Shown here: positions 1-64,000 of the stretch, one piece after another
Numbering within the stretch: position 1 is the first letter of the stretch
Layout of the letters: every line of letters begins with the position of its first letter
Assembly (NCBI RefSeq): GCF_025370785.1
Contig: NZ_JAMXFA010000037.1
Coordinates: 1 to 64,000, forward strand
Origin: Laspinema olomoucense D3b
Lineage (GTDB): Bacteria; Cyanobacteriota; Cyanobacteriia; Cyanobacteriales; Laspinemataceae
Length of the DNA: 64,000 nt
Direction: 5' to 3'
Program-made: the position numbers and the translations under genes
Notes under the pieces: generated by a model
The model's input: the letters and a program-made list of their open reading frames with translations, nothing else
What the model was told of the DNA's origin: nothing
The model's database searches: none

Positions 1-25
1 CCAGACGGCTGTGCTCTAACTCTAT

Positions 26-166
26 AATTTCTCCTTGTCAAGTACAATTTATACCAAATTAGATGAGCTTACCCTGTCAGATAGAGTTGCCCAAGAAATG
101 CGAAATCGGGCCTTAATTGCGGAACAACAACTCAATCAAGGCCCAAATAGGTCTCGTCAATAAATT
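26..166 (+). other. possible 3' remnant of a gene
   Basis: An open frame ends at the TAA at 164-166. Its last 34 codons read like ordinary protein (LDELTLSDRVAQEMRNRAL, then a Gln/Asn-rich tail). There is an in-frame stop at 23-25 and no plausible start codon, so this could be the end of a broken gene or chance. From 167 to 310 I see no gene, only A-rich sequence before the next start. Confidence 0.2.
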
Positions 167-310
167 ATTTGTTTGGTGAAAAAATTAAAAAACAATGGAA
201 GAATCCAAAATATTCTGAAGTAAATAGAATCGCGAACAAATTAAAATAGCAGCTAAAATTTGCCAACATCAAGCTAACGCTTGCTCAAGGCGAAGTAGAC
301 AAGAAAAAAC

Positions 311-1201
311 ATGAAAATTTTTGAGTGCCAGAGCAAAGCTCATAAAGAATTTACCTCGTTCTTTAGCTATGTGAGCGTATTCAACCAGACCCGTTGCATC
401 GCAAACCATTACTATGCGGCGAAAGTCTTTAAATCGCCGAATGGAACCGCAATATTCCCCGAAGACTGGAAAGAATCAAGGAAATGGGCTGAAGCAGGAA
501 TCCGACAAATAGGCTGGAAAATAGGCGATTTTATTCTGCCGCTCAGGATAAACAACAAGGGATATAAAATCGATGATTTTGGGGTGCAGTGGTATATCCT
601 ATTGTGGTACAAGCATCTGCGAGAAAATCCTAAAAAACTAGAATACCTTCAGCAGTTTGACAAATTTAATGACCAATACAAAAACAAAAGTTTTCCGTTC
701 GGGCAATCGGACATCATGCTAAAAGTTAAGCAAGATGGCCTGAATAGTTTACGGTCAATGGCTAGTGAACTGTGGAACTTGCTGAGTTATAAGTCACTAA
801 CCATTGACTATAATTTGCTGAATATTCGATATGGATTCATTTGCCACGAGGTTAGTCCCAATGGAGTGATAACTGAACTATCTCAGCAAATATGTGAACG
901 TTATCCTATCGTGTGCGAGTCCTATCAAGATAGTTTACTATCGTGCTGCTTAGGAGATATTCGTGTTATTCCTATCTCCAATAGCCTATCGGTAGTCAAA
1001 TTATTCACTCAGGTTGATGACCAAACGGACGTAACAGCTTTGAGGCAATCTGTAGTCAAACTGGCTGATTTGCAAGAAACCTCTTGTCCTGCGCCGATTT
1101 ATTTGCCTCAAACTATCTTGGACGGAATTTCGGATAATGAGGCTTCTCAAGTGTTGTCTTTGATTGAGAACCATTTAATACCCGTAGCAATTTGTAGTTA
1201 A
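311..1201 (+). CDS. macro-domain-like protein, degenerate ligand loop
   Basis: The 296-residue product has no signal peptide or membrane segment. Residues about 168-240 look like a TARG1/DarG-type macro domain, the fold that binds or hydrolyses ADP-ribose: GFICHEVSPNGV, then QICERYPIVCESY, then LGDIRVIPIS. In that family the first block normally reads HxxNxxGVMGAG. Here the Asn is Ser (S182) and the glycine loop is ITEL, so ADP-ribose binding may be lost. Residues 1-160 form a separate module (FDKFNDQYKNKSFPFGQSD at about 116-134) that I cannot name. It converges with the WD40 gene, whose stop lies about 50 bp away. The start is the ATG after an A-rich stretch with no clear ribosome binding site. 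The macro assignment is inferred from motif spacing. Confidence 0.5.
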   Translation: MKIFECQSKAHKEFTSFFSYVSVFNQTRCIANHYYAAKVFKSPNGTAIFPEDWKESRKWAEAGIRQIGWKIGDFILPLRINNKGYKIDDFGVQWYILLWYKHLRENPKKLEYLQQFDKFNDQYKNKSFPFGQSDIMLKVKQDGLNSLRSMASELWNLLSYKSLTIDYNLLNIRYGFICHEVSPNGVITELSQQICERYPIVCESYQDSLLSCCLGDIRVIPISNSLSVVKLFTQVDDQTDVTALRQSVVKLADLQETSCPAPIYLPQTILDGISDNEASQVLSLIENHLIPVAICS

Positions 1202-1254
1202 CAGTTAGTGGGGATGATGCTGAATTTTAGTATCTTCCTCGTTTTTTTACCCAT

Positions 1255-2514
1255 TCAACGATCCAAACTCGTTAAACGCCATATCCGCGCGGTTTTGTCC
1301 CAGGAAGCACTGACGATGTTCTCTCCATCTGGGCTGAAACTAGCGGTAAAAACCATACCTTTATGGCCAGTGAGTTCTGCCACAAGCTGACCACTGCGGT
1401 CCCATACCCGGGCGGTGTTGTCATCTGCAGCTGTGACAAGGTGGTCCCCATCCGGGCTGAAATTAGCGGTGTAGACCCGACCCTGATGGCCGGTGAGTTC
1501 ACTAACAACCTGCCCACGAAGGTCCCAGACCCGGGCAGTGCTATCCGATGAGGCGGTAGCGATGTAGTTCCCATCCGGGCTAAAACTGGCGCTGATTATC
1601 GTACCCTGATGGCCGGTAAGGTTGGCAATGATCTGACCACGGCGGTCCCATACCCGAACAGTCTTGTCCATCGAGGCCGTGAGGATATGCTCCCCGTCCG
1701 GGCTGAAACTAGCACTGATGACCCAACCTTCATGGCCTTTGAGTCCGACAATAAGTTGACCCTGGCGGTCCCAAACTCTTGCAGTTTTGTCGAAGGAGGC
1801 GGTGAGGATGCTTTCCCCATCTGGGCTGAAACTGGCGCTGATGACGGAACCCTTGTGCCCAGTGAGTTCGGCAATCTGATTGCCACGGCGGTCCCATACC
1901 CGGGCGGTGTCATCACCGGCAGCGGTGAGGATGTTTTCCCCGTCCGGGCTGAAACTGGCACTAAGGACTGTACCTTGGTGGCCAGTGAGTTCAGCGAGCA
2001 ACTGACCCTGGCGGTCCCAGACCCGGGCGATGTCACCGGCGGCGGTGAGGAAGCTCTCCCCGTCCGGGCTGAAACTGGCGCTGATAACGTTATCTTGATG
2101 GCCGGTGAGTTCGGTGAGCAATTCACCACGGCGGTCCCAGACCCGGGCGATTTCCCCAGAGGCGGTGAGGATTTGTTCCCCATCTGGGCTGAAACTGGCG
2201 ATGATGACCGGATCTGGATGCTGAAGTTTATAGGATTCGGAGACCGGGATGGCGTTTTGAGTGAGATAATTCGCTAGAAGATTCTTGTCTTTGTCCAACG
2301 TTGTTAAGGGATTTCTAATCGGCAGAGCGAATACTCCGGTAACTGTGGAGGCGATTAAGGAGGCTATAAAAATCCCTGTCCCCAAGTAAAATCGCTGTTT
2401 TGTCACGAATTTAATACCACCTAATAAACAATATAAAGTGTGTGTGAGCTTTTCATCTAATCCGCCTTGACTCTTCATTACATTTTTTGACATGACTTGT
2501 AATTTTCCTGACAT
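1255..2514 (-). CDS. membrane-anchored WD40 repeat protein
   Basis: The 419-residue protein has a short cytoplasmic N-terminus, one membrane segment at about residues 43-66 ([20 protein letters not shown]), and eight nearly identical WD40 repeats from about 100 to the end. Each repeat carries an ASFSPDGE block and ends in ARVWDR, so it should fold as a beta-propeller scaffold. No enzyme domain (NACHT, kinase or protease) is attached, unlike many cyanobacterial WD40 proteins. The repeats are so alike at the DNA level that the gene is a tandem array of about 120-bp units, suggesting recent expansion or gene conversion. Long reading frames on the opposite strand are by-products of this repetition. 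Partner and role are unknown. Confidence 0.85.
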
Positions 2515-3057
2515 TTTTGAATTGGTGTGCTACCTGAGTTGCAGTTGATTGGCAAACTAAGCCTGGGCAGTTTCGGGGACAAAACAGACGTTCTCGTCAA
2601 CTGCACAAGAATCGGCCAACTTTCCAAATCCGAGAACACTACCTCCATTTAGCCCATAATTTCTGGGAAGCGATCGCCTACTTATCTAGTCCACAGTCCG
2701 ATTGCTCGTGAATCGGTCCGACTAAAGCTGTCTCAGAGCAAGAGTTGGCAAGGGTATGGTTTCAAATCGTACCCTTTGGAAGCGATCGTCAAGTAGCCCA
2801 AACCAATCGCATACCACCGCCATCCATGACATATTGTCTGGGTGGGTCTTGCATCCGTGGTGATTGCACCAGCCGACCGCAGAATTAGCAGCAGATGCAT
2901 GGCGATCGCATCTCCACCCCTCAACCCCATTACCTACGGCATAGCTGATGCTTACCGCTGCCATCCCATCAACTGCGAACCCTAAAGAAAAGACCTTGGC
3001 TAGTTTAGCGGATATCAGTCATCTTTTATTTTTGTAGCAAATTACTTAAATTAATTG
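2515..3057. other. intergenic stretch, no gene seen
   Basis: About 540 bases between the WD40 gene start and the ssb leader. It has several HIP1-like sites (GCGATCGC around 2672 and 2901) and, near 2931-2957, a degenerate copy of a dispersed repeat found elsewhere in the window (CCTACGGCATAGCT). Short open frames here have no recognisable protein character. Confidence 0.5.
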
Positions 3058-3071
3058 GGCGCGGATGCGCC
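3058..3071 (+). promoter_or_regulatory. small hairpin in the ssb leader
   Basis: GGCGC, loop GGAT, GCGCC: a 5-bp GC-rich hairpin about 37 bases before the ssb ATG. The second ssb gene has the same stem at the same place with the loop in inverted orientation (ATCC), at 30182-30195. Confidence 0.4.
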
Positions 3072-3107
3072 ATTGTTATGAACACAATTAAATAAAGAGT
3101 TGACCTT

Positions 3108-3464
3108 ATGAATAGCGCTCATATTGTCGGACGAGTCGGCCAAAACCCCGAAATTCGCTATTTCGAGTCCGGGCGAGTTCTTGCCAAATTTTCGATAGCT
3201 GTCAACCGAAACTCTCGTTCAGACCAACCGAATTGGTTTGCCGTCGAACTCTGGGGCAAAACTGCCGAAGTAGCTGCTAACTATTTGCGTAAAGGCTCGA
3301 CAGTCGGCATTTCTGGCTCTCTCAATCTGGATGAATGGACCGACCCGAATACGGGAGAAATCCGCTCTAAATCTATCATCAAAGGCCGCCGTTTAGAACT
3401 CTTCGGCAACAAACCTGTTGATTCGCTCTCGAACACCTCCGCTGCCAATTCTAACGATTTTTAA
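3108..3464 (+). CDS. ssb: single-stranded DNA-binding protein, short form
   Basis: The 118-residue protein is an OB-fold SSB that coats single-stranded DNA. It has the conserved core: NIVGRVGQNPE-like start, FSIAVNR at about 29-35, NWFAVELWGK at about 42-51, and KGSTVGISG at about 62-70. It is much shorter than a typical bacterial SSB. It stops soon after the OB fold at SNDF and lacks the usual DDIPF tip that recruits repair and replication partners. The next gene supplies such a tip. A second copy at 30232-30591 differs at 14 of the first 100 residues. The ATG sits in the duplicated leader and is followed 20 bases after the stop by a terminator. Confidence 0.93.
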   Translation: MNSAHIVGRVGQNPEIRYFESGRVLAKFSIAVNRNSRSDQPNWFAVELWGKTAEVAANYLRKGSTVGISGSLNLDEWTDPNTGEIRSKSIIKGRRLELFGNKPVDSLSNTSAANSNDF

Positions 3465-3484
3465 ATTGGCTTTGCATCTTGATT

Positions 3485-3522
3485 AGCGCGGTCGGGCCTG
3501 TTGGCGCGGTCGCGCTTTTTTT
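3485..3522 (+). terminator. rho-independent terminator after ssb
   Basis: AGCGCG (3485-3490) pairs with CGCGCT (3511-3516) and a run of seven T follows. The same structure follows the second ssb copy. Confidence 0.6.
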
Positions 3523-3551
3523 ATGAACAATTGAATTTGGAAGTTTTTGAC

Positions 3552-4034
3552 ATGAATATCTTTTCTTTAAAATTGCGACTCGATTCCATCCAAGTTGGTC
3601 ATACATCTGATGGCAACATTCAGGTGATGGGATTTAGTTCATTTCAATTCTTTGACGGCAAACAAACACAAGTCAGTCCGCTGGCATTCACCGCTTATGG
3701 TCCAACCGCACAAACCATTGCCCAAGCAGGCATTAACGGAGTTGTTGTCGCCCTCGGAGAAATTAATTTATTTTCCGTAGAGCGCCAAAACCGCAAAGAT
3801 AAAGTCGCGAACTTCTACGTCGAAGAAGCCCAAACCATCCGCCCAGGAAACCCCGTAGAAGTTCCTCTGGGTCCCAATCAAACTACTACTCAATCTCCTA
3901 ATCAACCGACCACTCAACCTCCTGTTACCCCTGGCCCAATAGCTTCTCCTGAAAAGCGAGAACCTGTAGGTGTGGGAACTGCTTCATCTAATGGTCATTG
4001 CCCCGTTGATATCGATGAAGAAATTCCATTCTAA
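3552..4034 (+). CDS. SSB-partner protein with an SSB-type acidic tip
   Basis: The 160-residue product starts at ATG 3552 (MNIFSLKLRLD). A frame opening at TTG 3501 lies inside the ssb terminator and is not used. Residues 1-105 are beta-rich (IQVGHTSDGNIQVMGFSSF, VVVALGEINLFSVERQNR), consistent with a small OB-like domain. Residues 110-150 are Pro/Thr/Gln-rich linker. The protein ends DIDEEIPF, the C-terminal tip of bacterial SSBs that binds partner proteins. The neighbouring SSB lacks this tip. I infer that the two proteins act together or as an SSB divided over two genes. A truncated copy lies at 30679-30795. The OB fold is inferred; the terminal motif is seen. Confidence 0.7.
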   Translation: MNIFSLKLRLDSIQVGHTSDGNIQVMGFSSFQFFDGKQTQVSPLAFTAYGPTAQTIAQAGINGVVVALGEINLFSVERQNRKDKVANFYVEEAQTIRPGNPVEVPLGPNQTTTQSPNQPTTQPPVTPGPIASPEKREPVGVGTASSNGHCPVDIDEEIPF

Positions 4035-4050
4035 ACCCTGCTCACTCTAA

Positions 4051-4094
4051 AATAAAGTACACTGAACTACTACTTTAGTTCAGTGTACTTTATT
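4051..4094. terminator. 19-bp perfect inverted repeat, bidirectional terminator
   Basis: The left arm 4051-4069 and right arm 4076-4094 pair perfectly around a 6-base loop, followed by T-rich sequence on the plus strand and preceded by A/T on the other side. It separates the plus-strand ssb unit from the minus-strand conjugation operon. Confidence 0.85.
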
Positions 4095-4245
4095 TTTTTA
4101 ATATTTTTTCAATACCCCCAATAAATTAAAGTTTTTTTTAAGGCTTAAAGATTTTCCTGGAAATATAAAATTAGCAGTGTTGAAATCAAACCAAAAATCT
4201 CCAACAACTCAACGGTAATCACTTTTAAATATGAGGAGCAAGTCC

Positions 4246-4278
4246 GGCGATCGGTTCAGTCACGATTAACCGATCGCC
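4246..4278 (-). terminator. HIP1-containing hairpin after the AAA+ gene
   Basis: GGCGATCGGTT (4246-4256) pairs perfectly with AACCGATCGCC (4268-4278). It lies 56-88 bases downstream of the AAA+ gene stop at the end of the long minus-strand operon. There is no T-run, so it may stabilise the mRNA 3' end rather than terminate. Confidence 0.4.
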
Positions 4279-4333
4279 ACCAACGAAAAAACCAATTTTT
4301 TCCATCGCAAATCGCAACACTGGATTTTTGGCC

Positions 4334-5959
4334 CTAACCTACACCCGATTCCATCGGCTCACCCCAAAAGGTCGTTAAGGCTGGGGCAAAGCAACTGTTA
4401 TCCTCAATGGAGGCGGGTTCAGCGATACCCCGAACGCTATTTTCCATTGCCAAGATGCGATCGCAATCCCGGACATACAAAGGAGTCAGTTGACGGCGTT
4501 GGGCCAGCAAATCTTCGAGTTGCAACTCAATAGGTGCATCGGAGTCCGACTCAACCAAAGCAGCCGCACGGGCGATCGCAGCTTGTTGGACGATATGAGT
4601 AATTTCAGCGCCCGTACAGTTCAGGGTCTCATCAACCCATCGCTGTTTTTCTTCCATTGTCAACGGGTCATGTTCCCCGACATAGCGCGAGTCGAACCGG
4701 GCGGCATGGAGTTTACAGATGTGCCAACGTTCCATCGCGGTGGGAAAGCCGACATAAAAGATGCGGTCAAATCGACCAGCCCGGGTCAACTCTGGGGGCA
4801 ATACTCGTAAACGATTGAGGGTGGCAATGGTGAAAACATCGGATTGCTTATCCTGCAACCAGGTCAACAGAACGCCCAAAATCTCAGCATTTTCTAAGCT
4901 GCTCCCCGGCTGAGACCCGGCAAATAGCTTGTCAAATTCATCAAAATAGAGGACGACTGAACCACAGGCATCCACCCGCCGCAGCAGGCGTTGCAAATAA
5001 GAAACCCCAGCGGCGACCAACGAGCCGGTATCCACCAACGCCAACTCAAACCCAAGACGATGGGCACAAACTGCCGCTGCATGAGTTTTGCCGGTCCCCG
5101 GGGGACCCACCAACAACCACCCCTTGGGTTTGGCTAATCCATATCGTTGTGCTGCACTAGAAAAACCGAATTTGACTTGCTCGGTGGCTCGTTTAAGGTT
5201 GTCGAGTCCGCCAAAATCGTTCAAATGCCGAGGTGGTTGCAACACAATCCCAGATTCGCTCAACTTCTGACGGCGATACTGTTGCATCGCTTCACCTAAC
5301 GTAAAATTGCCGAAAACCCGTCCTTGCCACAACCGTAAACCTTCCTTGATTTCTTCCAAACTCAAGGACCGGCTATTTTGAGCGATCGCCTCTACATCAA
5401 TCCGGCCCAACTCTACCTCGGATAACTGGGTTGGCAAAAATTCATGGAGAAATTGACCAATTTTAGTTAGGTCCGGCAGAGTAAATTGCAGTTGGGGGAT
5501 AGCCCGGGCCAAATCCGTCGGCAATTTTTTTTCGAGGGAAGATAATAAAATGAGGTAACGTTTTCCGGGTAGTGCGGCAAAGCGATCGCGCACTGTCAAT
5601 ATCCGAGAAATTAATGCCCAGGTGCGTTCGCGGCTATGCCAATCCGCTGCTGCATCTAGGATAAGCGATTGAAAATTATCTATCACATAAATTCCATCGG
5701 GAGCATCAAACAAAAAATCGAACACCCGTAAAGGACAATCAAACGTCCCCGAATTTACGTTTACGTTTGCTCCCCAACTACCATCGGGATTTACCAGCCG
5801 AAATTGCATTCCTTCTAAACTGTAGGTGGGCAACGATTTATGTTGACCGGAACGGGCGATCGCACCCAAGGCAGTATTCCGTTCGCTTAAGGGGACTAGC
5901 AACCCGAGCACTGCTGTCCCCGCCTCCAACCATTTTTGTAGCTGTTGTTGTAGTTCCAT
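4334..5959 (-). CDS. Ycf46-like AAA+ ATPase
   Basis: The 541-residue protein has a non-catalytic N-terminal half (1-240) and a C-terminal AAA+ module. Walker A is GPPGTGKT at 285-292 and Walker B is VVLYFDE at 335-341. The second region of homology has an Asn sensor in TIATLNR (about 377-383) and arginine-finger-like RAGRFDR at 393-399. Length and order match the Ycf46/AAA family of cyanobacteria and plastids, whose N-terminal half is a degenerate ATPase-like fold. It is the last gene of the conjugation operon, two bases beyond the 588-residue gene, so it may remodel a transfer or replication complex. No protease domain follows, which excludes FtsH. Confidence 0.8.
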   Translation of the reverse strand: MELQQQLQKWLEAGTAVLGLLVPLSERNTALGAIARSGQHKSLPTYSLEGMQFRLVNPDGSWGANVNVNSGTFDCPLRVFDFLFDAPDGIYVIDNFQSLILDAAADWHSRERTWALISRILTVRDRFAALPGKRYLILLSSLEKKLPTDLARAIPQLQFTLPDLTKIGQFLHEFLPTQLSEVELGRIDVEAIAQNSRSLSLEEIKEGLRLWQGRVFGNFTLGEAMQQYRRQKLSESGIVLQPPRHLNDFGGLDNLKRATEQVKFGFSSAAQRYGLAKPKGWLLVGPPGTGKTHAAAVCAHRLGFELALVDTGSLVAAGVSYLQRLLRRVDACGSVVLYFDEFDKLFAGSQPGSSLENAEILGVLLTWLQDKQSDVFTIATLNRLRVLPPELTRAGRFDRIFYVGFPTAMERWHICKLHAARFDSRYVGEHDPLTMEEKQRWVDETLNCTGAEITHIVQQAAIARAAALVESDSDAPIELQLEDLLAQRRQLTPLYVRDCDRILAMENSVRGIAEPASIEDNSCFAPALTTFWGEPMESGVG

Positions 5960-5962
5960 TTT

Positions 5963-7729
5963 TTATCGCTCTAGATTAGCGCCAGATTTGCGGGTAGCTG
6001 TTGCAGCACTTTTTTGAGTTAATGCAGGCACCATCTGCTCGAAATAGCGCAAATCTGCCTCATTCAACCGAGATTGAAGACGCCCTTGGGACTTAACCAG
6101 CAAAGTACCGTCACCATTGGCCCGATCAATTCGCACTTGCCCTTGGGCGGATGCCATCCATCGGTAGTGAAACCGCCCGGCAATTTCAACCTTCCCGCCA
6201 TTGGCCTGAGCATAACGAACCAAGGTTTGGACCACCCGGTCCACCCGGGCTAAATAGCGGGCATCGGAGGACCCATCGGGAGCAAAATCACCGCTAGGGG
6301 TTTTGCCTTCGAGCAGTTGCGATCGCATTTTTTCAATAGCCTGATGAACGGACTCCGAGAGTTGGGACTGACCCACCTGGATACCGAGGGGAGTTTCTTG
6401 CCACCTAGCTAAAAGCTGGTCTTGGGAGTCAGTTAAGCTATAAAATGTACCCTGCTTAGAAATTTGATACTGACTGCCACGGTACATTTCCCCATCAGAG
6501 TAACGATGGAACAATTCATGTAAACTGCGGGCAGATTGCTGAGACTGAGAGTAAAATTGCCAGCGTTCCCGAATCTCCTGTACCACTTGATAACTGCGCT
6601 GCCACCACCCGAGGTCCTGGGGAGATTGAGTGCGTTCCTCAATCCACAAAGAAAAATCATCGGATGTTTGTTTTTGATTGAGTTGCTGTACTTGTTCAGA
6701 AAGTGTAGTAATTTGGCGACTTTGGAGTAGCAGCATTTTTTTTAGAGCACCAAATTCATCCGGGAGTTGATTGATTTGTTGATGAATTTGCGCTACACCG
6801 ATTTCTTCCGTCGGACTTTCCATCGGCTCCAACGGTTCCAAAATAGTTGCGAAGCCATCATCCGGGGGAGGCCCTTCGGCTATGGCTTTCTCTAGCCCTT
6901 CCGGGTTACCCAACACCTCATTTCGGTCTTCTAAGGTATAATGTGTCGGATTTGGATGTGAGGCAACCGATTCTAAATCCAGATAATCCCAGGAGTCCTC
7001 AAACTCTGGCGGTCCAGCTTCTACCGCTCTTAAAAAGTTTTCATCCTCATAAAACACAACTGCTGGCTCAAATTCATCAAAATCAGTCAATTCAGGCTCT
7101 TTGGCGGGGATTGAATTGCTACTGCGATCGGCTTGAGATACCCCAGGAGTTTCGGCAACCACCTCGGACTGTGGCGATTCTACCGCTTCTAAAAAGTTTT
7201 CATCCTCATCATCAAACGCAACTTCTGGCTCAAATCCATCAAAATCAGTCAATTCAGGCTCTTTGGCGGGGATTGAATTGCTCCGGCGATCGGCTTGAGA
7301 TACCCCAGAAGTTTCGGCAACCACCTCCGACTGATGGGCTTCTTCCAAATTTGGATTCCAATGGTTCATCAAAACTCGCCCCGTCTCGTCAGATTTAAGC
7401 ACGACTTGTTCATTCAAAACAACCAAAATGTTGGGAGATTCTGGTACAACTTCGCCCACGGGGGTGGCTCTGAGTTGGCGTAGACGGTCTACTCGCTCCG
7501 GATCCAGTATCCGCCCGACTAAACCGGACAGTTCATCGCGAAATACTCCCTCCTCATCCCGACCATAAATTAAATGAGAATTTTCATAGATTTTCAGATT
7601 GTCATTCGGTCGTGATGGAGCAGACTTTAAAATTCTTTGCCCAATCAGTTCGGTCATCAACTTAAGCATTTCTTGATAATTATTCTGGAAAGCTAAAGCT
7701 TCACTGGAAGAAATGGGAATTTGATTCAT
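5963..7729 (-). CDS. large acidic coiled-coil protein, unknown function
   Basis: The 588-residue protein is not recognised. Residues 1-110 are a small globular segment. Residues about 125-240 contain a tandem duplication of about 53 residues: both units carry SEVVAET.GVSQADR, then NSIPAKEPELTDFD, then ENFL.AVE. A Gln-rich coiled coil follows at about 320-360 (ITTLSEQVQQLNQKQ). The C-terminal 200 residues are mixed alpha/beta, with FHYRWMASAQGQVRIDRA near 525-545. There is no signal peptide or membrane segment, so it should be cytoplasmic. It lies between the coupling-protein region and the AAA+ gene in the conjugation operon, which suggests a DNA-processing or transfer role, but nothing in the sequence shows which. 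Confidence 0.65.
   Translation of the reverse strand: MNQIPISSSEALAFQNNYQEMLKLMTELIGQRILKSAPSRPNDNLKIYENSHLIYGRDEEGVFRDELSGLVGRILDPERVDRLRQLRATPVGEVVPESPNILVVLNEQVVLKSDETGRVLMNHWNPNLEEAHQSEVVAETSGVSQADRRSNSIPAKEPELTDFDGFEPEVAFDDEDENFLEAVESPQSEVVAETPGVSQADRSSNSIPAKEPELTDFDEFEPAVVFYEDENFLRAVEAGPPEFEDSWDYLDLESVASHPNPTHYTLEDRNEVLGNPEGLEKAIAEGPPPDDGFATILEPLEPMESPTEEIGVAQIHQQINQLPDEFGALKKMLLLQSRQITTLSEQVQQLNQKQTSDDFSLWIEERTQSPQDLGWWQRSYQVVQEIRERWQFYSQSQQSARSLHELFHRYSDGEMYRGSQYQISKQGTFYSLTDSQDQLLARWQETPLGIQVGQSQLSESVHQAIEKMRSQLLEGKTPSGDFAPDGSSDARYLARVDRVVQTLVRYAQANGGKVEIAGRFHYRWMASAQGQVRIDRANGDGTLLVKSQGRLQSRLNEADLRYFEQMVPALTQKSAATATRKSGANLER
7020..7337 (-). repeat. tandem duplication inside the 588-residue gene
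   Basis: Two units of about 159 bp (about 7020-7178 and 7179-7337) share long identical runs and stay in frame. Few differences separate them, so the duplication looks recent. Confidence 0.8.
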
Positions 7730-7775
7730 AATTTTAGGTTTGGGTATTTAAGTTGTGCGGCGGTGGGTGAACTAA

Positions 7776-7805
7776 GCGACCCTTATAAATTTTAAAATGG
7801 GTCGC
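7776..7805 (-). other. intergenic hairpin within the operon
   Basis: GCGACCC (7776-7782) pairs with GGGTCGC (7799-7805) across an AT-rich loop. It lies in the 154-base gap upstream of the 588-residue gene and could modulate transcription or mRNA stability. Confidence 0.3.
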
Positions 7806-7883
7806 CCAATTACAAATTCAAAATTAATTCAATTGGGTCAGAATAGCAGATTGAGAATGTGCAATTTATTAATTTTTCTTACC

Positions 7884-8210
7884 TTAACAAACTGGTCGAA
7901 CAGATTGAAGATTTTTGTCAGCAAAAGATGTTAACATTTGCTGACCCCGAACTCGATTTACTAAAATTTGTCCATTGCTGATAAAAACCACCAGTTCTCC
8001 ATCAACCACCCAAGCTACAAAATCGGCAATTTGGTGAGGCATTCGGCTTTGTTGATAAGGGACACCAAAAATTGAACCCGCGAATAATCCATGTTGGTCA
8101 AATATTTCAACTACTTGAGCCGAATAATCCAAAGGCAAAGGAGGAGATTGACGCGCTTGACGAATTCTTTCTTGCCATTCCGGATAATTTTTTAAGGGGT
8201 TTAAATTCAC
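7884..8210 (-). CDS. hypothetical protein in the transfer operon
   Basis: The 108-residue product is not recognised. It begins MNLNPLKNYPEWQERIRQA, has a Pro-rich stretch (SPPLPLDY at about 22-29), then a beta-rich core (AQVVEIFDQHGLFAGSIFGV; ADFVAWVVDGELVVFISNGQ). There is no signal peptide or membrane helix. Its ATG is 12 bases after the coupling-protein stop, so the two are almost certainly co-transcribed and perhaps translationally coupled. It may be an accessory to VirD4, but that is inference from position only. Confidence 0.6.
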   Translation of the reverse strand: MNLNPLKNYPEWQERIRQARQSPPLPLDYSAQVVEIFDQHGLFAGSIFGVPYQQSRMPHQIADFVAWVVDGELVVFISNGQILVNRVRGQQMLTSFADKNLQSVRPVC

Positions 8211-8222
8211 GATTTTATCCTC

Positions 8223-10034
8223 CTAAAATTCAACTTTAATTTCTTCATCACTTTTTGGTTCCGGTAGCGGAAACAATTCTTCTACTAAAGCGCGTCGTTC
8301 TTCAAATTGGCTACGACGGTCTGAGGCTGACACCGCACAAGCATTGGTCGCTAACCGTTGAGCCAACCAAGGCCATTTTGATTCAGCCCAGCTCATTTCA
8401 GCAATATCTGCTGCCGGAACTTTTATTTTTTCTCGCCAAGGGATATAGGCTTCACCGCGCCCTTGAGAGGCGGGAGAAATGACGATTGCTTCCCCAGTCT
8501 GCAATTTTAAAAATTGGGCGGGTTCAAACAGATAGCGTTTTTGAAAATTTTGGTTCCAACTCCGGGAATTTCCTCCTTTAGAACGGCTGCGAGATTTGGA
8601 GGTGATTTCAATCTCTTCTTCCCCCAAGTAATCCGCAAAAAACTTGGCTGATTCTCCATCTTGAGGGTTGAAAATAAACTTTGTTCCAGTTGCTCCTATG
8701 ATAGCACGAGATAATTCTCGCCCATAACTTTTTTGGAGTTGCGCTAAATTTTGAAATCCTAACAACCCAACAAATCCATCTTCCCGGTTTTCATTCAACC
8801 AGTTGACAATATTGGGCAAATACAAAGTGGGCAATTCATCCAAGGCAACCACTAAAGGGTCAATCCGAGGGGTCGTGCGAGCCACATTGCGCGATACAAT
8901 TAAATGTAACATAGCCGCAAGTAAAGGACCGACAATATCTCGGTTGTTACGGTCTAACCCAAACACAACTAACTGTTTGCCTTCCAAATCCAAGGGTAAC
9001 GAAGTTTTTCCACAAAACGCGCCAATAAAATCTCGCTTCAGAAACCGTTGAAACATCCGTTGGGCGGTCCCTACAATTCCAGCGACCGTTTTTTCCGAAT
9101 CCTTCACACTAATAACTTGAGATAAAGGTCGAGAAGTCCAGACTTTTAATTTGGATTGAGAGGCCAGTTCCAAACGAGCAGGCAGGTTGCTCAAACTCAA
9201 GAGGGCTTGAGCGGTCATCAAATCACAATATTCAGCTTTACCCGTCAACTCTCCCACGGCTTTTGTAACTAACAAAATCCCTTCGACTAAAGAATCTCCG
9301 GCTTCTTCAAAAAATTTATCAGAACTAGCTTGACCCCCACTCCGGTCGAAATTGCGACTGACGACTTGGGCAAATTGACCCGCTACCACCGCGTCCTCAG
9401 AATCCGATAAAAAATCTAACGGATTGCAGGTTTCTGATTCAGGGAAACCCGGGGCAAACACCCGCAGGTTATATCCCCGTTTAATCGCATAAGCAGCCGC
9501 CCGAGAAGTCTGTGCCGGATATTTAAAGTCGTACAAAACTACAGGAAACCCTTGGTCTAAGGCCGAACGAATAACCGGGTCGATCGCACTGAAGGTTTTG
9601 CCGCTCCCTGGGGCACCACTAATGGCAACCCCACGCTGAACATCGGGAAGATACAGAGTTTTGTTAGCAGAACCCCTCAACCCCGATTTTTTAGGGGTTT
9701 TTTCAGCAATTCCTTGAGAGTGCCAAATTTTCTGCCATTGCGATCGCATCGCCGGAGGCGTTCCAATATATAAAGCCGCTTGGTTGCGCCGGGGGGATTT
9801 AATTTGGGTTTGGGCTTTTTTACGAGCGCTTGCTCTCTCGCGAGCGCCACCCCAATACCCGCTGGCAATTCGACCCGCCTTTTTGCCGTTGCTCATCCAT
9901 TGGACCAAGACAATCGCCGCTGCACAACCGAGCAGCACTAACCCGGTGGTCCCTTGAAAGTTTTGTGTTAGTGCCTGAACAGTGTGAGAAATCGGACTGA
10001 CAGAACTACCTTGACTGGTTGAAGTTGACATCAT
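8223..10034 (-). CDS. virD4: VirD4/TraG-type conjugation coupling protein
   Basis: The 603-residue protein is the type IV coupling ATPase that links the relaxosome to the secretion channel. It has one N-terminal membrane segment (TGLVLLGCAAAIVLVQWM, about 30-47), Walker A GAPGSGKT at 140-147 and Walker B VVALDE at 395-400, followed by the family-typical LPTLYLPNIVNWLNENRED and GFQNLAQLQKSYG. A second membrane helix, present in many VirD4 proteins, is not seen. Length fits the family. MMST offers two adjacent start codons. It lies downstream of the envelope-complex genes. No relaxase partner was found in the window. Confidence 0.9.
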   Translation of the reverse strand: MMSTSTSQGSSVSPISHTVQALTQNFQGTTGLVLLGCAAAIVLVQWMSNGKKAGRIASGYWGGARERASARKKAQTQIKSPRRNQAALYIGTPPAMRSQWQKIWHSQGIAEKTPKKSGLRGSANKTLYLPDVQRGVAISGAPGSGKTFSAIDPVIRSALDQGFPVVLYDFKYPAQTSRAAAYAIKRGYNLRVFAPGFPESETCNPLDFLSDSEDAVVAGQFAQVVSRNFDRSGGQASSDKFFEEAGDSLVEGILLVTKAVGELTGKAEYCDLMTAQALLSLSNLPARLELASQSKLKVWTSRPLSQVISVKDSEKTVAGIVGTAQRMFQRFLKRDFIGAFCGKTSLPLDLEGKQLVVFGLDRNNRDIVGPLLAAMLHLIVSRNVARTTPRIDPLVVALDELPTLYLPNIVNWLNENREDGFVGLLGFQNLAQLQKSYGRELSRAIIGATGTKFIFNPQDGESAKFFADYLGEEEIEITSKSRSRSKGGNSRSWNQNFQKRYLFEPAQFLKLQTGEAIVISPASQGRGEAYIPWREKIKVPAADIAEMSWAESKWPWLAQRLATNACAVSASDRRSQFEERRALVEELFPLPEPKSDEEIKVEF

Positions 10035-10044
10035 TTCACCTCAT

Positions 10045-10617
10045 TTATTCAGAATGGTTGCGGGCCATCAAAGAATGGTTGATGCGAACTAACCGCGCCC
10101 CTTGATAGCAATACAAATTACTGATCTGTACCCTCTGGTTTTGGGGCTGATTGATCCTTAAACAGGGAAACCCTTCCTGGGAATAGCGCCGGACCCGCTC
10201 AAATGCGGATTTCTCAGATAAAGGCGCATCTAGCAATCCACTGAAAACTCTCTGTTGCTTAGGGGTGTAAATCGCATACAAACATCCGATTTCCCCGCAT
10301 AACCCATCGGTGCGAAAATCGAAAACGTACAATGGATGGAGCCGATCGCGCCCGGGAATGACCCGCACCCACAAAGAATTTTCGTCAAGGGCCAATTCTC
10401 CTTCCCCCGGTTGATAATTGGCATGAATCACTGCGGAAATAAATTGCCGGTCCAGCACAGTTGTTGCTCGTTGCCAACTTGCATTTACCGATGGATGACC
10501 AAATTGAAAGAAGAAGGCAAGGGCAATCGCCAACAGGACAGCAATACCCGCCAGTAATTTCCAAGAGTGTTTAAATTGGGTAAAATATTTCACAACAGTT
10601 GTCCTCAACCACGACAA
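10045..10617 (-). CDS. single-pass membrane protein, unknown
   Basis: The 190-residue protein has one N-terminal membrane segment (LLAGIAVLLAIALAFFFQFG, about 21-40) and an extracytoplasmic domain with four or five cysteines (CGEIGCLYAIY around 108-118; FPCLRI; LYCYQGARL). These could form disulphides in the periplasm. Its start overlaps the end of the upstream 633-residue gene by 13 bases, and its stop lies about 10 bases before the coupling-protein gene, so it is part of the conjugation operon. No family is recognised. It may be an accessory of the envelope complex. Confidence 0.65.
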   Translation of the reverse strand: MSWLRTTVVKYFTQFKHSWKLLAGIAVLLAIALAFFFQFGHPSVNASWQRATTVLDRQFISAVIHANYQPGEGELALDENSLWVRVIPGRDRLHPLYVFDFRTDGLCGEIGCLYAIYTPKQQRVFSGLLDAPLSEKSAFERVRRYSQEGFPCLRINQPQNQRVQISNLYCYQGARLVRINHSLMARNHSE

Positions 10618-12506
10618 TTCATTTGCTGATAGGCCGAGCGATATTTAGCAGCGACCCGGGTACTATGATCCGCAACGGTGTTGCCAAAACTGTCAACCGC
10701 CAAGGAATCGATAGGAATGGCCGAACCGGCAAAGTAGAGTTGAGCGACCCTTTCTACGAGCCGATCGCCAGTGAAGGGTTTTCCGGTCAACGGGTCAATT
10801 TGAGCAGCACTTCGCTCAATCAACCCCATCGCTATTTCGCCATAAGCGGCATCAAAAACAGCCGTAGACAACCAACCGTCCGGATTACGAGAATCTGATC
10901 CACCGGCCTGAGAAGCGATCGCCGGCTTTAAGGAAGGATGGTTAGCAGGCATCCGGTAGGGTCCCACCCGTTCAACGCATTCCCCCGACCGGCAAGAGTG
11001 GGATTCGAGCGCAGCAGAAGTTTGTGTGAGTTGGCTGAATGCAGTCCCCAAGGCATCCAGTACCACCCCTTGATAAGTGCGATCGCAACGGTTGGCGGGA
11101 GTGGGGAGCCAAGATTGAACCGATGGATCTGCCAAAATCTCGTTCATGGGCGCAGAGAACTCCCCCGGCGTCCCGAGGGAACCCGAACCCCCACCTGAAC
11201 TTACTGAACCGGCAGGCAACAGTTGACCAAGCAAGACTGAATCGCGTTCATTGACCGTCATTAGGGGGACCGGACCCATAAAATAAGGGGTGCAACCGAG
11301 TTCGGCCATACAAGCCCGGAAAAATAAACTCATTTCAGCCGTCCCGTCCTTCTCCGAAACATCCCAAACCACCACCTTAAAGGGCCATTCGCCGGTTTCT
11401 CCAAACAAAAACCGTCCCGTGGGTTCCATTCCCCCATTCACCACAGCCAAGGGGCCATGCCCTCCCCGCACCTGCTGATATTTTCCACTGATCCACTGTT
11501 TGCCATGAATAGATGGATTGCCCGCCAACTCGATATGGGCGCATTCCTTCTCACAAGGTACATTAAACCCTTCCACATCAGAGCCACTAATCGTATTGGT
11601 GCGGTTTTGCTCTTGAGGACCCAAAGCGATATCTACGGTAGCAATCATTGTTCCAGTTGCTTGAATCCCATTCGGACTCAATTCATTGAGAGGGATAGAG
11701 GATAACCCAGGCACCTCGGCGATCGTCATTGCTTCCCAGTTATTTAAGTCGCCCAAAGTCGTCAAGGCTAAATTAGGAACATCTTGAATGCTATAGTTTT
11801 CTAAGGGCAAATTGCTCAGGGATAAAGATTCTAAATGGGGAGATTCAGATAAAAAATCCCCCAAGGTTTGCTCAGGGTCAAACCCTATCTGCCAATTAAC
11901 CAAAGTCGGAGTATAACTTACCATTTTCCCCCGATACCTTGAATTTGGATGAATGTTAATATTGGCCTCACCTCCGCTTAGTTCGGAAACCAGTAAGTCA
12001 TATACCGGAGGAATTTGAACCAAAGGAAATTCAGCCAATCCTGGCACTGCACGGAGTAAACTGCCTAATGTTTGAAAACGGATAACACCAAATTGAGCCA
12101 GAGAAATTTCTTTTAAACTGAGGTTAGTCCTTTCAGCAATTTCTGCTAAATTTTTTTCTTGAAATCGGAAAGATTGGCGAAAATCACCCAAAGTTAACAC
12201 CTGCGCGATTGGGGTTCCTGCTTGCCATCGGCGAAAGGGTTGAGTTTTATAGTGCTTTAACCCTTCGGAATTTACGGTAACCTCTCCAGCTTGACCTATC
12301 GGCGGTAAAGAATCAAACGTAATCTCTTCCCAGTTAGGAATTTTTGTTTGATTCCAAAGTAGGGTAGGAACGTTGTTAGTTTTTGCATTAACTGGAGGCA
12401 AAAGCATTCCACTGAGGAATAAGAACAAAGCCAGTCCTGTTAGAACCCAGTAACTGAATCGCAGGGGTTTATTTATCTTGTTCATGGCAATCCTAGAAAT
12501 CGTCAA
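10605..12506 (-). CDS. large secreted or anchored protein of the transfer operon
   Basis: The 633-residue protein starts with a signal anchor or signal peptide (FSYWVLTGLALFLFLSGMLLPPVNA, about 18-42). Residues 50-290 contain repeated short leucine-rich phrases (LGDFLSESPHLESLSLSNLP; LTTLGDLNNWEAMTIAEVPG). The middle is a beta-rich domain with paired cysteines (VPCEKECAH). The last 150 residues include CDRTYQGVVLDALG and CVERVGPYRM; the second loosely recalls the G-x-Y-Q/R region of lysozyme-like transglycosylases, too weak for a call. It should act in the periplasm or outer envelope of the conjugation apparatus. I do not recognise the family. Confidence 0.65.
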   Translation of the reverse strand: MTISRIAMNKINKPLRFSYWVLTGLALFLFLSGMLLPPVNAKTNNVPTLLWNQTKIPNWEEITFDSLPPIGQAGEVTVNSEGLKHYKTQPFRRWQAGTPIAQVLTLGDFRQSFRFQEKNLAEIAERTNLSLKEISLAQFGVIRFQTLGSLLRAVPGLAEFPLVQIPPVYDLLVSELSGGEANINIHPNSRYRGKMVSYTPTLVNWQIGFDPEQTLGDFLSESPHLESLSLSNLPLENYSIQDVPNLALTTLGDLNNWEAMTIAEVPGLSSIPLNELSPNGIQATGTMIATVDIALGPQEQNRTNTISGSDVEGFNVPCEKECAHIELAGNPSIHGKQWISGKYQQVRGGHGPLAVVNGGMEPTGRFLFGETGEWPFKVVVWDVSEKDGTAEMSLFFRACMAELGCTPYFMGPVPLMTVNERDSVLLGQLLPAGSVSSGGGSGSLGTPGEFSAPMNEILADPSVQSWLPTPANRCDRTYQGVVLDALGTAFSQLTQTSAALESHSCRSGECVERVGPYRMPANHPSLKPAIASQAGGSDSRNPDGWLSTAVFDAAYGEIAMGLIERSAAQIDPLTGKPFTGDRLVERVAQLYFAGSAIPIDSLAVDSFGNTVADHSTRVAAKYRSAYQQMNCRG

Positions 12507-12532
12507 TTCAAAAATTGTTGTTCAATAATTTG

Positions 12533-12572
12533 CTCCCAAGATTGAACTATTATTGTGATTCAATCTTGGGAG
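12533..12572 (-). other. 14-bp perfect hairpin inside the transfer operon
   Basis: CTCCCAAGATTGAA (12533-12546) pairs perfectly with TTCAATCTTGGGAG (12559-12572) in the gap between the VirB9-like gene and the 633-residue gene. No T-run follows on the minus strand, so it may be an mRNA processing or attenuation site. Confidence 0.5.
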
Positions 12573-12602
12573 ATTAAATCAGTCAAAATTTTTATCTCAA
12601 GA

Positions 12603-13436
12603 TTAGAGAATAGATTGAGCTTTAACTAGAGCAGACTCTTCCCATTCAATCACCGGGCTGTTAAAAGCACCAAACTGTAAGATTCGATTGATTAAAGCAT
12701 CAGAAAGTCCCACAGCCCGTGCGGCATTGGACGGTATTTGACCCATCTCAACTCGGTTGATAAAATCATTTAACCTTTGGGCTAAAGCTCCCTGTGGGTC
12801 TAACAATTGTTGATTTAAAGCCCGGTTTACGCCTAACTGAAACTGTGACAAATCAAAATGTTCAAAAGAAGAAGTTAATTGAAGACGGGAAGAGGGTGAC
12901 CCATCCAAAGCCCCGTCAGTGATGGGTAAATCTTCTATAGATTCGGGAGATTCTGGGGAAGATGAATCTAACTCAATCTTCACAACTGGGTGAGAATGAG
13001 TCTGACTCGGATACAACCGGAACACATATACATTGGCACTCCCCTCTGGTGTTTGAGTGACTAAAGTCAGCAGAGAATCCTGGGCTGGAGGCAACCCCGG
13101 AAAATCAATCGGCTCAATTTGTCTTAAATGGACGACTCGCGCACCGGGCCGATCGCAACTTTGATTATTCAATCCCTCCAAACAGCCATCCACATCAACC
13201 GTTGCGAAGGAGGGATTGTCGAGCCAGACTCTTTTGATAACCTCCCCGGTGGGAATGACACTGATATTTACCCCTTGGCCTGGGATTAAGCCAATTGAAA
13301 CTGGCGCATCCATTTCGCCTCGGGCGGATGAAGCTGGCACGCGCAAAATCCCTGATGCAATCGCTTCACCGGAGAGTCCAACCAGCAACCCAGCAAATAA
13401 AACATTTCCTACAATTTGATGCCAATGCTTTTTCAT
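12603..13436 (-). CDS. VirB9/TraK-like outer-membrane-complex protein
   Basis: The 277-residue protein has a signal peptide (VLFAGLLVGLSGEAIA, about 13-28) and a beta-rich N-terminal domain. Its spacing matches VirB9/TrbG/TraK: PGQGVNISVIPTGEVIKRVW at about 53-72, a DFPGLPPAQDSLLTLVT segment, and EGSANVYVFRLYP at about 131-143. The C-terminal 110 residues are helical and unlike the usual VirB9 tail. Its ATG overlaps the stop of the VirB10-like gene by 4 bases (ATGA), which argues for coupled synthesis of the two partners of the channel core. The assignment rests on position and fold-like spacing. Confidence 0.55.
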   Translation of the reverse strand: MKKHWHQIVGNVLFAGLLVGLSGEAIASGILRVPASSARGEMDAPVSIGLIPGQGVNISVIPTGEVIKRVWLDNPSFATVDVDGCLEGLNNQSCDRPGARVVHLRQIEPIDFPGLPPAQDSLLTLVTQTPEGSANVYVFRLYPSQTHSHPVVKIELDSSSPESPESIEDLPITDGALDGSPSSRLQLTSSFEHFDLSQFQLGVNRALNQQLLDPQGALAQRLNDFINRVEMGQIPSNAARAVGLSDALINRILQFGAFNSPVIEWEESALVKAQSIL

Positions 13437-15358
13437 GATTTAAATTCAAAAGTACCGTGGACAAAAAGAGTAACGGGGGTACCCGCTTCAACCACCCATA
13501 GGGGGGATTGCTCCTCCAATTGTTGTAATGCCAAGCGTTCCCGTTCCTCCAAGCGTTGGGAAAGAGCCCCGAACCCACCGGATAAAGCAGCGCCGGTGAT
13601 AGATTGCCATCCTCCCCGCCCCTGGGAACGAGAATACTGAGTAGAGGAAAAACTGCCCGAGGACGAAAACTGCTCAATGATGTCCGGTTGGCTCAGGACA
13701 TCCCCCACTCGGGCTAAAGCACCCACTGCAAAGGCTCGGGCATCCCGATTGGCCATCCCTTCTGAGGAAGCTGACCGTTGTCTAGCAATCAAGGGTTGTC
13801 CATCCTTCCCTTGAATAGATAATATGGATGGAGGTAGCCGATATTCTTGATGCCCATCCACCAAGGCGACTGCTGTGGCCTCCACTACCCCATTGGAGGC
13901 GATCGCCATTGTTTCAAAGATGACCCGAGTCCCGACTGGGAATAACACTTTTCCATCTGTCGAAGTCAAGGGTTCAGTCAGTTTGACGACAAACAAATCT
14001 GATGACCCCTCAGAAGGATTCGCCCATAAAGAGGTCAGCAACTCTCCCCCAAGCGATCGGCCAATCTGTAACTGATTCTGAGCAAGCGTCCCATTCAGCG
14101 ATTGAGTGGCCAGTCTACTCGCAGAAGATGACTTTACTCCGGCCTGGGTTTGGAGTGGGTTGGCCTCGAATGTTGTTCCCATGTCATCGGGAACGTTAGC
14201 AAGCTGAACAGTATTTTGTATTACTGGTTTTGCTGCTAAAATATTTTGTTCTTCGGGTAAGGGTTGTACTCTGGGATCTGCTGCTAAAATATTTTGTTCT
14301 TCGGGTAAGGGTTGTACTCCCTCAGACGAGGGTTGTACCAACTCAGCCACAGGGATAGTATCCACAGAAGCCACTTCAAACGGCTGTTCTAAGTGAGATA
14401 TTTCCGGAACCGGCATTTGACCATAAGAACCCAACTCCCCAAGCAAAGCATACTGCTGCATTGGATCGATCTCTTCTGGAACCGGACCCGTTTCCAGTTC
14501 CCCGATGGGTTCAGGTTCCCGGATAGGTTCAGGTTCCCGGATAGGTTCAGGTTCCCGGATGGGTTCAGGTTCCCGGATGGGTTCAGGTTCTCGGATGGGT
14601 TCAGGTTCTCGGATGGGTTCAGGTTCCCGAATAGGTTCGAGCCGAGAAGTTTGGGGCCGAATAGGTTGAACGGGTCTAGGTGCCGGTGGTGGAGAGGGTC
14701 GAGGCGGTGAAGATGGCGCAGGCGGTGTTGATGTCATCTCCGGTTCAGGCAAATCTGGCTGTTCAAGAGCGTCCTCTTCCTCACCTGGTAAAGTTTCTGG
14801 AGATTCTACACCCGTCGGAACTGTCTGGCGACGACGCTGGGACCAATCCTCAAGTTGCTGGGATTGTCGCCCAAGCGCCAACTGAGTTTTCAATTCCCCA
14901 ATTTCATTTTCGGAAGTATCAGAATTAGACTGGCTGGCGATCGGTTCATCCGTTGACTCTTCTGTAGAAGAGGGCGCTCGCCCAATGGGAGTATTCATCA
15001 CCCCATTTAAAAAAATTGCCCCGATTGTAAACAAGACAGCCATCATCAATCCAACCGCACCAAATTTAGCAAAAGGATTCCTTGAAAAAGTGGGTTGGGT
15101 TTGATTTTCATGAGGATTATCTTCACTTTCTATTAAGTCTTGCGCCGTAATCTTTAACTCTCCTGATTCTTCTTCATCCGTTACATTAACGGAGGGCGAA
15201 GATCGGTCAACCACATCTTCATTTTTGATTTGAGGCTCCGTCTTAGGGGTCTCATCAGGATTAAGCTCAAAGAGTTTGGCAATTTCTTCTTCACTCCATA
15301 AGGGTCCAGCCCGGTCAAACATTTCCTCTATCGGCTCAGACTGATTGTTAAAAGTCAT
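13433..15358 (-). CDS. virB10: VirB10/TrbI/TraB-like channel protein
   Basis: The 641-residue protein spans the envelope in conjugation channels. It has an acidic cytoplasmic N-terminus (1-95), one membrane segment (FGAVGLMMAVLFTIGAIFLNGV, about 99-120), and a long proline-rich periplasmic stalk. The stalk includes seven REPEPI hexapeptides (about 242-284). The C-terminal domain (about 445-640) is typical of TrbI/VirB10: GRSLGGELLTSLW, FPVGTRVIFETMAIASNGVVE, YRLPPSILSIQGKDG. Pro-Ser runs (PPAPSSPPRPSPPPAP) precede the repeats. It is the most clearly assigned envelope subunit of this operon. Confidence 0.85.
   Translation of the reverse strand: MTFNNQSEPIEEMFDRAGPLWSEEEIAKLFELNPDETPKTEPQIKNEDVVDRSSPSVNVTDEEESGELKITAQDLIESEDNPHENQTQPTFSRNPFAKFGAVGLMMAVLFTIGAIFLNGVMNTPIGRAPSSTEESTDEPIASQSNSDTSENEIGELKTQLALGRQSQQLEDWSQRRRQTVPTGVESPETLPGEEEDALEQPDLPEPEMTSTPPAPSSPPRPSPPPAPRPVQPIRPQTSRLEPIREPEPIREPEPIREPEPIREPEPIREPEPIREPEPIREPEPIGELETGPVPEEIDPMQQYALLGELGSYGQMPVPEISHLEQPFEVASVDTIPVAELVQPSSEGVQPLPEEQNILAADPRVQPLPEEQNILAAKPVIQNTVQLANVPDDMGTTFEANPLQTQAGVKSSSASRLATQSLNGTLAQNQLQIGRSLGGELLTSLWANPSEGSSDLFVVKLTEPLTSTDGKVLFPVGTRVIFETMAIASNGVVEATAVALVDGHQEYRLPPSILSIQGKDGQPLIARQRSASSEGMANRDARAFAVGALARVGDVLSQPDIIEQFSSSGSFSSTQYSRSQGRGGWQSITGAALSGGFGALSQRLEERERLALQQLEEQSPLWVVEAGTPVTLFVHGTFEFKS
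14508..14636 (-). repeat. 18-bp coding tandem repeat (REPEPI)
   Basis: About seven 18-bp units encode a rigid Pro/Glu/Arg stalk in the VirB10-like protein. Units differ mainly at third positions. Copy number is likely to vary by slippage, which would change stalk length. Confidence 0.85.
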
Positions 15359-15372
15359 CTTGGAATTCCTCC

Positions 15373-16134
15373 TTACATATCTCGGATTGCATAAATTTCT
15401 AAACCCCTCTTGCGGATAGTTGAAATAACCGCTTCCATGCCAGTGGCGGATAAAGGGGTTGTGGGTGGTTCAACTGCCCTGACGAAAATTTCCTTATTAA
15501 AAGGGGTATATTCTCCTAAAGCATTATTGTTGTCAAAAAAGGCTAAATTAGCCACCAATGTCAATTTCCACTGACCGTCTTGAATTTGTTGAGGCGCACT
15601 CAACTCCAAAATTTCCAAAACTACAGAAGAACGGTTGCGCCAAACCCCTGGGGGAGTCAAATCAGCAATTTGAGTTAATAATTCATTCCGAAAATCATGG
15701 GATAAGGCGAAAGAAGCGTGCCAAGCTGGGGTAGCTACCAATCGACGCGGACCGCCACTGCTCGTAATATTTATACCCGCATCAGGTTGGGAAGAGTCGG
15801 CATTTTCACCGGGCAACCGAGGGAGTTCTCCCGTCCAGGTAAACAACAAACTCATCGTTTCCCGGACAAAGGATTGGATCACTTCTGGGGTTCGTTCCCT
15901 TGAATCGATCGCCGCGACTTGAATCGCTTCCCCGGTTTGCAATTGCACCAAAGACGGAGGGGGGCGATCGGCTAAACGAGAGTAGGCTCCATATAACACC
16001 GCTAAAATTCCTAAAGTAACGACTTGAAAACCCAAGGTGATCAGGCATAAAATTCCTAAAGCGTCTTTTTGTGAAATTGAGTCACGGTCTCGGGATAAAA
16101 ATCTTAAAGGAGATTGAGATGCTTTATTTTCCAT
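15373..16134 (-). CDS. VirB8/TraE-like inner-membrane protein
   Basis: The 253-residue protein has a short cytoplasmic N-terminus, one membrane segment (LGILCLITLGFQVVTLGILAVLYGAY, about 26-51) and a periplasmic domain. That domain has a helix-strand pattern (RNELLTQIADLTPPGVWRNR; SSVVLEILEL; WKLTLVANLAFFDN) as in the NTF2-like fold of VirB8 and TraE. Length and topology fit the family. It is next to the VirB6-like and VirB10-like genes, where virB8 usually lies. The assignment is from topology and order, since VirB8 proteins have little fixed sequence. Confidence 0.6.
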   Translation of the reverse strand: MENKASQSPLRFLSRDRDSISQKDALGILCLITLGFQVVTLGILAVLYGAYSRLADRPPPSLVQLQTGEAIQVAAIDSRERTPEVIQSFVRETMSLLFTWTGELPRLPGENADSSQPDAGINITSSGGPRRLVATPAWHASFALSHDFRNELLTQIADLTPPGVWRNRSSVVLEILELSAPQQIQDGQWKLTLVANLAFFDNNNALGEYTPFNKEIFVRAVEPPTTPLSATGMEAVISTIRKRGLEIYAIRDM

Positions 16135-16146
16135 TGTTAGGGTCGT

Positions 16147-17178
16147 TTATGATTTTTTAAGGGGCAAGAAGTATTCCAATCCAAACTTAGCCAATGAAGA
16201 TAAGCTATTGAAAACAGCTAACCCGGCTCCCGATGCTAGAACCACAGCTAAAATTGGAGAAAGTAGCCCGACCGCAAAAGCAAAAATTAACGGGTCATTT
16301 TGCTCGGCTTTAACAATTAAGGTGGCCACCAATCCACTGATGATATTAAAACTTAACTTGACCATTGCCACCGAAAAGAAACCCGCAAGCCATGCCCAAA
16401 TTGCTTTTTGTCCCACCGGGAGCAAAGAGCCTCCTACAGCCAGAGGACCCAGAAGTGCCGTCAATAACCACGAAATTTCTACAATCCATTGAAAGGCGAT
16501 CGATAAACTAATCAGTAGCCCTTTCACGGAAATCTGAAAAATGTTGGTGTTCATAAACGCTACAGCATCCGATCCAAAGGTGCTATCAATTATTCGGTCT
16601 AAGAGTCCCGTGGGTTGTTCAACTTGGGACGCAACTTCTTCGGCTTGTTCAACTTTTTGTTGAAAGCATTGTTGTTGCTGTTGAGGGTCAGCTAATCCAG
16701 AACATTGACTCAAGATTGCTCGAACGGCATCTTCAGCAGCAGATTCTTCCATGACTTGCTGGTAGGCTTCGGACAGGCGAATTGAAGCAAATGTTTGCTC
16801 TAACAAGGATTGATTAACTCCATTGAGAATTGAGCGCAATTGCAAGGTACTTGTGGCTAAAACTGCCGCTTGATTGGACAGTAAAATCACAATAACAATC
16901 GGCCAAATAATTTGGTCAAACCCTCGCCAATCCTCTTGATAGAGCAATGCCCCAAAGGTCTGCACCACCCAAATTATTAAAGTACCAACCGCAAATAAAA
17001 TTCCTAGGTTGGCAATGCTAACATAGAGTCCACCGCCAATGACGTCCACCCAAAGCTGATCCATCGCTGCTGAAATGAATTCTGCACCTTGGGCGCTTTG
17101 TTCAACAATGGAAGCAGAGGATTCACCCAGATTAGCAATCCAGTAGAAGTTAGCAGTCAAGCTAAACATGGTTTTCAA
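16147..17178 (-). CDS. VirB6/TrbL-like polytopic membrane protein
   Basis: The 343-residue protein has at least six hydrophobic segments: about 50-75 (GGLYVSIANLGILFAVGTLI), 90-110 (IWPIVIVILLSNQAAVLA), 215-235, 237-258, 262-285 and 290-330 (FAFAVGLLSPILAVVLASGA). A soluble central region contains a Gln-rich stretch (DPQQQQQCFQQKVEQAEEV, about 161-179). This layout is typical of the VirB6/TrbL channel component. It sits between the VirB5-like and VirB8-like genes, the usual place. Confidence 0.7.
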   Translation of the reverse strand: MKTMFSLTANFYWIANLGESSASIVEQSAQGAEFISAAMDQLWVDVIGGGLYVSIANLGILFAVGTLIIWVVQTFGALLYQEDWRGFDQIIWPIVIVILLSNQAAVLATSTLQLRSILNGVNQSLLEQTFASIRLSEAYQQVMEESAAEDAVRAILSQCSGLADPQQQQQCFQQKVEQAEEVASQVEQPTGLLDRIIDSTFGSDAVAFMNTNIFQISVKGLLISLSIAFQWIVEISWLLTALLGPLAVGGSLLPVGQKAIWAWLAGFFSVAMVKLSFNIISGLVATLIVKAEQNDPLIFAFAVGLLSPILAVVLASGAGLAVFNSLSSLAKFGLEYFLPLKKS

Positions 17179-17204
17179 AGACTCATAGACCGATAAAATT
17201 GGCT

Positions 17205-17939
17205 TTAAAACAATCGTCCGAAACCCGCCGTTCGCATCACCTGAAAGCTGGCTCCCAGGGTTTGAGCAGTTTGGGTACGATTTTGAGTATCTAAGGTGCG
17301 AGAAATGTTAGAAAGTTGCAAATTTTGTAAATCTCCAGAACGATGAATTCGCTCTTGATCCGCATACATACTGCCGAGTAAAGCACCGAGTTCAGTATTT
17401 TGTGCGGCAATCCGTTTCATGACATCTTGTGTGGCCCGGTCTTGTTGCGCTTCCGTACCCAGTTGTTGAGTTTGTTCCACAGAGACTTGAATTCTTTCCA
17501 ATCGTTCTTCCTGCAAAATCTGCCCTTGTTTAGAAAAAGTTTCTGCCGCTTGTGCTCGGGCTAATTGGCGTTCCACTTCCGTGGCTGCCCACTCCACATC
17601 GTAGGTCGGATTTTCGTTAGCGACTAACTCTTCTAATCGTAACCGAATTTCCCCGGGATCTGGAATCCCTAACCGTCCTTTTGCATCCTCGACCAGGGTG
17701 AAGATATCAGTTTGCACCTGTTCGGATAAAGAATTAAGCCTCTCTCCTAAGATATCATCTACATAAAATTCTAAGGAGGATAACCTTTGCTTAAATTCTT
17801 GAACTATTTGTTGCAAGGGAGATTTAAGTAAACTTTGGGGAATTTGAGGTAGACTCAAGGCATAGGCCGGAGAAGTTTCTACTAAAATAGCGGCCAAAAT
17901 GATGCTTGTAGTTGCGATTGAATTCGATATGTATTTCAT
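17205..17939 (-). CDS. VirB5/TrbJ-like secreted coiled-coil protein
   Basis: The 244-residue protein has a signal peptide ending near residue 27 (SIILAAILVETSPAYA). The mature part is almost wholly helical, with a coiled coil at about 115-200 that includes RATQDVMKRIAAQNTELGAL. This is like the TrbJ/VirB5 region that begins with a Gln/Ala-rich helix. VirB5 proteins sit at pilus tips. The short downstream gap to the VirB6-like gene (26 bases) and the upstream virB4 gene fit the conserved order. Confidence 0.6.
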   Translation of the reverse strand: MKYISNSIATTSIILAAILVETSPAYALSLPQIPQSLLKSPLQQIVQEFKQRLSSLEFYVDDILGERLNSLSEQVQTDIFTLVEDAKGRLGIPDPGEIRLRLEELVANENPTYDVEWAATEVERQLARAQAAETFSKQGQILQEERLERIQVSVEQTQQLGTEAQQDRATQDVMKRIAAQNTELGALLGSMYADQERIHRSGDLQNLQLSNISRTLDTQNRTQTAQTLGASFQVMRTAGFGRLF

Positions 17940-17963
17940 ACAATCCTCTACTTTTTTAAAAAA

Positions 17964-20669
17964 TTAAGAAGCAATTTGTTGAGAAAACTTTGTTAGACCC
18001 ACCAAAGAGTTACCGGACCGTTCTAAAATTTCTCGACGGGCTTTTTGTTCTTCGGGGTTATTCGCTAAAGCTGCCAAAAGTTGCCAACTAGGATAGTAAC
18101 GGCAAGGCGTATAAGTTCCTTGAGATTCTAAAAGCCATTGAGAATAACCCTCTGTTGGGTTTGGAAAGAAGTTGGGCGAAGCATTTTTTTCGATAAGAGA
18201 AGTGGGATAACGAAAAATTTTCACAAAACTTTCCACCGCTGAAGGCTGAATTCTTCCCACCAACCGGGTCGTTAAATTCTGGAGAATTTTAGCTCCGGCT
18301 GAAGAAGAAGCAATCGTATCGGGGTCTTGGGCCGATAATAAGACCCGAATTCCACTTTTGGCCCCATTTGCACAGAGTTTTCCCAGCAAGTTGGCGATAC
18401 TGTCAAACTGGAACAAAATTGGTGCTTCATCTACAAAGAAAATTGAAGCAGAAGCGGCTAAAGCTCGACGGAGTGCAGCAGAGTAGGCCGCTAAACTGAT
18501 AATGGCTGCATCTTCATCATTAGATAGATTCCGTAAGGCAAATACTAACAGTTGGGAATCACTCCGGAAGGTTGAAGGAGAAGAAATCGCCTGCCCGACA
18601 CGAGAGGTTAACCAAAATCGCAACCGGAGTTTAATCCGCTCAATTGCCGTTTGAGTATCCCCCGGAATTAATTCTAATTGTAACCGTTCTCCGGAACAAT
18701 AGGAGATAAAATCAACTAAAGTTGGCATATTCTGCCAAGCTGTAGACCCAATCCCTTCTACATAAGCCCTTGCATAACGATTGCGAATTTGATTGTCTGT
18801 GAAAAAGGCAGTTAATGCTAAACCCAACACCGACCGAATCGTATCGGTCAAAACGGGATCGGCAACCGCCCCCAGTTTTGACCCGACGACCATTGCCATT
18901 AGGGCCGATAACAAAAAGTCTTGATAGTCTTGAAACCTTTCGGTTTGCAATTTTCCTTCCAGTCCTTTGAGGTCAGGGATTTCAAAGAGATTACTAGATT
19001 CTGAGCCAATATCAAAATAGGCTCCTATATCTTTCAAAAACCGGGTTAAGTCATCAAATGTACTACTACCATCTGGTTTTGGATAATCCATAATGACCAC
19101 GGGCATCTGATGAGCTAACGCCTGAATAATAACTCCTCCCACCAAAGTTGATTTACCTCCTCGACTTGTACTGAAAAACCCTATATTTTGATGTTGGTTG
19201 TATAAGTCAAGGTAAACCGGATTACCTCCTTCTTGGGAAATCAACTCTAATCCCATTTTGTCTGTCGGTTTAGTGCGGACTAAAGGCATTAATCCCGGCA
19301 CTTCTGAGGATAAATAAAGTTGCCGACGATTAAACGGCGTACTCAATAATTTATCCCACACCAACGGCAAACACTGCAACCAGATTTTCCAAGGGTATTC
19401 CGTTTCCCGCAATACCCATGCTGGAGGCAAAAATAATGATTCCAAATATCGACAGGCTTCATCTAACTCTTGGCGCGTTTTTCGATAGACTAAAAAAACT
19501 ACCCCAACATGAACAGGAATTGAACCTTCAAAAATTTCTTCTTGGGCCGCTATCGATTTTTTGAGGTTAAGTTGCGCGTTCACGTCAACCGAATTGGATT
19601 GCAACGATCGCTCTTGAGCCGTCATCGATTGTTTAACCAATCGCTGCATATTGGTTTTGACCAGGGTATCGCTACCTCGGGTCAGTTGGCAGACTATCTC
19701 CGTATCCTGGATGCGATCGCGGGAAATGACCGACCACAGATAACATAGCTGCCGTCGCGCATCCGGCCATCCTCCCGGTTTTTCTACAAATGTTAGAGGA
19801 GCAATATAGCGCTGATTGAGATAAATCCAGCGGCGGTCAGGAATCGGCACCGAACTCTCCGACTGCATCAAGATGGTCACGGGATGATACTTAGAATAAA
19901 TTTCTTCTCTGACTCCTGTTTCATCAAGCACCAACAACTGAGGAATCGACACCGGAGGCGTCTGGTTAAACCGCTTCCATAAGTGACTCCATAATTCTGG
20001 GTCGCTTAAAGGTCGAACAGACAATCCCATCCCATTGGTTAAAAGTTGATGCCAAATTTGATATCCATCGTGGTAAGCTGATAGCAACACTTGTTCTACT
20101 CGTCGGTATTGGCGTTCTTCTAGCTGTCCGGTAAATGAATGCCACCACCGTTCCCCTCGGGATAATAGCTTCTCAATCCAGTCCGTTTTTTGATGAGCAA
20201 ATGCCTCAACGGTATAAGTAACATACAACCGTAAAAATACCGGCTTCCGTTGGCCCCGTTCCGTGAGTTCTCGCAACCGGATCCGCTCCGCATAAAGTAA
20301 ATATCGCAATTCCGTATTAGAACAACCTTCAAATAAATCTTGAAGTTCTTGTTCACGCTGAATGCTATCTGCGAAAGAGCCTAAATTTACGGTCAATGTC
20401 TCACCAGACGGTAAATCTTTCAATCCTGCTTCAATTGCTTGAAGGGTAGGTTCTACTTCTTCATCAATGAGGGTAGAATGAATTCCTTGACAATCAAATC
20501 CAAAAATTAGTTTGAATTGGTGTTCTCCTTTTCTTAGTAAATACGCTCCAATAGGAGAAGATGCTAAATCAACCCGAACTAAAGATGCTAAATTGACAAC
20601 ATCTTCTAACGGAGTAAACCGTTGTTTTCCCCAACCCCTATCAATAAATTTTTTTCCAACTTTAGTCAT
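17964..20669 (-). CDS. virB4: VirB4/TraC-type secretion ATPase
   Basis: The 901-residue protein powers pilus assembly and transfer. I choose ATG 20669 (MTKVGKKFIDRGWG) because it overlaps the upstream stop as ATGA and has AGGAG 6 bases before it; the frame extends 38 codons further but without such support. The Walker A region is FSTSRGGKST with Lys 506; the first loop residue is Ser, not Gly. Walker B is SIFFVDEAP with Asp 747. LLSAQDPDTIASSSAGAKIL, then LTTRLVGRI, match the C-terminal motifs of the family. No membrane segment is seen. The preceding gene encodes a VirB3-like protein, as in many T4SS operons. Confidence 0.88.
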   Translation of the reverse strand: MTKVGKKFIDRGWGKQRFTPLEDVVNLASLVRVDLASSPIGAYLLRKGEHQFKLIFGFDCQGIHSTLIDEEVEPTLQAIEAGLKDLPSGETLTVNLGSFADSIQREQELQDLFEGCSNTELRYLLYAERIRLRELTERGQRKPVFLRLYVTYTVEAFAHQKTDWIEKLLSRGERWWHSFTGQLEERQYRRVEQVLLSAYHDGYQIWHQLLTNGMGLSVRPLSDPELWSHLWKRFNQTPPVSIPQLLVLDETGVREEIYSKYHPVTILMQSESSVPIPDRRWIYLNQRYIAPLTFVEKPGGWPDARRQLCYLWSVISRDRIQDTEIVCQLTRGSDTLVKTNMQRLVKQSMTAQERSLQSNSVDVNAQLNLKKSIAAQEEIFEGSIPVHVGVVFLVYRKTRQELDEACRYLESLFLPPAWVLRETEYPWKIWLQCLPLVWDKLLSTPFNRRQLYLSSEVPGLMPLVRTKPTDKMGLELISQEGGNPVYLDLYNQHQNIGFFSTSRGGKSTLVGGVIIQALAHQMPVVIMDYPKPDGSSTFDDLTRFLKDIGAYFDIGSESSNLFEIPDLKGLEGKLQTERFQDYQDFLLSALMAMVVGSKLGAVADPVLTDTIRSVLGLALTAFFTDNQIRNRYARAYVEGIGSTAWQNMPTLVDFISYCSGERLQLELIPGDTQTAIERIKLRLRFWLTSRVGQAISSPSTFRSDSQLLVFALRNLSNDEDAAIISLAAYSAALRRALAASASIFFVDEAPILFQFDSIANLLGKLCANGAKSGIRVLLSAQDPDTIASSSAGAKILQNLTTRLVGRIQPSAVESFVKIFRYPTSLIEKNASPNFFPNPTEGYSQWLLESQGTYTPCRYYPSWQLLAALANNPEEQKARREILERSGNSLVGLTKFSQQIAS

Positions 20670-21004
20670 GGACTTCTCCTTTTTTTCTGAGGTAAACTGG
20701 GCGAACTGACTAAAAGGGGAGTAAATTTGGCAAAGCCTCGCGACCACTTGGGAACCGGAATAAACTTCCTTAAGTACCACCACCCTCCTTTAGCGGTGAG
20801 AATCCACCAGGTGGAGATTCCCCAGAGAGCCACCGACCCCGTCACCACCCAATTCTGACCTAACCCCACTTTAATTAAGTAATAAGATGCTCCAGCAATG
20901 GCCACCCAGGGCAACAACTGATCCGCAGGAAAAGGGCCAATATTGGGTTGTTTTCCTAAAGCTTGGTTGACTTTTTTGAATGACGGAGTTGATGGCATAA
21001 TCAT
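20666..21004 (-). CDS. VirB3/TraL-like small membrane protein
   Basis: The 112-residue protein has two adjacent membrane segments (LLPWVAIAGASYYLIKVGLG, about 28-47, and VVTGSVALWGISTWWILTA, about 51-69) and basic tails. Size, topology and its place directly before virB4, with a 4-base stop/start overlap, match VirB3/TraL. The N-terminus (MIMPSTPSFKKVNQALGKQP) has the charged pre-helix character of VirB3. Confidence 0.65.
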   Translation of the reverse strand: MIMPSTPSFKKVNQALGKQPNIGPFPADQLLPWVAIAGASYYLIKVGLGQNWVVTGSVALWGISTWWILTAKGGWWYLRKFIPVPKWSRGFAKFTPLLVSSPSLPQKKRRSP

Positions 21005-21043
21005 CCTCTTTGATGAAATTGAGTTAATGCGTGCGGGTAGCGA

Positions 21044-21610
21044 TTAAGCGCCACCACCCCCTCCTACAATTAAATTAGTCAGCACATCGCCTAATGTTAC
21101 GGCAATCAAAATAATTAGAGGTTGGCGGGCTAAAGTTTGCCAATCCTCATCCTGCCGAACTGCATTAATAACTCGCACCAAAGCAATGGCTAAATAAATC
21201 AAGAAAATTCCACGCAGAACATTGAACACTAAAGGAACAACTTCTCCCGCTTCAGGGAATTGCTGAGACATCCAGTCCTCTCCTCCTTGGAAAAACTGAG
21301 CCATTGCTGCTCCAGAAAAAATGTCTAACCACCACACCAAAAAAACTGCAATAAAGATTAAAATTTGACTGGGGATAACTGGAGACTTCCATCTGAACCT
21401 TGGTTTTTGAGCCTTTTTCCGGTTTATTTCACCTTCTAACGTCAAAGCTGCCGAGAATACCAACAAAATTTTTAGGAAAACAAACAAACTCAAGTGGGTA
21501 ATTGCCGACATCACTAAAAGAAAAGAAGCTATCCAAGATAACTGCTTGACCGATGGACTACGGTCGATCCGATCCAATCTTTTTTTGTGAGAAGTAATAG
21601 AGAGTTTCAT
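21044..21610 (-). CDS. VirB2/TrbC-like pilin candidate
   Basis: The 188-residue protein has a hydrophobic N-terminal region (about 25-60), a membrane segment ending in FSGAAMAQFFQGG, and then two further hydrophobic helices at about 123-145 and 158-180. The AMA site before QFF looks like a signal-peptidase cleavage site. Cleavage there would leave a mature protein of about 85 residues with two membrane helices, as in VirB2/TrbC pilins. It is the first gene of the T4SS operon, upstream of the VirB3-like gene, where the pilin gene usually lies. The long N-terminal extension is unusual. Confidence 0.55.
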   Translation of the reverse strand: MKLSITSHKKRLDRIDRSPSVKQLSWIASFLLVMSAITHLSLFVFLKILLVFSAALTLEGEINRKKAQKPRFRWKSPVIPSQILIFIAVFLVWWLDIFSGAAMAQFFQGGEDWMSQQFPEAGEVVPLVFNVLRGIFLIYLAIALVRVINAVRQDEDWQTLARQPLIILIAVTLGDVLTNLIVGGGGGA

Positions 21611-22148
21611 TCGTTGTATCTAATCAACTCGATTACTTTTAGTCTTAGCAGTCCTAAGTAGCTTGGGTACTCTGTCTCAGGAAATAGGATAAACCTAGCA
21701 AAAATTTATAGTTTTTATCAGGTATAGCTCCAAGGAGGGATTTTAGGGTGACGATCGGGTCCAATTTGAGGCGTTTCTCTATCTCTACTCTAACTTTTTA
21801 GTTAGGCTTGTATAAATGGCTGACTCCTGTAACCCTTAATATTTCAAGGATGCGTGATTTCTGCTCATCTCCCTCTCCCTCTCCAGATAGAGAGGGAATA
21901 AAAAATCATGACGTGAGACAACGGAGTAGCACGGGTCGCTTAAAATAAAATAAATTTCACCAGATGCCTGCACTGCAATGTTTTTTTTCATCCAAAAAAC
22001 ATTGCAGTGGCTCCGTTAGCAACTCCTCTGAGTCACCCCCGTCTTCAACTGTTCCGTCAACAACCCTCCGTTAACCCTGTCAACTTTAAGGGGAGTCCCC
22101 TTGCCGTATTTGAGATGGAAAGGGGTCCAGACTAATCAGCTTATTTAC
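21611..22148. other. intergenic region upstream of the conjugation operon
   Basis: This 538-base gap should hold the promoter of the minus-strand transfer operon. It has a strong hairpin at 21971-22009. Near 22029-22085 there is a cluster of similar short words (GTCAAC, GTTAAC, CAACTG) that might be protein-binding sites. An origin of transfer could lie here, but no relaxase nick-site motif was recognised. No gene is seen. Confidence 0.4.
21971..22009. terminator. 16-bp perfect hairpin
   Basis: CACTGCAATGTTTTTT (21971-21986) pairs with AAAAAACATTGCAGTG (21994-22009) around 7 bases. It lies 140 bases downstream of the stop of the 175-residue gene. The T-run within the stem could act as a terminator in either direction. 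Confidence 0.55.
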
Positions 22149-22676
22149 CTAAAAGCGATTAGAATCATCTTCCCAAGTAGCAGTAGCAAACGCCTCTGGA
22201 TAAAGCCGGGAGACCTCAATTTCTTCTACCGGAGTTACCCGTGAACCAGCTTTGACGTCATAGTATTGGTCTGATTCGATTGCGTAGGGAAGCTCACTTA
22301 AGCCTTCCCCTTCTTTAATCGCCTGCCGATTGACGGCCCATTTTACCTGTTCGGGGGGGTCATCTACCCCTAAATCCTCGACAGGATAAGGGTATTCATA
22401 ATTACGCTCGTAGGCTTCCCTACGGGTCGTCAATGCCTGTAATTCTTGATATGTTTCTGACTCAAAGTCATTAATTTGTTGGGCGCTGTATCCCAAGGCT
22501 AAATACTGTCTCTTAAATTCTTCTTTCATCGAGCCGTCCACATTGTAGTGGGCCTGGATATCCCTCGGGGCGATCGCATATCCCGCCTTCTGGGGTTCTC
22601 TAGCTTCAAGGCTTTTTTGAGTGTTTGAGGCATCCCGGGCTTGATTATATAAAGCTCTAAAATTTGTTAGATCCAT
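22149..22676 (-). CDS. hypothetical soluble protein
   Basis: The 175-residue protein is not recognised. It is charged and helical, rich in Tyr, Glu and Gln (FESETYQELQALTTRREAYE; NYEYPYPVEDLGVDDPPEQV). No signal peptide, membrane segment or nucleotide-binding motif is seen. It is divergent from the 1612-residue gene, with 80 bases between the starts that must contain both promoters, so the two may be regulated together. Confidence 0.6.
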   Translation of the reverse strand: MDLTNFRALYNQARDASNTQKSLEAREPQKAGYAIAPRDIQAHYNVDGSMKEEFKRQYLALGYSAQQINDFESETYQELQALTTRREAYERNYEYPYPVEDLGVDDPPEQVKWAVNRQAIKEGEGLSELPYAIESDQYYDVKAGSRVTPVEEIEVSRLYPEAFATATWEDDSNRF

Positions 22677-22756
22677 CGCTTAACTCTTTTGTGCTTTTCT
22701 AATGAATTTTATTAAATTATACGTTTTTTTGTGAGGCTCACCCACTGGAGCAAGTC

Positions 22757-25700
22757 ATGATAAACTTTCAACACTTCGATAACAAGCTCAACGACTGGAT
22801 TTATATCAATGCCGAGGGAGAATCTCCTGAAATTTTGACGGAATCTCTGGAGAACACCATGCTAGAGGCTATTTTCCCGGAGGCTCCTGAAGGTACATTC
22901 AGTATCGGGGAAATCCAAAACTCGACCACTCCGGAGGATTTAGAGAAGCACCCTAACAAACATAAACTGCTCCTCGCCTCCGGAAAACGGCTGATTTATG
23001 GTCCCCAAGATTATAAGCAAGCACTCGATCGCATCTTGCCCGACGAAAAAGATAAAGCGGCTTATGCGTCACTATTCATCGGCAGTTGCTTGGACACTTT
23101 AAACAGCCGACAGGTCCGAATCTTAATCGTCGAAGATGATAGGGAATCTCCACAGGCCGGGGAAAATGGCGGAATTTTACCCAACTCGGTGGCTTTAGCC
23201 CAAGTCGGTGACTCCCACGGCAAGATTTCTCCGGCCCTCGCTCGTTCGTGGGAGGCCCTCGACGCTAAACTTCAAAACGGCCCCCGAATTGATGGACAGC
23301 CGGATGAAATTATCCGCCATGTCGTGCAACATCGAGCCTTTTTTCCTGACTTTCCCGGGGAAGCCAAAATTGCCAAAGGAACGCTCGCGCCCAAATCTTT
23401 AGATGAGCTCGACCCCAGTCAACAGCAACCTCTAGACTTAATTTTGCCACGTTCCAGTTTCAAAGGAGGAACCACAAAACCAGCCGTGGGACTCTACGAA
23501 GTTTCGATGTGGATGGGAGTCAAAGCCATTTCGGAGTGGACTCTAACTTCGACAGCGGAAGCAGGGCTGGAACGAGATACCCTACGAACCCTAGAAAAAA
23601 AGGCCGCTTTTCTGAGTGTCGAATCGAGCGATCCCCGGAAGGTGGCACAGCTTTACTGCGAAACTTACGAAAAAGCCCAAGCAGCCCGTTTAGTAAATGC
23701 CATCACCGAGGACAAGCAAAATATCTCTTCACAAGATTCTGAACCCGCCTCAACAGAACAGACTTTTTACAAAATTCTGAAAGCTGAGTTAGCCGGGGGC
23801 CATTCCCAACTCCTCGAATCCAAGTATGTGCGGGATAAGCTTGATGAGTTCCTCCGGTCTTCCCGCCTGGAGATAGCCACCGGCGGAGCAATTAAGTGGG
23901 ATAGGGCCAGCATCATCATCCCCTCCAAACAGTTGAATGATGACCAAGTTTGCGTTCCCAAATTTGATTATGGGAATGAAATCCTGGGATTCCGTTCTCC
24001 ACTGCTCTATGAAGATGCGATCGCCATCCAAACCAATACCTTTACGACGGACCTCCTCGACCCAGAGGGGCGTCCGCTCATAGGAGTCGCCGTGGTCAGT
24101 GACGAGTCCTATCCTGAATATTTAGCTCGTAAAATTGAAGAAATAACGAGTTGCTCGGTCATTTCTTCTGAAACTTTACGCGATCGCCCCACTATTGCCC
24201 CAGACGAAAATATTCGGGATTATGCGCTGCGGCTTTTCGCCGAAGAATTTATCAAAATTGAAGCCCAAACTCAATTTCAAAAAGACCCAGCAGCTTTGCA
24301 GGCGTCGGAGCTTACCCGCCTGGAAACTCAGTTGCAGCAACATTTGCATAAGCTGGAAAACACCCTAAAACATCAAACCTACTCTCAGGCAGCGGGGGAA
24401 GATTACGACGGCGACTCTAAATCCTTTGCCCTTGCCGCTTCCTATCTAAAAACGACCGCCTACCTAAAACAACAACAACATCCACAGCAGGCTCACCCAC
24501 CGACCCCCAAACTCAAAAAGGCTTCCTTTGTTGAATCCGATGGATCCCCCTCCCCGCTTACCAAAATAGCACTGCATATGGCTAACCATTGGGTCGGGAT
24601 TGCTAATAATCAAGTTAAAGCAGCCCGCTGTGTGGAAGAAGAAGTCGAAGTTTTAAGGGACTATGGATCCATTTTAGAGCAGCAAGGCTACCTACGTCAA
24701 ATTAGCTCCCATTACCAAAATCTGCTGCAAGTCGATCGCCAGGCTGTGCAGGCAAGCGAGCGGCTCCCGGATGACGTTCGATCTGACGTGGAATCTTTCG
24801 CGGCCCTACCGCTGATTGTCCCACCTGAGCAAGTTAAGGAAGAGTTAGAGGGATATCGGCAATTTATTCGGTTTAAAGTCGTACCCCCGCTACTCATTCA
24901 AAACCAGATTGCCGTGGATAGTAAAAAAAGTGCGACCCCGATGGACGAGAATATTGTCCGCCAATATGGCAACCTCATCCATCGCATTCCCAGTTATCTG
25001 CGGGAAAAAAAACATCCAGACATTTACAAAAATGGTCGAGTCATCAAGACCAATGGCTACTCGCTAAAAGAACTCAACATTCAAAATGTCAACAGCCATT
25101 TTCAAAGAACCGAGCTAGAAGCTCGTCCAATTGAGCAGTTCCGAGATTTATTCCCCAGTAAAACCCCCACGGGCGAACCTACATTTTCACCCAGCCAAAA
25201 GTTGCGGGCATTGCAGGCGAAGACCGAATTCGATCGCCTGTTCAACTACGCCAAAGAACAGGATATGAAACGCCGAAGTGAGTTGGGGCCAGTGTTGCGC
25301 TGTCAAACCGGCGGAGGAAAAGAACTGGACATTACCAATATTATTGAGGCTAATCATCCCTTAGCATTTCAAGCTAATGAATTTGAGGTTCTTTTCGTTA
25401 CCAATAAGCAGCGGCATACTTATCCGCACCATCAAGTTTTGGCCCTTGCGAAAACTGGCGAAACTTTGGCGGATGGAAAACCTAAATGGGCCGTATTGGG
25501 GACCCTCAGTGAAAGTGACCGGAAGGCTTACCAGATGGGGCCTGAAACGGTAGAAGCCAGACTAAAAGTTTTAGAAAGAAAACCGGGAATCAGCGAACGT
25601 CAATGCCAACTCTTATTTGAACGAGCCACCACAATGGCGTCAGCCTGGAGGGAGCAAGCCCAAGAACGGGGTGAACTGTTCGCAATGGCGGCGGCTACCT

Positions 25701-27595
25701 GGCATTTATGTACAACTCCAGATAATCGTTCGGCATCCGAGAAAGAGCCTGATGAGTACAAAATCCAACATTTTGTGTTTGCTGCATTTCCCGACGAAAT
25801 TGCCGAGCAATGCAAATCCTTCCAATTTCGCCAACTGATGGTGACGGGAATCCAAGGGGTCGAAGCCATTCCCACCGGCGAGCTTTCTCTGAAGATTGAT
25901 TGCGATCGCCAATTACCCCCGGATGACCCCTATTCAGGGCAACGAATTCTTTTCGCAGCAAATGAAACCGGCCACTATGAACGAGTGGGAGCTTTGAATG
26001 TCAAAGAGGCCCAACTCCCGGTCGGAACTGAAGCCCGAGGAGTCTGCACCCCAGGAGGCTGCTACAGCGCCACCCTACACATTCAAGGGTTAGCCGAACC
26101 TATTTCCCTTGGGAAAATCAACGAAAATGATTTTGCCCATGTCCCCTTGACCGGGCAAACGCTCCCCCTTCAACTGCAATCTCGCCCCTCCAGCTCCTAT
26201 CTCGTTAAAACCGAACAAGGACAACTCATTGGAGAACTCGACCACGATTCTGTCGCCTGCCTAAATGAAGCAGGAGTTTTGAGTCGGCGGTTTGCGTTCT
26301 CGGCATCCTTGCAGACCCTCGGCAAACAACAAGGCACTTACAGTTTAGCTACAACCACGAAGGGTAATACCATTGCCATCCGGAAGCAAAATACGATACG
26401 TGGAGGAGCATTCAAAAATCATCGTTTCTCCGGCCAAACCTTACGGTTGGTCATCGAAGAACAGCGGACTCAACAAATCGCGGCGGTTGTCCCTGATGCT
26501 AACGGGTCAAGGGTTTTGGGAATTTTCACCCCCAACACTAAAACTTCTAAAATTGCTCTGCAGAAAGCGTTTGGTGTAAATCCCCCAGGAGCCTCGGATG
26601 CCCAACTCAAACAAGCTTTTGAACGCGGAGCTTTAGAAAACTTAACATTTGAAGCTGAAGTTTGGGGTAAAATCTCAACCCTTTGCGTCACGATTGACCC
26701 CACCTCCATCCGCTATCCAGATATTTGGATGAGTCCGCAAACGCCAGAATCAAAAAACTCAACTCACCCACGCGATCGCCTAGAAGAGAATTTGCTAAAT
26801 ACTCTAACGACTCCGGTCATTCCTCACTATCTCGAATCCGACTCTTCCCCAAATCAACAACTTTATGGCCTGACTGTCGATGCTCACAAAATTGAACAAG
26901 TCCGGAATTTTTTAGACCAACAGCAGATTCCTTATTATCAAGTTGACCCCTCTTCGCCTGAAATCTTTTTAGAAACAGAGCGGGGATATGCAGTCTTACG
27001 CGCTTTCGAGGGTGATGTTCCTGAATCTATTAAACAAAAAATCTCCCAAAAGTATGGAGACCCTTTAAATGCCAATTTGACTGATTTAGCTACGATCAGC
27101 CCTTATCATCAGTATCTGGAATCTACTTCCCCATTAGAATCCAAAGAAGGTTTGCAGGTCCGCTCCATCCTGGAAAAATCGGCTACATCCCAGCCTTCTC
27201 GGGCGGCTGAATTTCCCCATCATGAGGCGATCGCCTCCGGCATAGCTCCGCTTACCGCAGCTAACTCAAACCCAACTCCGCAAACTGGCCTTTCTCCCCA
27301 ACAGGCGATCGCCTCCGACATAGCTCCGCTTACCGCAACTAACCCCAACCCAGAGCCTCAAAAAAGTAACCCTTCTCCACAGGAGGCAACAGTAGAAGAA
27401 GTCCGTAATTGGTATCGAGCCGCCCACCAACTGGGCAAACCGGAACCCTACCTCAAACGGATTGCTGAAATCGGTCAATCGGTGAAACAGGGCCATCCCC
27501 TTTCCGAAGCGGCAGCCACGGCGATGCACCAGGACATCCACAAATTTGTGGAACAATCCTGGCGCTCATCAAGCTCTAGAGAATCAACCCGGTGA
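22757..27595 (+). CDS. giant RNA-polymerase-like protein with DxDGD motif
   Basis: The 1612-residue protein has no signal peptide or membrane segment. Residues 549-554 read DYDGDS, the metal-binding motif of the beta-prime double-psi barrel in multisubunit RNA polymerases (NADFDGD) and of QDE-1/RdRP and phage single-chain polymerases (DxDGD). About 135 residues earlier is FRSPLLYEDAIAIQTN (R413, P415), which matches the R-x-P-x-L-H block that precedes DFDGD in beta-prime and RNP-C-H-P-G-D in RdRPs. The intervening helical insert (about 450-545) is longer than usual. Residues 830-1350 are beta-rich and unassigned. The C-terminus has a repeat-derived linker (AIASDIAPLT, twice) and a helical tail. 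No HUH relaxase or helicase motifs are present. Function is inferred: plasmid-encoded transcription or primer/RNA synthesis. Its 3' end overlaps the convergent parB by 12 bases. Confidence 0.6.
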   Translation: MINFQHFDNKLNDWIYINAEGESPEILTESLENTMLEAIFPEAPEGTFSIGEIQNSTTPEDLEKHPNKHKLLLASGKRLIYGPQDYKQALDRILPDEKDKAAYASLFIGSCLDTLNSRQVRILIVEDDRESPQAGENGGILPNSVALAQVGDSHGKISPALARSWEALDAKLQNGPRIDGQPDEIIRHVVQHRAFFPDFPGEAKIAKGTLAPKSLDELDPSQQQPLDLILPRSSFKGGTTKPAVGLYEVSMWMGVKAISEWTLTSTAEAGLERDTLRTLEKKAAFLSVESSDPRKVAQLYCETYEKAQAARLVNAITEDKQNISSQDSEPASTEQTFYKILKAELAGGHSQLLESKYVRDKLDEFLRSSRLEIATGGAIKWDRASIIIPSKQLNDDQVCVPKFDYGNEILGFRSPLLYEDAIAIQTNTFTTDLLDPEGRPLIGVAVVSDESYPEYLARKIEEITSCSVISSETLRDRPTIAPDENIRDYALRLFAEEFIKIEAQTQFQKDPAALQASELTRLETQLQQHLHKLENTLKHQTYSQAAGEDYDGDSKSFALAASYLKTTAYLKQQQHPQQAHPPTPKLKKASFVESDGSPSPLTKIALHMANHWVGIANNQVKAARCVEEEVEVLRDYGSILEQQGYLRQISSHYQNLLQVDRQAVQASERLPDDVRSDVESFAALPLIVPPEQVKEELEGYRQFIRFKVVPPLLIQNQIAVDSKKSATPMDENIVRQYGNLIHRIPSYLREKKHPDIYKNGRVIKTNGYSLKELNIQNVNSHFQRTELEARPIEQFRDLFPSKTPTGEPTFSPSQKLRALQAKTEFDRLFNYAKEQDMKRRSELGPVLRCQTGGGKELDITNIIEANHPLAFQANEFEVLFVTNKQRHTYPHHQVLALAKTGETLADGKPKWAVLGTLSESDRKAYQMGPETVEARLKVLERKPGISERQCQLLFERATTMASAWREQAQERGELFAMAAATWHLCTTPDNRSASEKEPDEYKIQHFVFAAFPDEIAEQCKSFQFRQLMVTGIQGVEAIPTGELSLKIDCDRQLPPDDPYSGQRILFAANETGHYERVGALNVKEAQLPVGTEARGVCTPGGCYSATLHIQGLAEPISLGKINENDFAHVPLTGQTLPLQLQSRPSSSYLVKTEQGQLIGELDHDSVACLNEAGVLSRRFAFSASLQTLGKQQGTYSLATTTKGNTIAIRKQNTIRGGAFKNHRFSGQTLRLVIEEQRTQQIAAVVPDANGSRVLGIFTPNTKTSKIALQKAFGVNPPGASDAQLKQAFERGALENLTFEAEVWGKISTLCVTIDPTSIRYPDIWMSPQTPESKNSTHPRDRLEENLLNTLTTPVIPHYLESDSSPNQQLYGLTVDAHKIEQVRNFLDQQQIPYYQVDPSSPEIFLETERGYAVLRAFEGDVPESIKQKISQKYGDPLNANLTDLATISPYHQYLESTSPLESKEGLQVRSILEKSATSQPSRAAEFPHHEAIASGIAPLTAANSNPTPQTGLSPQQAIASDIAPLTATNPNPEPQKSNPSPQEATVEEVRNWYRAAHQLGKPEPYLKRIAEIGQSVKQGHPLSEAAATAMHQDIHKFVEQSWRSSSSRESTR
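27226..27258 (+). repeat. dispersed HIP1-linked repeat, in-frame copy
   Basis: GGCGATCGCC followed by TCCGGCATAGCTCCGCTTAC. It lies inside the 1612-residue gene and encodes part of AIASGIAPLTA. Related copies are at 27304, 29744, 36951 and 61726. Confidence 0.75.
27304..27336 (+). repeat. dispersed HIP1-linked repeat, in-frame copy
   Basis: A second copy in the same gene, 78 bases after the first, encoding AIASDIAPLTA. The surrounding sequence (NPTPQ, NPEPQ) is also locally duplicated. Confidence 0.75.
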
Positions 27596-28522
27596 TTCTT
27601 CTTCCACTAAGGCTTGTAAATCCTTGAGCAACTTACGGAGTTTCTTTTGTTTCGTCGGGTCCTTCCAAACTTCCGATTTTTTAACCTGAGAATAAGCCTC
27701 ATCGAATTCTTGTTTTAAGGAGCGTGTTTTGACGGATTGATTCTCCAACCGATAGGCGGCAATTTTTTCTTTGATTTGGGACAAGGACAATCCCTGAGAA
27801 ATGGCTTCCTCTAATAATTCAGTCCGAACATCTGGCTGCTTCACCGTGGCGATCGCACGAGCTTTGGTGTACTCCAACTGCCCCTGCCTTAAACTCGCCT
27901 TAACATCCTCGGGCATATTGAGTAAAGGTAAGCGGTTGGTTCGGAAACTTTCTGGGGTAAATTTACCCAAGGTCTCAAAAATGCCTACAAGTTGTTGCCA
28001 CTTCTCCCCGTGGATAACATTATCCGCAGACTCCCGTTCGGGATGGGCTGACTGGTTAAACCATTTCAAAATAGTGGATTGTGGCTCAGTTAAGCGCAAC
28101 TCCAGCAGTCGTAAAATTCCTTCGGTTTCTTCAATTGGATTGAGGTCTTCTCGTTGTAAATTTTCCAGAAGCGCTACTTCCAAAACTTCTACATCGGAAA
28201 GGGAGCGCACCAACACCGGAATTTGCTTCAACCCAGCAGCTTTTGCCGCACGATATCGGCGTTCGCCAGCTACCAATTCATAACGGCCCTCACCTTGAGG
28301 ACGTACCAGAATGGGTTGCAAGATGCCGTATTGCTTAACGGATTGAATTAAATCTTGCTCTTTCTCGGGTGCAAAATAACGCCTGGGCTGTTCGGATACT
28401 TGGATCCGAACTAGCTCGACTTGCACAGGTTCAGTTTGACTAGCATCACCATTAGCTGATTCCGCTGATCCTCCAAACAGAGCATCAACACCTTTAAGTT
28501 GATAAGTTGAACGTTTGTTCAT
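27584..28522 (-). CDS. parB: ParB-family partition protein
   Basis: The 312-residue protein is the centromere-binding CTPase of plasmid partition. The N-terminal CTP-binding domain has the GERRYRA motif at 86-92 and ENLQREDLNPIEE at 120-132. A predicted helix-turn-helix region and a basic C-terminal dimerisation region follow. An insert around 155-175 (FNQSAHPERESADNVIHGE) is not typical. The start overlaps the parA stop as TAATG, so the pair is translationally coupled. The parS site was not identified. Confidence 0.93.
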   Translation of the reverse strand: MNKRSTYQLKGVDALFGGSAESANGDASQTEPVQVELVRIQVSEQPRRYFAPEKEQDLIQSVKQYGILQPILVRPQGEGRYELVAGERRYRAAKAAGLKQIPVLVRSLSDVEVLEVALLENLQREDLNPIEETEGILRLLELRLTEPQSTILKWFNQSAHPERESADNVIHGEKWQQLVGIFETLGKFTPESFRTNRLPLLNMPEDVKASLRQGQLEYTKARAIATVKQPDVRTELLEEAISQGLSLSQIKEKIAAYRLENQSVKTRSLKQEFDEAYSQVKKSEVWKDPTKQKKLRKLLKDLQALVEEESPG

Positions 28523-29286
28523 TATTTTTTATCTAGGAGTTTAGCGATTTCTTTCAAAACTTGAATGGCTCCATGAGTCCGCTGATACAGGGCTAGAGGA
28601 AGTTGTTGGGAAGAAGCATCCACAAATGCCACTGCACGGGGGACCGTTGGAAAAATAGGAGCAATTTTCGAGAGAGATTGACGGATTGATTCAACACAAG
28701 CTGACGCCTGTGCCGTTCGCGCATCGTACATTGTCGGGACAAACCCGGCAATTTGCAGTTGGCGGTTGGCTCGGCTTTTAACCCGGGAAATCGTCTGCAA
28801 AAGCAATTCAGTCCCTTTGAGGGCCTTGAATTCGGTTTGGATCGGTACCAAAACATGAGAAGCCGCTACCAGACTGATGTAACTGAGGATGCCTAAAGAG
28901 GGTGGACAGTCAATCAAAATAAAATCGTAGTTTTCTCGGACCGATTCGAGCGCATCGACCAACCGCAATTCTCGCATATCCGCCACCACTAATTCGAGTT
29001 CGGCTCCACTTAAATTGATGTTGGCGGGAACTAAATCTAAGGTCTGTTGATACAGTCCGCTATGAATAGGCAATGGCTCGGCTGCCATCAAGGATTGATA
29101 AATTGTCTCCTCCAAATCCGATGGCTCCAGCCCCAAAAATACCGTCAACGATGCTTGTGGGTCCATGTCCACTAACAAAACTTTTCGTTTCCTCAATGCC
29201 AGGTGGTATCCCAGATTATGGGTGAGAGAGGTTTTGCCCACTCCCCCGGATTGGTTAAAAATGGCAATAATCTTGGCTTGTCCCAT
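28522..29286 (-). CDS. parA: ParA-family partition ATPase
   Basis: The 254-residue protein is a Walker-type ATPase that moves plasmid copies apart. The P-loop is NQSGGVGKTSL at 11-21. In most ParA/MinD proteins the first residue of the GGxGK box is a signature lysine (KGGxGKT); here it is Ser13, while the invariant Lys18 is present. LVDMDPQASLTVFLGLE (about 38-54) and DFILIDCPPSLGILSY (about 114-129) are typical. There is no N-terminal DNA-binding extension, so it is the short type Ib-like form, but its ParB partner is of full size. It is divergent from the SAP-like gene. Confidence 0.92.
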   Translation of the reverse strand: MGQAKIIAIFNQSGGVGKTSLTHNLGYHLALRKRKVLLVDMDPQASLTVFLGLEPSDLEETIYQSLMAAEPLPIHSGLYQQTLDLVPANINLSGAELELVVADMRELRLVDALESVRENYDFILIDCPPSLGILSYISLVAASHVLVPIQTEFKALKGTELLLQTISRVKSRANRQLQIAGFVPTMYDARTAQASACVESIRQSLSKIAPIFPTVPRAVAFVDASSQQLPLALYQRTHGAIQVLKEIAKLLDKK

Positions 29287-29396
29287 TTATATTTTTTAGG
29301 GGTGATGGCTTATTCGAGAAAAAAGGTTACAAGAAACTAGACCGGGCAAGGGCGCGAGTGCGCTACTGCGATGATGTCTATCCAATTTTAATTACC

Positions 29397-30041
29397 ATGA
29401 ATGCTGTCATTTTAAACCCACACATCGTCAAACTAGATTCGTTTGACCCTAACTTACTGACCGCCCTTGCCCAAAAGGTTCGCTATCTGGGTGGAACATT
29501 TCGCACCAGTCTCTTACCTAAGAAACGGGTGGCTACCTTGATTTTTTATCAATTACCCTCTGTGGAATTGCCAGAGATTTTGAACGAAGTGGTAAACGCT
29601 GAAGCAAATTCTACACGAACCAACATCTCTGAGCAATCACTCCCGAGCAACAGTTCTTCTAAATCTGCGGAGGCGATGGCATCTGCATCCCTCAACCCAA
29701 TCTCCACCACCCAATTAACCACTACCCCGGCTCCCTCGAATCAGGCGATCGCCTACGACATAGCTCCGCTTACCTCCGCAACCCAATCAACCACTACTCA
29801 GGCTCCCTCGAATCAGGCGATTGCACCCGAACCCGAAACGCTTGACCCGATTGATAAAGCTAAACCATCTACAGCAAACCCTGAAGAAAATACCTGGGCT
29901 AGTTTAGTGGACCTTTTGAGCCAGCGAAAAACCAAACTCAAGAAACTAGCCCAACACCACAAAATCCCAGGGCGCTCCTCAATGACCCACGAACAAAAAG
30001 CGGAAGCGTTGGTAGGATTCGTCTTAGCCAGTGACCTTTAA
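29397..30041 (+). CDS. SAP/Rho-N-like domain protein
   Basis: The product is 214 residues if it starts at ATG 29397 (MNAVILNPHIVKLDSF); a GTG at 29358 would add 13 residues with less protein-like sequence. Residues 1-70 form a small basic beta-rich domain (KVRYLGGTFRTSLLPKKRVA). A low-complexity Thr/Ser/Ala linker contains a copy of the dispersed repeat (AIAYDIAPLTS). The last 40 residues (KLKKLAQHHKIPGRSSMTHE) resemble SAP or Rho-N nucleic-acid-binding motifs. It is divergent from parAB, with about 110 bases between. It may be a DNA-binding accessory of partition or replication; that is inference. Confidence 0.55.
   Translation: MNAVILNPHIVKLDSFDPNLLTALAQKVRYLGGTFRTSLLPKKRVATLIFYQLPSVELPEILNEVVNAEANSTRTNISEQSLPSNSSSKSAEAMASASLNPISTTQLTTTPAPSNQAIAYDIAPLTSATQSTTTQAPSNQAIAPEPETLDPIDKAKPSTANPEENTWASLVDLLSQRKTKLKKLAQHHKIPGRSSMTHEQKAEALVGFVLASDL
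29744..29774 (+). repeat. dispersed HIP1-linked repeat, in-frame copy
   Basis: GGCGATCGCC followed by TACGACATAGCTCCGCTTAC, encoding AIAYDIAPLT in the SAP-like protein. The same peptide occurs twice in the otherwise unrelated 1612-residue protein. Confidence 0.75.
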
Positions 30042-30076
30042 TTTGTTAAGAATTACGAAAATTTGAACTTAAAGCT

Positions 30077-30122
30077 AAATGTAGCGACATTCTGTACGAA
30101 TGCCTCTACATTTATTTTTTTT
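30077..30122 (+). terminator. terminator after the SAP-like gene
   Basis: AAATGTAG (30077-30084) pairs with CTACATTT (30106-30113), with an inner CATTC/GAATG stem, followed by a long T-run. The ATG at 30100 lies inside this structure and is not a start codon. Confidence 0.65.
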
Positions 30123-30181
30123 GGTTAACGATGGCGGAAGTCGTCCTTTATCTTTCGTCGCAAATTCCATTACTTGGTTGG

Positions 30182-30195
30182 GGCGCATCCGCGCC
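30182..30195 (+). promoter_or_regulatory. small hairpin in the second ssb leader
   Basis: GGCGC, loop ATCC, GCGCC. The stem is the same as upstream of the first ssb (3058-3071), with the loop in reverse-complement orientation. Confidence 0.4.
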
Positions 30196-30231
30196 ATTGC
30201 CTTGAACACAATTAAATCAGGAATTAACCTT

Positions 30232-30591
30232 ATGAATAGCGCCAATATTGTCGGACGAGTCGGCCAAAACCCCGAACTTCGCTATTTTGAGTCCGGACGA
30301 GTTCTTGCCAAATTTTCTGTTGCCGTAAATCGAAACTCTCGCTCAGACCAACCCAATTGGTTTGCTGTCGAACTTTGGGGTAAAACAGCGGAAGTAGCTG
30401 CCAACTATGTACAAAAAGGTTCTACAGTCGGTGTTTCTGGCTCTTTTAAGTTAGATGAATGGATCGACCCCAACACCGGAGAAATTCGTTCTCGACCTGT
30501 CATAAAAGGCCGTCGCTTAGAACTTCTTGGAAGCAAACCTGCTGATTCAGATTCCGACACTTCTTCTACTTCCAGCCCTAACGATTTCTAA
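30232..30591 (+). CDS. ssb: single-stranded DNA-binding protein, second copy
   Basis: The 119-residue protein starts at ATG 30232, at the same position relative to the leader as the first ssb; an upstream ATG in the terminator hairpin is not credible. It is a short OB-fold SSB with the core NWFAVELWGK and KGSTVGVSG, ending SSPNDF with no DDIPF tip. It is a paralogue of 3108-3464: the leader, gene, terminator and the start of the downstream gene are all duplicated. The downstream partner gene is truncated here, so this copy has no acidic-tip partner beside it. Confidence 0.92.
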   Translation: MNSANIVGRVGQNPELRYFESGRVLAKFSVAVNRNSRSDQPNWFAVELWGKTAEVAANYVQKGSTVGVSGSFKLDEWIDPNTGEIRSRPVIKGRRLELLGSKPADSDSDTSSTSSPNDF

Positions 30592-30611
30592 ATTTACGTT
30601 GCATCTTGATG

Positions 30612-30649
30612 AGCGCGGTCGGGCCTATGGGTTCGGTCGCGCTTTTTTT
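30612..30649 (+). terminator. rho-independent terminator after second ssb
   Basis: AGCGCG (30612-30617) pairs with CGCGCT (30638-30643), followed by seven T. It corresponds to 3485-3522. Confidence 0.6.
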
Positions 30650-30678
30650 GTGAACAATTGAATTAAAACTTTTTTGAC

Positions 30679-30795
30679 ATGAATATTTTTTCCTTCAAAC
30701 TGCGACTTGATTCCATCTCAGTTGCTCATACATCTGATGGAAATATCCAAGTGATGGGATTTAATTCTCAGGCGATAAATCTCGGTGGCACTTGA
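30679..30795 (+). pseudogene. truncated copy of the SSB-partner gene
   Basis: The frame starts like the gene at 3552 (MNIFSFKLRLDSI, then HTSDGNIQVMGF) but after about 30 codons the similarity ends and a stop follows (38 codons in all, against 160). The break point near 30770 adjoins the duplicated cassette that begins downstream, so arrival of the cassette may have cut the gene. Confidence 0.8.
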
Positions 30796-30800
30796 ATGAT

Positions 30801-30826
30801 TGCCCCGAACACCAGGGGCAGTTTTT
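30801..30826 (+). terminator. rho-independent terminator
   Basis: TGCCCC (30801-30806) pairs with GGGGCA (30815-30820), followed by GTTTTT. It lies just after the truncated gene. Confidence 0.5.
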
Positions 30827-30908
30827 CAGAAAATTCAGAGCTTCAATTTTCCTCGCTATAACCGAAATTTTTCGAGGGGCGACTGTCCTTTTCCAGTTAC
30901 ATTCCCCC

Positions 30909-31241
30909 TTAAAAATATTTGGCGATTTTTTTAATTTCCTCCGCTTGGAATTGGGCCAGCAATGCCAAAAGTGCAGTGAATGGGCAAGGAGTATTTGCAA
31001 AAGTTAACCCGGGACCCCATTTATCGATGCGCGACTCTAAAATAGGTTGGCCCGTGAACTTAGTCAAAACAGCCGACAGAAACCGGAGACAACGGGAACG
31101 ACGGCCAGAGCGAGCGTTGAGTTTGTCACTGGGATGACGCAACGGCAAAAATCGGTCACAAAATTCTTCCGGGCTCATCGTTATTATGGCTTGGGTTGCC
31201 TGCTGAGTAGATTGATTGCTCGGGTTGGATACTGCGTACAT
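30909..31241 (-). CDS. cassette A small protein (110 aa)
   Basis: The start is ATG 31241 (MYAVSNPSNQSTQQA), chosen because AGGAG lies a suitable distance upstream and the paralogue at 55966-56301 uses the same site. The product has a polar N-terminus and a conserved basic helical part: MSPEEFCDRFLPLRH, then RSRCLRFLSAVLTKFTGQ, then PCPFTALLALLAQFQAEEIK at the C-terminus. No known family is recognised. It is downstream of the 632-residue gene on the same strand and probably co-transcribed. The two copies are very alike, more so than the regulators of the two cassettes. Confidence 0.7.
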   Translation of the reverse strand: MYAVSNPSNQSTQQATQAIITMSPEEFCDRFLPLRHPSDKLNARSGRRSRCLRFLSAVLTKFTGQPILESRIDKWGPGLTFANTPCPFTALLALLAQFQAEEIKKIAKYF

Positions 31242-31411
31242 AAAAAAATCTCCTGATTTGATGAGAATAATTAGCGGATATTTTTTGGGTAGCTTAGGAT
31301 TGATGAACACTTCCATCCCTTACCCGCAAACCTTTTGTATGGCTTGGGTGTAAGGCAATTATTATCTGAGTTTTATCTCAGCTAATAAAATGTCGAAAGT
31401 CAAAGCTGTTT

Positions 31412-33310
31412 TTACGAGCGTTGCATTTGACCCAACGGTGACAATTCCCAACCCATTTTTTCTTTGAGTTCTTGATTTTCTTGCTGAAGTTGCGTTAGCT
31501 GTTTTTTCGTGTCATAAAGCTTGGTGTTGAGTTCGGTGACCTGCTCCTGCCACTGCAACACCTGCGGATTTTTTTGCGGGTCTTTATAGCGGGCAATTGT
31601 CTCGGTGGCTTGCGCCAACCAAGATTGCAACTCCTCAATCTGCAACTGTTTTTCTTCAGCGACCGAACGGACTTGCTGTTGGGCTTCTTCTACGGGGACA
31701 AAAGTATCCGCCGGTGGCAAAAAGACTTCCACTCGCTCCATCTGTTCGCCGTAACAAATAATTCTCGTTTTTTCACCCGAAAGCTGCACCTGGAAGCGGT
31801 TTAAGGTATCGCTTTCCTCTGGCAATTGGACGACTTGACCCAGGCGATCGCAATATTTACGGTTGTCATGCTTGACAATCCGAACGTAAGAACCCACAGT
31901 GAGGGGTTGAGGGGCAGGTTTCTGTTGTACAAGAGCACGATGGGCCTCAGCCAACTGAATCTCCAGGGCCATGACTTTGGCAGTCAACTGCGAATTATCG
32001 GCATATTTCATGCTGGATTCTTTGACAGCCATTTCTGAAACTAATGCTTCATAGCGCTGTTGCATTTCCTCCAGTTGAATCAATAACTGCTGATTCTGCT
32101 CTTTCAACTGTTCCAAGACCTCATCCGACCGGGTGGTTTCGAGGTGTTCAATCTGTTGTTGGAGCAAATGAATCTCTAAATCTTTCTGCGCGTTCTCCTG
32201 GATGAACCCTTGCAGTTGTTGGTTTTCTCGTTCGAGGCGATCGCGCTGGGCTTGGAGGGCGTGAATCAGGGCCGCTGCCTTATCTGCCTCCTTGAGTTGG
32301 GCGCTCAGGTCCTTGACTTGCCGTTCCAGTTCGACAAGGCGATCGGACTGCTGAGGTTGAGGAACCACCGGCGCGAGTTTTTGCAGTTGTAGGGCCTGCT
32401 GGACATGGCGATGCCGAGGAGTAATGTCGCCACTTTCCCCAGCTTCTTGCCGCGCTAGGTTACGAACACAGGAGCGAAATTGGTCCGAGCCTGCTTCGTC
32501 TAGCCCCAACCCACGTTCTATCCAGTTGAGTTGAGCCTCCTCGATGACTTCATCCGGTTCCCCAGCGTTGGCGATGAACGAAGCGATGGCAGGAGTAGCC
32601 TTGTTAGTCCTGGAGGCAGATTGCATCAACTTGGCAATGTCCCACTCAGTTAAAGTCTGGATGGCTTCAATCAGATGGTCCGTCAATACCGGTGAGTTGG
32701 TGACCTGGGCCAACCGCTGGGCTTCAGCTTGCAAGGTGGCGACTGCATCCTCATCGGCTTGGAATTTGTCCGCCACCAGTTCCCAATCGGCTTCACTGAC
32801 GGGTTGCCCTAACGTGATGCTGCTGTGACGAGCTTTGCGGATGCTGGTGACCGTCTGCTTGCCCGCTTTGAGCAGTTTGACGAGTAGATGCTCATCGCTG
32901 ACTTTCGTGAGTTCCTTCAGGGCGCTGATGCTCCAGGACTGGACCGACTTAAGAATGAGCCGTTGGATGCGTTTACGTTGGCTGTCGAACCATTCCGAAA
33001 CTTGAATCAGGGCGCGGGCCATCCAAGTTGAACCGCCAAAGTCGGACGAACTCAGCCAGTCTTCAAACCGTTGCTCTCCCTGGCTGAGTCCATGTTCGAG
33101 GCAGAGTTCATGCAACAGACGCCGGAAACTGCGACCGATTTTTAGGCCGCTAACAAAGGTGTGTTGGACGAATCCGAAGAACTGGGACAGGGTTGCTTTG
33201 GCTTGACGCTGCAAGGCTTCGGAACCGAGGGTGCTGTAATCATACTCGAACGGCAGGTCAAGGGGCAGTTGGCTAAAAGGACTAGCCGTGGCAAGTTGTT
33301 GGGCGCTCAT
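31412..33310 (-). CDS. cassette A large coiled-coil protein (632 aa)
   Basis: I place the start at ATG 33310 (MSAQQLATAS): similarity with the paralogue begins just after it, and a hairpin lies upstream. Residues 35-155 are helical (FRRLLHELCLEHGLSQGEQ; FGGSTWMARALIQVSEWF) and resemble the DUF3102-type domain of plasmid and phage proteins. A coiled coil spans about 325-445 (DRLERENQQLQGFIQENAQK). A small beta domain at about 465-530 (LTVGSYVRIVKHDNRKYCDR; GEKTRIICYGEQMERV) looks KOW/SH3-like. A second coiled coil ends the protein. No enzyme motif is seen. I infer a nucleic-acid-associated structural or regulatory protein. The paralogue is at 56467-58371. Confidence 0.75.
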   Translation of the reverse strand: MSAQQLATASPFSQLPLDLPFEYDYSTLGSEALQRQAKATLSQFFGFVQHTFVSGLKIGRSFRRLLHELCLEHGLSQGEQRFEDWLSSSDFGGSTWMARALIQVSEWFDSQRKRIQRLILKSVQSWSISALKELTKVSDEHLLVKLLKAGKQTVTSIRKARHSSITLGQPVSEADWELVADKFQADEDAVATLQAEAQRLAQVTNSPVLTDHLIEAIQTLTEWDIAKLMQSASRTNKATPAIASFIANAGEPDEVIEEAQLNWIERGLGLDEAGSDQFRSCVRNLARQEAGESGDITPRHRHVQQALQLQKLAPVVPQPQQSDRLVELERQVKDLSAQLKEADKAAALIHALQAQRDRLERENQQLQGFIQENAQKDLEIHLLQQQIEHLETTRSDEVLEQLKEQNQQLLIQLEEMQQRYEALVSEMAVKESSMKYADNSQLTAKVMALEIQLAEAHRALVQQKPAPQPLTVGSYVRIVKHDNRKYCDRLGQVVQLPEESDTLNRFQVQLSGEKTRIICYGEQMERVEVFLPPADTFVPVEEAQQQVRSVAEEKQLQIEELQSWLAQATETIARYKDPQKNPQVLQWQEQVTELNTKLYDTKKQLTQLQQENQELKEKMGWELSPLGQMQRS

Positions 33311-33341
33311 GATAAGTTGAAGGTAGTTTTTTATTTGTTCG

Positions 33342-33365
33342 AGCGGGGTGGTACCCGCTTTTTTT
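33342..33365. promoter_or_regulatory. leader hairpin of the cassette A large gene
   Basis: AGCGGG (33342-33347) pairs with CCCGCT (33354-33359), followed on the plus strand by seven T. It lies about 32 bases before the start of the minus-strand gene. Cassette B has a different-sequence hairpin with a T-run at the same place (58396-58422). Confidence 0.45.
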
Positions 33366-33470
33366 GTTTGTGGGCTGGTGACCCGAGACAAGCACTGACT
33401 AGGAGCCATCGCCGCGCTTCCTGAGTCGGACTGATGCCCGAGGGTTGCGAAATGATGCTGGCTCCCTTGC

Positions 33471-33502
33471 AGTTGATACAGTTAATATTAACTGTATCAA
33501 CT
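33471..33502. promoter_or_regulatory. 32-bp perfect palindrome, candidate operator
   Basis: The two half-sites AGTTGATACAGTTAAT and its exact complement meet at 33486/33487. It lies between the divergent large gene and regulator gene of cassette A, so it is the natural binding site for the adjacent helix-turn-helix protein. Confidence 0.6.
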
Positions 33503-33579
33503 AACAAATCCAAGTGTCAAGCAAGTTAAGGAGTTGATGAAAGTTAAGATTTAACTGGCGCGTTTGTGCAGGTAGTCCG

Positions 33580-34503
33580 TTGTCGCAAGTCAATCCCCAA
33601 CGAATCAAAATTTTGGTCTTCCAGATGAGGCAGTTATTGCCAGAGCAGTCTAATGTGGCTCTAGCTCGGGTTTTGGGCTTGACTCCTGCTGCTATCAGCA
33701 AATGGACTAAGGGCAAAACCAACACGCTCAAGGAAGAAACGAAAGCCCGAATTGTCTCGTTGCTCGGATGTCCGCGAGAGTCGTTGGACGAGTTTTTGAG
33801 CGGGGCGCTATCCTGGGATGAGTTTAAAGCGACCTGCTCTGAAGAATCCATCCACGAACTCGGTCAAGAGGAAGCGCCAGCCTCGAAGGAGAGCTTTTTT
33901 AAACGGATTGACCAACTCACTTGGCTAGAAGCCGTCGAAGCCTTGCAAGCCATTCTTAAACGGTTAACCACACTCCAAACCGAAATGAGTCGGCATGGAC
34001 CTTGGGATATCGTGGAGGTGGTCGAGGCCCTCGCGTCATTGCTAGACCTAGACTCAGTGATGCAAGTGGCTGAACGGGTGAAAATCTTGCTAGGCGATCG
34101 CATCACGACTTTGGAACACCGAATGCAGGAGTTGGGGTTGCTCGAATCGCGTCCGTTCCAGCATAATCCGCTGTTTCGTAAGCTCGAAGAATACCGGCTA
34201 GATGCGGGATTGTCCCGGGAGCAACTGAGCGAACAACTCTACCTCAAGTCCGGTGGGCGATTCGACAAACAGACGGCTGCTGCGATCGCCTCGGGGAAGC
34301 TGCTACCCGATAACGGCGAGGTCTTGTGGGTGGGTTGTTTGCTCAGAAATGCTCAAGGCGAGTTTTATAGTCATGATGAGTTGTTGGCCCTAAGAGCGGG
34401 CAATGTGGATTTCTTCAGTGCCAGTCGCCCACAGGAGGAACCAGACGAGCCAATCGAAGATGTGGGGGCGAAGGGGGGCAATGGAATCAAGTCGCTGGAT
34501 TGA
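33580..34503 (+). CDS. cassette A helix-turn-helix regulator
   Basis: The 307-residue protein starts at TTG 33580. An ATG 16 codons in (MRQLLPEQ) is an alternative but would cut the first helix. Residues 20-60 form an XRE-like helix-turn-helix (QSNVALARVLGLTPAAISKW, then TKGKTN). Residues about 150-190 (ALASLLDLDSVMQVAERVKI) match the paralogue at 58844. A second helix-turn-helix-like stretch is at about 205-245 (EEYRLDAGLSREQLSEQLYL). It is divergent from the large gene, with a 32-bp palindrome between, which suggests it controls that promoter. It overlaps the next gene by 23 bases. Confidence 0.65.
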   Translation: MSQVNPQRIKILVFQMRQLLPEQSNVALARVLGLTPAAISKWTKGKTNTLKEETKARIVSLLGCPRESLDEFLSGALSWDEFKATCSEESIHELGQEEAPASKESFFKRIDQLTWLEAVEALQAILKRLTTLQTEMSRHGPWDIVEVVEALASLLDLDSVMQVAERVKILLGDRITTLEHRMQELGLLESRPFQHNPLFRKLEEYRLDAGLSREQLSEQLYLKSGGRFDKQTAAAIASGKLLPDNGEVLWVGCLLRNAQGEFYSHDELLALRAGNVDFFSASRPQEEPDEPIEDVGAKGGNGIKSLD

Positions 34504-35362
34504 GGCTTTACGGACAACGGCTAGTCAAACTTGGCTGCTGACTTGGGCATTCCGCAGCCGGTTAGTGGAGCTAGTTTTTTGCGAGTTGCTGGTGCGCTTG
34601 GGGTTGCTGGACCAAGCGGCAGACGTTTCCATTCGCTCTGGGTTTGGGTTGTCCATCGACTGTGCTTCGGTCGCCGTTGCGGATAACTTGCTTGTCAATG
34701 TAGAGCGGCTGTGTGTTTGTGTGGTGATGCTGTCGGATTGCTTATCCCTGCGTCCGGTCCCCCACGTTGGCATCTGCCATAACCTGCAACCCGTCGCCCC
34801 GATTTTCGACCCCCTCAAATTGCTGACATTTAATCGTTGTTTTTCCCCGAACGAGTTTGAACCCGTTGCGACCCATTTGCTCGACATTTTGAAAACTCAA
34901 GGATGGTATTTTATGCAAAACGATAATCAAAATAACTCAGCCCTAGCTGATGCCAACTACTTGCGCGTTATCGACTTCATGCGGACCAAACGTGCCGATG
35001 GTTATGCGGTGATGGCAGCCAGCATGGTCGATGACCGGGTAATCTACACCAACGATTTGTATTCGAGCGCTAGGGTGATTGTCCCAGCCCACCAGATGAC
35101 CGACCCGCGCTCGTTCGACAATCGCGCTCTGTGGCGAGATTCGTGGGACTATCACGAGCAACTTTATAGCTTACTCCACCGGGACAAGTTCATCGGCGAG
35201 TTCTACCACAAAATCCGGCGCGTGAACGGTTCTTTTATTGGTGTGTGGGCTGACTTTTATTTCGTCGAAGACCACCTGGGAATTCCCATGCGAATTGTCG
35301 TGTCTCGCCCCGATAACTGGGAACTGCTGCCCGAACCTAACCCGACTCGCTCTGCTGCATAA
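34481..35362 (+). CDS. cassette A PAS-like protein
   Basis: The start is ATG 34481, with AAGGGGGG just upstream, overlapping the end of the regulator gene. The 293-residue product has a hydrophobic-rich N-terminal half (LTWAFRSRLVELVFCELLVR). The C-terminal domain from about residue 155 on resembles a PAS fold (GYAVMAASMVDDRVIYTNDL; IGVWADFYFVEDHLGIPMRI). PAS domains sense small ligands or partners. The first part has several Cys residues (LCVCVVMLSDCLS). The equivalent gene in cassette B (59637) encodes another PAS-like protein of different sequence. The role is inferred from the fold resemblance and context. Confidence 0.5.
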   Translation: MESSRWIEALRTTASQTWLLTWAFRSRLVELVFCELLVRLGLLDQAADVSIRSGFGLSIDCASVAVADNLLVNVERLCVCVVMLSDCLSLRPVPHVGICHNLQPVAPIFDPLKLLTFNRCFSPNEFEPVATHLLDILKTQGWYFMQNDNQNNSALADANYLRVIDFMRTKRADGYAVMAASMVDDRVIYTNDLYSSARVIVPAHQMTDPRSFDNRALWRDSWDYHEQLYSLLHRDKFIGEFYHKIRRVNGSFIGVWADFYFVEDHLGIPMRIVVSRPDNWELLPEPNPTRSAA

Positions 35363-35365
35363 CTA

Positions 35366-36115
35366 ATGATAAATCTTGCCCACAAAACGGCCATCATCAC
35401 CGGCGCTTCCTCGGGCATCGGACGGGCCACCGCACTGCTACTGGCTGAGGCGGGCGTCCAAGTCACGCTGGTCTCAAGGAATGGCGATCGCCTCCAACAA
35501 CTTGCCGACCAGATTCTCAGCAGCAGCGGCACAACAGTCGCCATTCCCGCGAATATTACCGATTGCCAACAAGTTCAACAAATGGTGCAAACGGTCCTGG
35601 ACAAGTTTGGACGAATCGATATCCTGGTCAACTCTGCCGGACTGATTGATGTGGCTCCGACCGTTGAGGCGAGTGTGGAGTGCTGGCAGCAGTTGATTCA
35701 GGTGAATTTGCTTGGGACGATGTACTGTTGCCATGCCGTGGCCCCGGTTATGCAAGAACAGCAGTGCGGACATATCGTCAATGTTTCCTCGGTGGCGGGT
35801 CGGACGGCTTCGGCTGGGGTGAGTGCCTACAATGCCAGCAAGTGGGGTGTGGGGGCGTTCTCGGAAGCGTTGCGGCAGGAACTCTGCAAGAGCGGGGTGC
35901 GCTTGACCGTGGTCGAACCGGGTTGGGTCGAGACGCCACTCTATGACGCGATTGCAAGTGGGGCCATGCAGGAGCGGATTGCGCGTTGGCAAGAGGGCAT
36001 CGGGGAGCCACTGATGCCGGAGGATGTGGCGGGGGCGATCGGGTTTGCGCTATCTCAGCCGCAGCGGGTGAACGTGAACGAGATTTTGCTCAGACCGACT
36101 GGGCAGGTGAATTAG
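35366..36115 (+). CDS. short-chain dehydrogenase/reductase
   Basis: The 249-residue protein is a classical SDR. The cofactor motif TGASSGIG is at 12-19 and NSAG at 89-92. The catalytic triad is Ser (NVSS, about 142), Tyr155 and Lys159 (YNASK). The PGWVETPLYD segment after the active site is typical. The arginine-free loop after the second strand (VSRNGDRL) suggests NADP(H) use through Arg38. It starts 3 bases after the PAS-like gene stop, so it is in the same operon. A second copy in cassette B is split by a tnpB element. The substrate is unknown. Confidence 0.92.
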   Translation: MINLAHKTAIITGASSGIGRATALLLAEAGVQVTLVSRNGDRLQQLADQILSSSGTTVAIPANITDCQQVQQMVQTVLDKFGRIDILVNSAGLIDVAPTVEASVECWQQLIQVNLLGTMYCCHAVAPVMQEQQCGHIVNVSSVAGRTASAGVSAYNASKWGVGAFSEALRQELCKSGVRLTVVEPGWVETPLYDAIASGAMQERIARWQEGIGEPLMPEDVAGAIGFALSQPQRVNVNEILLRPTGQVN

Positions 36116-36125
36116 TGGGGCGTGG

Positions 36126-36186
36126 GGGTGATCACAAGTCAGCTTATTTATAAGAGATGACTTTGACAGATGACTTGTGATCACCC
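36126..36186. repeat. hairpin repeat copy 1, after the SDR gene
   Basis: A 16-bp perfect inverted repeat (GGGTGATCACAAGTCA at 36126-36141, partner at 36171-36186) with the core GCTTATTTATAAGAGATGAC. It lies 10 bases after the SDR stop and may be its terminator. Related copies are at 36754 and 63923. Confidence 0.8.
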
Positions 36187-36753
36187 TGGAAAAGTCTAAT
36201 TCTGCTACGGTTTCAGCGATTTCCTTGGGGTTGGCAGCAGTGTGGGGAATCAGGGCTAGTTCGAGACAAGTGGTAAGGACTGGTGTGTGTGATTTAGCTG
36301 GTGGAGCCTAGATGATTAGGTTGGCGATCGCATCCTGGGAAATCGTGGCTAGTTCGACGCGGTTCGGATAGGTCTAATTAAGGCTTTGGACAAAGGACTC
36401 TTGCTCTTGATTTAACTGGTGGAGCCTAGATAACTGGGAAAAGCGATCGTCTATGCCCAGGCTGGGCTTACCGCATTCTGTCGAATCCGGCATGGGCTTT
36501 CTCTGCTGCCATCGCGATGCGTCGCGTCCATTTCGTCACCTGTTGGCGATCGCATCTACCGACTTGCTTCTGGGCAAATTCAAATGGCATCCCGCCAGTT
36601 GGCGATCGCACTGAACAAAGCCATAATTGACAAATCCTAGTCTCCTCATAATGTTTGGTTCCTGACCAGTTGACGAGAGCCTACTGCATAGCTGGGCTGT
36701 GCGGCATCCATCGAATCCGCCACCAACAAAGATCCGGTTTTTCCATTGGGATA
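36187..36753. other. non-coding stretch with HIP1 sites
   Basis: No gene is seen. A 20-25-base direct repeat (GGTGGAGCCTAGAT with flanking GATTTA and CTG) occurs near 36291 and 36412, and a diverged third copy near 38796. HIP1-like octamers are frequent, as in decayed cyanobacterial intergenic DNA. Confidence 0.4.
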
Positions 36754-36816
36754 GGGTGAACACAAGTCAGCTTATTTATAAGAAATCGATTTTAGAGGGA
36801 ACTTGTGTTCACTCCC
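36754..36816. repeat. hairpin repeat copy 2
   Basis: The same element as 36126-36186. The arms read GTGAACACAAGT and ACTTGTGTTCAC, so one base pair of the stem has changed on both sides relative to copy 1. The core CAGCTTATTTATAAGA is kept. Confidence 0.75.
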
Positions 36817-37455
36817 AAAAAAACATTGCCCTATCTTGATTGTAACGATTTTGATGAGGTGGTTAGCTTACTCTCAAGGAAACTGCCGAACGATGCAACA
36901 TCGGCGAAATTGGCCGTCGTTGGTAGGCGATCAGTCTGCTGGCTGATTGAGCGGTAAGCGGAGCTATGTCGTAGGCGATCGCACCCAAGGAAAAAGCCAT
37001 CTTTTCCAGCGAAAATAGGACCACTCTGTTTTAGGTGGGGGCCAATTGTGCCAGAACGATGTAAGTCTTAGACGAAAGTGTCAAGCATTTCAGGTTGAGG
37101 ACTCTGGTGCTGGTCTGGTATGGTGCAATCGTCAGCAGCCGGATGGGAGCCGTCTGGTTATTTTAAGTCAGCGTGAGCATAAGTCGCTTCCATTTGGGTA
37201 GGGCAGATATCCTAGTTTTTTGGGAACTTCTAGCGTTTCCGTCTGTTTTTCTCGCGCTACTTTTGTTCACTCGAATGTAAGTTTTGTTCGCTCCATCTCT
37301 TGACGACTTGGGCAGGTTAGAGCAGGTAGTTTTTTAGCGTTATCTCAGATGAAATAAGGGCTATTACTCTTAAAAATGATGTGAGGGTTAATGGACCAAA
37401 GTTAGCACTTTGGGGTCACATTGCAACTTATGGTATTAACGCTTTTATAGAACCA
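36817..37455. other. non-coding stretch
   Basis: No gene is seen. It contains a dispersed HIP1-linked repeat (36951-36982) and AT-rich sequence before the Tn3-derived element. Confidence 0.35.
36951..36982 (-). repeat. dispersed HIP1-linked repeat, intergenic copy
   Basis: On the minus strand it reads GCGATCGCCTACGACATAGC then TCCGCTTACCGC, the same unit found inside coding sequence at 27226, 27304 and 29744. Confidence 0.75.
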
Positions 37456-37460
37456 GTTTA

Positions 37461-37935
37461 GGGGTTTGAATAGCAACCAGGCAGAAACTTATGCTAAGGC
37501 TAAAAGCCTTACATACAAGGGTTTTCACCCCATGTTTCTGGGAAATCATTGAGGTCACGTAAGGGACGCATCCCTCCATCAAGCAACTCCGAAGGCAAAT
37601 TAAAGTGATAGCGACCCAGCATATTGATATGAGAATAGGCCAGAGGAGATAGCCGAGCGATATCTTCTGCCTTGAGCGGTGTTCCTTGAAGGCGGAGATG
37701 ATTCAAGGCGGTATTCATGTAATAGGTATTCCATAAAACCAGCACATTAACTACCAAACCTAAAGCTGATAGCTGCTGAGTAAGACTACAGTTAATGACA
37801 TTGTGAAGCGACATAGGCAAAAAACCGCTCCATCTTTGACTAGCATAAGCACAGAAGATTCTGAAAGCTAAAAGTATTACCCAGTAAGGATTTCAGCCTT
37901 AGCGTAAGTTTCTGTACGATTGCTACTCAAACGCC
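37461..37935 (-). mobile_element. Tn3-derived miniature element with 5-bp target duplication
   Basis: Terminal inverted repeats of 48 bp lie at 37461-37508 and 37888-37935 and match at 39 of 48 positions (GGGGTTTGAATAGCAA against GGCGTTTGAGTAGCAA at the outer ends). Both sides are flanked by the direct repeat GTTTA (37456-37460 and 37936-37940), the 5-bp duplication made by Tn3-family transposases. The 475-bp element keeps only the 3' end of tnpA, so it is an internally deleted element that must be mobilised in trans. Confidence 0.92.
37509..37820 (-). pseudogene. tnpA: 3' fragment of a Tn3-family transposase gene
   Basis: About 103 codons remain of a transposase normally near 1000 residues. 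LGLVVNVLVLWNTYYMNTAL and EDIARLSPLAYSHINMLGRY, followed by HFNLP, are the C-terminal signature of Tn3 TnpA. The stop codon abuts the left inverted repeat, as in complete Tn3 elements. The catalytic DDE residues lie in the missing part. Confidence 0.9.
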
Positions 37936-38263
37936 GTTTACCCATGCTGTTTCCCCCTTACCGCCAGTGTACTTATCTGCCTTGGTTCTAATTACGGCTT
38001 GATGCCAGCTTCATTCTTAAAATTCCGAGCCTATCGATGTGTGGACAAGTTACGAGTCATGGTGTCCCTTACAGGACCAAAGTTTTACTTGTATCAAAGG
38101 GTTACTTAGGAAGCTAACTTTACGGGCTAGTTTTAATTAGTTTTTCCCGTTGGTTATGAATTAGACATCGCATAAATCGCACACCTTTTTTCCTTCAAGT
38201 AGTATCCCGAACAAGTGAGACTTTGAACCAGTATAACCCCATACTGGCGGCGATACTACTGAA

Positions 38264-38300
38264 GTTTCAATCCATCTAATATCCTCAGCGAGTGAGGATA
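38264..38300 (-). CRISPR. solo CRISPR-like repeat of a different type
   Basis: On the plus strand GTTTCAATCCATCTAATAT is followed by CCTCAGCGAGTGAGGATAG. It has the same architecture as the array repeat (GTTTC..., then a hairpin around AGCGAGT) but a different stem. No second unit is adjacent. Confidence 0.5.
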
Positions 38301-38691
38301 GTAAGTCTGTCGCACAAATTTAAGTTTTAAAAAAGTGTCTTTTGAGTTTTCCAAAAATTGAAAATGTAGAGCTTTTGTCGCTACGGAAGCCCTAAGTTTT
38401 TAAGTTTTTATTTGCGAATTGGAGGGGAGTCGAAGCCTTATTTCGATTTCCGCATTCGTATAAGACTTCAACTTAAAGACTTTGTTTTAACGACCTAGTC
38501 TCGGTCACCATAGAAAATTTTGCCCTAACCCTTGGGCTGGGGGGATAACTTTACTGCTAGAGCGTCAGGCTGGGGACATTACTCTATGCGGTAGAGGTGT
38601 CTCCAAAAACTATATTACTCGAAATCTACTCTTGTGTCAACAGTCGCATCTCCCATTCGTATAAGACTTCAATTAAAGACTTTGTTTTAAC

Positions 38692-38729
38692 GTTTCCAAT
38701 CAATTGGTTTCCCCAGCGAGTGGGGATAG
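38692..38729 (-). CRISPR. solo CRISPR-like repeat with leader-like flank
   Basis: GTTTCCAATCAATTGG then TTTCCCCAGCGAGTGGGGAT is close to the array repeat. The following sequence has AACCCTTACCCAACGAGG, which resembles AACCCTTACCCAGCAAGG in the leader of the main array. It is probably the remnant of a lost sister array with its leader. Confidence 0.55.
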
Positions 38730-39019
38730 CAAAAATTATAACCCTTACCCAACGAGGTATCCCGGGCTGGTTTGCGTGGCAAAGGGGTTGTTGTTCTTGA
38801 TCTATGTGGTGGACTGTAGATGGCTCGGTTAGCGATGGCCTGCGACATAGCTAGTGCTAACGCGCAGGCTCCACCAACGACGTGCGGCATCTTATCAAAC
38901 TCCAGCTAAATTTCTTAGGATACGATCGCCACCTTAACGAAATTAGCACAATAGATGGCGCTCAGGTAGATAGCTTTATCTTTTGCAACTGCTGCATGAT
39001 GAAGAAAAAGAAACCGCTT

Positions 39020-39295
39020 TTAGAAGGAACGGAGAAACATTCCAGATCCAAGCACACTAAGACACCATATAACGAAAGCCAATTTCCATTCCATTGCATA
39101 ACATACTATGGCAAATATAATACCCGCTATCATTACAAGGCAAGCTCTTTTTTTGCCTTCATAATGATAATAATCAATCAAGGGAGTTTGAACTGAAAAA
39201 CTCACCCAAGCAACTGCTTCAGGATATAACTCTAATATAAGGAGTGCTATGGTTAGTCCTAACAAAAACAGGTATTTGAGAGTTGTGTATTTCAT
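39020..39295 (-). CDS. small three-helix membrane protein
   Basis: The 91-residue protein has three hydrophobic segments (LKYLFLLGLTIALLILELY; ACLVMIAGIIFAIVCYAM; LAFVIWCLSVLGSGMF). No family is recognised. It lies on the same strand as, and after, the 45-residue gene at 39446, beyond the leader-distal end of the CRISPR array. A 104-codon frame on the opposite strand overlaps it but lacks protein character. It could belong to the CRISPR neighbourhood or be unrelated. Confidence 0.5.
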   Translation of the reverse strand: MKYTTLKYLFLLGLTIALLILELYPEAVAWVSFSVQTPLIDYYHYEGKKRACLVMIAGIIFAIVCYAMEWKLAFVIWCLSVLGSGMFLRSF

Positions 39296-39402
39296 TGAAT
39301 GATACCTTTCTACGAGTACAAATGGGGTGTTGATTGGCTACTTATACAATAGGTAAAAGCAGCCACAGCAAGCTGATTCCATGAATTAAAGTAATCGCTG
39401 AA

Positions 39403-39438
39403 ATTTCCAATCAATTAATTTTCCCATCTAGTAGGAAA
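39403..39438 (-). CRISPR. degenerate CRISPR repeat outside the array
   Basis: TTTCCAATCAATTAATTTT then CCCATCTAGTAGGAAA resembles the array repeat but with several changes in the hairpin. It lies about 190 bases beyond the trailer end of the array, just past the stop of the 45-residue gene. Confidence 0.5.
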
Positions 39439-39445
39439 TTGCTAG

Positions 39446-39583
39446 TTACCTGTTATCTAATTCATCAGCTAAACGTTCTAAATCACTGCCTTTGCCAATA
39501 GTGGCAGTTTCGTAAATGTTCCAGACTACCCCTGCAAGTAGCAGGAGTAAAATTCCAACTAACACCTTTTTTTTCCAAGCCAT
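39446..39583 (-). CDS. 45-residue single-pass membrane protein
   Basis: A short frame reads MAWKKKVLVGILLLLLAGVV, then a polar tail ending in DLERLADELDNR. It has a positively charged start, one clear membrane helix (about 7-22) and an amphipathic C-terminal helix, so it looks like a real small membrane protein. No strong ribosome binding site is seen. It lies between the CRISPR array end and the 91-residue membrane protein gene. Confidence 0.45.
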   Translation of the reverse strand: MAWKKKVLVGILLLLLAGVVWNIYETATIGKGSDLERLADELDNR

Positions 39584-39623
39584 GAGGTTATTCCCGCTAA
39601 TATTTCTCTATCACACTGCATCC

Positions 39624-42480
39624 TAAGTCAATCAACTAATTTCCCTAGCGAGTAGGGAGGCTAAGGAAGAGGCTGCCTTGCTGAAAGAAGGTATTTTGTT
39701 TCCAATCAACTAATTTCCCTAGCGAGTAGGGAGTAGGGGCGGCGATCGCAACCACTGCACTCTGCTAGTTTCCAATCAACTAATTTCCCTAGCGAGTAGG
39801 GAGTGTAGCTCGTTGCGGGGGATTGGAAGGATACGAGTGGTTTCCAATCAACTAATTTCCCTAGCGAGTAGGGAGGTTAAAGAGCGTCAAAAAATTGTTG
39901 CAATCTCTTGTGAAAGTTTCCAATCAACTAATTTCCCTAGCGAGTAGGGAGATGAAGCCTCAACTGATAACAAACAGTTCGGTTTCAGTAGTTTCCAATC
40001 AACTAATTTCCCTAGCGAGTAGGGAGTCAAATCCGCTTAGGTGAGTATGTTCGTACAGGAGATGATATGTTTCCAATCAACTAATTTCCCTAGCGAGTAG
40101 GGAGATAACAAACAGTTCGGATTCAGTGAGGCGTTGAACTTGAGTTTCCAATCAACTAATTTCCCTAGCGAGTAGGGAGGGACCAGTTCATTCCCCGTAA
40201 GTTGGGAACGTTACAGGTAGTTTCCAATCAACTAATTTCCCTAGCGAGTAGGGAGTGAACTAATGTTTCCAAATCTTGATAGAAGTTACATTGTTTCCAA
40301 TCAACTAATTTCCCTAGCGAGTAGGGAGATAAAAGTTTAGTTAAAGGAAACTCTCTAACAATTGAAGTTTCCAATCAACTAATTTCCCTAGCGAGTAGGG
40401 AGGTCCGTGAAGTTCAAAGTTGACGAAAAGACTTCTCGTTTCCAATCAACTAATTTCCCTAGCGAGTAGGGAGATGATGAACCGTAAGAAAGCATAAGCT
40501 CTATTCATCAATTGTTTCCAATCAACTAATTTCCCTAGCGAGTAGGGAGAAGAAGAAGTTATTCATCGAGCCTGGTTCCATGATTGAAGCGTTTCCAATC
40601 AACTAATTTCCCTAGCGAGTAGGGAGTAACCATAAGTTCCAGGGGGATAAAATACTTGCTTCTAGCCTCAAGTTAAGTTTCCAATCAACTAATTTCCCTA
40701 GCGAGTAGGGAGTTCCGTCTCTACCTCCGTTGTCCGCCGCAATATGCCTTCTGGCAAGTTTCCAATCAACTAATTTCCCTAGCGAGTAGGGAGTAGAGGA
40801 AATTCAAATGTCTAACTCAACTTTGTTAGTCAAGTTTCCAATCAACTAATTTCCCTAGCGAGTAGGGAGCTTACAAATTATCCAACAGTTTGAGGCCAAC
40901 GCTTCTAAGTTTCCAATCAACTAATTTCCCTAGCGAGTAGGGAGAGCTCTAAAGAGTTACCGGATTACGCAAAACGGTATCAAGCGTGTTTCCAATCAAC
41001 TAATTTCCCTAGCGAGTAGGGAGTGTTTCTATCCGGACTACGAAGACGACCTTCCAGGTTTCCAATCAACTAATTTCCCTAGCGAGTAGGGAGACCTGAA
41101 AGACATATAAACGCCAGGTAGCTTAACAGCACCTGTTTCCAATCAACTAATTTCCCTAGCGAGTAGGGAGTGCTGTAAGCGCCCCAGCATTACCTAAGTT
41201 AAACGAAGTTGTTTCCAATCAACTAATTTCCCTAGCGAGTAGGGAGCTTAAAACCTTACGGTAACCTCGTTGAGATTGTGTTTCCAATCAACTAATTTCC
41301 CTAGCGAGTAGGGAGGGGTGGCTAACTGGAATGTCGAATTCGGAGTAGTGTTTCCAATCAACTAATTTCCCTAGCGAGTAGGGAGTGGTTGGGCTCATGC
41401 TGACATCAAGCGCCCTAGTCACTGTGTTTCCAATCAACTAATTTCCCTAGCGAGTAGGGAGAGATTGTGGGAATCTCTAAGGCAATTGAATTACCTGAAG
41501 TTGTTTCCAATCAACTAATTTCCCTAGCGAGTAGGGAGTAGGAGTAACTAACTTTCTAGTTATACGAGGCAGCTTACATGGTTTCCAATCAACTAATTTC
41601 CCTAGCGAGTAGGGAGACATTTTCTTGCTTGGAAGGGGAATAAAGCAAAAATGGGTTTCCAATCAACTAATTTCCCTAGCGAGTAGGGAGAAACTTACAA
41701 ATTGAAAGTTGAAGTTAAGAATTTAGTTTTACATTTCTTCAAACAAGATTGTTTCCAATCAACTAATTTCCCTAGCGAGTAGGGAGTATTTGAACTAAGT
41801 CAGCGACGCTTATCCCCATAGTTTCCAATCAACTAATTTCCCTAGCGAGTAGGGAGTCTGTATAAAGTAATAAGCCTAGAAGAAATGAATCTTCTAGGTT
41901 TCCAATCAACTAATTTCCCTAGCGAGTAGGGAGTTACGTGGTGACGGTATCAAAGCCACTACCTGTCCTATCCAGTTTCCAATCAACTAATTTCCCTAGC
42001 GAGTAGGGAGATTAAATATTCTAGACCTGAAGTCTAAGATTCTGTATTGCAGTTTCCAATCAACTAATTTCCCTAGCGAGTAGGGAGCGAATCCTCTAAC
42101 TCAACAAGTGCAAACATACCCTCGACTTCAGGTTTCCAATCAACTAATTTCCCTAGCGAGTAGGGAGCCAACCTCGGGCTATAGACAAGGAGCAACGATT
42201 GATTATGGTTTCCAATCAACTAATTTCCCTAGCGAGTAGGGAGAGAGTTTGAAGAATTCTCTGTTTGGCTCATGAACCAATAATTGTTTCCAATCAACTA
42301 ATTTCCCTAGCGAGTAGGGAGAATATGAGTTCTATGCGTTAGGGCAGCAAGCCTTAGCTCTAGAGCTAGTTTCCAATCAACTAATTTCCCTAGCGAGTAG
42401 GGAGCAAAAGTACTACAATACTGTAGCTCTAAAGACCCAAAAAGGTTTCCAATCAACTAATTTCCCTAGCGAGTAGGGAG
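39624..42480 (-). CRISPR. CRISPR array, 38 repeats and 37 spacers
   Basis: The repeat is 36 bp. On the plus strand it reads GTTTCCAATCAACTAATTTC followed by CCTAGCGAGTAGGGAG; on the minus strand it ends in ATTGGAAAC, like the 5' tag of crRNAs in type III and other cyanobacterial systems. CCCTAGCGAGTAGGG forms a small stem. Thirty-seven repeats appear identical. The leftmost (39624-39659) has lost its first six bases, marking the old end. Spacers are about 34-50 bp. The array is therefore read from right to left, from a leader next to cas2. The newest spacer is 42405-42444. Spacers 39952-39990 and 40105-40143 overlap in sequence. Confidence 0.98.
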
Positions 42481-42725
42481 ATACCCCGATTGTAACCCTT
42501 ACTGGGTGGGAAGTCCAGAGGCGTTTTGCGAAGCTCAGGAAAATTGTTGCTACATTGGTCATAAAAGCACCTCTATCTAACACCTAGAACCCTTACCCAG
42601 CAAGGCTGCGAGGCTCCCAACAGGTTTTGGTCGTTTCAGCGATTTTGACTGAGCCTCGCAAAGACTCCCAGAACGGAAGGGACTCAATTCCTGAAGGACT
42701 GGGGCCAATGAACTAACTCGGTCCA
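42481..42725 (-). promoter_or_regulatory. CRISPR leader
   Basis: This 245-base region between cas2 and the first repeat should hold the array promoter and integration signals. It contains a 10-bp inverted repeat (TGCGAGGCTC at 42607-42616 and GAGCCTCGCA at 42651-42660) and two ACCCTTAC words. The same word follows the solo repeat at 38692. The array promoter itself was not resolved. Confidence 0.7.
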
Positions 42726-43007
42726 TTAAACAATGACCGAACTCGGGTATTCAGCAATCGCTGGACCCACGCCCCAAGTTTCAACTCGGGCGGAGGTATG
42801 GCGGGAAAGGGGATAAAACCGGATGCTGTCTTCCTCTAGGTTGAGCCGATCGCCCAGTCGTTTCTTGAGTTCATCAAACTTAGAACGAGTTAGGACGCAT
42901 TCAAAGGTAGAATACTGCACCCATTTTCCATAGCCTTCTAGCAAATCATGAACTTTCTTGCGCCGTTTGTTGTCAGGAATATCGTAAACCACCACATAAA
43001 ACAGCAT
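42726..43007 (-). CDS. cas2: Cas2 spacer-integration subunit
   Basis: The 93-residue protein has the Cas2 fold signature: MLFYVVVYDIPDNKRRKKV with Asp9 on the first strand, then WVQYSTFECVLT and SIRFYPLS. It forms the structural centre of the Cas1-Cas2 integrase that adds spacers. It follows cas1 by about 120 bases and directly precedes the leader. Confidence 0.96.
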   Translation of the reverse strand: MLFYVVVYDIPDNKRRKKVHDLLEGYGKWVQYSTFECVLTRSKFDELKKRLGDRLNLEEDSIRFYPLSRHTSARVETWGVGPAIAEYPSSVIV

Positions 43008-43125
43008 CAGCGATTGTATGTCAGTTCAGAATTTGTGGGTGGAAATATTAGACTCATCATTTTTTATTGGCTCTATTTTCATTGTAAGATAAAAGAAAAC
43101 CAAAATTTATAATTTTGGCAAAAGT

Positions 43126-44118
43126 TTAGCGAATCTGATACGGGGAGTATCCGTTGATAGGTTCATAGACAAATTGCTTGTATTCCTTAACTTGTTGATG
43201 AAGCAAATCCCATTTTGGTTGAGCTTCTCCAAAATCATCAGTAACCGTCTCTTCCATGCGTTGCAGGAATGCTTTCAAAAACTTAGGTCGTCCAGACTCA
43301 TTCAAGTAACAACCGCCATTTTTGTAAACAAAATCATCCCGCACATCCATGATATTGCGATTTACTAGATATAAAACTAGCGAATCAACCAAGGGTGCGC
43401 GAAATTCTTCGATTAAATCTGAAGCTAGGGCCGCATGACGATAGCTGCCCTCATGCAAACAACCGGAGTAGGGGTCAAGTCCTTGCAGTTCAATCAGCGT
43501 CAGCAGATGATTCCACAGCACTTGATATCCAAAGGACAACATGGCATTGACCGCATTCCCTGGAGGACGGCGGGACCGACCGGCAAACACAAAATCGCGA
43601 GAGTTAAGACAGTATCCAAAAGCCGAGAAATATTGGGCCGCGCCAGTCCCTTCATACCCCATCAATTGGTCGATTCGTTCTGCTTTTCCAGCTTTGGTCG
43701 TCAGATAATCCAAACTCTGAATGGCAAAAGCAACCACGTCAGAATTTTGTCGCCGTTGTTGGCGCATCAAAATCACCCGAGAGTTTTTTAGTTTAGCTTG
43801 GACGATGCGCCGTGCTACAATTAAGCGGTCTACCAAGCTCAATTCTTGTTGATACCGAGACAGTTGCCGATACCCGCGTTCAATGGGCAGAATCCGGCCA
43901 TAACAGTATCCCATCCGCGATAAATAAGCAATGGAAATATTCCGCCAAAGGCAACTTCTAATCGCTTGGGTGGTTATTTGAGATTTGCCAAACACCAGAA
44001 TCATTTCTAACAGGGGCAATTGAATTTCATTTAAAATGGTATTGCGCCGTTTAACGAGCAAGAGTTCGCCATCTAAACAAACATAGCAACCTTGCTGAGA
44101 AACATATAAAGTCTGCAT
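43126..44118 (-). CDS. cas1: Cas1 spacer integrase
   Basis: The 330-residue protein starts at ATG 44118 (MQTLYVSQQGCYVCLDGELL); the frame runs 45 codons further but lacks Cas1 character there. The metal ligands are visible: Glu156 in YEGTGAAQYF, His222 in GCLHEGSYRHAAL, and Asp234/Glu237 in ASDLIEEFR. The family usually has GRxSL after the His; here it is YRHAAL. It nicks the leader-repeat junction and inserts spacers with Cas2. There is no reverse-transcriptase fusion. Confidence 0.96.
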   Translation of the reverse strand: MQTLYVSQQGCYVCLDGELLLVKRRNTILNEIQLPLLEMILVFGKSQITTQAIRSCLWRNISIAYLSRMGYCYGRILPIERGYRQLSRYQQELSLVDRLIVARRIVQAKLKNSRVILMRQQRRQNSDVVAFAIQSLDYLTTKAGKAERIDQLMGYEGTGAAQYFSAFGYCLNSRDFVFAGRSRRPPGNAVNAMLSFGYQVLWNHLLTLIELQGLDPYSGCLHEGSYRHAALASDLIEEFRAPLVDSLVLYLVNRNIMDVRDDFVYKNGGCYLNESGRPKFLKAFLQRMEETVTDDFGEAQPKWDLLHQQVKEYKQFVYEPINGYSPYQIR

Positions 44119-44261
44119 AATAAATTGCCATGAAAATAATAAAAATTGGCTTAACTCCCGTTTGTCGAGCATTTTGCTCAAAAACCAACTCAATTTTAGG
44201 ACAAAGCTCACACACAAATTAATAGTTTTGATACAGATATCTTTGACGCCCAAATCTTGTC

Positions 44262-44292
44262 TGTAGGGGCAATTTAATCGAATGCCCCTACA
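44262..44292. terminator. 10-bp hairpin between csx18-like gene and cas1
   Basis: TGTAGGGGCA (44262-44271) pairs with TGCCCCTACA (44283-44292). Hairpins with this TGTAGGGGC word are common in cyanobacterial intergenic DNA; one of related form ends the SAP-like gene at 30077. It may separate the interference and adaptation parts of the operon. Confidence 0.45.
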
Positions 44293-44302
44293 AATGGAAA
44301 CA

Positions 44303-44587
44303 TTAGGGACGACGGTCTAGTTCATCATAATTGCGATTGGGGATTACTGAAGCAGCTTTTTGAGCTTGAGCATTTCGCAGCATTTCCGTTTCACCAGGAT
44401 TTAAAAAACGCACCACCCCATCGACAAAAGCTGAAGTTACTAATGTGGACAAAACCACCATTATAGTATTGGTGATAACAGCGGTTAATCCTAAAGGCGC
44501 AATCAGCAGAATAATTAAGGTGATTATGCCATTAATACAAGCGACGGCAATATGACGAATGAGAATTCCACGCATTGATAGATACAT
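44303..44587 (-). CDS. Csx18-like small membrane protein
   Basis: The 94-residue protein has two hydrophobic segments (IAVACINGIITLIILLIAPL, about 12-31, and LTAVITNTIMVVLSTLVTSAF, about 34-54) and a polar tail. Size, topology and position between cas1 and a CARF effector match Csx18, a small membrane protein of cyanobacterial type III loci. It may tie the CRISPR response to the membrane. The match is from memory of the family's pattern. Confidence 0.6.
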   Translation of the reverse strand: MYLSMRGILIRHIAVACINGIITLIILLIAPLGLTAVITNTIMVVLSTLVTSAFVDGVVRFLNPGETEMLRNAQAQKAASVIPNRNYDELDRRP

Positions 44588-44758
44588 GAGTTTGACTCCT
44601 GATTGATGAAAGATAGATAAATTCTGGCCGCTTTTTCGGAATTTTGGGGCAGCGCTAGGTGGATGGGGCGTGAACGTTGAGGGGAATCAACCGGGGGGCG
44701 ATCATACTTGTCGCAGAGATGAACAGAGTCCTCCGAAAAGTTGGGGTTTCGTGAAACC

Positions 44759-46339
44759 TTAGAGGGAACCTACCTCAGAGCGTAAAATCTCTAGTGCCCA
44801 AGCATATAATGAGCGCGATAGCGGTTGTTGAGGAATTTGCAAATGGCGATCGCAGACCTTTCGGAGACTTTCAACGATTAATTTCATCAAAAATTCTGGA
44901 CTCTCAGAAACCTTCGGAAATCCATTGTTTGACCAGAGCAATTGCATCTCCTGTAAGGTTACTGGAGTTGCTTTATGAATCAAATCATTGCGCTTAAACC
45001 GAATCCCATGTAGCAGTTTGTACCACTTATCTGACTCACGGATATTTTCCAGCTTGCACCACCCATTAATTAAGCCATAAAAACCCGGTTGATAGGGTTT
45101 CCCATAAGGGTCAAAATTAGGGGGGAGGCTGATAATATTTTTTCCTAACCAATTTTCTTGCTCACTCCGAAGATAAAGCAATCGCTCGACAGTTTGAGAA
45201 AATTGCATAAAGGTGGTGGTATAGTTTTGGCGCTTTAATTGCAATTCAATTAAAAACACCGTTTCCCAGGTTTGCAAACCTGGATTGGTTCGCAACTCCA
45301 ACAGCTGATCGCGCCATTGCTGCACCTGTTCGGCCCCGGCCAGTTGTTCCACCAGGCGCGATCGCAGCCACCCATTCTCAATTTGTTTGTTCTGAGCAAA
45401 CCGGACAATTTCCCAATTGGTCGAAAGTGCTAAGTATCCGGCAAGCTGATATAACGGCTTATGGCGGCTTTGATGGGCTGATAACCAGACTTGAGCTTCC
45501 TGAAAATCCCCTCGTTCCCAGGCTGAAATTATACGAGAGCGCTCTAGCGGCCAAAAATATTCGCTCAAGGGAACCATTTCATAAGTTTGGGAAAGGACTG
45601 CCGACAACATCCCGTTTTCACTTGCGGGATAGGAATTAGGCGGCTCAATTGGTGAGGCATTAATCACCTGAAACTCGCGCACTAAGGCCGCCGCACAGAT
45701 TTCCAGGCTTTCTGCAATTGCCGGAATAGACCCTTTATTTTCAATCATCAAGACAAATTCATTCAGGGGAGACTTTTCCCGCTGCTCTAGGGCAAAAGGC
45801 CAGATAAAATTCTCAAACTCCTCCCGAATTGCATGACGATCATTAGCATTTACCTTCAACTCCAAGACATCCACCTTGACTCCAGGCCACGTCATGTTAA
45901 TCTTGCCTTTCATCAACTGCGCCAACCAGCAGGTATCAGCCCGCCGGTAATTCCAAGGCACTGTTTCTGGCTGATTCGTTGCCCAAAGGATGATATGGTT
46001 CAGCCCTTTAGTCACACTATCGGAAATAATTTTATGGTCCAGTAACAGTTCAACCGAACTAAAATCACCCCCCAACCATTCTTGACAATATTCATAGTAA
46101 CGAGACCCCAAATCTCGGACACTCCAAGACATAGAGGTTATGCTCGGTTCATAAAAACCCCGCTCAATCCCCAGTTCTTGATACAACTGGTTAATATGGG
46201 GAGGATGACCGCGATCACCATCCGCCCCAAAACAGCGAACTACCCCATCTTTACTCCGCCAACCGACTTGGCGAGTTCCAACAGTAATGATTAATGTATC
46301 AACGCGCTCAATTTCGATCTGTGCAGTTGTTTTCATCAT
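44759..46339 (-). CDS. CARF-HEPN ribonuclease, Csx1/Csm6-like
   Basis: The product is about 526 residues from ATG 46339; two nearby ATG codons are alternatives. The N-terminal part (VDTLIITVGTRQVGW, then FVLMIENKGSIPAIAESLEI) has the strand-loop-helix pattern of a CARF domain, which binds cyclic oligoadenylate made by Cas10. The C-terminal part is helical and carries RNDLIH (Arg450, His455), an R-x4-H motif of HEPN ribonucleases. It should cut RNA non-specifically when the Cmr complex detects a target. The middle (about 230-420) is helical and longer than in simple Csx1. It lies in the cmr operon. Confidence 0.75.
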   Translation of the reverse strand: MMKTTAQIEIERVDTLIITVGTRQVGWRSKDGVVRCFGADGDRGHPPHINQLYQELGIERGFYEPSITSMSWSVRDLGSRYYEYCQEWLGGDFSSVELLLDHKIISDSVTKGLNHIILWATNQPETVPWNYRRADTCWLAQLMKGKINMTWPGVKVDVLELKVNANDRHAIREEFENFIWPFALEQREKSPLNEFVLMIENKGSIPAIAESLEICAAALVREFQVINASPIEPPNSYPASENGMLSAVLSQTYEMVPLSEYFWPLERSRIISAWERGDFQEAQVWLSAHQSRHKPLYQLAGYLALSTNWEIVRFAQNKQIENGWLRSRLVEQLAGAEQVQQWRDQLLELRTNPGLQTWETVFLIELQLKRQNYTTTFMQFSQTVERLLYLRSEQENWLGKNIISLPPNFDPYGKPYQPGFYGLINGWCKLENIRESDKWYKLLHGIRFKRNDLIHKATPVTLQEMQLLWSNNGFPKVSESPEFLMKLIVESLRKVCDRHLQIPQQPLSRSLYAWALEILRSEVGSL

Positions 46340-46428
46340 GATTTTTCCATCCATCCTAAAGTTTAAGTGCCTTCTCAATAAAAGCCCCTCAGAAATTGCT
46401 ATTCATTCCAGTAAAAAACCTGAATGAG

Positions 46429-46478
46429 AAAGCCAGTTGGACAAATCAAGAGTAGTCATATTTGTCCAAAATGGCTTT
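46429..46478 (-). other. large hairpin inside the cmr operon
   Basis: The arms AAAGCCA...TTGGACAAAT (46429-46446) and ATTTGTCCAA...TGGCTTT (46460-46478) pair with a small internal mismatch. It sits between the fused cmr6-cmr1 gene and the CARF-HEPN gene and may lower or process the downstream transcript. Confidence 0.5.
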
Positions 46479-46541
46479 TAAAATTAGAGTTTATTCACCC
46501 AAATGATGAGAAAATTTGCCAATCACCAACAAAAATTAAAC

Positions 46542-48485
46542 CTAGGTCATCGGCCAAATTTGAGCGGGTTGTCTTAACAAATTAAGGTAGTTTTTACGCG
46601 GATCTGCGGTTGCACCAAACACGGTCACGACTTGATAAGCATCTAAATCAGCTATCCAAATAGGAGACGGAACTGCTCCGCGTTGAACCCCACCACACAA
46701 ACTTTTAGCCTGATCAAAGTTCTTATTGTTTTCCAGGTTATGGAATTCTTGGTGAAGAAGATTTAAGGCATAAGGCTTATCTTGGTTTTGGCCCGAAACA
46801 ACAACTATTCGACAATTGCGATCAACCGCTTCACTCCAACGATTGCTGGTGACTTGTCCCACTTGTAACGGTGAACGGGGATTTACAGCAAGCTGAGTCA
46901 CCTGGTTTAAAGCTTGGTAAAATTCCTGCAACCGCTGTTGAAAACGTTGCTTAAATTCCTGGATAGTATCCGGTAGGTTCCAGAAGGAATCTTTGGTTTC
47001 GGGGTATAACGTAGACCCTCGATACCAGGGCGCTCGTTCGCGGTTCTGGCGGGAATAACAAGGACGCCGCGCCCCTTGTCCGATTCCTCCTAAATGAAAC
47101 ATCATCCAAGTGAGAGTTTTGAACAAAGAAGAGATCGCCTGTTGCCGGTTACCAGGTGCTTCGGGGGAATAGCGCAGGACGAGGATTCCCACCTGTTCAC
47201 CACAATCGTCATTTTTTCCTTGGTGGTTAGGACTGGGTTCTCTTTGAGTGACTTTCCCCTCTAAAATCTCAACTCGTAGCCATCCCCATTGCTTGGGGTT
47301 AATGCCACCAAAGAATTGAGCTTCCCAGCGCTGAACTTCCTCTGGGGGTAAGACACCCAAAGTAAAGCTGCGGAACCAATAGCGCAACATCGATTTAAAG
47401 GCGATCGGGCGAACTTCTGAATCCGGTTGTCCGCGCATCTGCCATTCTTGACGTCTATCGTTCCAATTCCATTGGGTAAACTTTTGGCGTCCGTGAATCA
47501 GTTGACCTTGCAGGGTAAATTCTAGGCGGAAAAATTCATCCTTGGGTTGACCAGCACCGGCTCGGATGAGTTCTCCATAGCCACTATTAACTTGAGAGCC
47601 AATTCCCCCTTGCAACCCGGTCACCAACCATGCTTTAACTTGGTCTAAAATTTTGGCATCGCTGCAATTGTTAACCAAGCGTAACCCAATTAAAAATGTA
47701 GGTTCTTCCAGGGAGAAAAACGGATTAGGGTTAGGGTCATAAATAGGCAAGGACTCCCCCTCCCATTTCCAGATATTGTTCGCCATATCCACCTTTAACC
47801 CAGCTTTGTTGGGCAAGGGATAAGCATCAAGAAAGACCACTTTTCCGCAGCGATCGCTACCTTTGGCATCCAAAGAACCAAACCAACGGGCAGTCTGCTT
47901 TTCGGCTTCCTTCCAGCCCACCCGCTCTGCTGCCATCCGTTCCCGAATCGCCTGGGTTCTAGCAACCCCACGCAACGTTGCCGAAGGAATGTAGGGCATC
48001 CCCAAAGCGTCAAAAGCAGGCAACAGAATACTTTCGGGCCCCCGATGTCCGCCAACCCGAATCCGCCAGGGACATTTGACTTGGAAGGTATTATCTTTGC
48101 CTGCAATCGCTTGGGTACGATCGCACAGTTGTTGGAGTCGTTGCTGATACTGAGCTTTTTCCTCTGCTATTTGCAGAATCTGCACCTTCGTCCCATCTTT
48201 TTGTGGAGAATCTGGCGATCGCATCCAGCGCAGATACTCTACAAAACTAGCAGTGCGATCGGGCTGCGGTTCGCGATCGGCACATAACCAGGGAGATGGA
48301 GGCGAATTTGAATTCCCGCCACCGCCACCACCTTGATTGCCAGCACCAACGGGAGGAATAACCAGGGGAGGTTTGGGTTTAGCGGTGTTTTTGACAGGAG
48401 TTGGGCCAGCTAGGGGAGTCGCTGGGGGCTGGAGTTTTTTCGGGGGTTCGGGTTTTTTCGGGGGTTGGACTGCATTTGGTGCCAT
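46542..48485 (-). CDS. fused Cmr6-Cmr1 RAMP protein
   Basis: The 647-residue protein has a Pro/Lys-rich low-complexity N-terminus (1-62, ending in a Gly run) and two RAMP domains. The first (about 85-320) has IPSATLRGVARTQAIRERM and the glycine loop GLQGGIGSQVNSGYGEL, as in Cmr6. The second (about 325-640) has EVRPIAFKSMLRYWFRSFTL and GGIGQGARRPCYSR, as in Cmr1. The locus otherwise has cmr2, cmr3, cmr4 and cmr5 but no separate cmr1 or cmr6, so the fusion completes the set. Both subunits cap the Cmr complex near the crRNA 3' end. Confidence 0.75.
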   Translation of the reverse strand: MAPNAVQPPKKPEPPKKLQPPATPLAGPTPVKNTAKPKPPLVIPPVGAGNQGGGGGGNSNSPPSPWLCADREPQPDRTASFVEYLRWMRSPDSPQKDGTKVQILQIAEEKAQYQQRLQQLCDRTQAIAGKDNTFQVKCPWRIRVGGHRGPESILLPAFDALGMPYIPSATLRGVARTQAIRERMAAERVGWKEAEKQTARWFGSLDAKGSDRCGKVVFLDAYPLPNKAGLKVDMANNIWKWEGESLPIYDPNPNPFFSLEEPTFLIGLRLVNNCSDAKILDQVKAWLVTGLQGGIGSQVNSGYGELIRAGAGQPKDEFFRLEFTLQGQLIHGRQKFTQWNWNDRRQEWQMRGQPDSEVRPIAFKSMLRYWFRSFTLGVLPPEEVQRWEAQFFGGINPKQWGWLRVEILEGKVTQREPSPNHQGKNDDCGEQVGILVLRYSPEAPGNRQQAISSLFKTLTWMMFHLGGIGQGARRPCYSRQNRERAPWYRGSTLYPETKDSFWNLPDTIQEFKQRFQQRLQEFYQALNQVTQLAVNPRSPLQVGQVTSNRWSEAVDRNCRIVVVSGQNQDKPYALNLLHQEFHNLENNKNFDQAKSLCGGVQRGAVPSPIWIADLDAYQVVTVFGATADPRKNYLNLLRQPAQIWPMT

Positions 48486-48488
48486 GAT

Positions 48489-48887
48489 TTAGTCATCTCC
48501 AGAAACATTGTGATAAACAGCAGTCGCCCAAAAACTAAACTCTCGGGCCAAAGCCAATCCCAATCCGGTCAACCCCAAATATTCGTCGGTGTCTAAGTTT
48601 TTGAGGGTAGTTAAGCCCTGATTGCCTGCTAAGTTGCCATCTTGCAAATTGGCAAGAGCCTGTAAACACTCAAAATATTTACGAACAACCTGCTTTTTCC
48701 CTTCTTGCCCGAGGGCTTGTTCTTCCGCTTTCAGACGCATCATGCCCCAAGTAGAAAGATAGGTATAGAGTTCAACAGCTTGACTTTTCTGCTCTTTAAG
48801 GCGAGTGTTATCTTGAGTTTGCGATCGCAACTCCGACAGCGCTTCATAAACGGGAGTCGCTATAGTCCGGGGGTCAAAAGTCATCAT
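48489..48887 (-). CDS. cmr5: Cmr5 small subunit
   Basis: The 132-residue all-helical protein matches Cmr5: AVELYTYLSTWGMMRLKAEE and EYLGLTGLGLALAREFSFWA. Cmr5 forms the inner filament that lines the target RNA in type III-B complexes. It is 3 bases upstream of the fused cmr6-cmr1 gene. Two adjacent ATG codons are possible starts. Confidence 0.92.
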   Translation of the reverse strand: MMTFDPRTIATPVYEALSELRSQTQDNTRLKEQKSQAVELYTYLSTWGMMRLKAEEQALGQEGKKQVVRKYFECLQALANLQDGNLAGNQGLTTLKNLDTDEYLGLTGLGLALAREFSFWATAVYHNVSGDD

Positions 48888-48912
48888 GGTTACTCCTAAA
48901 GTGAATCAATAA

Positions 48913-48988
48913 ACTGAAGTTGAGGAATAGCCCGCCTGGACGAGCCTTGCACTGAAGTTGAGGAATAGCCCGCCTGGACGAGCCTTGC
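48913..48988. repeat. 38-bp perfect tandem duplication between cmr4 and cmr5
   Basis: The unit ACTGAAGTTGAGGAATAGCC followed by CGCCTGGACGAGCCTTGC occurs twice without a gap (48913-48950, 48951-48988). It lies in the 174-base gap between cmr4 and cmr5, the only large gap in the upper part of the operon. Confidence 0.9.
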
Positions 48989-49061
48989 TCCGATTTCTGA
49001 ATTGTTTAGAGGGACACAGCCTTTTCATCAGCCGAGACTGTTCCAACGAGTTCTAAAAAGG

Positions 49062-49900
49062 TCAGGTTGACCACTGCTGAACAAACCCTCGTCCTAAACT
49101 TTCTTGACCCCCAATCTGGATAATTTCTTGGCGACTCAACAAATTTTCAAATGCAGTCTGAGAACTTTCGCGAGTACCATTCGCTTGCGACGTAACACCC
49201 CAGGGGAAATACATCACGCTATCGGGTGGAATCGCTTCCTCGTAGCGAAATCCTCCCTCTACCGATTTATGCTCATCTAACTTGACCTTCACCTGCCGCC
49301 AGAGACTCATTTGGATTAGCGTCACACAATGATGGTCAGGCAAGACCAAGACGCGATCAATACCTTGACTAGCTGGATGCTGCGGTATAAATGCTTGCCA
49401 GTCCTTCCAGTCTTTCAACTCATTGGAGTTGATAATTGCATCCTTGAGATAAATCCCCGACTGATTTTTTTTGGCATTGGTCAAATAAGACTCCGCAGGA
49501 ATTTCAGGCAGCGACGGATTAAAGCGCTTCCAGCGGCGGAGTAACATCGGGCAGCTAATCCAAATCACGCCATGACTCAAGGAAGGTACAGGCAGCCATA
49601 GTAAAGAGCCGTCTCCAATCCAGACATCCCCTTGTTCAAGTTGGGTGATTGTCTTACCTGTTTGGGATTGGTATTCTGCCAAAAACTCTTGATTGTCCAA
49701 ATCTTTCAAGTCTGGGCCAAACAGTTGAGTGCGAAGTACGCGATTGTCCACACTAGCTCGTTGGCGTCCCCGAATCGTACTTGATGGAATATAAGGTAAA
49801 TCCGTATGAGATTCACGGGCAATTCCCAACAGGTTCCCTTCTTGAGTTGTGCCGCCGGTATGTAATGGGGCTAAGAGATATAGATAAACTAAATTGGTCA

Positions 49901-49901
<1 letters not shown>
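49062..49901 (-). CDS. cmr4: Cmr4 backbone subunit (Cas7 family)
   Basis: The 279-residue protein starts at ATG 49901 (MTNLVYLYLLAPLHTGG), which overlaps the cmr3 stop as TAATG and has AAGGAG upstream. PSSTIRGRQRASV and GGQESLGRGFVQ are the RAMP motifs. Well-studied Cmr4 proteins have VDxPIQRExHT, in which Asp cuts the target RNA. Here the stretch is GNLLGIARESHT, with Leu24 (or Asn23) in place of that Asp. The subunit probably still forms the crRNA filament, but target-RNA slicing may be absent. Confidence 0.9.
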
Positions 49902-51022
<1,121 letters not shown>

Positions 51023-54000
51023 TTAATGTTCACCTCCTACTTTGATTTGGCGACTACGCAGCACGAAGGCAGCCAGTTTCAACCAGTTTTTGACCTCGGC
51101 TTCTTGATGTTGGGTTTCGGTGGTCTGGTATAACCCGGTGAGAAATTCGCTCAAGGTTCCCTGAAATTTAGCTTTCAAGGCATCATCGCCTTTGAACACC
51201 TCACGACGGCTACAAAAGGCGATGCTCCAAGGCACAATGGCGTCAGCACAAGGAACCGGATGCTGACTCCACACTTGGGCAGCCTGCTCAAATAAGGCAG
51301 AATCTAGGGCAGGGAAATCTAAGTTAACGCCATCTAACTTAGGGAAATCCAACAGCGATCGCCACTTATCAAACACCTCAAACTTGGCCGTTGCCTTGAG
51401 AATATTGCCATTGCCATAGAGGACCCGCACCTGCACCGCATCTTTAACTTCTCCTTGGGGGCTACGATGGTCCTTGGCTCCCTCTTCCGCTGCCCAGAGG
51501 TTTTCTAAGGCAATGGCGAGAGGAACAGAGTGATGGGCCAAAACGATGCCAAAACTAATACTGGCTCTCGAACCCATCGTAAACAAGGGCCTACTCGAAA
51601 GATTTTTGGGCAATTTTTCCCTTTGCCACCGCCAATAATCTCCGTCATGGGCAAATTCCTTTTTCGGGTCGCTGCCGCCCTTGAAACATTGGCGAATATC
51701 CCACAGCCAGCTATCCCATTCCCATAAGTTGGTGTAGGCCAAAACGTCATCGCCACCACCATAAATTAATCGTCCGGCATGGCGCACCTCGGTCAGATAA
51801 GGGACTAACTGATTGGAAAAATCCAACAAGGCGCGACTCAGGGCGTTATGACTCGCTGGACCCATACGTTTTTGGCACTCTAGGAACTTCTCTAGGGACT
51901 CGCGAACGGCTAAGTCCGGGATTTGGTCTTGCAAGGCTTTGGGAATATACTCCTTATAGGCTTGCAAGGGTTCGCCTTTGAGCCAGTTGCTCATCCCATC
52001 GCCATCGCCAGCGGCGAGGACATACCAATCCGTGGGATTAGCGCCAGAGGGGAACCATTGGCTGATAGCCTCACGCAGTTTCCGAAGTTCTTCTTGTTTC
52101 TGCTGTTTTTGCTCGGTTTTAGTCAGGACCGCCCCGGCTGTCTGCGCTTGTGGTTCAAACTCTTCAATGTACCATCCGGCATTCAAGATCCGGGGATGAG
52201 GCCATTCGGGATGTTGGTCCGCGATCCAAGGAATTCCCCAAGATTGGGGTTCCCCCTTAAAATTGTTTTTAATCCAAGGAAGATCGCTTAAACTTTGGCA
52301 AGCCTTCTGATAATAAGCAAGGGCTTCTTGTTGTTGGGGATGATGTCGCAACCATCCGGCGACCCCCGAAGTCAAGTCGGGATAATAAAGTTGCAACCGG
52401 GTTTGAGGTTGCTGCAATAAATCGGGCAGAATCCGGTGCAACCCCCGTTTAAGCACTTCGGTGGCATTCAGTTCTTCAATCCCATCAAATAATCCGACCG
52501 ACCGCTGCCAATCTTTGGCGGTCTCTCCTTCGGTGACCCAATCGGGACCGTTATGGACTACCGGACCTATCCCGGAAATAGTAGACCGGGGTCCAAAGGC
52601 AGAGGGAATATTCCAAGTCCGCGAATTTTTCACCGCCGTCAACGCAAACCGGGTTTGGTCGAAAATGCTGGCCCACCAAGAACCCACATTCAAATTCGGC
52701 TGTCTGGCTTTATAAGATTGCGACCGTTGGCGGCGATCGCGCCAATCTTCGAGAACGCTACTCTGATAAGTTTCGGCCACAAATTGCGCTTCGGCTTCCA
52801 GCAGTAGATTCTCCGTAGGACGAGCAAACTGATTTTGGACCTTTTGCCAAGTTTGATAACTTTGAGGTTGACGTGGGGACTGGTGCAGTTCCAAAAGGCG
52901 ATCGCCCAGGGGTAGGGCAGTCCAATAGGTTTGCCATTGTGCTTTGAGCCAGTCAGACCAAGTATGAGGATTGAGCTTGGGCATCCATTTTTGAGTGTTT
53001 TGCAGATCCGCCAACACTTGGTTTCCCAAACTGAGCCATTCTTCCTGGAGGGTTTGTTCAGCCTGTTGCATTGCGGCGCACACCGGATTTTTTACTTGCC
53101 CCTTGCCGGTGCTACCCGCCCCGTTATCCGGGAGAATCATTACCAGCACATTGGGAAAACCAGCGGTGAGCAGTTGCCGTTCGCTAGGGGATTCAATCCA
53201 CTCGGAAAAGCCAGGATATTTTGACAACAGCCAACAATCAATGAGCGGTTGGGCATAGAGGCAGGGATAAACTAGCGTATCCGGGCCATATTTCCAAGCA
53301 AGCGCCCAAGCGACCTTAGCAGACAAATAATGGAGTAACCAAGAACCCGCCCAAAAGTCGCGCATCTTACGGCTGGCTTTGATGAGTTCCTGTACCGGCG
53401 TAAAGCTAAAAATGCCCACATAAGGACGGGATTGGTGATAATCTTTGCCTTGGATGGCCCGCTTCCGGGGATAATTATCTGGGTCACAATGATAACCTGC
53501 TAAAGCCCCAGCCAAAGCTGAAGTCATGGTGGTATGACTCCATACCGACGCATCAGGAATCCGAGTATCTGCCGGGAGTAAGGGCAACGTGGATTCTTCT
53601 GAGAGGTTCGCCGTCTGGTCCAGGGCGCGGGAGAGGGCCACAGGATAGCAGCGCCATAACCACCAGTAAACTTGCCGTGCATCAGGACAGGTGCGGATAC
53701 TGTCGGGAATCAAAATAGTTTCAACTTCCGCTAACCATTTGCTTCGGTTGCTCTTCTCATTGAGCAAGAAATCGTGCCACTCCCCTAGTTTGAGGGTTTG
53801 TGTGGCTCCCGAAAGCAGATGTTTGATTTCTAACCCGTTCTTGTCATAATCTACTGCCTTATGACCGGGCAGACGACCCAGGGCAGCGCGATCGCTCGCT
53901 GAGGCAATCAAATCGCACAAGCTAATCTGTTTCAACCAGTTGCTATTATAGACAGACTCCTTATGAGACTTAGCTTTCGGGGATATCCAGCCCTCCATGC

Positions 54001-54118
54001 AAGCCAGCGATCGCCATGCTCCCTCGCTACCACGTCCTGCATTCGTATGTAATGCCTTGAGCGCTGGATCATGGAGCAATCCCCAGATCTTCGCTTGCCA
54101 ATAGGGTATATTTGTCAT
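51023..54118 (-). CDS. cmr2: Cmr2 (Cas10) polymerase/nuclease subunit
   Basis: The 1031-residue protein starts at ATG 54118 (MTNIPYWQAKIWGLLHDPAL); the frame extends 16 codons further without Cmr2 character. The N-terminal HD motif is His16-Asp17 in LLHDPALKAL. The first palm-like domain contains AAGDGDGMSNWLKG near residue 700. The cyclase motif GGDD is at 788-791 (IYGGGDDVLAY). This predicts synthesis of cyclic oligoadenylate on target binding, which would switch on the CARF-HEPN enzyme. It is the first gene of the Cmr operon. Confidence 0.95.
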   Translation of the reverse strand: MTNIPYWQAKIWGLLHDPALKALHTNAGRGSEGAWRSLACMEGWISPKAKSHKESVYNSNWLKQISLCDLIASASDRAALGRLPGHKAVDYDKNGLEIKHLLSGATQTLKLGEWHDFLLNEKSNRSKWLAEVETILIPDSIRTCPDARQVYWWLWRCYPVALSRALDQTANLSEESTLPLLPADTRIPDASVWSHTTMTSALAGALAGYHCDPDNYPRKRAIQGKDYHQSRPYVGIFSFTPVQELIKASRKMRDFWAGSWLLHYLSAKVAWALAWKYGPDTLVYPCLYAQPLIDCWLLSKYPGFSEWIESPSERQLLTAGFPNVLVMILPDNGAGSTGKGQVKNPVCAAMQQAEQTLQEEWLSLGNQVLADLQNTQKWMPKLNPHTWSDWLKAQWQTYWTALPLGDRLLELHQSPRQPQSYQTWQKVQNQFARPTENLLLEAEAQFVAETYQSSVLEDWRDRRQRSQSYKARQPNLNVGSWWASIFDQTRFALTAVKNSRTWNIPSAFGPRSTISGIGPVVHNGPDWVTEGETAKDWQRSVGLFDGIEELNATEVLKRGLHRILPDLLQQPQTRLQLYYPDLTSGVAGWLRHHPQQQEALAYYQKACQSLSDLPWIKNNFKGEPQSWGIPWIADQHPEWPHPRILNAGWYIEEFEPQAQTAGAVLTKTEQKQQKQEELRKLREAISQWFPSGANPTDWYVLAAGDGDGMSNWLKGEPLQAYKEYIPKALQDQIPDLAVRESLEKFLECQKRMGPASHNALSRALLDFSNQLVPYLTEVRHAGRLIYGGGDDVLAYTNLWEWDSWLWDIRQCFKGGSDPKKEFAHDGDYWRWQREKLPKNLSSRPLFTMGSRASISFGIVLAHHSVPLAIALENLWAAEEGAKDHRSPQGEVKDAVQVRVLYGNGNILKATAKFEVFDKWRSLLDFPKLDGVNLDFPALDSALFEQAAQVWSQHPVPCADAIVPWSIAFCSRREVFKGDDALKAKFQGTLSEFLTGLYQTTETQHQEAEVKNWLKLAAFVLRSRQIKVGGEH

Positions 54119-54568
54119 GGTTTGTTGATTTTTCTTGAAATGAATGGACCGGCGGGGAATTAACACAAGCCGTCGCCTTCTGTTTACCTATCGGGATATT
54201 TGGGAAAAATTACGCAATTTTTTGGTCATTCTTAGAAATTCTTGCCGTTCCCAGCCTCCATCTAGGAATGCCATAAGGATTCTGCTTCATTCTCTAGGAA
54301 AGCAATTGCTCCAATATGCAAGGTTTGCCGGTGACATTATGTAATTAGAGTAGGACTCTCGCGATGTACGAACCCAACGCGGCGCACAAAAACCCGATTA
54401 ATCCTTAATTTATCAGCTTTTCCTAGGGTTGTCTGATATTTGAAGATATGTATCTAAATTATTGCAAAACGATACAAACCCTTACAAATCAACACATTTC
54501 GCCATTGTTAATAAACTGTGTCAATATTGCCATTACCTTGACATTCTCCAAAAAAAAGGGTAAACCGT
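54119..54568. other. divergent promoter region of cmr operon and WYL regulator
   Basis: About 450 bases separate the two starts. The part from 54350 to 54560 is AT-rich and is the likely site of both promoters. No clear long palindrome for the regulator was found, although short words such as GATACAAACCCTTACA recur in part. No gene is seen. Confidence 0.45.
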
Positions 54569-55741
54569 ATGGCTAAGAAACCAACCCCCCACCCTTACTC
54601 CGACCGCAGCAGTTTTGAGAGGCTGATGTTGCTGATTGCAACCCTGGTTCACTATCCTGGAGTCGGACATATCCCGGAAGAAGAACGGGAAAGTCACTCC
54701 GGCGATGCGCTGCAAGCCTTACAGGAAAAAGTGTGCGAGTTGGCGGCGAGTTTAGAAATCGAATTGCCTCCAGGCTACCCGGCAACCGCCACCCTTCGCA
54801 AAGATTTACAATGCTTGCGAGACTACGGCATCCTTGATCGCCGGATTTATCGCTGGGGATATTACCTGGGAACTGGGGTAATGAGCGTAGAACAGTTGCA
54901 GATCATGATGTGCGCCTTAGAATCTCAAGGCAAGTACCAAAGCAATCCTCAAGCACGTCAACTTTATGACCTGTTATCTCGGCGGTTGCGCGGGCTGGAA
55001 TTGGCAACCCCTGGGCAATTTTTATATCCGGTGCGCCAACATCTGAATCGAGCGATTATGGAGACCGACCCTCTGGAAATGATAAAACGGGGAAACAATC
55101 AAAATACCTTATTTCATCAGCAAGCAACCGTGGAACAGGCAATCGCCTCCGCTCAGGCGATCGAACTGTCTCGTAAGCGTGACCCCTATGGTCGCAGGTT
55201 GGTCGGTCCTTTGCGAGTCTGGCCCCTGCAACTGGTGTACCATGATATCGCTTGGTATTTGATTTACGAATATTGTGAGACCGGACATCTGGCGATTGGT
55301 CGATTTGACCGTTTTGGAGACTACTGTCAGTTGCTCACTCAGCAGCGCACCCTCGAACATCAATCCCAAAGTTTGAAAAATGCCCATCAACTCTTGCAAA
55401 ATGGCTGGGGATTGTATTTGGGTGACCCGGAAGAACAAGCAGCAGAATTAGCCGGGACTGTAAAGTTGAAACCTGTCAAGGTGAGATTTTTTAGCCCGGT
55501 GATGGAGTTTATCCGGGAAGGGGACTGTCGCCATCCCCAACAAAAAATTAAACTCGGCCCCAAAAATGAGACCGGCCAAATTGAATATATCGATTACATT
55601 GTGCCATTACCCCGGCGCTCATTTAAGGAGTTTTTGCTGTGGGTCTATCGCTACATGAACAATGCAATTGTGACATCTCCCCCTGAATTGGTTCAACAAC
55701 ACCGGCAAGCCGCCCAGGATTTAGTCGCCCGCTGGGAGTAG
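54569..55741 (+). CDS. WYL-domain transcription regulator of the CRISPR locus
   Basis: The 390-residue protein has a winged-helix N-terminus (about 10-100, with TATLRKDLQCLRDYGILDRR) and a WYL-type ligand domain (about 160-270: YHDIAWYLIYEYCETGHLAI then GRFDRF). A C-terminal extension ends in LPRRSFKEFLLWVYRYMNNA. Such regulators often control cyanobacterial CRISPR-Cas loci; Sll7009 of Synechocystis is a known repressor of one. It is divergent from cmr2, so it probably acts on the shared promoter region. It is complete. Confidence 0.85.
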   Translation: MAKKPTPHPYSDRSSFERLMLLIATLVHYPGVGHIPEEERESHSGDALQALQEKVCELAASLEIELPPGYPATATLRKDLQCLRDYGILDRRIYRWGYYLGTGVMSVEQLQIMMCALESQGKYQSNPQARQLYDLLSRRLRGLELATPGQFLYPVRQHLNRAIMETDPLEMIKRGNNQNTLFHQQATVEQAIASAQAIELSRKRDPYGRRLVGPLRVWPLQLVYHDIAWYLIYEYCETGHLAIGRFDRFGDYCQLLTQQRTLEHQSQSLKNAHQLLQNGWGLYLGDPEEQAAELAGTVKLKPVKVRFFSPVMEFIREGDCRHPQQKIKLGPKNETGQIEYIDYIVPLPRRSFKEFLLWVYRYMNNAIVTSPPELVQQHRQAAQDLVARWE

Positions 55742-55965
55742 AGTGGGGGAGTGTGCAATCAAATTTGGTGGGGGCATTTCTGGGCGATCGGCTTAGCGAT
55801 GACCCATTGTTTGGACAAATTTTCCCGGGTTACAGGTTGTTTCTTATTTCCTTAAAACTTTTTGCAACAAAGGATTTTACCGATTTTTCAAAAAGTCCAA
55901 GGTTTTGATATTCCTCACCATAACCAAAGTTTTTTAAGTGGGTAGTTTTTCAGTCACATTTCCTC
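55742..55965. other. boundary of cassette B
   Basis: From about 55910 the sequence becomes similar to that before the cassette A small gene (ACATTYCCYCTTAAAAATAT then TTGGC). This marks the left limit of the duplicated cassette. No gene is seen. Confidence 0.5.
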
Positions 55966-56301
55966 TTAAAAATATTTGGCAATTTTTTTAATTTCCTCCG
56001 CCTGGAATTGAGCCAACAATGCCAACAGTGCAGTAAACGGGCAAGGAGTGTTTGCAAAGGTCAAGCCACTCCCCCATTTATCAATGCGCGACTCTGAGAT
56101 GGTTTGGCCCGTGAACTTAGTCAAGACTGCCGACAAAAACCGGAGACAACGTGAACGACGGCCAGACCGGGCATTCAGCTTGTCACCGGCATGACGCAAC
56201 GGCAAAAATCGGTCACAAAATTCTTCCGGACTCATGCTTATTATTATGGATTGGCTCGGCTGTTGAGTAGATTGATTGCTCCGGTTGGATGCTGCATACA
56301 T
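55966..56301 (-). CDS. cassette B small protein (111 aa)
   Basis: A paralogue of 30909-31241, starting at ATG 56301 (MYAASNRSNQSTQQ) with AGGAG upstream. The two proteins are almost the same from SPEEFCDRFLPLRH to the C-terminal AEEIKKIAKYF. The central RSGRRSRCLRFLSAVLTKF is basic and amphipathic. The function is unknown. High conservation between copies, compared with the diverged regulators, suggests selection on this protein or gene conversion. Confidence 0.7.
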   Translation of the reverse strand: MYAASNRSNQSTQQPSQSIIISMSPEEFCDRFLPLRHAGDKLNARSGRRSRCLRFLSAVLTKFTGQTISESRIDKWGSGLTFANTPCPFTALLALLAQFQAEEIKKIAKYF

Positions 56302-56466
56302 AGAAAAATCTCCTGATTTGATTGAAAGGATTAAGGGTTTTTTTGTAGGGTAGAATTGATGGACACTTCCATCCCTCACCGGCAAACCTTTTATATGGCT
56401 TGGGCGTAAGGTAATTATTATCTGAGTTTTATCTCAGCTAAGAAAATGTCGAGAGTCAGAACTGTT

Positions 56467-58371
56467 TCAAGAGCGTTGCATTTGACCCAACGGTGACAAC
56501 TCCCAACCCATTTTTGCTTTGAGTTCTTGATTTTCCTGTTGGAGTTGGGTTAACTGCTTTTTCGTGTCATACAACCGAGTGTTGAGTTCGGTGACTTGCT
56601 CCTGCCATTGCAAAAACTTCGGATTTTTTTGCGGGTCTTTATAGTGGGCAATTGTCTCCGTCGCTTGCGCCAACGAAGATTGCAACTCCTCAATCTGCAA
56701 TTGTTTTTCTTCCGTGACAGAACGGATTTGCTGTTGGGCTTCTTCTACAGGAACAAAAGTGTCCATCGGCGGTAGGAAGACTTGAACTGGCTCCATCTGT
56801 TCGCCGTAGCAAATAATTCTCGTTTTTTCGCCAGAAAGCTGCACCTGGAAACGGTGTAGGGTGTCGCTTTCCTCTGGTAATTGGACGACTTGACCGAGGC
56901 GATCGCAATATTTCCGATTGTCATGATTCACAATCCGAACGTAGGAACCGACCGTGAGGGGCTTAGGTGTGGGTGTCTTTTGTTCGAGAGAGCGATGGGC
57001 CTCAGCCAATTGGATTTCCAGAGCCATCACCTTGGCGCTCAACTGAGAATTATCCGCATATTTCATACTGGATTCTTTGGCAGCCTTCTCTGAAACTAAT
57101 GCTTCATAGCATTGCTGCATTTCCTCAAGCTGACTCAGCAGTTGTTGGTTCTGCTCTTTCAACTGCTCTAAAAGTTCATCCGACTGGGTGGATTCGAGGT
57201 GTTCAATTTGTTGTTGGAGCAGGTGCATATCCAAATCTTTTTGGGCGTTTTCTTGGATGAGTTTTTGGAGTTCTTGGTTTTCTCGTTCGAGGCGATCGCG
57301 CTGCGCTTGCAATCCATGAATCAGGGCAGTAGCCTTGTCTGCCTCCTTGAGTTGGGCGCTCAAATCCCGGACTTGCCTTTCCAGTTCTGCCATTCGGTCC
57401 AACTGAGGCGGAGGAACCACCGGCGCGAGTTTTTGCATACTCAACGCTTGTTGGAGATGGCGGTGACGAGGAACAACTGGACCCTCTTCACCAGCTTCTT
57501 GCCGCGCCAGGGTACGAACACAAGAGCGAAATTCTTCAGAAGCCTTGGTATCCAACCGCAGGCCACGTTCTATCCACTTCAATTGGGTTTCGATGATAGG
57601 ATCATTGGGCTCCCCACAGTTGGCAATAAACGAGGCGATCGCTGGAGCAGCCTTGTTAGTCCTGGGGGCAGATTGCATCAATTTAGAAACATCCCACTCG
57701 GTCAAAACCTCAATTGCTTCGATGAGATGGTCCGTCAATACCGGCGATTCTTTAATGTGGGCTAACCGCTGTGCTTCCGCTTGCAAGGTGGCGATCGCAT
57801 CCTCCTCCGCATCAAATTTGTCTGCGACTAATTCCCAGTCCGCTTCACTGACGGGTTGCCCTAAATTAATACTGCCGTGCCGAGCTTTACGGATGCTGTT
57901 GACGGTCTGCTTGCCCGCTTTAAGCAGTCTGAGTAACAGGTGTTCATCGCTAATTTTCGTCAGTTCCTTGAGGGCGCTAATGGACCAAGACTGGACCGAC
58001 TTGAGGATGAGGCGTTGGATACGCCGGTGCTGCGAGTCGAACCATTCCGAAATCTGGATGAGGGACCGGGCCATCCAAGTCGAACCCCCGAAGTCAGAGG
58101 AACGCAGCCAGTCTTCAAATCGCTGCTCTCCTTGACTCAGCCCATGTTCGAGGCAGAGTTCATGCAACAGTCGCCGGAAGCTGCGTCCGATTTCTAGGCC
58201 GCTAACAAAAGTGTGGTGGACAAAACTGAAGAACTGAGAGAGGGTTGCCTTGGCTTGCTCTTGTAGTCTTTGGGAACCGAAACTCGCGTAGTCGTAATCG
58301 GTTTGGAGAACCAATGGAACAACGGTGTCCCGCTGGACGAATGCTTGACCTGATTGAATTTGAGCTATCAT
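56467..58371 (-). CDS. cassette B large coiled-coil protein (634 aa)
   Basis: A paralogue of 31412-33310. I place the start at ATG 58371 (MIAQIQSGQAFVQRD). Similarity begins at the DYDY motif near residue 29 and runs to the shared end AKMGWELSPLGQMQRS. The order is the same: helical DUF3102-like domain, coiled coil (AQLKEADKATALIHGLQAQR), KOW/SH3-like domain (LTVGSYVRIVNHDNRKYCDR) and a terminal coiled coil. The first 28 residues and the upstream leader differ between copies. Confidence 0.75.
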   Translation of the reverse strand: MIAQIQSGQAFVQRDTVVPLVLQTDYDYASFGSQRLQEQAKATLSQFFSFVHHTFVSGLEIGRSFRRLLHELCLEHGLSQGEQRFEDWLRSSDFGGSTWMARSLIQISEWFDSQHRRIQRLILKSVQSWSISALKELTKISDEHLLLRLLKAGKQTVNSIRKARHGSINLGQPVSEADWELVADKFDAEEDAIATLQAEAQRLAHIKESPVLTDHLIEAIEVLTEWDVSKLMQSAPRTNKAAPAIASFIANCGEPNDPIIETQLKWIERGLRLDTKASEEFRSCVRTLARQEAGEEGPVVPRHRHLQQALSMQKLAPVVPPPQLDRMAELERQVRDLSAQLKEADKATALIHGLQAQRDRLERENQELQKLIQENAQKDLDMHLLQQQIEHLESTQSDELLEQLKEQNQQLLSQLEEMQQCYEALVSEKAAKESSMKYADNSQLSAKVMALEIQLAEAHRSLEQKTPTPKPLTVGSYVRIVNHDNRKYCDRLGQVVQLPEESDTLHRFQVQLSGEKTRIICYGEQMEPVQVFLPPMDTFVPVEEAQQQIRSVTEEKQLQIEELQSSLAQATETIAHYKDPQKNPKFLQWQEQVTELNTRLYDTKKQLTQLQQENQELKAKMGWELSPLGQMQRS

Positions 58372-58395
58372 GATGGTGAATTTTTTGATTTGTCG

Positions 58396-58422
58396 GTCTC
58401 CCGTTGGCGCGGGAGACTTTTT
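58396..58422. promoter_or_regulatory. leader hairpin of the cassette B large gene
   Basis: GTCTCCCG (58396-58403) pairs with CGGGAGAC (58410-58417), followed on the plus strand by five T. It is 25 bases before the gene start. Position and form match 33342-33365 although the stem sequence is different. Confidence 0.5.
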
Positions 58423-58843
58423 CGTTTTTAACCAGCGACTTGGCTTTTTCCAGTTCAAACCTGGGCGATGCTTGAGCACGTCGGCTTGAGTGTCTAGTGG
58501 CTGGCATCAAGTCCTAGAGCCTGACTCGGGTAAGCCTTAACCGTATTTGGCTAAGAACAACCGGGTCAGTCCACCTTGCTGCCTTCTCAAAAGCCTGGAA
58601 AAAATAAAGTGACTAAAATGAAATCGATTTGGTCGTTTGCTGCCTTCCTTATAGCTAATTTTTTGGGTTTTGTCAAGAGTCAAGCAAAAGTGCCTAAAGC
58701 CTTGCCAGCAAATAGTTTTAGCTATTTTTGGCTCTCGAAATAAAAATTAAGAAAAGTAAACAAATTGTGGAAAAAGTGAAAGCGCTTTGCCATTTGTCGG
58801 AAATTGACCACACAATAGATTGGGATAGTGTGGAAGGTAGAGC
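58423..58843. other. divergent promoter region of cassette B
   Basis: About 420 bases before the regulator gene. It has no counterpart of the 32-bp palindrome of cassette A; the best symmetric word is AAAGCGCTTT at 58779-58788. No gene is seen. Confidence 0.4.
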
Positions 58844-59635
58844 GTGACAAGTAAAAGCGAAAGGTTGTCAGATTTGTTGCTGTTTCTGGAGAGTCAGATG
58901 ATGGCTCCACCCGAGGAGCGTGAGTCTATATTGCTCGAATACCTGAATCGAGTGGGGCCAACTAGCAGCGTGACCAGCTTAAAGCGCTGGAAAGCGGGCG
59001 ACCAGTTCCCTTGGCGCTCGAAGAGGATTTTGTTGGCACAGGCCATCGGCTGCACTCATCCCGAACTGGATCGATTTTTGCTCAAGGAAGAACCCGAAAA
59101 TGCCCAAGAGTTCTTTGCCCGGTTGCCTGAGTTGCTGCCTGAGTACCGCACCCGGAAAGCTGAACTCAAAATTTCGGTGAGTTCGGAGTTGCAAATTTTA
59201 GAGGGGATGGAAGTCTTGAATCATCAACTCGTGCAGATGAATCAACGGAGTCCGTTTAGTTTATCTAGGAAGTTGCTGGGTATCTTAGAAAATCTAATGG
59301 GTTTGCTTGATATCGAATCAATGGTACTTTTAAAGGCTAATCTTTCTAAAACTATTGAGCTTAAATTAAAACAACTAAATCTGAATTCAGAGCAGGAGTC
59401 AAGACCAGGCCAGACTTTTTCTGCTATTTTTGCTAATAAAAATCTAGGCCAACTTTCTGAGGATACTCAAATCCCCCTTGCCCGATTGGAAGCAATTGCC
59501 AAACTCCAAGTTAAACCTTCGGACCAAGAACTTTCTTTGTTAGAAGGATTTTTAGAGGTATCTTTGGAAGAACTTATCCGAATTAGAGCCACAACTCAGT
59601 ACCAAACTAAGGATGTCAATGGAGGAGTAAAATAA
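58844..59635 (+). CDS. cassette B regulator-like protein
   Basis: The 263-residue protein starts at GTG 58844. Residues 1-65 are helical (SDLLLFLESQMMAPPEERES; RWKAGDQFPWRSKRILLAQA) and take the place of the helix-turn-helix of the cassette A regulator. A middle region (SRKLLGILENLMGLLDIESM) matches that protein's ALASLLDLDSVMQ stretch. The C-terminal part (GQLSEDTQIPLARLEAIAKL) is again helix-turn-helix-like. Overall it is a remote homologue with the same layout. Its stop is 1 base before the next start. Confidence 0.6.
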   Translation: MTSKSERLSDLLLFLESQMMAPPEERESILLEYLNRVGPTSSVTSLKRWKAGDQFPWRSKRILLAQAIGCTHPELDRFLLKEEPENAQEFFARLPELLPEYRTRKAELKISVSSELQILEGMEVLNHQLVQMNQRSPFSLSRKLLGILENLMGLLDIESMVLLKANLSKTIELKLKQLNLNSEQESRPGQTFSAIFANKNLGQLSEDTQIPLARLEAIAKLQVKPSDQELSLLEGFLEVSLEELIRIRATTQYQTKDVNGGVK

Positions 59636-59636
59636 C

Positions 59637-60350
59637 ATGGACAAATCCAACTTTATGCAACTATTCCCAGGCTGCAACTGGATTGCTAGTCATGCTGAAA
59701 GTGAAGCGGCAATTGTCCAAGCCGGAAGTTGGGACGCAGCTATGGAGATTCATAAAACTTATTTTCAAGCGTTAGCCAGACTCGCCCGCGATTTAGGAAA
59801 GCGAGAAATTCGCATTGAACATAACGACGCGAGCAAGCCTCCATTGCGGGTGATGGCAGATTTTGCTAACTGTGGTCAAGAAGAAAGCGGATTTACCAAT
59901 GAAGGTAACCTAAATTGGAGGTCGGTTTTTAAGCAATATTCTCTAGCGCGCTTCTCGAAAATGTGGAGCGATTTGGAGTTAGATTTTAATGCACTCCATC
60001 AATCAGCCAATGCTATTTACATCAGTCAGATAGAAGACCAGACCAACTTATATGCCAATCGCACGGCATTGTTAGCCCAAGGCAAAAAACCCAAAGAGTT
60101 CTTGGGACAATCAGCTTGTGCCTTAAATGATGAAGAAGAACTGGCCCGTCGCTGCCATTTAATTTACAATGATGGCGGACTCAATGAATATGGATACTCG
60201 GCATTACGGTGGTTTCGCGAACCCAGCACAGGCTTTTGGCGGCGCAAGCGCATGAACTTTATCAGCAATTTTCGTAAGCTCGAATATCTCGGCGAATTGT
60301 GCTGGATTGGCGAAGTGTTAGTGGCTGAAGAAACCGGAAGTATTCTCTAG
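59637..60350 (+). CDS. cassette B PAS-like protein
   Basis: The 237-residue protein has a helical N-terminal part (EAAIVQAGSWDAAMEIHKTY) and a PAS-like domain at about 115-235. It has AIYISQIEDQTNLYANRTAL then GKKPKEFLGQ, like the N-A-x-x-x-x-G and E-L-L-G positions of PAS domains, and ends in ISNFRKLEYLGELCWIGEVL. It takes the same place as the PAS-like gene of cassette A, directly after the regulator, but is not close in sequence. It probably senses a ligand or partner for the regulator. Confidence 0.55.
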   Translation: MDKSNFMQLFPGCNWIASHAESEAAIVQAGSWDAAMEIHKTYFQALARLARDLGKREIRIEHNDASKPPLRVMADFANCGQEESGFTNEGNLNWRSVFKQYSLARFSKMWSDLELDFNALHQSANAIYISQIEDQTNLYANRTALLAQGKKPKEFLGQSACALNDEEELARRCHLIYNDGGLNEYGYSALRWFREPSTGFWRRKRMNFISNFRKLEYLGELCWIGEVLVAEETGSIL

Positions 60351-60353
60351 GCG

Positions 60354-60950
60354 ATGTCACCTAAAATAATACCGAATCTGGAACTGTTAGAGCGCGATCG
60401 CCTAGATGAGTTGGTCGCACTCTATCGCGCAGTGTTCGCCGAGCCGCCTTCGTCTCAGTGGTGGTCAAAAGAATCAGTGGTGGCCATGTTCGAGCGCTAC
60501 TTCCAGACAGGAGCGGTGCTGGGGGCATTCAGTGGCGAGGGCTTGGTGGGTTTTGCTGTCGTCCAACCGTTGGCCGCAGCTTCCATCATCGGTCAACAGA
60601 CTTGGATTGAACCCGAACAACAATGGCGATCGCTCGATTGGCAATTGCTAGATGAGTTCGGGTTGCTTCCCGATTGTGGTTACTTGGCGGATTTGGGCGT
60701 TGCTGCCAGTCACCGGCAACAGGGAATCGCCAGTGAGTTGGTGCGCTTAGGGTGGAAGCACTATCCCGACAAACCGATGCTGTTGCGGGTAAGTGCTTGC
60801 AAGAGTGATGCGATCGCCCTTTATGAAAAACTAGGGTTTGCCCAGTTGCCTGGACTCGAACAGCGACCAGAATATCGGCAACAGGACGGCTCACTCAAGA
60901 CTGAATCCAAGTTCTTGATGGTCAAGGATGCGACAAGTTCGAGTGGCTGA
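60354..60950 (+). CDS. GNAT-family acetyltransferase
   Basis: The 198-residue protein has the GNAT fold. Motif A is LGVAASHRQQGIASELV with the acetyl-CoA loop RQQGIA at 121-126, and motif B is KSDAIALYEKLGFAQLPG. The substrate is unknown. It follows the PAS-like gene by 3 bases in the cassette B operon. A broken second copy lies at 61595-61735. Cassette A has no such gene, so it is specific to this copy. Confidence 0.88.
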   Translation: MSPKIIPNLELLERDRLDELVALYRAVFAEPPSSQWWSKESVVAMFERYFQTGAVLGAFSGEGLVGFAVVQPLAAASIIGQQTWIEPEQQWRSLDWQLLDEFGLLPDCGYLADLGVAASHRQQGIASELVRLGWKHYPDKPMLLRVSACKSDAIALYEKLGFAQLPGLEQRPEYRQQDGSLKTESKFLMVKDATSSSG

Positions 60951-61008
60951 GGATGGACGAGTCGATTTTGCGATAATCTTTCTTCTGCCGATGCAGGAAC
61001 TAACTGGG

Positions 61009-61527
61009 TCAGTCAGCCGAATCTGAAACGATGGGATCTAATAATGTTGAAGCAACAGAAATGTGAAATTCTTTACCTGTATCTTCCAGTTGAAAATCAA
61101 TAATAAACCGTGTATTCTTGGCAAATAATTCCAGTTTTCGAGCAATGAGTTCATCAAGAATCTCCCGCATATCTTGTTGTTGAATCAACGGGTCGTTCCC
61201 TTTCAAGCCCTTTTTGATGAACTTGTCAATCGTGGATTGCCGTGCCTTCTCTGGAATAAGAGCTAAGTTCCAAGCAGTCACCGCAACCTTGAACAGATTC
61301 TCTCGCTCAATCGGATTGTGGATAAACTCTAGGTAAGGCTCAACAAATTCCTCCAAAACCTCAGACATCTTGACTTCGCCTTTCGGATTCGTCACCATAT
61401 TTGCAAATTTGTCCCCCAGAGGTCCTTCCCGAATTTTCTGCTGCAACTTCTCCAGTTCTTTCTGATGATTTTTGTTCGCACGTTCTTGCTTGAGAATTTC
61501 ACTAAAGCCTTTAGATTTTCTCGCCAT
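61009..61527 (-). CDS. hypothetical helical protein
   Basis: The 172-residue protein starts at ATG 61527 (MARKSKGFSEILKQERANKN), with AAGGAG upstream; a more distant ATG at 61542 is less likely. It has a basic coiled-coil N-terminus, then a helical core (VEPYLEFIHNPIERENLFKV; KARQSTIDKFIKKGLKGNDP) and a beta hairpin near the end (RFIIDFQLEDTGKEFHISVA). It is not recognised. It lies on the opposite strand between the GNAT gene and its broken copy, and may be a later insertion. Confidence 0.6.
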   Translation of the reverse strand: MARKSKGFSEILKQERANKNHQKELEKLQQKIREGPLGDKFANMVTNPKGEVKMSEVLEEFVEPYLEFIHNPIERENLFKVAVTAWNLALIPEKARQSTIDKFIKKGLKGNDPLIQQQDMREILDELIARKLELFAKNTRFIIDFQLEDTGKEFHISVASTLLDPIVSDSAD

Positions 61528-61594
61528 AAAAATCTCCTTCATCGCTTGAACTTAATTTTACCACTCTACATTGAGCCGGTAAAATAGGGGCAAT

Positions 61595-61735
61595 GTCCAG
61601 GTACTACTTTCAGACCCGCTCGGCGTGGGGTGCGCTTAGTGGCGAGAACTTAGTTGGTTCTGCCGTGGTGCAAGCACTATCCCGACAAACCGATGCTGTT
61701 GCGGGTAAGTGCTTGCAAGAGTGATGCGATAGCCT
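61595..61735 (+). pseudogene. broken copy of the GNAT gene
   Basis: Two stretches match the intact gene: YYFQTRSAWGALSGENLVGS (compare ERYFQTGAVLGAFSGEGLVG) and, in another frame, HYPDKPMLLRVSACKSDAIA. The part between them is lost and the frame is shifted, so it cannot encode the enzyme. It ends in a dispersed HIP1-linked repeat. Confidence 0.75.
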
Positions 61736-61757
61736 ACGGCATAGCTTCGCTTACCGC
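61726..61757 (+). repeat. dispersed HIP1-linked repeat
   Basis: GCGATAGCCTACGGCATAGC then TTCGCTTACCGC. It begins exactly where the broken GNAT copy loses similarity to the intact gene. Confidence 0.7.
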
Positions 61758-61843
61758 CACCCAAGTCATTCCTCTACTTTTGCCGGTATCACCCATTGCG
61801 GTTGCGATCGCTCATAATTTGAACCAGCATCTAGAAACCAACT

Positions 61844-62182
61844 ATGCCCGCTAATTTGAACTACAAAACTGCCATCATCACCGGCGCATCTTCCGGCATC
61901 GGACGGGCCACGGCTTTACTATTGGCTGAGGCGGGCGTTCAGGTCGTGCTCGTTTCCCGCTGGGGGGATGCGCTGCAAGAACTCGCAGACCAGATTTTCG
62001 CTGGGGGCGGGACGGCGATCGCAATTTCCACGAATATTACCAATTGCCAACAAGTTCAAGCAATGGTGTCAACGGTCCTGGACAAGTTCGGTCGTATTGA
62101 TGTCCTGGTGAACTCTGCTGGACTGATTGACGTGGCCCCTACCATTGAGGCGAGTGTGGAGCGGTGGCAAGAACTGATTCAG
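61844..62182 (+). pseudogene. 5' part of the interrupted SDR gene
   Basis: About 113 codons match the N-terminal half of the SDR at 35366, including TGASSGIG and LVNSAGLIDVAPT. The coding similarity stops after ATTCAG at 62182, where the tnpB element begins. The Ser-Tyr-Lys residues are in the other fragment, so this part alone cannot be an active enzyme. Confidence 0.9.
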
Positions 62183-62330
62183 GTAAGCTAACCCCCGGCT
62201 GAAGCACGGGGGCTTTCGCCCTCGCTCGACAGTCTTGGGTCTTGTGGTAGCCCTGAATCATCACGGTTCAAAGAACACGCTAGATCCGAGCCTCCGGGCT
62301 GGCTTACAAAAACAGCCCCAATCTTAGAAA
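62163..62330 (-). ncRNA. putative omega (guide) RNA of TnpB
   Basis: In IS605-family elements a non-coding RNA overlaps the 3' end of tnpB, runs through the right-end hairpin and takes the next ~20 bases as guide. Here the hairpin is CCCCCG/CGGGGG (62192-62197 and 62207-62212), the element ends CTTAC, and the guide would be the complement of 62163-62182 (CTGAATCAGTTCTTGCCACC). The upstream limit is not determined. Confidence 0.45.
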
Positions 62331-63500
62331 TATTGATTGCCCCATTCAAGTCAGCGTCACCGTGCCAACCACAATTACCACACTTAAACCGCTTGTCACT
62401 TCTCAGCCCAATATGGTTGCAGACGTGGCAAGTTTGACTGGTGTAGGCAGGTGGGACGGCAACCAGTTCGACCCCTGCCTTAATTGCTTTATAAGTCAGG
62501 AACAACCGCAACTGGTAAAACGCCCAACTGTTCGAGCGTCTACGTTCCGTCTTGTGCCTGGGCTCCTGGTTGGTACGTTCTCGAATGCCCGTCAAATCTT
62601 CAATCGCAATTACGGCATTGCTGGCTTTGGCTGTATCAATGACTTTCTTGCTGATGTTGTGGTTCAACCACTGTTGATAGCGCCGCTCTCTGCCCGACAG
62701 CCGTTTCAAGATCTGTCTCGCTCGTCTGCGAGTAGACCGTGTGCCTTTCGAGGCTTTGCGTTGGAGCGATGCTCTTACTCTGGAAAACTTATCCCTAACC
62801 TGTTGAATCTCTTTTCCATCCCATTTCTCTCCATCAGAAGTAACGGCGATGTCTCTACGCCCAAAGTCAACCCCTATCACCTTGCCCGACTTGGTTGGTT
62901 CCGGGGTTTTATCGGTCAACTGAATATGGATATAAAACAGACCGTCACGATGCTTGCAGAGTTGAGCCGAAGTGGGCTTGCGCCCTTTCAACTTGCCAGC
63001 CTGATAATTAGCAAGCACAACGGGGATATGTTCTCTGCCACCCAGCAACGTCAGACTGACAGTCTTATCCTTCTCCCTGAAATCGAAAATCCGGGCATCG
63101 TAATCAGCCGATGTTGGAGCAAATGTTTGAACGGGTTTGCCTTGAGTTTTTGCTGCTTTCCGATTCGCTCCAACCCTGGCACACACTCTTACTGCTTGGT
63201 TTGCACTCAATCCAAATCGAGAGCGAATGTCCTGATAAACCATGCTTTGAATCGTGGCCTTACTGGTTATCCCCGGCTTGACCTGTTCGTTGGTATAGTT
63301 ACAGGCATCTGCAAACGCCCTGAGCAAATCATCCATTTTGGCGGATTGCTCAGGGGTGGGTTGAAGCTTGCAAACGATAGTGAGGGTTTGTTCCATTCCA
63401 TGATTATATCACGTGTGAAGATGACGTCGGCTAAAGCCGCTAGTTCGTTTTTCCTCTTTGCTCTGAAGAGACAGGGCTTCCAAACGTATCAGGAGGTTTC
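62183..63500 (-). mobile_element. IS605/IS1341-type element carrying only tnpB
   Basis: The ends are set by comparison with the intact SDR gene at 35366: the target ATTCAG/GTGAA is split at 62182/63501 with no target duplication, as for IS200/IS605 elements. There is no tnpA, so it needs a transposase in trans. On the minus strand the left flank ends TTCAC and the element's right end is CTTAC, which is the usual resemblance between target and right cleavage site. Hairpins lie near both ends (CGGCTAAAGCCG at 63428-63439; CCCCCG/CGGGGG at 62192-62212). Confidence 0.88.
62188..63396 (-). CDS. tnpB: TnpB RNA-guided nuclease
   Basis: The 402-residue protein has the RuvC catalytic residues Asp177 (VIGVDFGRRDIAV), Glu266 (AVIAIEDLTG) and Asp347/Asp349 (GDADLNGAINI). 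The zinc ribbon has CHVC (323-326) and CGNC (339-342). All are present, so it may be active. The final residues (GESPRASAGG) are encoded by the right-end hairpin. TnpB cuts DNA next to a target motif using the omega RNA and helps retain the element. Length is typical of the family. Confidence 0.94.
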   Translation of the reverse strand: MEQTLTIVCKLQPTPEQSAKMDDLLRAFADACNYTNEQVKPGITSKATIQSMVYQDIRSRFGLSANQAVRVCARVGANRKAAKTQGKPVQTFAPTSADYDARIFDFREKDKTVSLTLLGGREHIPVVLANYQAGKLKGRKPTSAQLCKHRDGLFYIHIQLTDKTPEPTKSGKVIGVDFGRRDIAVTSDGEKWDGKEIQQVRDKFSRVRASLQRKASKGTRSTRRRARQILKRLSGRERRYQQWLNHNISKKVIDTAKASNAVIAIEDLTGIRERTNQEPRHKTERRRSNSWAFYQLRLFLTYKAIKAGVELVAVPPAYTSQTCHVCNHIGLRSDKRFKCGNCGWHGDADLNGAINISKIGAVFVSQPGGSDLACSLNRDDSGLPQDPRLSSEGESPRASAGG

Positions 63501-63914
63501 GTGAACTTGCTGGGAGCGATGTACTGTTGTCATGCCGTAGCCCCGGTGATGCAAGAACAACAGCGGGGCCACATCGTCAATGTTTCCTCCGTGGCGGGTC
63601 GGACGGCTTCGGCTGGAGTGAGCGCTTACAATGCCAGCAAGTGGGGTGTGGGTGCGTTCTCGGAAGCGTTGCGCCAGGAACTGTGCAAAAGCAGGGTGCG
63701 AGTGACGGTGGTGGAGCCAGGTTGGGTGGAGACGCCACTCTATGACGAGATTACGAGTGGGGCCATGCAGGAGCGGGTTAGTCGCTGGCAAGAGGGCATC
63801 TGTGAGCCACTGCTGCCGGAGGATGTGGCGGGGGCGATTGGGTTCACTCTATCTCAACCCCAGCGGGTGAATGTCAACGAGATTTTGCTCAGACCGACTG
63901 GGCAGATGAATTAG
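63501..63914 (+). pseudogene. 3' part of the interrupted SDR gene
   Basis: About 137 codons match the C-terminal half of the SDR at 35366, including NVSSVAG and YNASK and PGWVETPLYD. The element's end supplies AGGAGG, four bases before the GTG at 63501 that begins this fragment, so it might be translated, but without the cofactor-binding half. Confidence 0.9.
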
Positions 63915-63922
63915 TGGGGCGA

Positions 63923-63983
63923 GGGGATGAACAGAAGTGGGCTTGTTTATAAGAGATAGCCTTTATAGAGGACTTGTGTTTAC
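63923..63983. repeat. hairpin repeat copy 3, after the second SDR
   Basis: A degenerate copy of 36126-36186: TGAACAGAAGT and ACTTGTGTTTACC form a partial stem and GTTTATAAGAGAT is the core. It has the same place, just after the SDR stop, as copy 1. Confidence 0.6.
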
Positions 63984-64000
63984 CGTGGAAAAATTTTATT

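Follow-up and report, generated by a model that had tools for sequence, protein, structure and literature searches.

What is a protein of 1612 residues with an RNA polymerase-like DxDGD motif doing beside the partition and transfer genes of a plasmid? A previous reading, made without database searches and referred to here as the sequence-only reading, had pointed to a double-psi-barrel signature, called polymerase function an inference, and listed among possible roles the making of primers on transferred single strands. The window, meaning the whole stretch of 64,000 nucleotides that was analysed, is part of a 67-kb contig (G000:C41) in a genome of 7.0 Mb.

An intact open reading frame with polymerase motifs

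Positions 22757-27595 of the forward strand form a single uninterrupted ORF of 1612 aa, free of stops. The gene and its parts are as follows.

22757..27595 (+): very likely a single-chain two-barrel polymerase (by sequence), 1612 aa; intact ORF, 39-member alignment, hhalign to the YonO family E 2.7e-9
23372..23392 (+): AKGTLAP, residues 206-212; K207 is the first predicted catalytic Lys, aligned with the K-G of YonO
23453..23470 (+): SSFKGG, residues 233-238; K236 is the second predicted catalytic Lys, aligned by hhalign with KSQFK of YonO
23990..24031 (+): FRSPLLYEDAIAIQ, residues 412-425, the R-x-P block; R413 in 54/56, P415 in 52/52
24092..24376 (+): insertion of the Laspinema proteins in the interval from R-x-P to DxDGD, from the spacing; limits approximate, set by eye
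24401..24418 (+): DYDGDS, residues 549-554, predicted metal-binding Asp triad; D549, D551 and D553 in 57/57 and 52/52
24593..24610 (+): VGIANN, residues 613-618, aligned by hhalign with IGEYSN of YonO; G614 in 51/52
24905..24934 (+): QIAVDSKKSA, residues 717-726, aligned with the D..K motif of YonO; K724 in 51/52, D721 in 50/52
27377..27586 (+): C-terminal module, residues 1541-1610; tail alignment, matches across protein classes, AF2 pLDDT 73

The claim of the sequence-only reading that DYDGDS at residues 549-554 follows an R-x-P block (R413-x-P) held, and a D[FYC]DGD motif arose by chance in 2/2000 shuffles of the 1612-aa protein. That reading had also taken the interval between the two blocks, about 135 residues, to be larger than normal and likely to contain an inserted domain. 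The R413-D549 spacing is 136 residues in the window protein, as compared to a range of 39-136 (median 56.5) over 52 aligned sequences and to 43-47 in five YonO-type proteins, and this confirms an insertion before DxDGD. The double-psi barrels that it proposed could not be assessed, as an AlphaFold2 prediction of residues 101-800, run on a single sequence without an alignment, yielded a pLDDT of 34, too low to inform on the barrels and no usable structure. Searches of Pfam, PHROGs and NCBIfam with the window protein returned no credible family; a match to Interferon (E 0.034) was under the cut-off of that family.

The plasmid neighborhood

The genes around the ORF include those of partitioning and conjugative transfer.

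8223..10034 (-): type IV coupling protein (TraD/TraG/TrwB); PF10412 1.3e-24, PF12696 5.5e-23
13433..15358 (-): VirB10/TrbI-like protein; PF03743 E 1.9e-6, 28.3 bits against a cut-off of 35
17964..20783 (-): VirB4/TraC-like type IV secretion ATPase; TIGR02746 E 1e-9, 36.9 bits, far under the cut-off of 567; Pfam TraC_F_IV E 0.008, under cut-off
22149..22676 (-): divergent ORF upstream of the polymerase, 175 aa; similar ORFs lie upstream of several other polymerases
27584..28522 (-): ParB, convergent with the polymerase gene and overlapping it by 12 bases; PF02195 5e-31
28522..29286 (-): ParA; PF13614 3.7e-53
30100..30591 (+): single-strand binding protein; PF00436 6.5e-25

The description of a plasmid polymerase beside parAB and a transfer operon thus held, with ParB, ParA, the VirB4/TraC-like and VirB10/TrbI-like proteins and the coupling protein all present. 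The polymerase gene is divergent from the transfer operon, and the ORF immediately upstream is possibly a partner or regulator. Divergent upstream ORFs of several polymerases are 175-191 aa long. The window version is 63% identical to that of L031 and more weakly similar to those of L052 (E 1e-9) and L051 (3e-6), while only short local similarity connects it to the Nostoc group L032/L109/L111, whose versions are 40-63% identical to each other. ORFs at the same place in L033 and L112 had no significant similarity to the window ORF.

Other features of the contig were also recorded. Type III (Cmr-type) CRISPR genes occupy 46542-54166 (-), with Cmr2/Cas10 at 51023-54166 and a RAMP protein at 46542-48485. 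Two large proteins at 31412-33409 and 56467-58479 (-) show weak coiled-coil-type matches and have nearly identical C-terminal ends, and a TnpB-like (IS605 OrfB) protein is located at 62188-63396 (-).

Relation to known polymerases

YonO is a DNA-dependent RNA polymerase (PMC5467207), and the same paper mentions YonO-like proteins in firmicute and cyanobacterial genomes, citing Iyer and Aravind 2012 and Ruprich-Robert and Thuriaux 2010. An hhalign comparison of the family with YonO and four relatives gave a probability of 96% and an E-value of 2.7e-9 over 408 columns, in a register that aligned D-G, R...K-G, SSFK/KSQFK, R-S-P, DxDGD and G..N. Eight controls, consisting of reversed columns, five column shuffles, a methylase-helicase alignment and a relaxase alignment, gave E-values of 0.33-0.87. 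The YonO profile in turn reaches QDE-1 weakly (E 0.011), and the likeness to QDE-1-type polymerases put forward in the sequence-only reading is supported by this route, via YonO. The Pfam RdRP (PF05183) cut-off of 23.8 was passed by two homologues (L082, 25.1; L088, 24.3); no match to this family was found for the window protein, and the family profile had no match among solved structures up to E 10. Matches to Pfam Rpb1 domain 2 were weak and confined to 3/39 members (best E 0.11).

Given the YonO match and its controls, the QDE-1 match and the two RdRP passes, the protein is grouped, by sequence, with the single-chain two-barrel polymerases. That it is such an enzyme is very likely, although this is inferred from sequence alone, as are its fold and polymerase activity. 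The polymerase identity is supported by sequence; polymerisation activity, like the function that had earlier been called an inference, is still inferred. The two Lys and the Arg were assigned their roles from what is known of the chemistry of two-barrel enzymes of this kind. According to a review of jumbo phages, one barrel supplies the Asp triad and the other two basic residues (PMC7824862).

Distribution and conserved residues of the family

Homologues were found in 59/291 genomes of the order at E <= 0.001, counting C-terminal-only matches, and the family profile had matches in 40/386 genomes drawn from the phylum. Laspinema palackyanum D2a has the closest homologue (L031) on one of its contigs, at 88-90% identity. 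Among 70 plasmid records with homologues, 33 were typed conjugative, 15 mobilizable and 22 non-mobilizable. Five scans of viral contigs, each with a different query, detected no relative. Homologue frames range from 884 to 2762 aa, and 30/31 fetched loci hold the DxDGD motif in a long ORF, the exception (L012) being a broken copy. Further broken homologues exist (G228:C44, G130:C220, G585:C2).

Loss of the three aspartates in homologues had been named as an outcome that would refute the sequence-only reading. The test was passed, as Asp 549, 551 and 553 are kept in 57/57 ORF pieces with a match to the family profile; YonO and its four relatives keep them too. K207 and K236 are kept in 56/56 pieces and R413, likewise singled out beforehand, in 54/56, with Cys instead in L085 and L086. 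These counts cover pieces that match the profile across the position, without requiring the motif; some pieces may be partial copies of one gene. In an alignment of 39 members, K207, G208, K236, G237, R413, P415, N427, D549, D551, G552, D553 and K588 are invariant. This invariance is partly the result of selection, because the members were picked among ORFs holding [DN]xDGD, with 39 of 43 such ORFs aligned after removal of three truncated sequences (L006, L027, L053) and one long one (L038). When eight relatives and five YonO-type phage proteins were added, R193, K207, G208, K236, P415, D549, D551 and D553 were the same in 52/52 rows and R413 in 50/52. In a FastTree tree of these 52 sequences, the window protein falls in a clade of 23 (support 0.63), itself nested in one of 26 (support 0.97).

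Several homologues differ in their surroundings or added domains. A 2448-aa homologue from Gloeothece (L033:19995-27341) carries a fused RNase H (PF00075, 2e-29), and a SLOG-like stretch of the same protein recurs, by eye, at the C-terminus of L045-L047. The genome from which the window comes also encodes a paralogue (L082:5016-11253, contig C98; 1191 aa), which starts ∼28 bases after an 879-aa frame with AlkB-type oxygenase, DUF4326 and SLOG domains, and the two likely form one operon. Three short homologues of 884-895 aa (L084, L085, L086) each follow an unknown same-strand frame of 441-546 aa in an operon-like arrangement.

A C-terminal module shared with unrelated proteins

The last 70 residues of the window protein form a module, newly described here, that recurs near the C-terminus of otherwise unrelated proteins, including MobF and MOBP relaxases, Toprim primases and strawberry-notch helicases. 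A blastp search from the window protein alone matched the tail of L034 (E 2e-10), and an HMM built solely from polymerase tails found 30 further ORFs among 3649 (E 2e-30 to 3.5e-5). These 30 exclude polymerases, the window's own piece (L074) and the pair L043/L044, of which L043 is a polymerase piece. The figure of 30/3649 is not a rate because loci were fetched partly by module search. Matches to the module profile are present in 33/291 genomes.

A Pfam scan was carried out on 24 module-bearing ORFs other than intact polymerases. Toprim/DUF3991 proteins accounted for 10/24 and strawberry-notch helicases for 5/24, two of the latter with an N6-methylase domain above cut-off. Single cases (1/24 each) were a TrwC relaxase with helicase and Toprim, an AAA_30 helicase with Toprim, a MobA/VirD2 relaxase and a Prim-Pol protein just under cut-off (22.0 vs 22.8 bits); 5/24 had no family above cut-off (L043, L044, L094, L104, L108). 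The distance of the module from the C-terminus is 0-168 residues, except in L103 (∼305), and AF2 predicts that the module forms three helices (pLDDT 73).

The polymerases found to carry the module are the window protein, L031, L032, L007, L008, L013, L014, L050 (the same gene as L111), L109 and L110; the module occurs in the same long frame as the polymerase in G181, G245 and G228:C27 as well. It is absent from polymerases of other clades in the set and from ten members of the same clade (L052, L054, L055, L016, L056, L057, L058, L005, L033, L038). Of the traits of polyvalent proteins, an accessory module common to unrelated enzymes of conjugative elements is present. As to domains of different activity in one chain, only the polymerase and the module were seen in the window protein, and an RNase H in the Gloeothece homologue. 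By eye, polymerases and other proteins also appeared to share a further C-terminal domain of ∼80 residues, located beyond the module; it is not claimed, because an HMM of the polymerase version found only polymerases, L043 and L044.

A C-terminal end signature as a lead

The signature [EQS][RLIMV] at the last two residues was set after polymerases and module-bearing proteins had been viewed. It fits 21/41 polymerases and 13/33 module-bearing ORFs (a group that includes L001, L002, L043 and L044), as compared to 21/287 background ORFs of >=200 aa, which run from stop to stop and are not all real genes. The window-type L001 and L002 do not fit, the window protein ending in RESTR. On relaxases not used to set it, the signature fits 1/6 in an earlier set and 23/29 MobV relaxase ORFs; the query for the latter was one of the earlier six, and one of the 29 (L115) is 91% identical to it. 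For VirB4 the count is 1/30. A second pattern, set after the six-relaxase result and consisting of G, then [ILVMAE], then [EDSQ] near the end, fits 11/29 relaxases vs 23/405 background ends. With relaxases that are interrelated, a short pattern and a window protein that does not fit, the signature is no more than a possible lead.

Many cyanobacterial MobV relaxases (L115-L144) end in a stretch rich in Gln, Lys and Arg plus GLSL, GFSR, ELEL or IER. Near the coupling protein, at 5963-7729 (-), a 588-aa protein with no Pfam or NCBIfam family ends in SGANLER. This end fits the MobV-type signature, and the protein is possibly a relaxase or a transferred protein.

Linkage to transfer genes

A relative of the window VirB4-like protein is present in 41/48 polymerase genomes vs 52/243 others (Fisher p 4e-17); this p-value is too small because the genomes are related, and the counts cover 93 of the 96 genomes in the VirB4 tally. 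At the level of loci, a VirB4 relative is on the same contig for 30/68 polymerase loci and within 50 kb for 27/68. The 68 loci were hand-picked and cover 48 of the 59 homologue-bearing genomes, leaving out far-C-terminal-only matches and small broken pieces and merging rows of one locus. The linkage extends to a chromosome-sized contig of 6.8 Mb in G220, where two polymerase copies are located 29-30 kb from a VirB4 relative. A relaxase gene, MobV or other, was found 0.8-9 kb from the polymerase in 6/6 hand-picked plasmid regions, and plasmid pCHRO.01 (G148:C3) has both a polymerase and a Toprim primase.

The relaxase of the window plasmid is unidentified, which counts against a role in transfer. 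The two PF03432 relaxases of this genome are on other contigs, a PF13154 search for the plasmid's relaxase found nothing, and neither did a MobV query against the genome at 1e-20. A PF01076 search carries no weight, its controls having given no match. The F plasmid pED208 transfers ParA, ParB1 and SSB (PMC8406263); these are the kinds of genes that flank the window polymerase, and this was counted for the transfer reading.

Proposed role in conjugation

The reading that we favor, by a modest margin, is that the protein is a polymerase of conjugative elements that is carried into the recipient and makes RNA on the incoming strand; its fold, activity, transfer, template and product are all inferred. 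Two double-psi barrels in one chain would form the active site, with K207 and K236 contributed by the N-terminal (beta-like) barrel and R413, D549, D551 and D553 by the second (beta-prime-like) barrel, and the Asp triad would bind magnesium ions. By docking to the relaxosome, to the coupling protein or to the secretion channel, the C-terminal helical module would let the polymerase accompany the relaxase and the transferred strand into the recipient. RNA made there on the single strand may serve as second-strand primers, and perhaps as first transcripts.

Relaxases are known to accompany the strand into the recipient, and TraC1 (of RP4) and SogL, both Toprim primases, are transferred (PMC5512222). 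A tail common to DNA-transfer proteins suggests that the polymerase goes along when plasmid DNA passes to a new host. RNA synthesis on the incoming strand is favored on two grounds: the polymerase has the module in common with two types of relaxase and with further enzymes of priming, and the Gloeothece homologue is fused to RNase H, which would suit an enzyme that handles primers. Among the earlier guesses, action on the transferred strand is the one favored by the shared module, although this is an inference, the template is undetermined and the product may be primer or transcript. Transfer of the polymerase is itself a question on which the case stands level, being inferred without transfer data; there is no evidence that the module is a transfer signal, and many relatives lack it.

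An unlikely alternative is that the protein is a plasmid-dedicated transcriptase of the resident cell, which would recognize its own promoters, express transfer or plasmid genes and never be transferred, the module merely binding a common plasmid partner. YonO, as a DNA-dependent RNA polymerase, may do likewise for its prophage (PMC5467207), the polymerase gene diverges from the transfer operon, and the ORFs upstream of several polymerases could be regulators. Against it, the module is common to two relaxase types and Toprim proteins, known relatives of which act on or travel with the transferred strand (PMC5512222). We hold out little hope for a primer-making enzyme of vegetative plasmid replication unlinked to transfer. 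The tail shared with Toprim proteins, the homologue fused to RNase H, and the nearby SSB and parAB genes would suit such an enzyme; its co-occurrence with and proximity to VirB4, including the two copies in the chromosome-sized G220 contig, would not.

Still less probable is a role like that of the eukaryotic silencing enzymes, with an RNA-dependent RNA polymerase copying transcripts for defence, counter-defence or control. Some relatives do match Pfam RdRP and the YonO profile matches QDE-1, but the nearest tested relative, YonO, is DNA-dependent (PMC5467207), and no Argonaute or Dicer is annotated in six plasmid regions, whose gene tables are incomplete. That the protein is a catalytically dead or structural relic of a polymerase is very unlikely, since the catalytic residues are kept over deeply diverged clades, even though some homologues are broken.

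If the favored reading, RNA synthesis by a transferred polymerase, is true, then conjugation resembles some phage infections in being able to deliver an RNA polymerase. Such delivery would go some way towards explaining how a single strand comes into use after its arrival in a new host, and would connect conjugation with a single-chain relative of the cellular enzyme. The module is a testable candidate for a substrate signal of cyanobacterial type IV secretion and could serve to catalogue the proteins that accompany a plasmid. The wider set of single-chain two-barrel polymerases is also useful for studying how RNA polymerase and the eukaryotic silencing polymerases arose.

Comparison with known systems

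The open-access literature searched (titles and abstract starts, without subscription papers or preprints) contained no such polymerase on conjugative plasmids and no shared module. YonO-like proteins in cyanobacteria are known; within that literature, the transfer-linked branch is apparently new. In the 2017 survey of polyvalent proteins by Iyer (PMC5512222), N4-type polymerases are confined to N4-like phages and prophages, and cyanobacteria are said to have few polyvalent proteins. The word "YonO" is absent from the main text of the survey, and no two-barrel polymerase is named in the sections bearing on it.

Like YonO of Bacillus phage SPbeta, the window protein is one chain with both Lys, R-x-P, DxDGD, G..N and D..K in the same order. 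Unlike it, YonO is phage-borne and has 839 aa, too short to hold the C-terminal module, and the identity in the profile alignment is 12%. The motif order is also that of the QDE-1/RdRP-type polymerases, as seen via the YonO profile, and two homologues score above the Pfam cut-off, whereas the window protein lacks a credible Pfam match and has a bacterial, conjugative setting. The beta and beta-prime subunits of cellular RNA polymerase share DxDGD, an upstream R-x-P and basic residues from the other barrel. The window protein differs from them in being one chain, with only weak matches to Rpb1 domain 2 in its family.

Further parallels are with N4 virion RNA polymerase, RP4 TraC1 and SogL, each a giant nucleic-acid enzyme with accessory parts, encoded by an invader for its start in a new cell, although transfer is inferred in the present case. 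A bolder reading, to which we give slightly less than even credence, would make the window protein the conjugative counterpart of N4 virion RNA polymerase: an RNA polymerase of the cellular, two-barrel superfamily injected by the T4SS with the relaxase and the single strand, its RNA synthesis preceding the recipient's enzymes. The module, and perhaps the end signature also seen on MobV relaxases, would then be a transfer signal of cyanobacterial conjugation.
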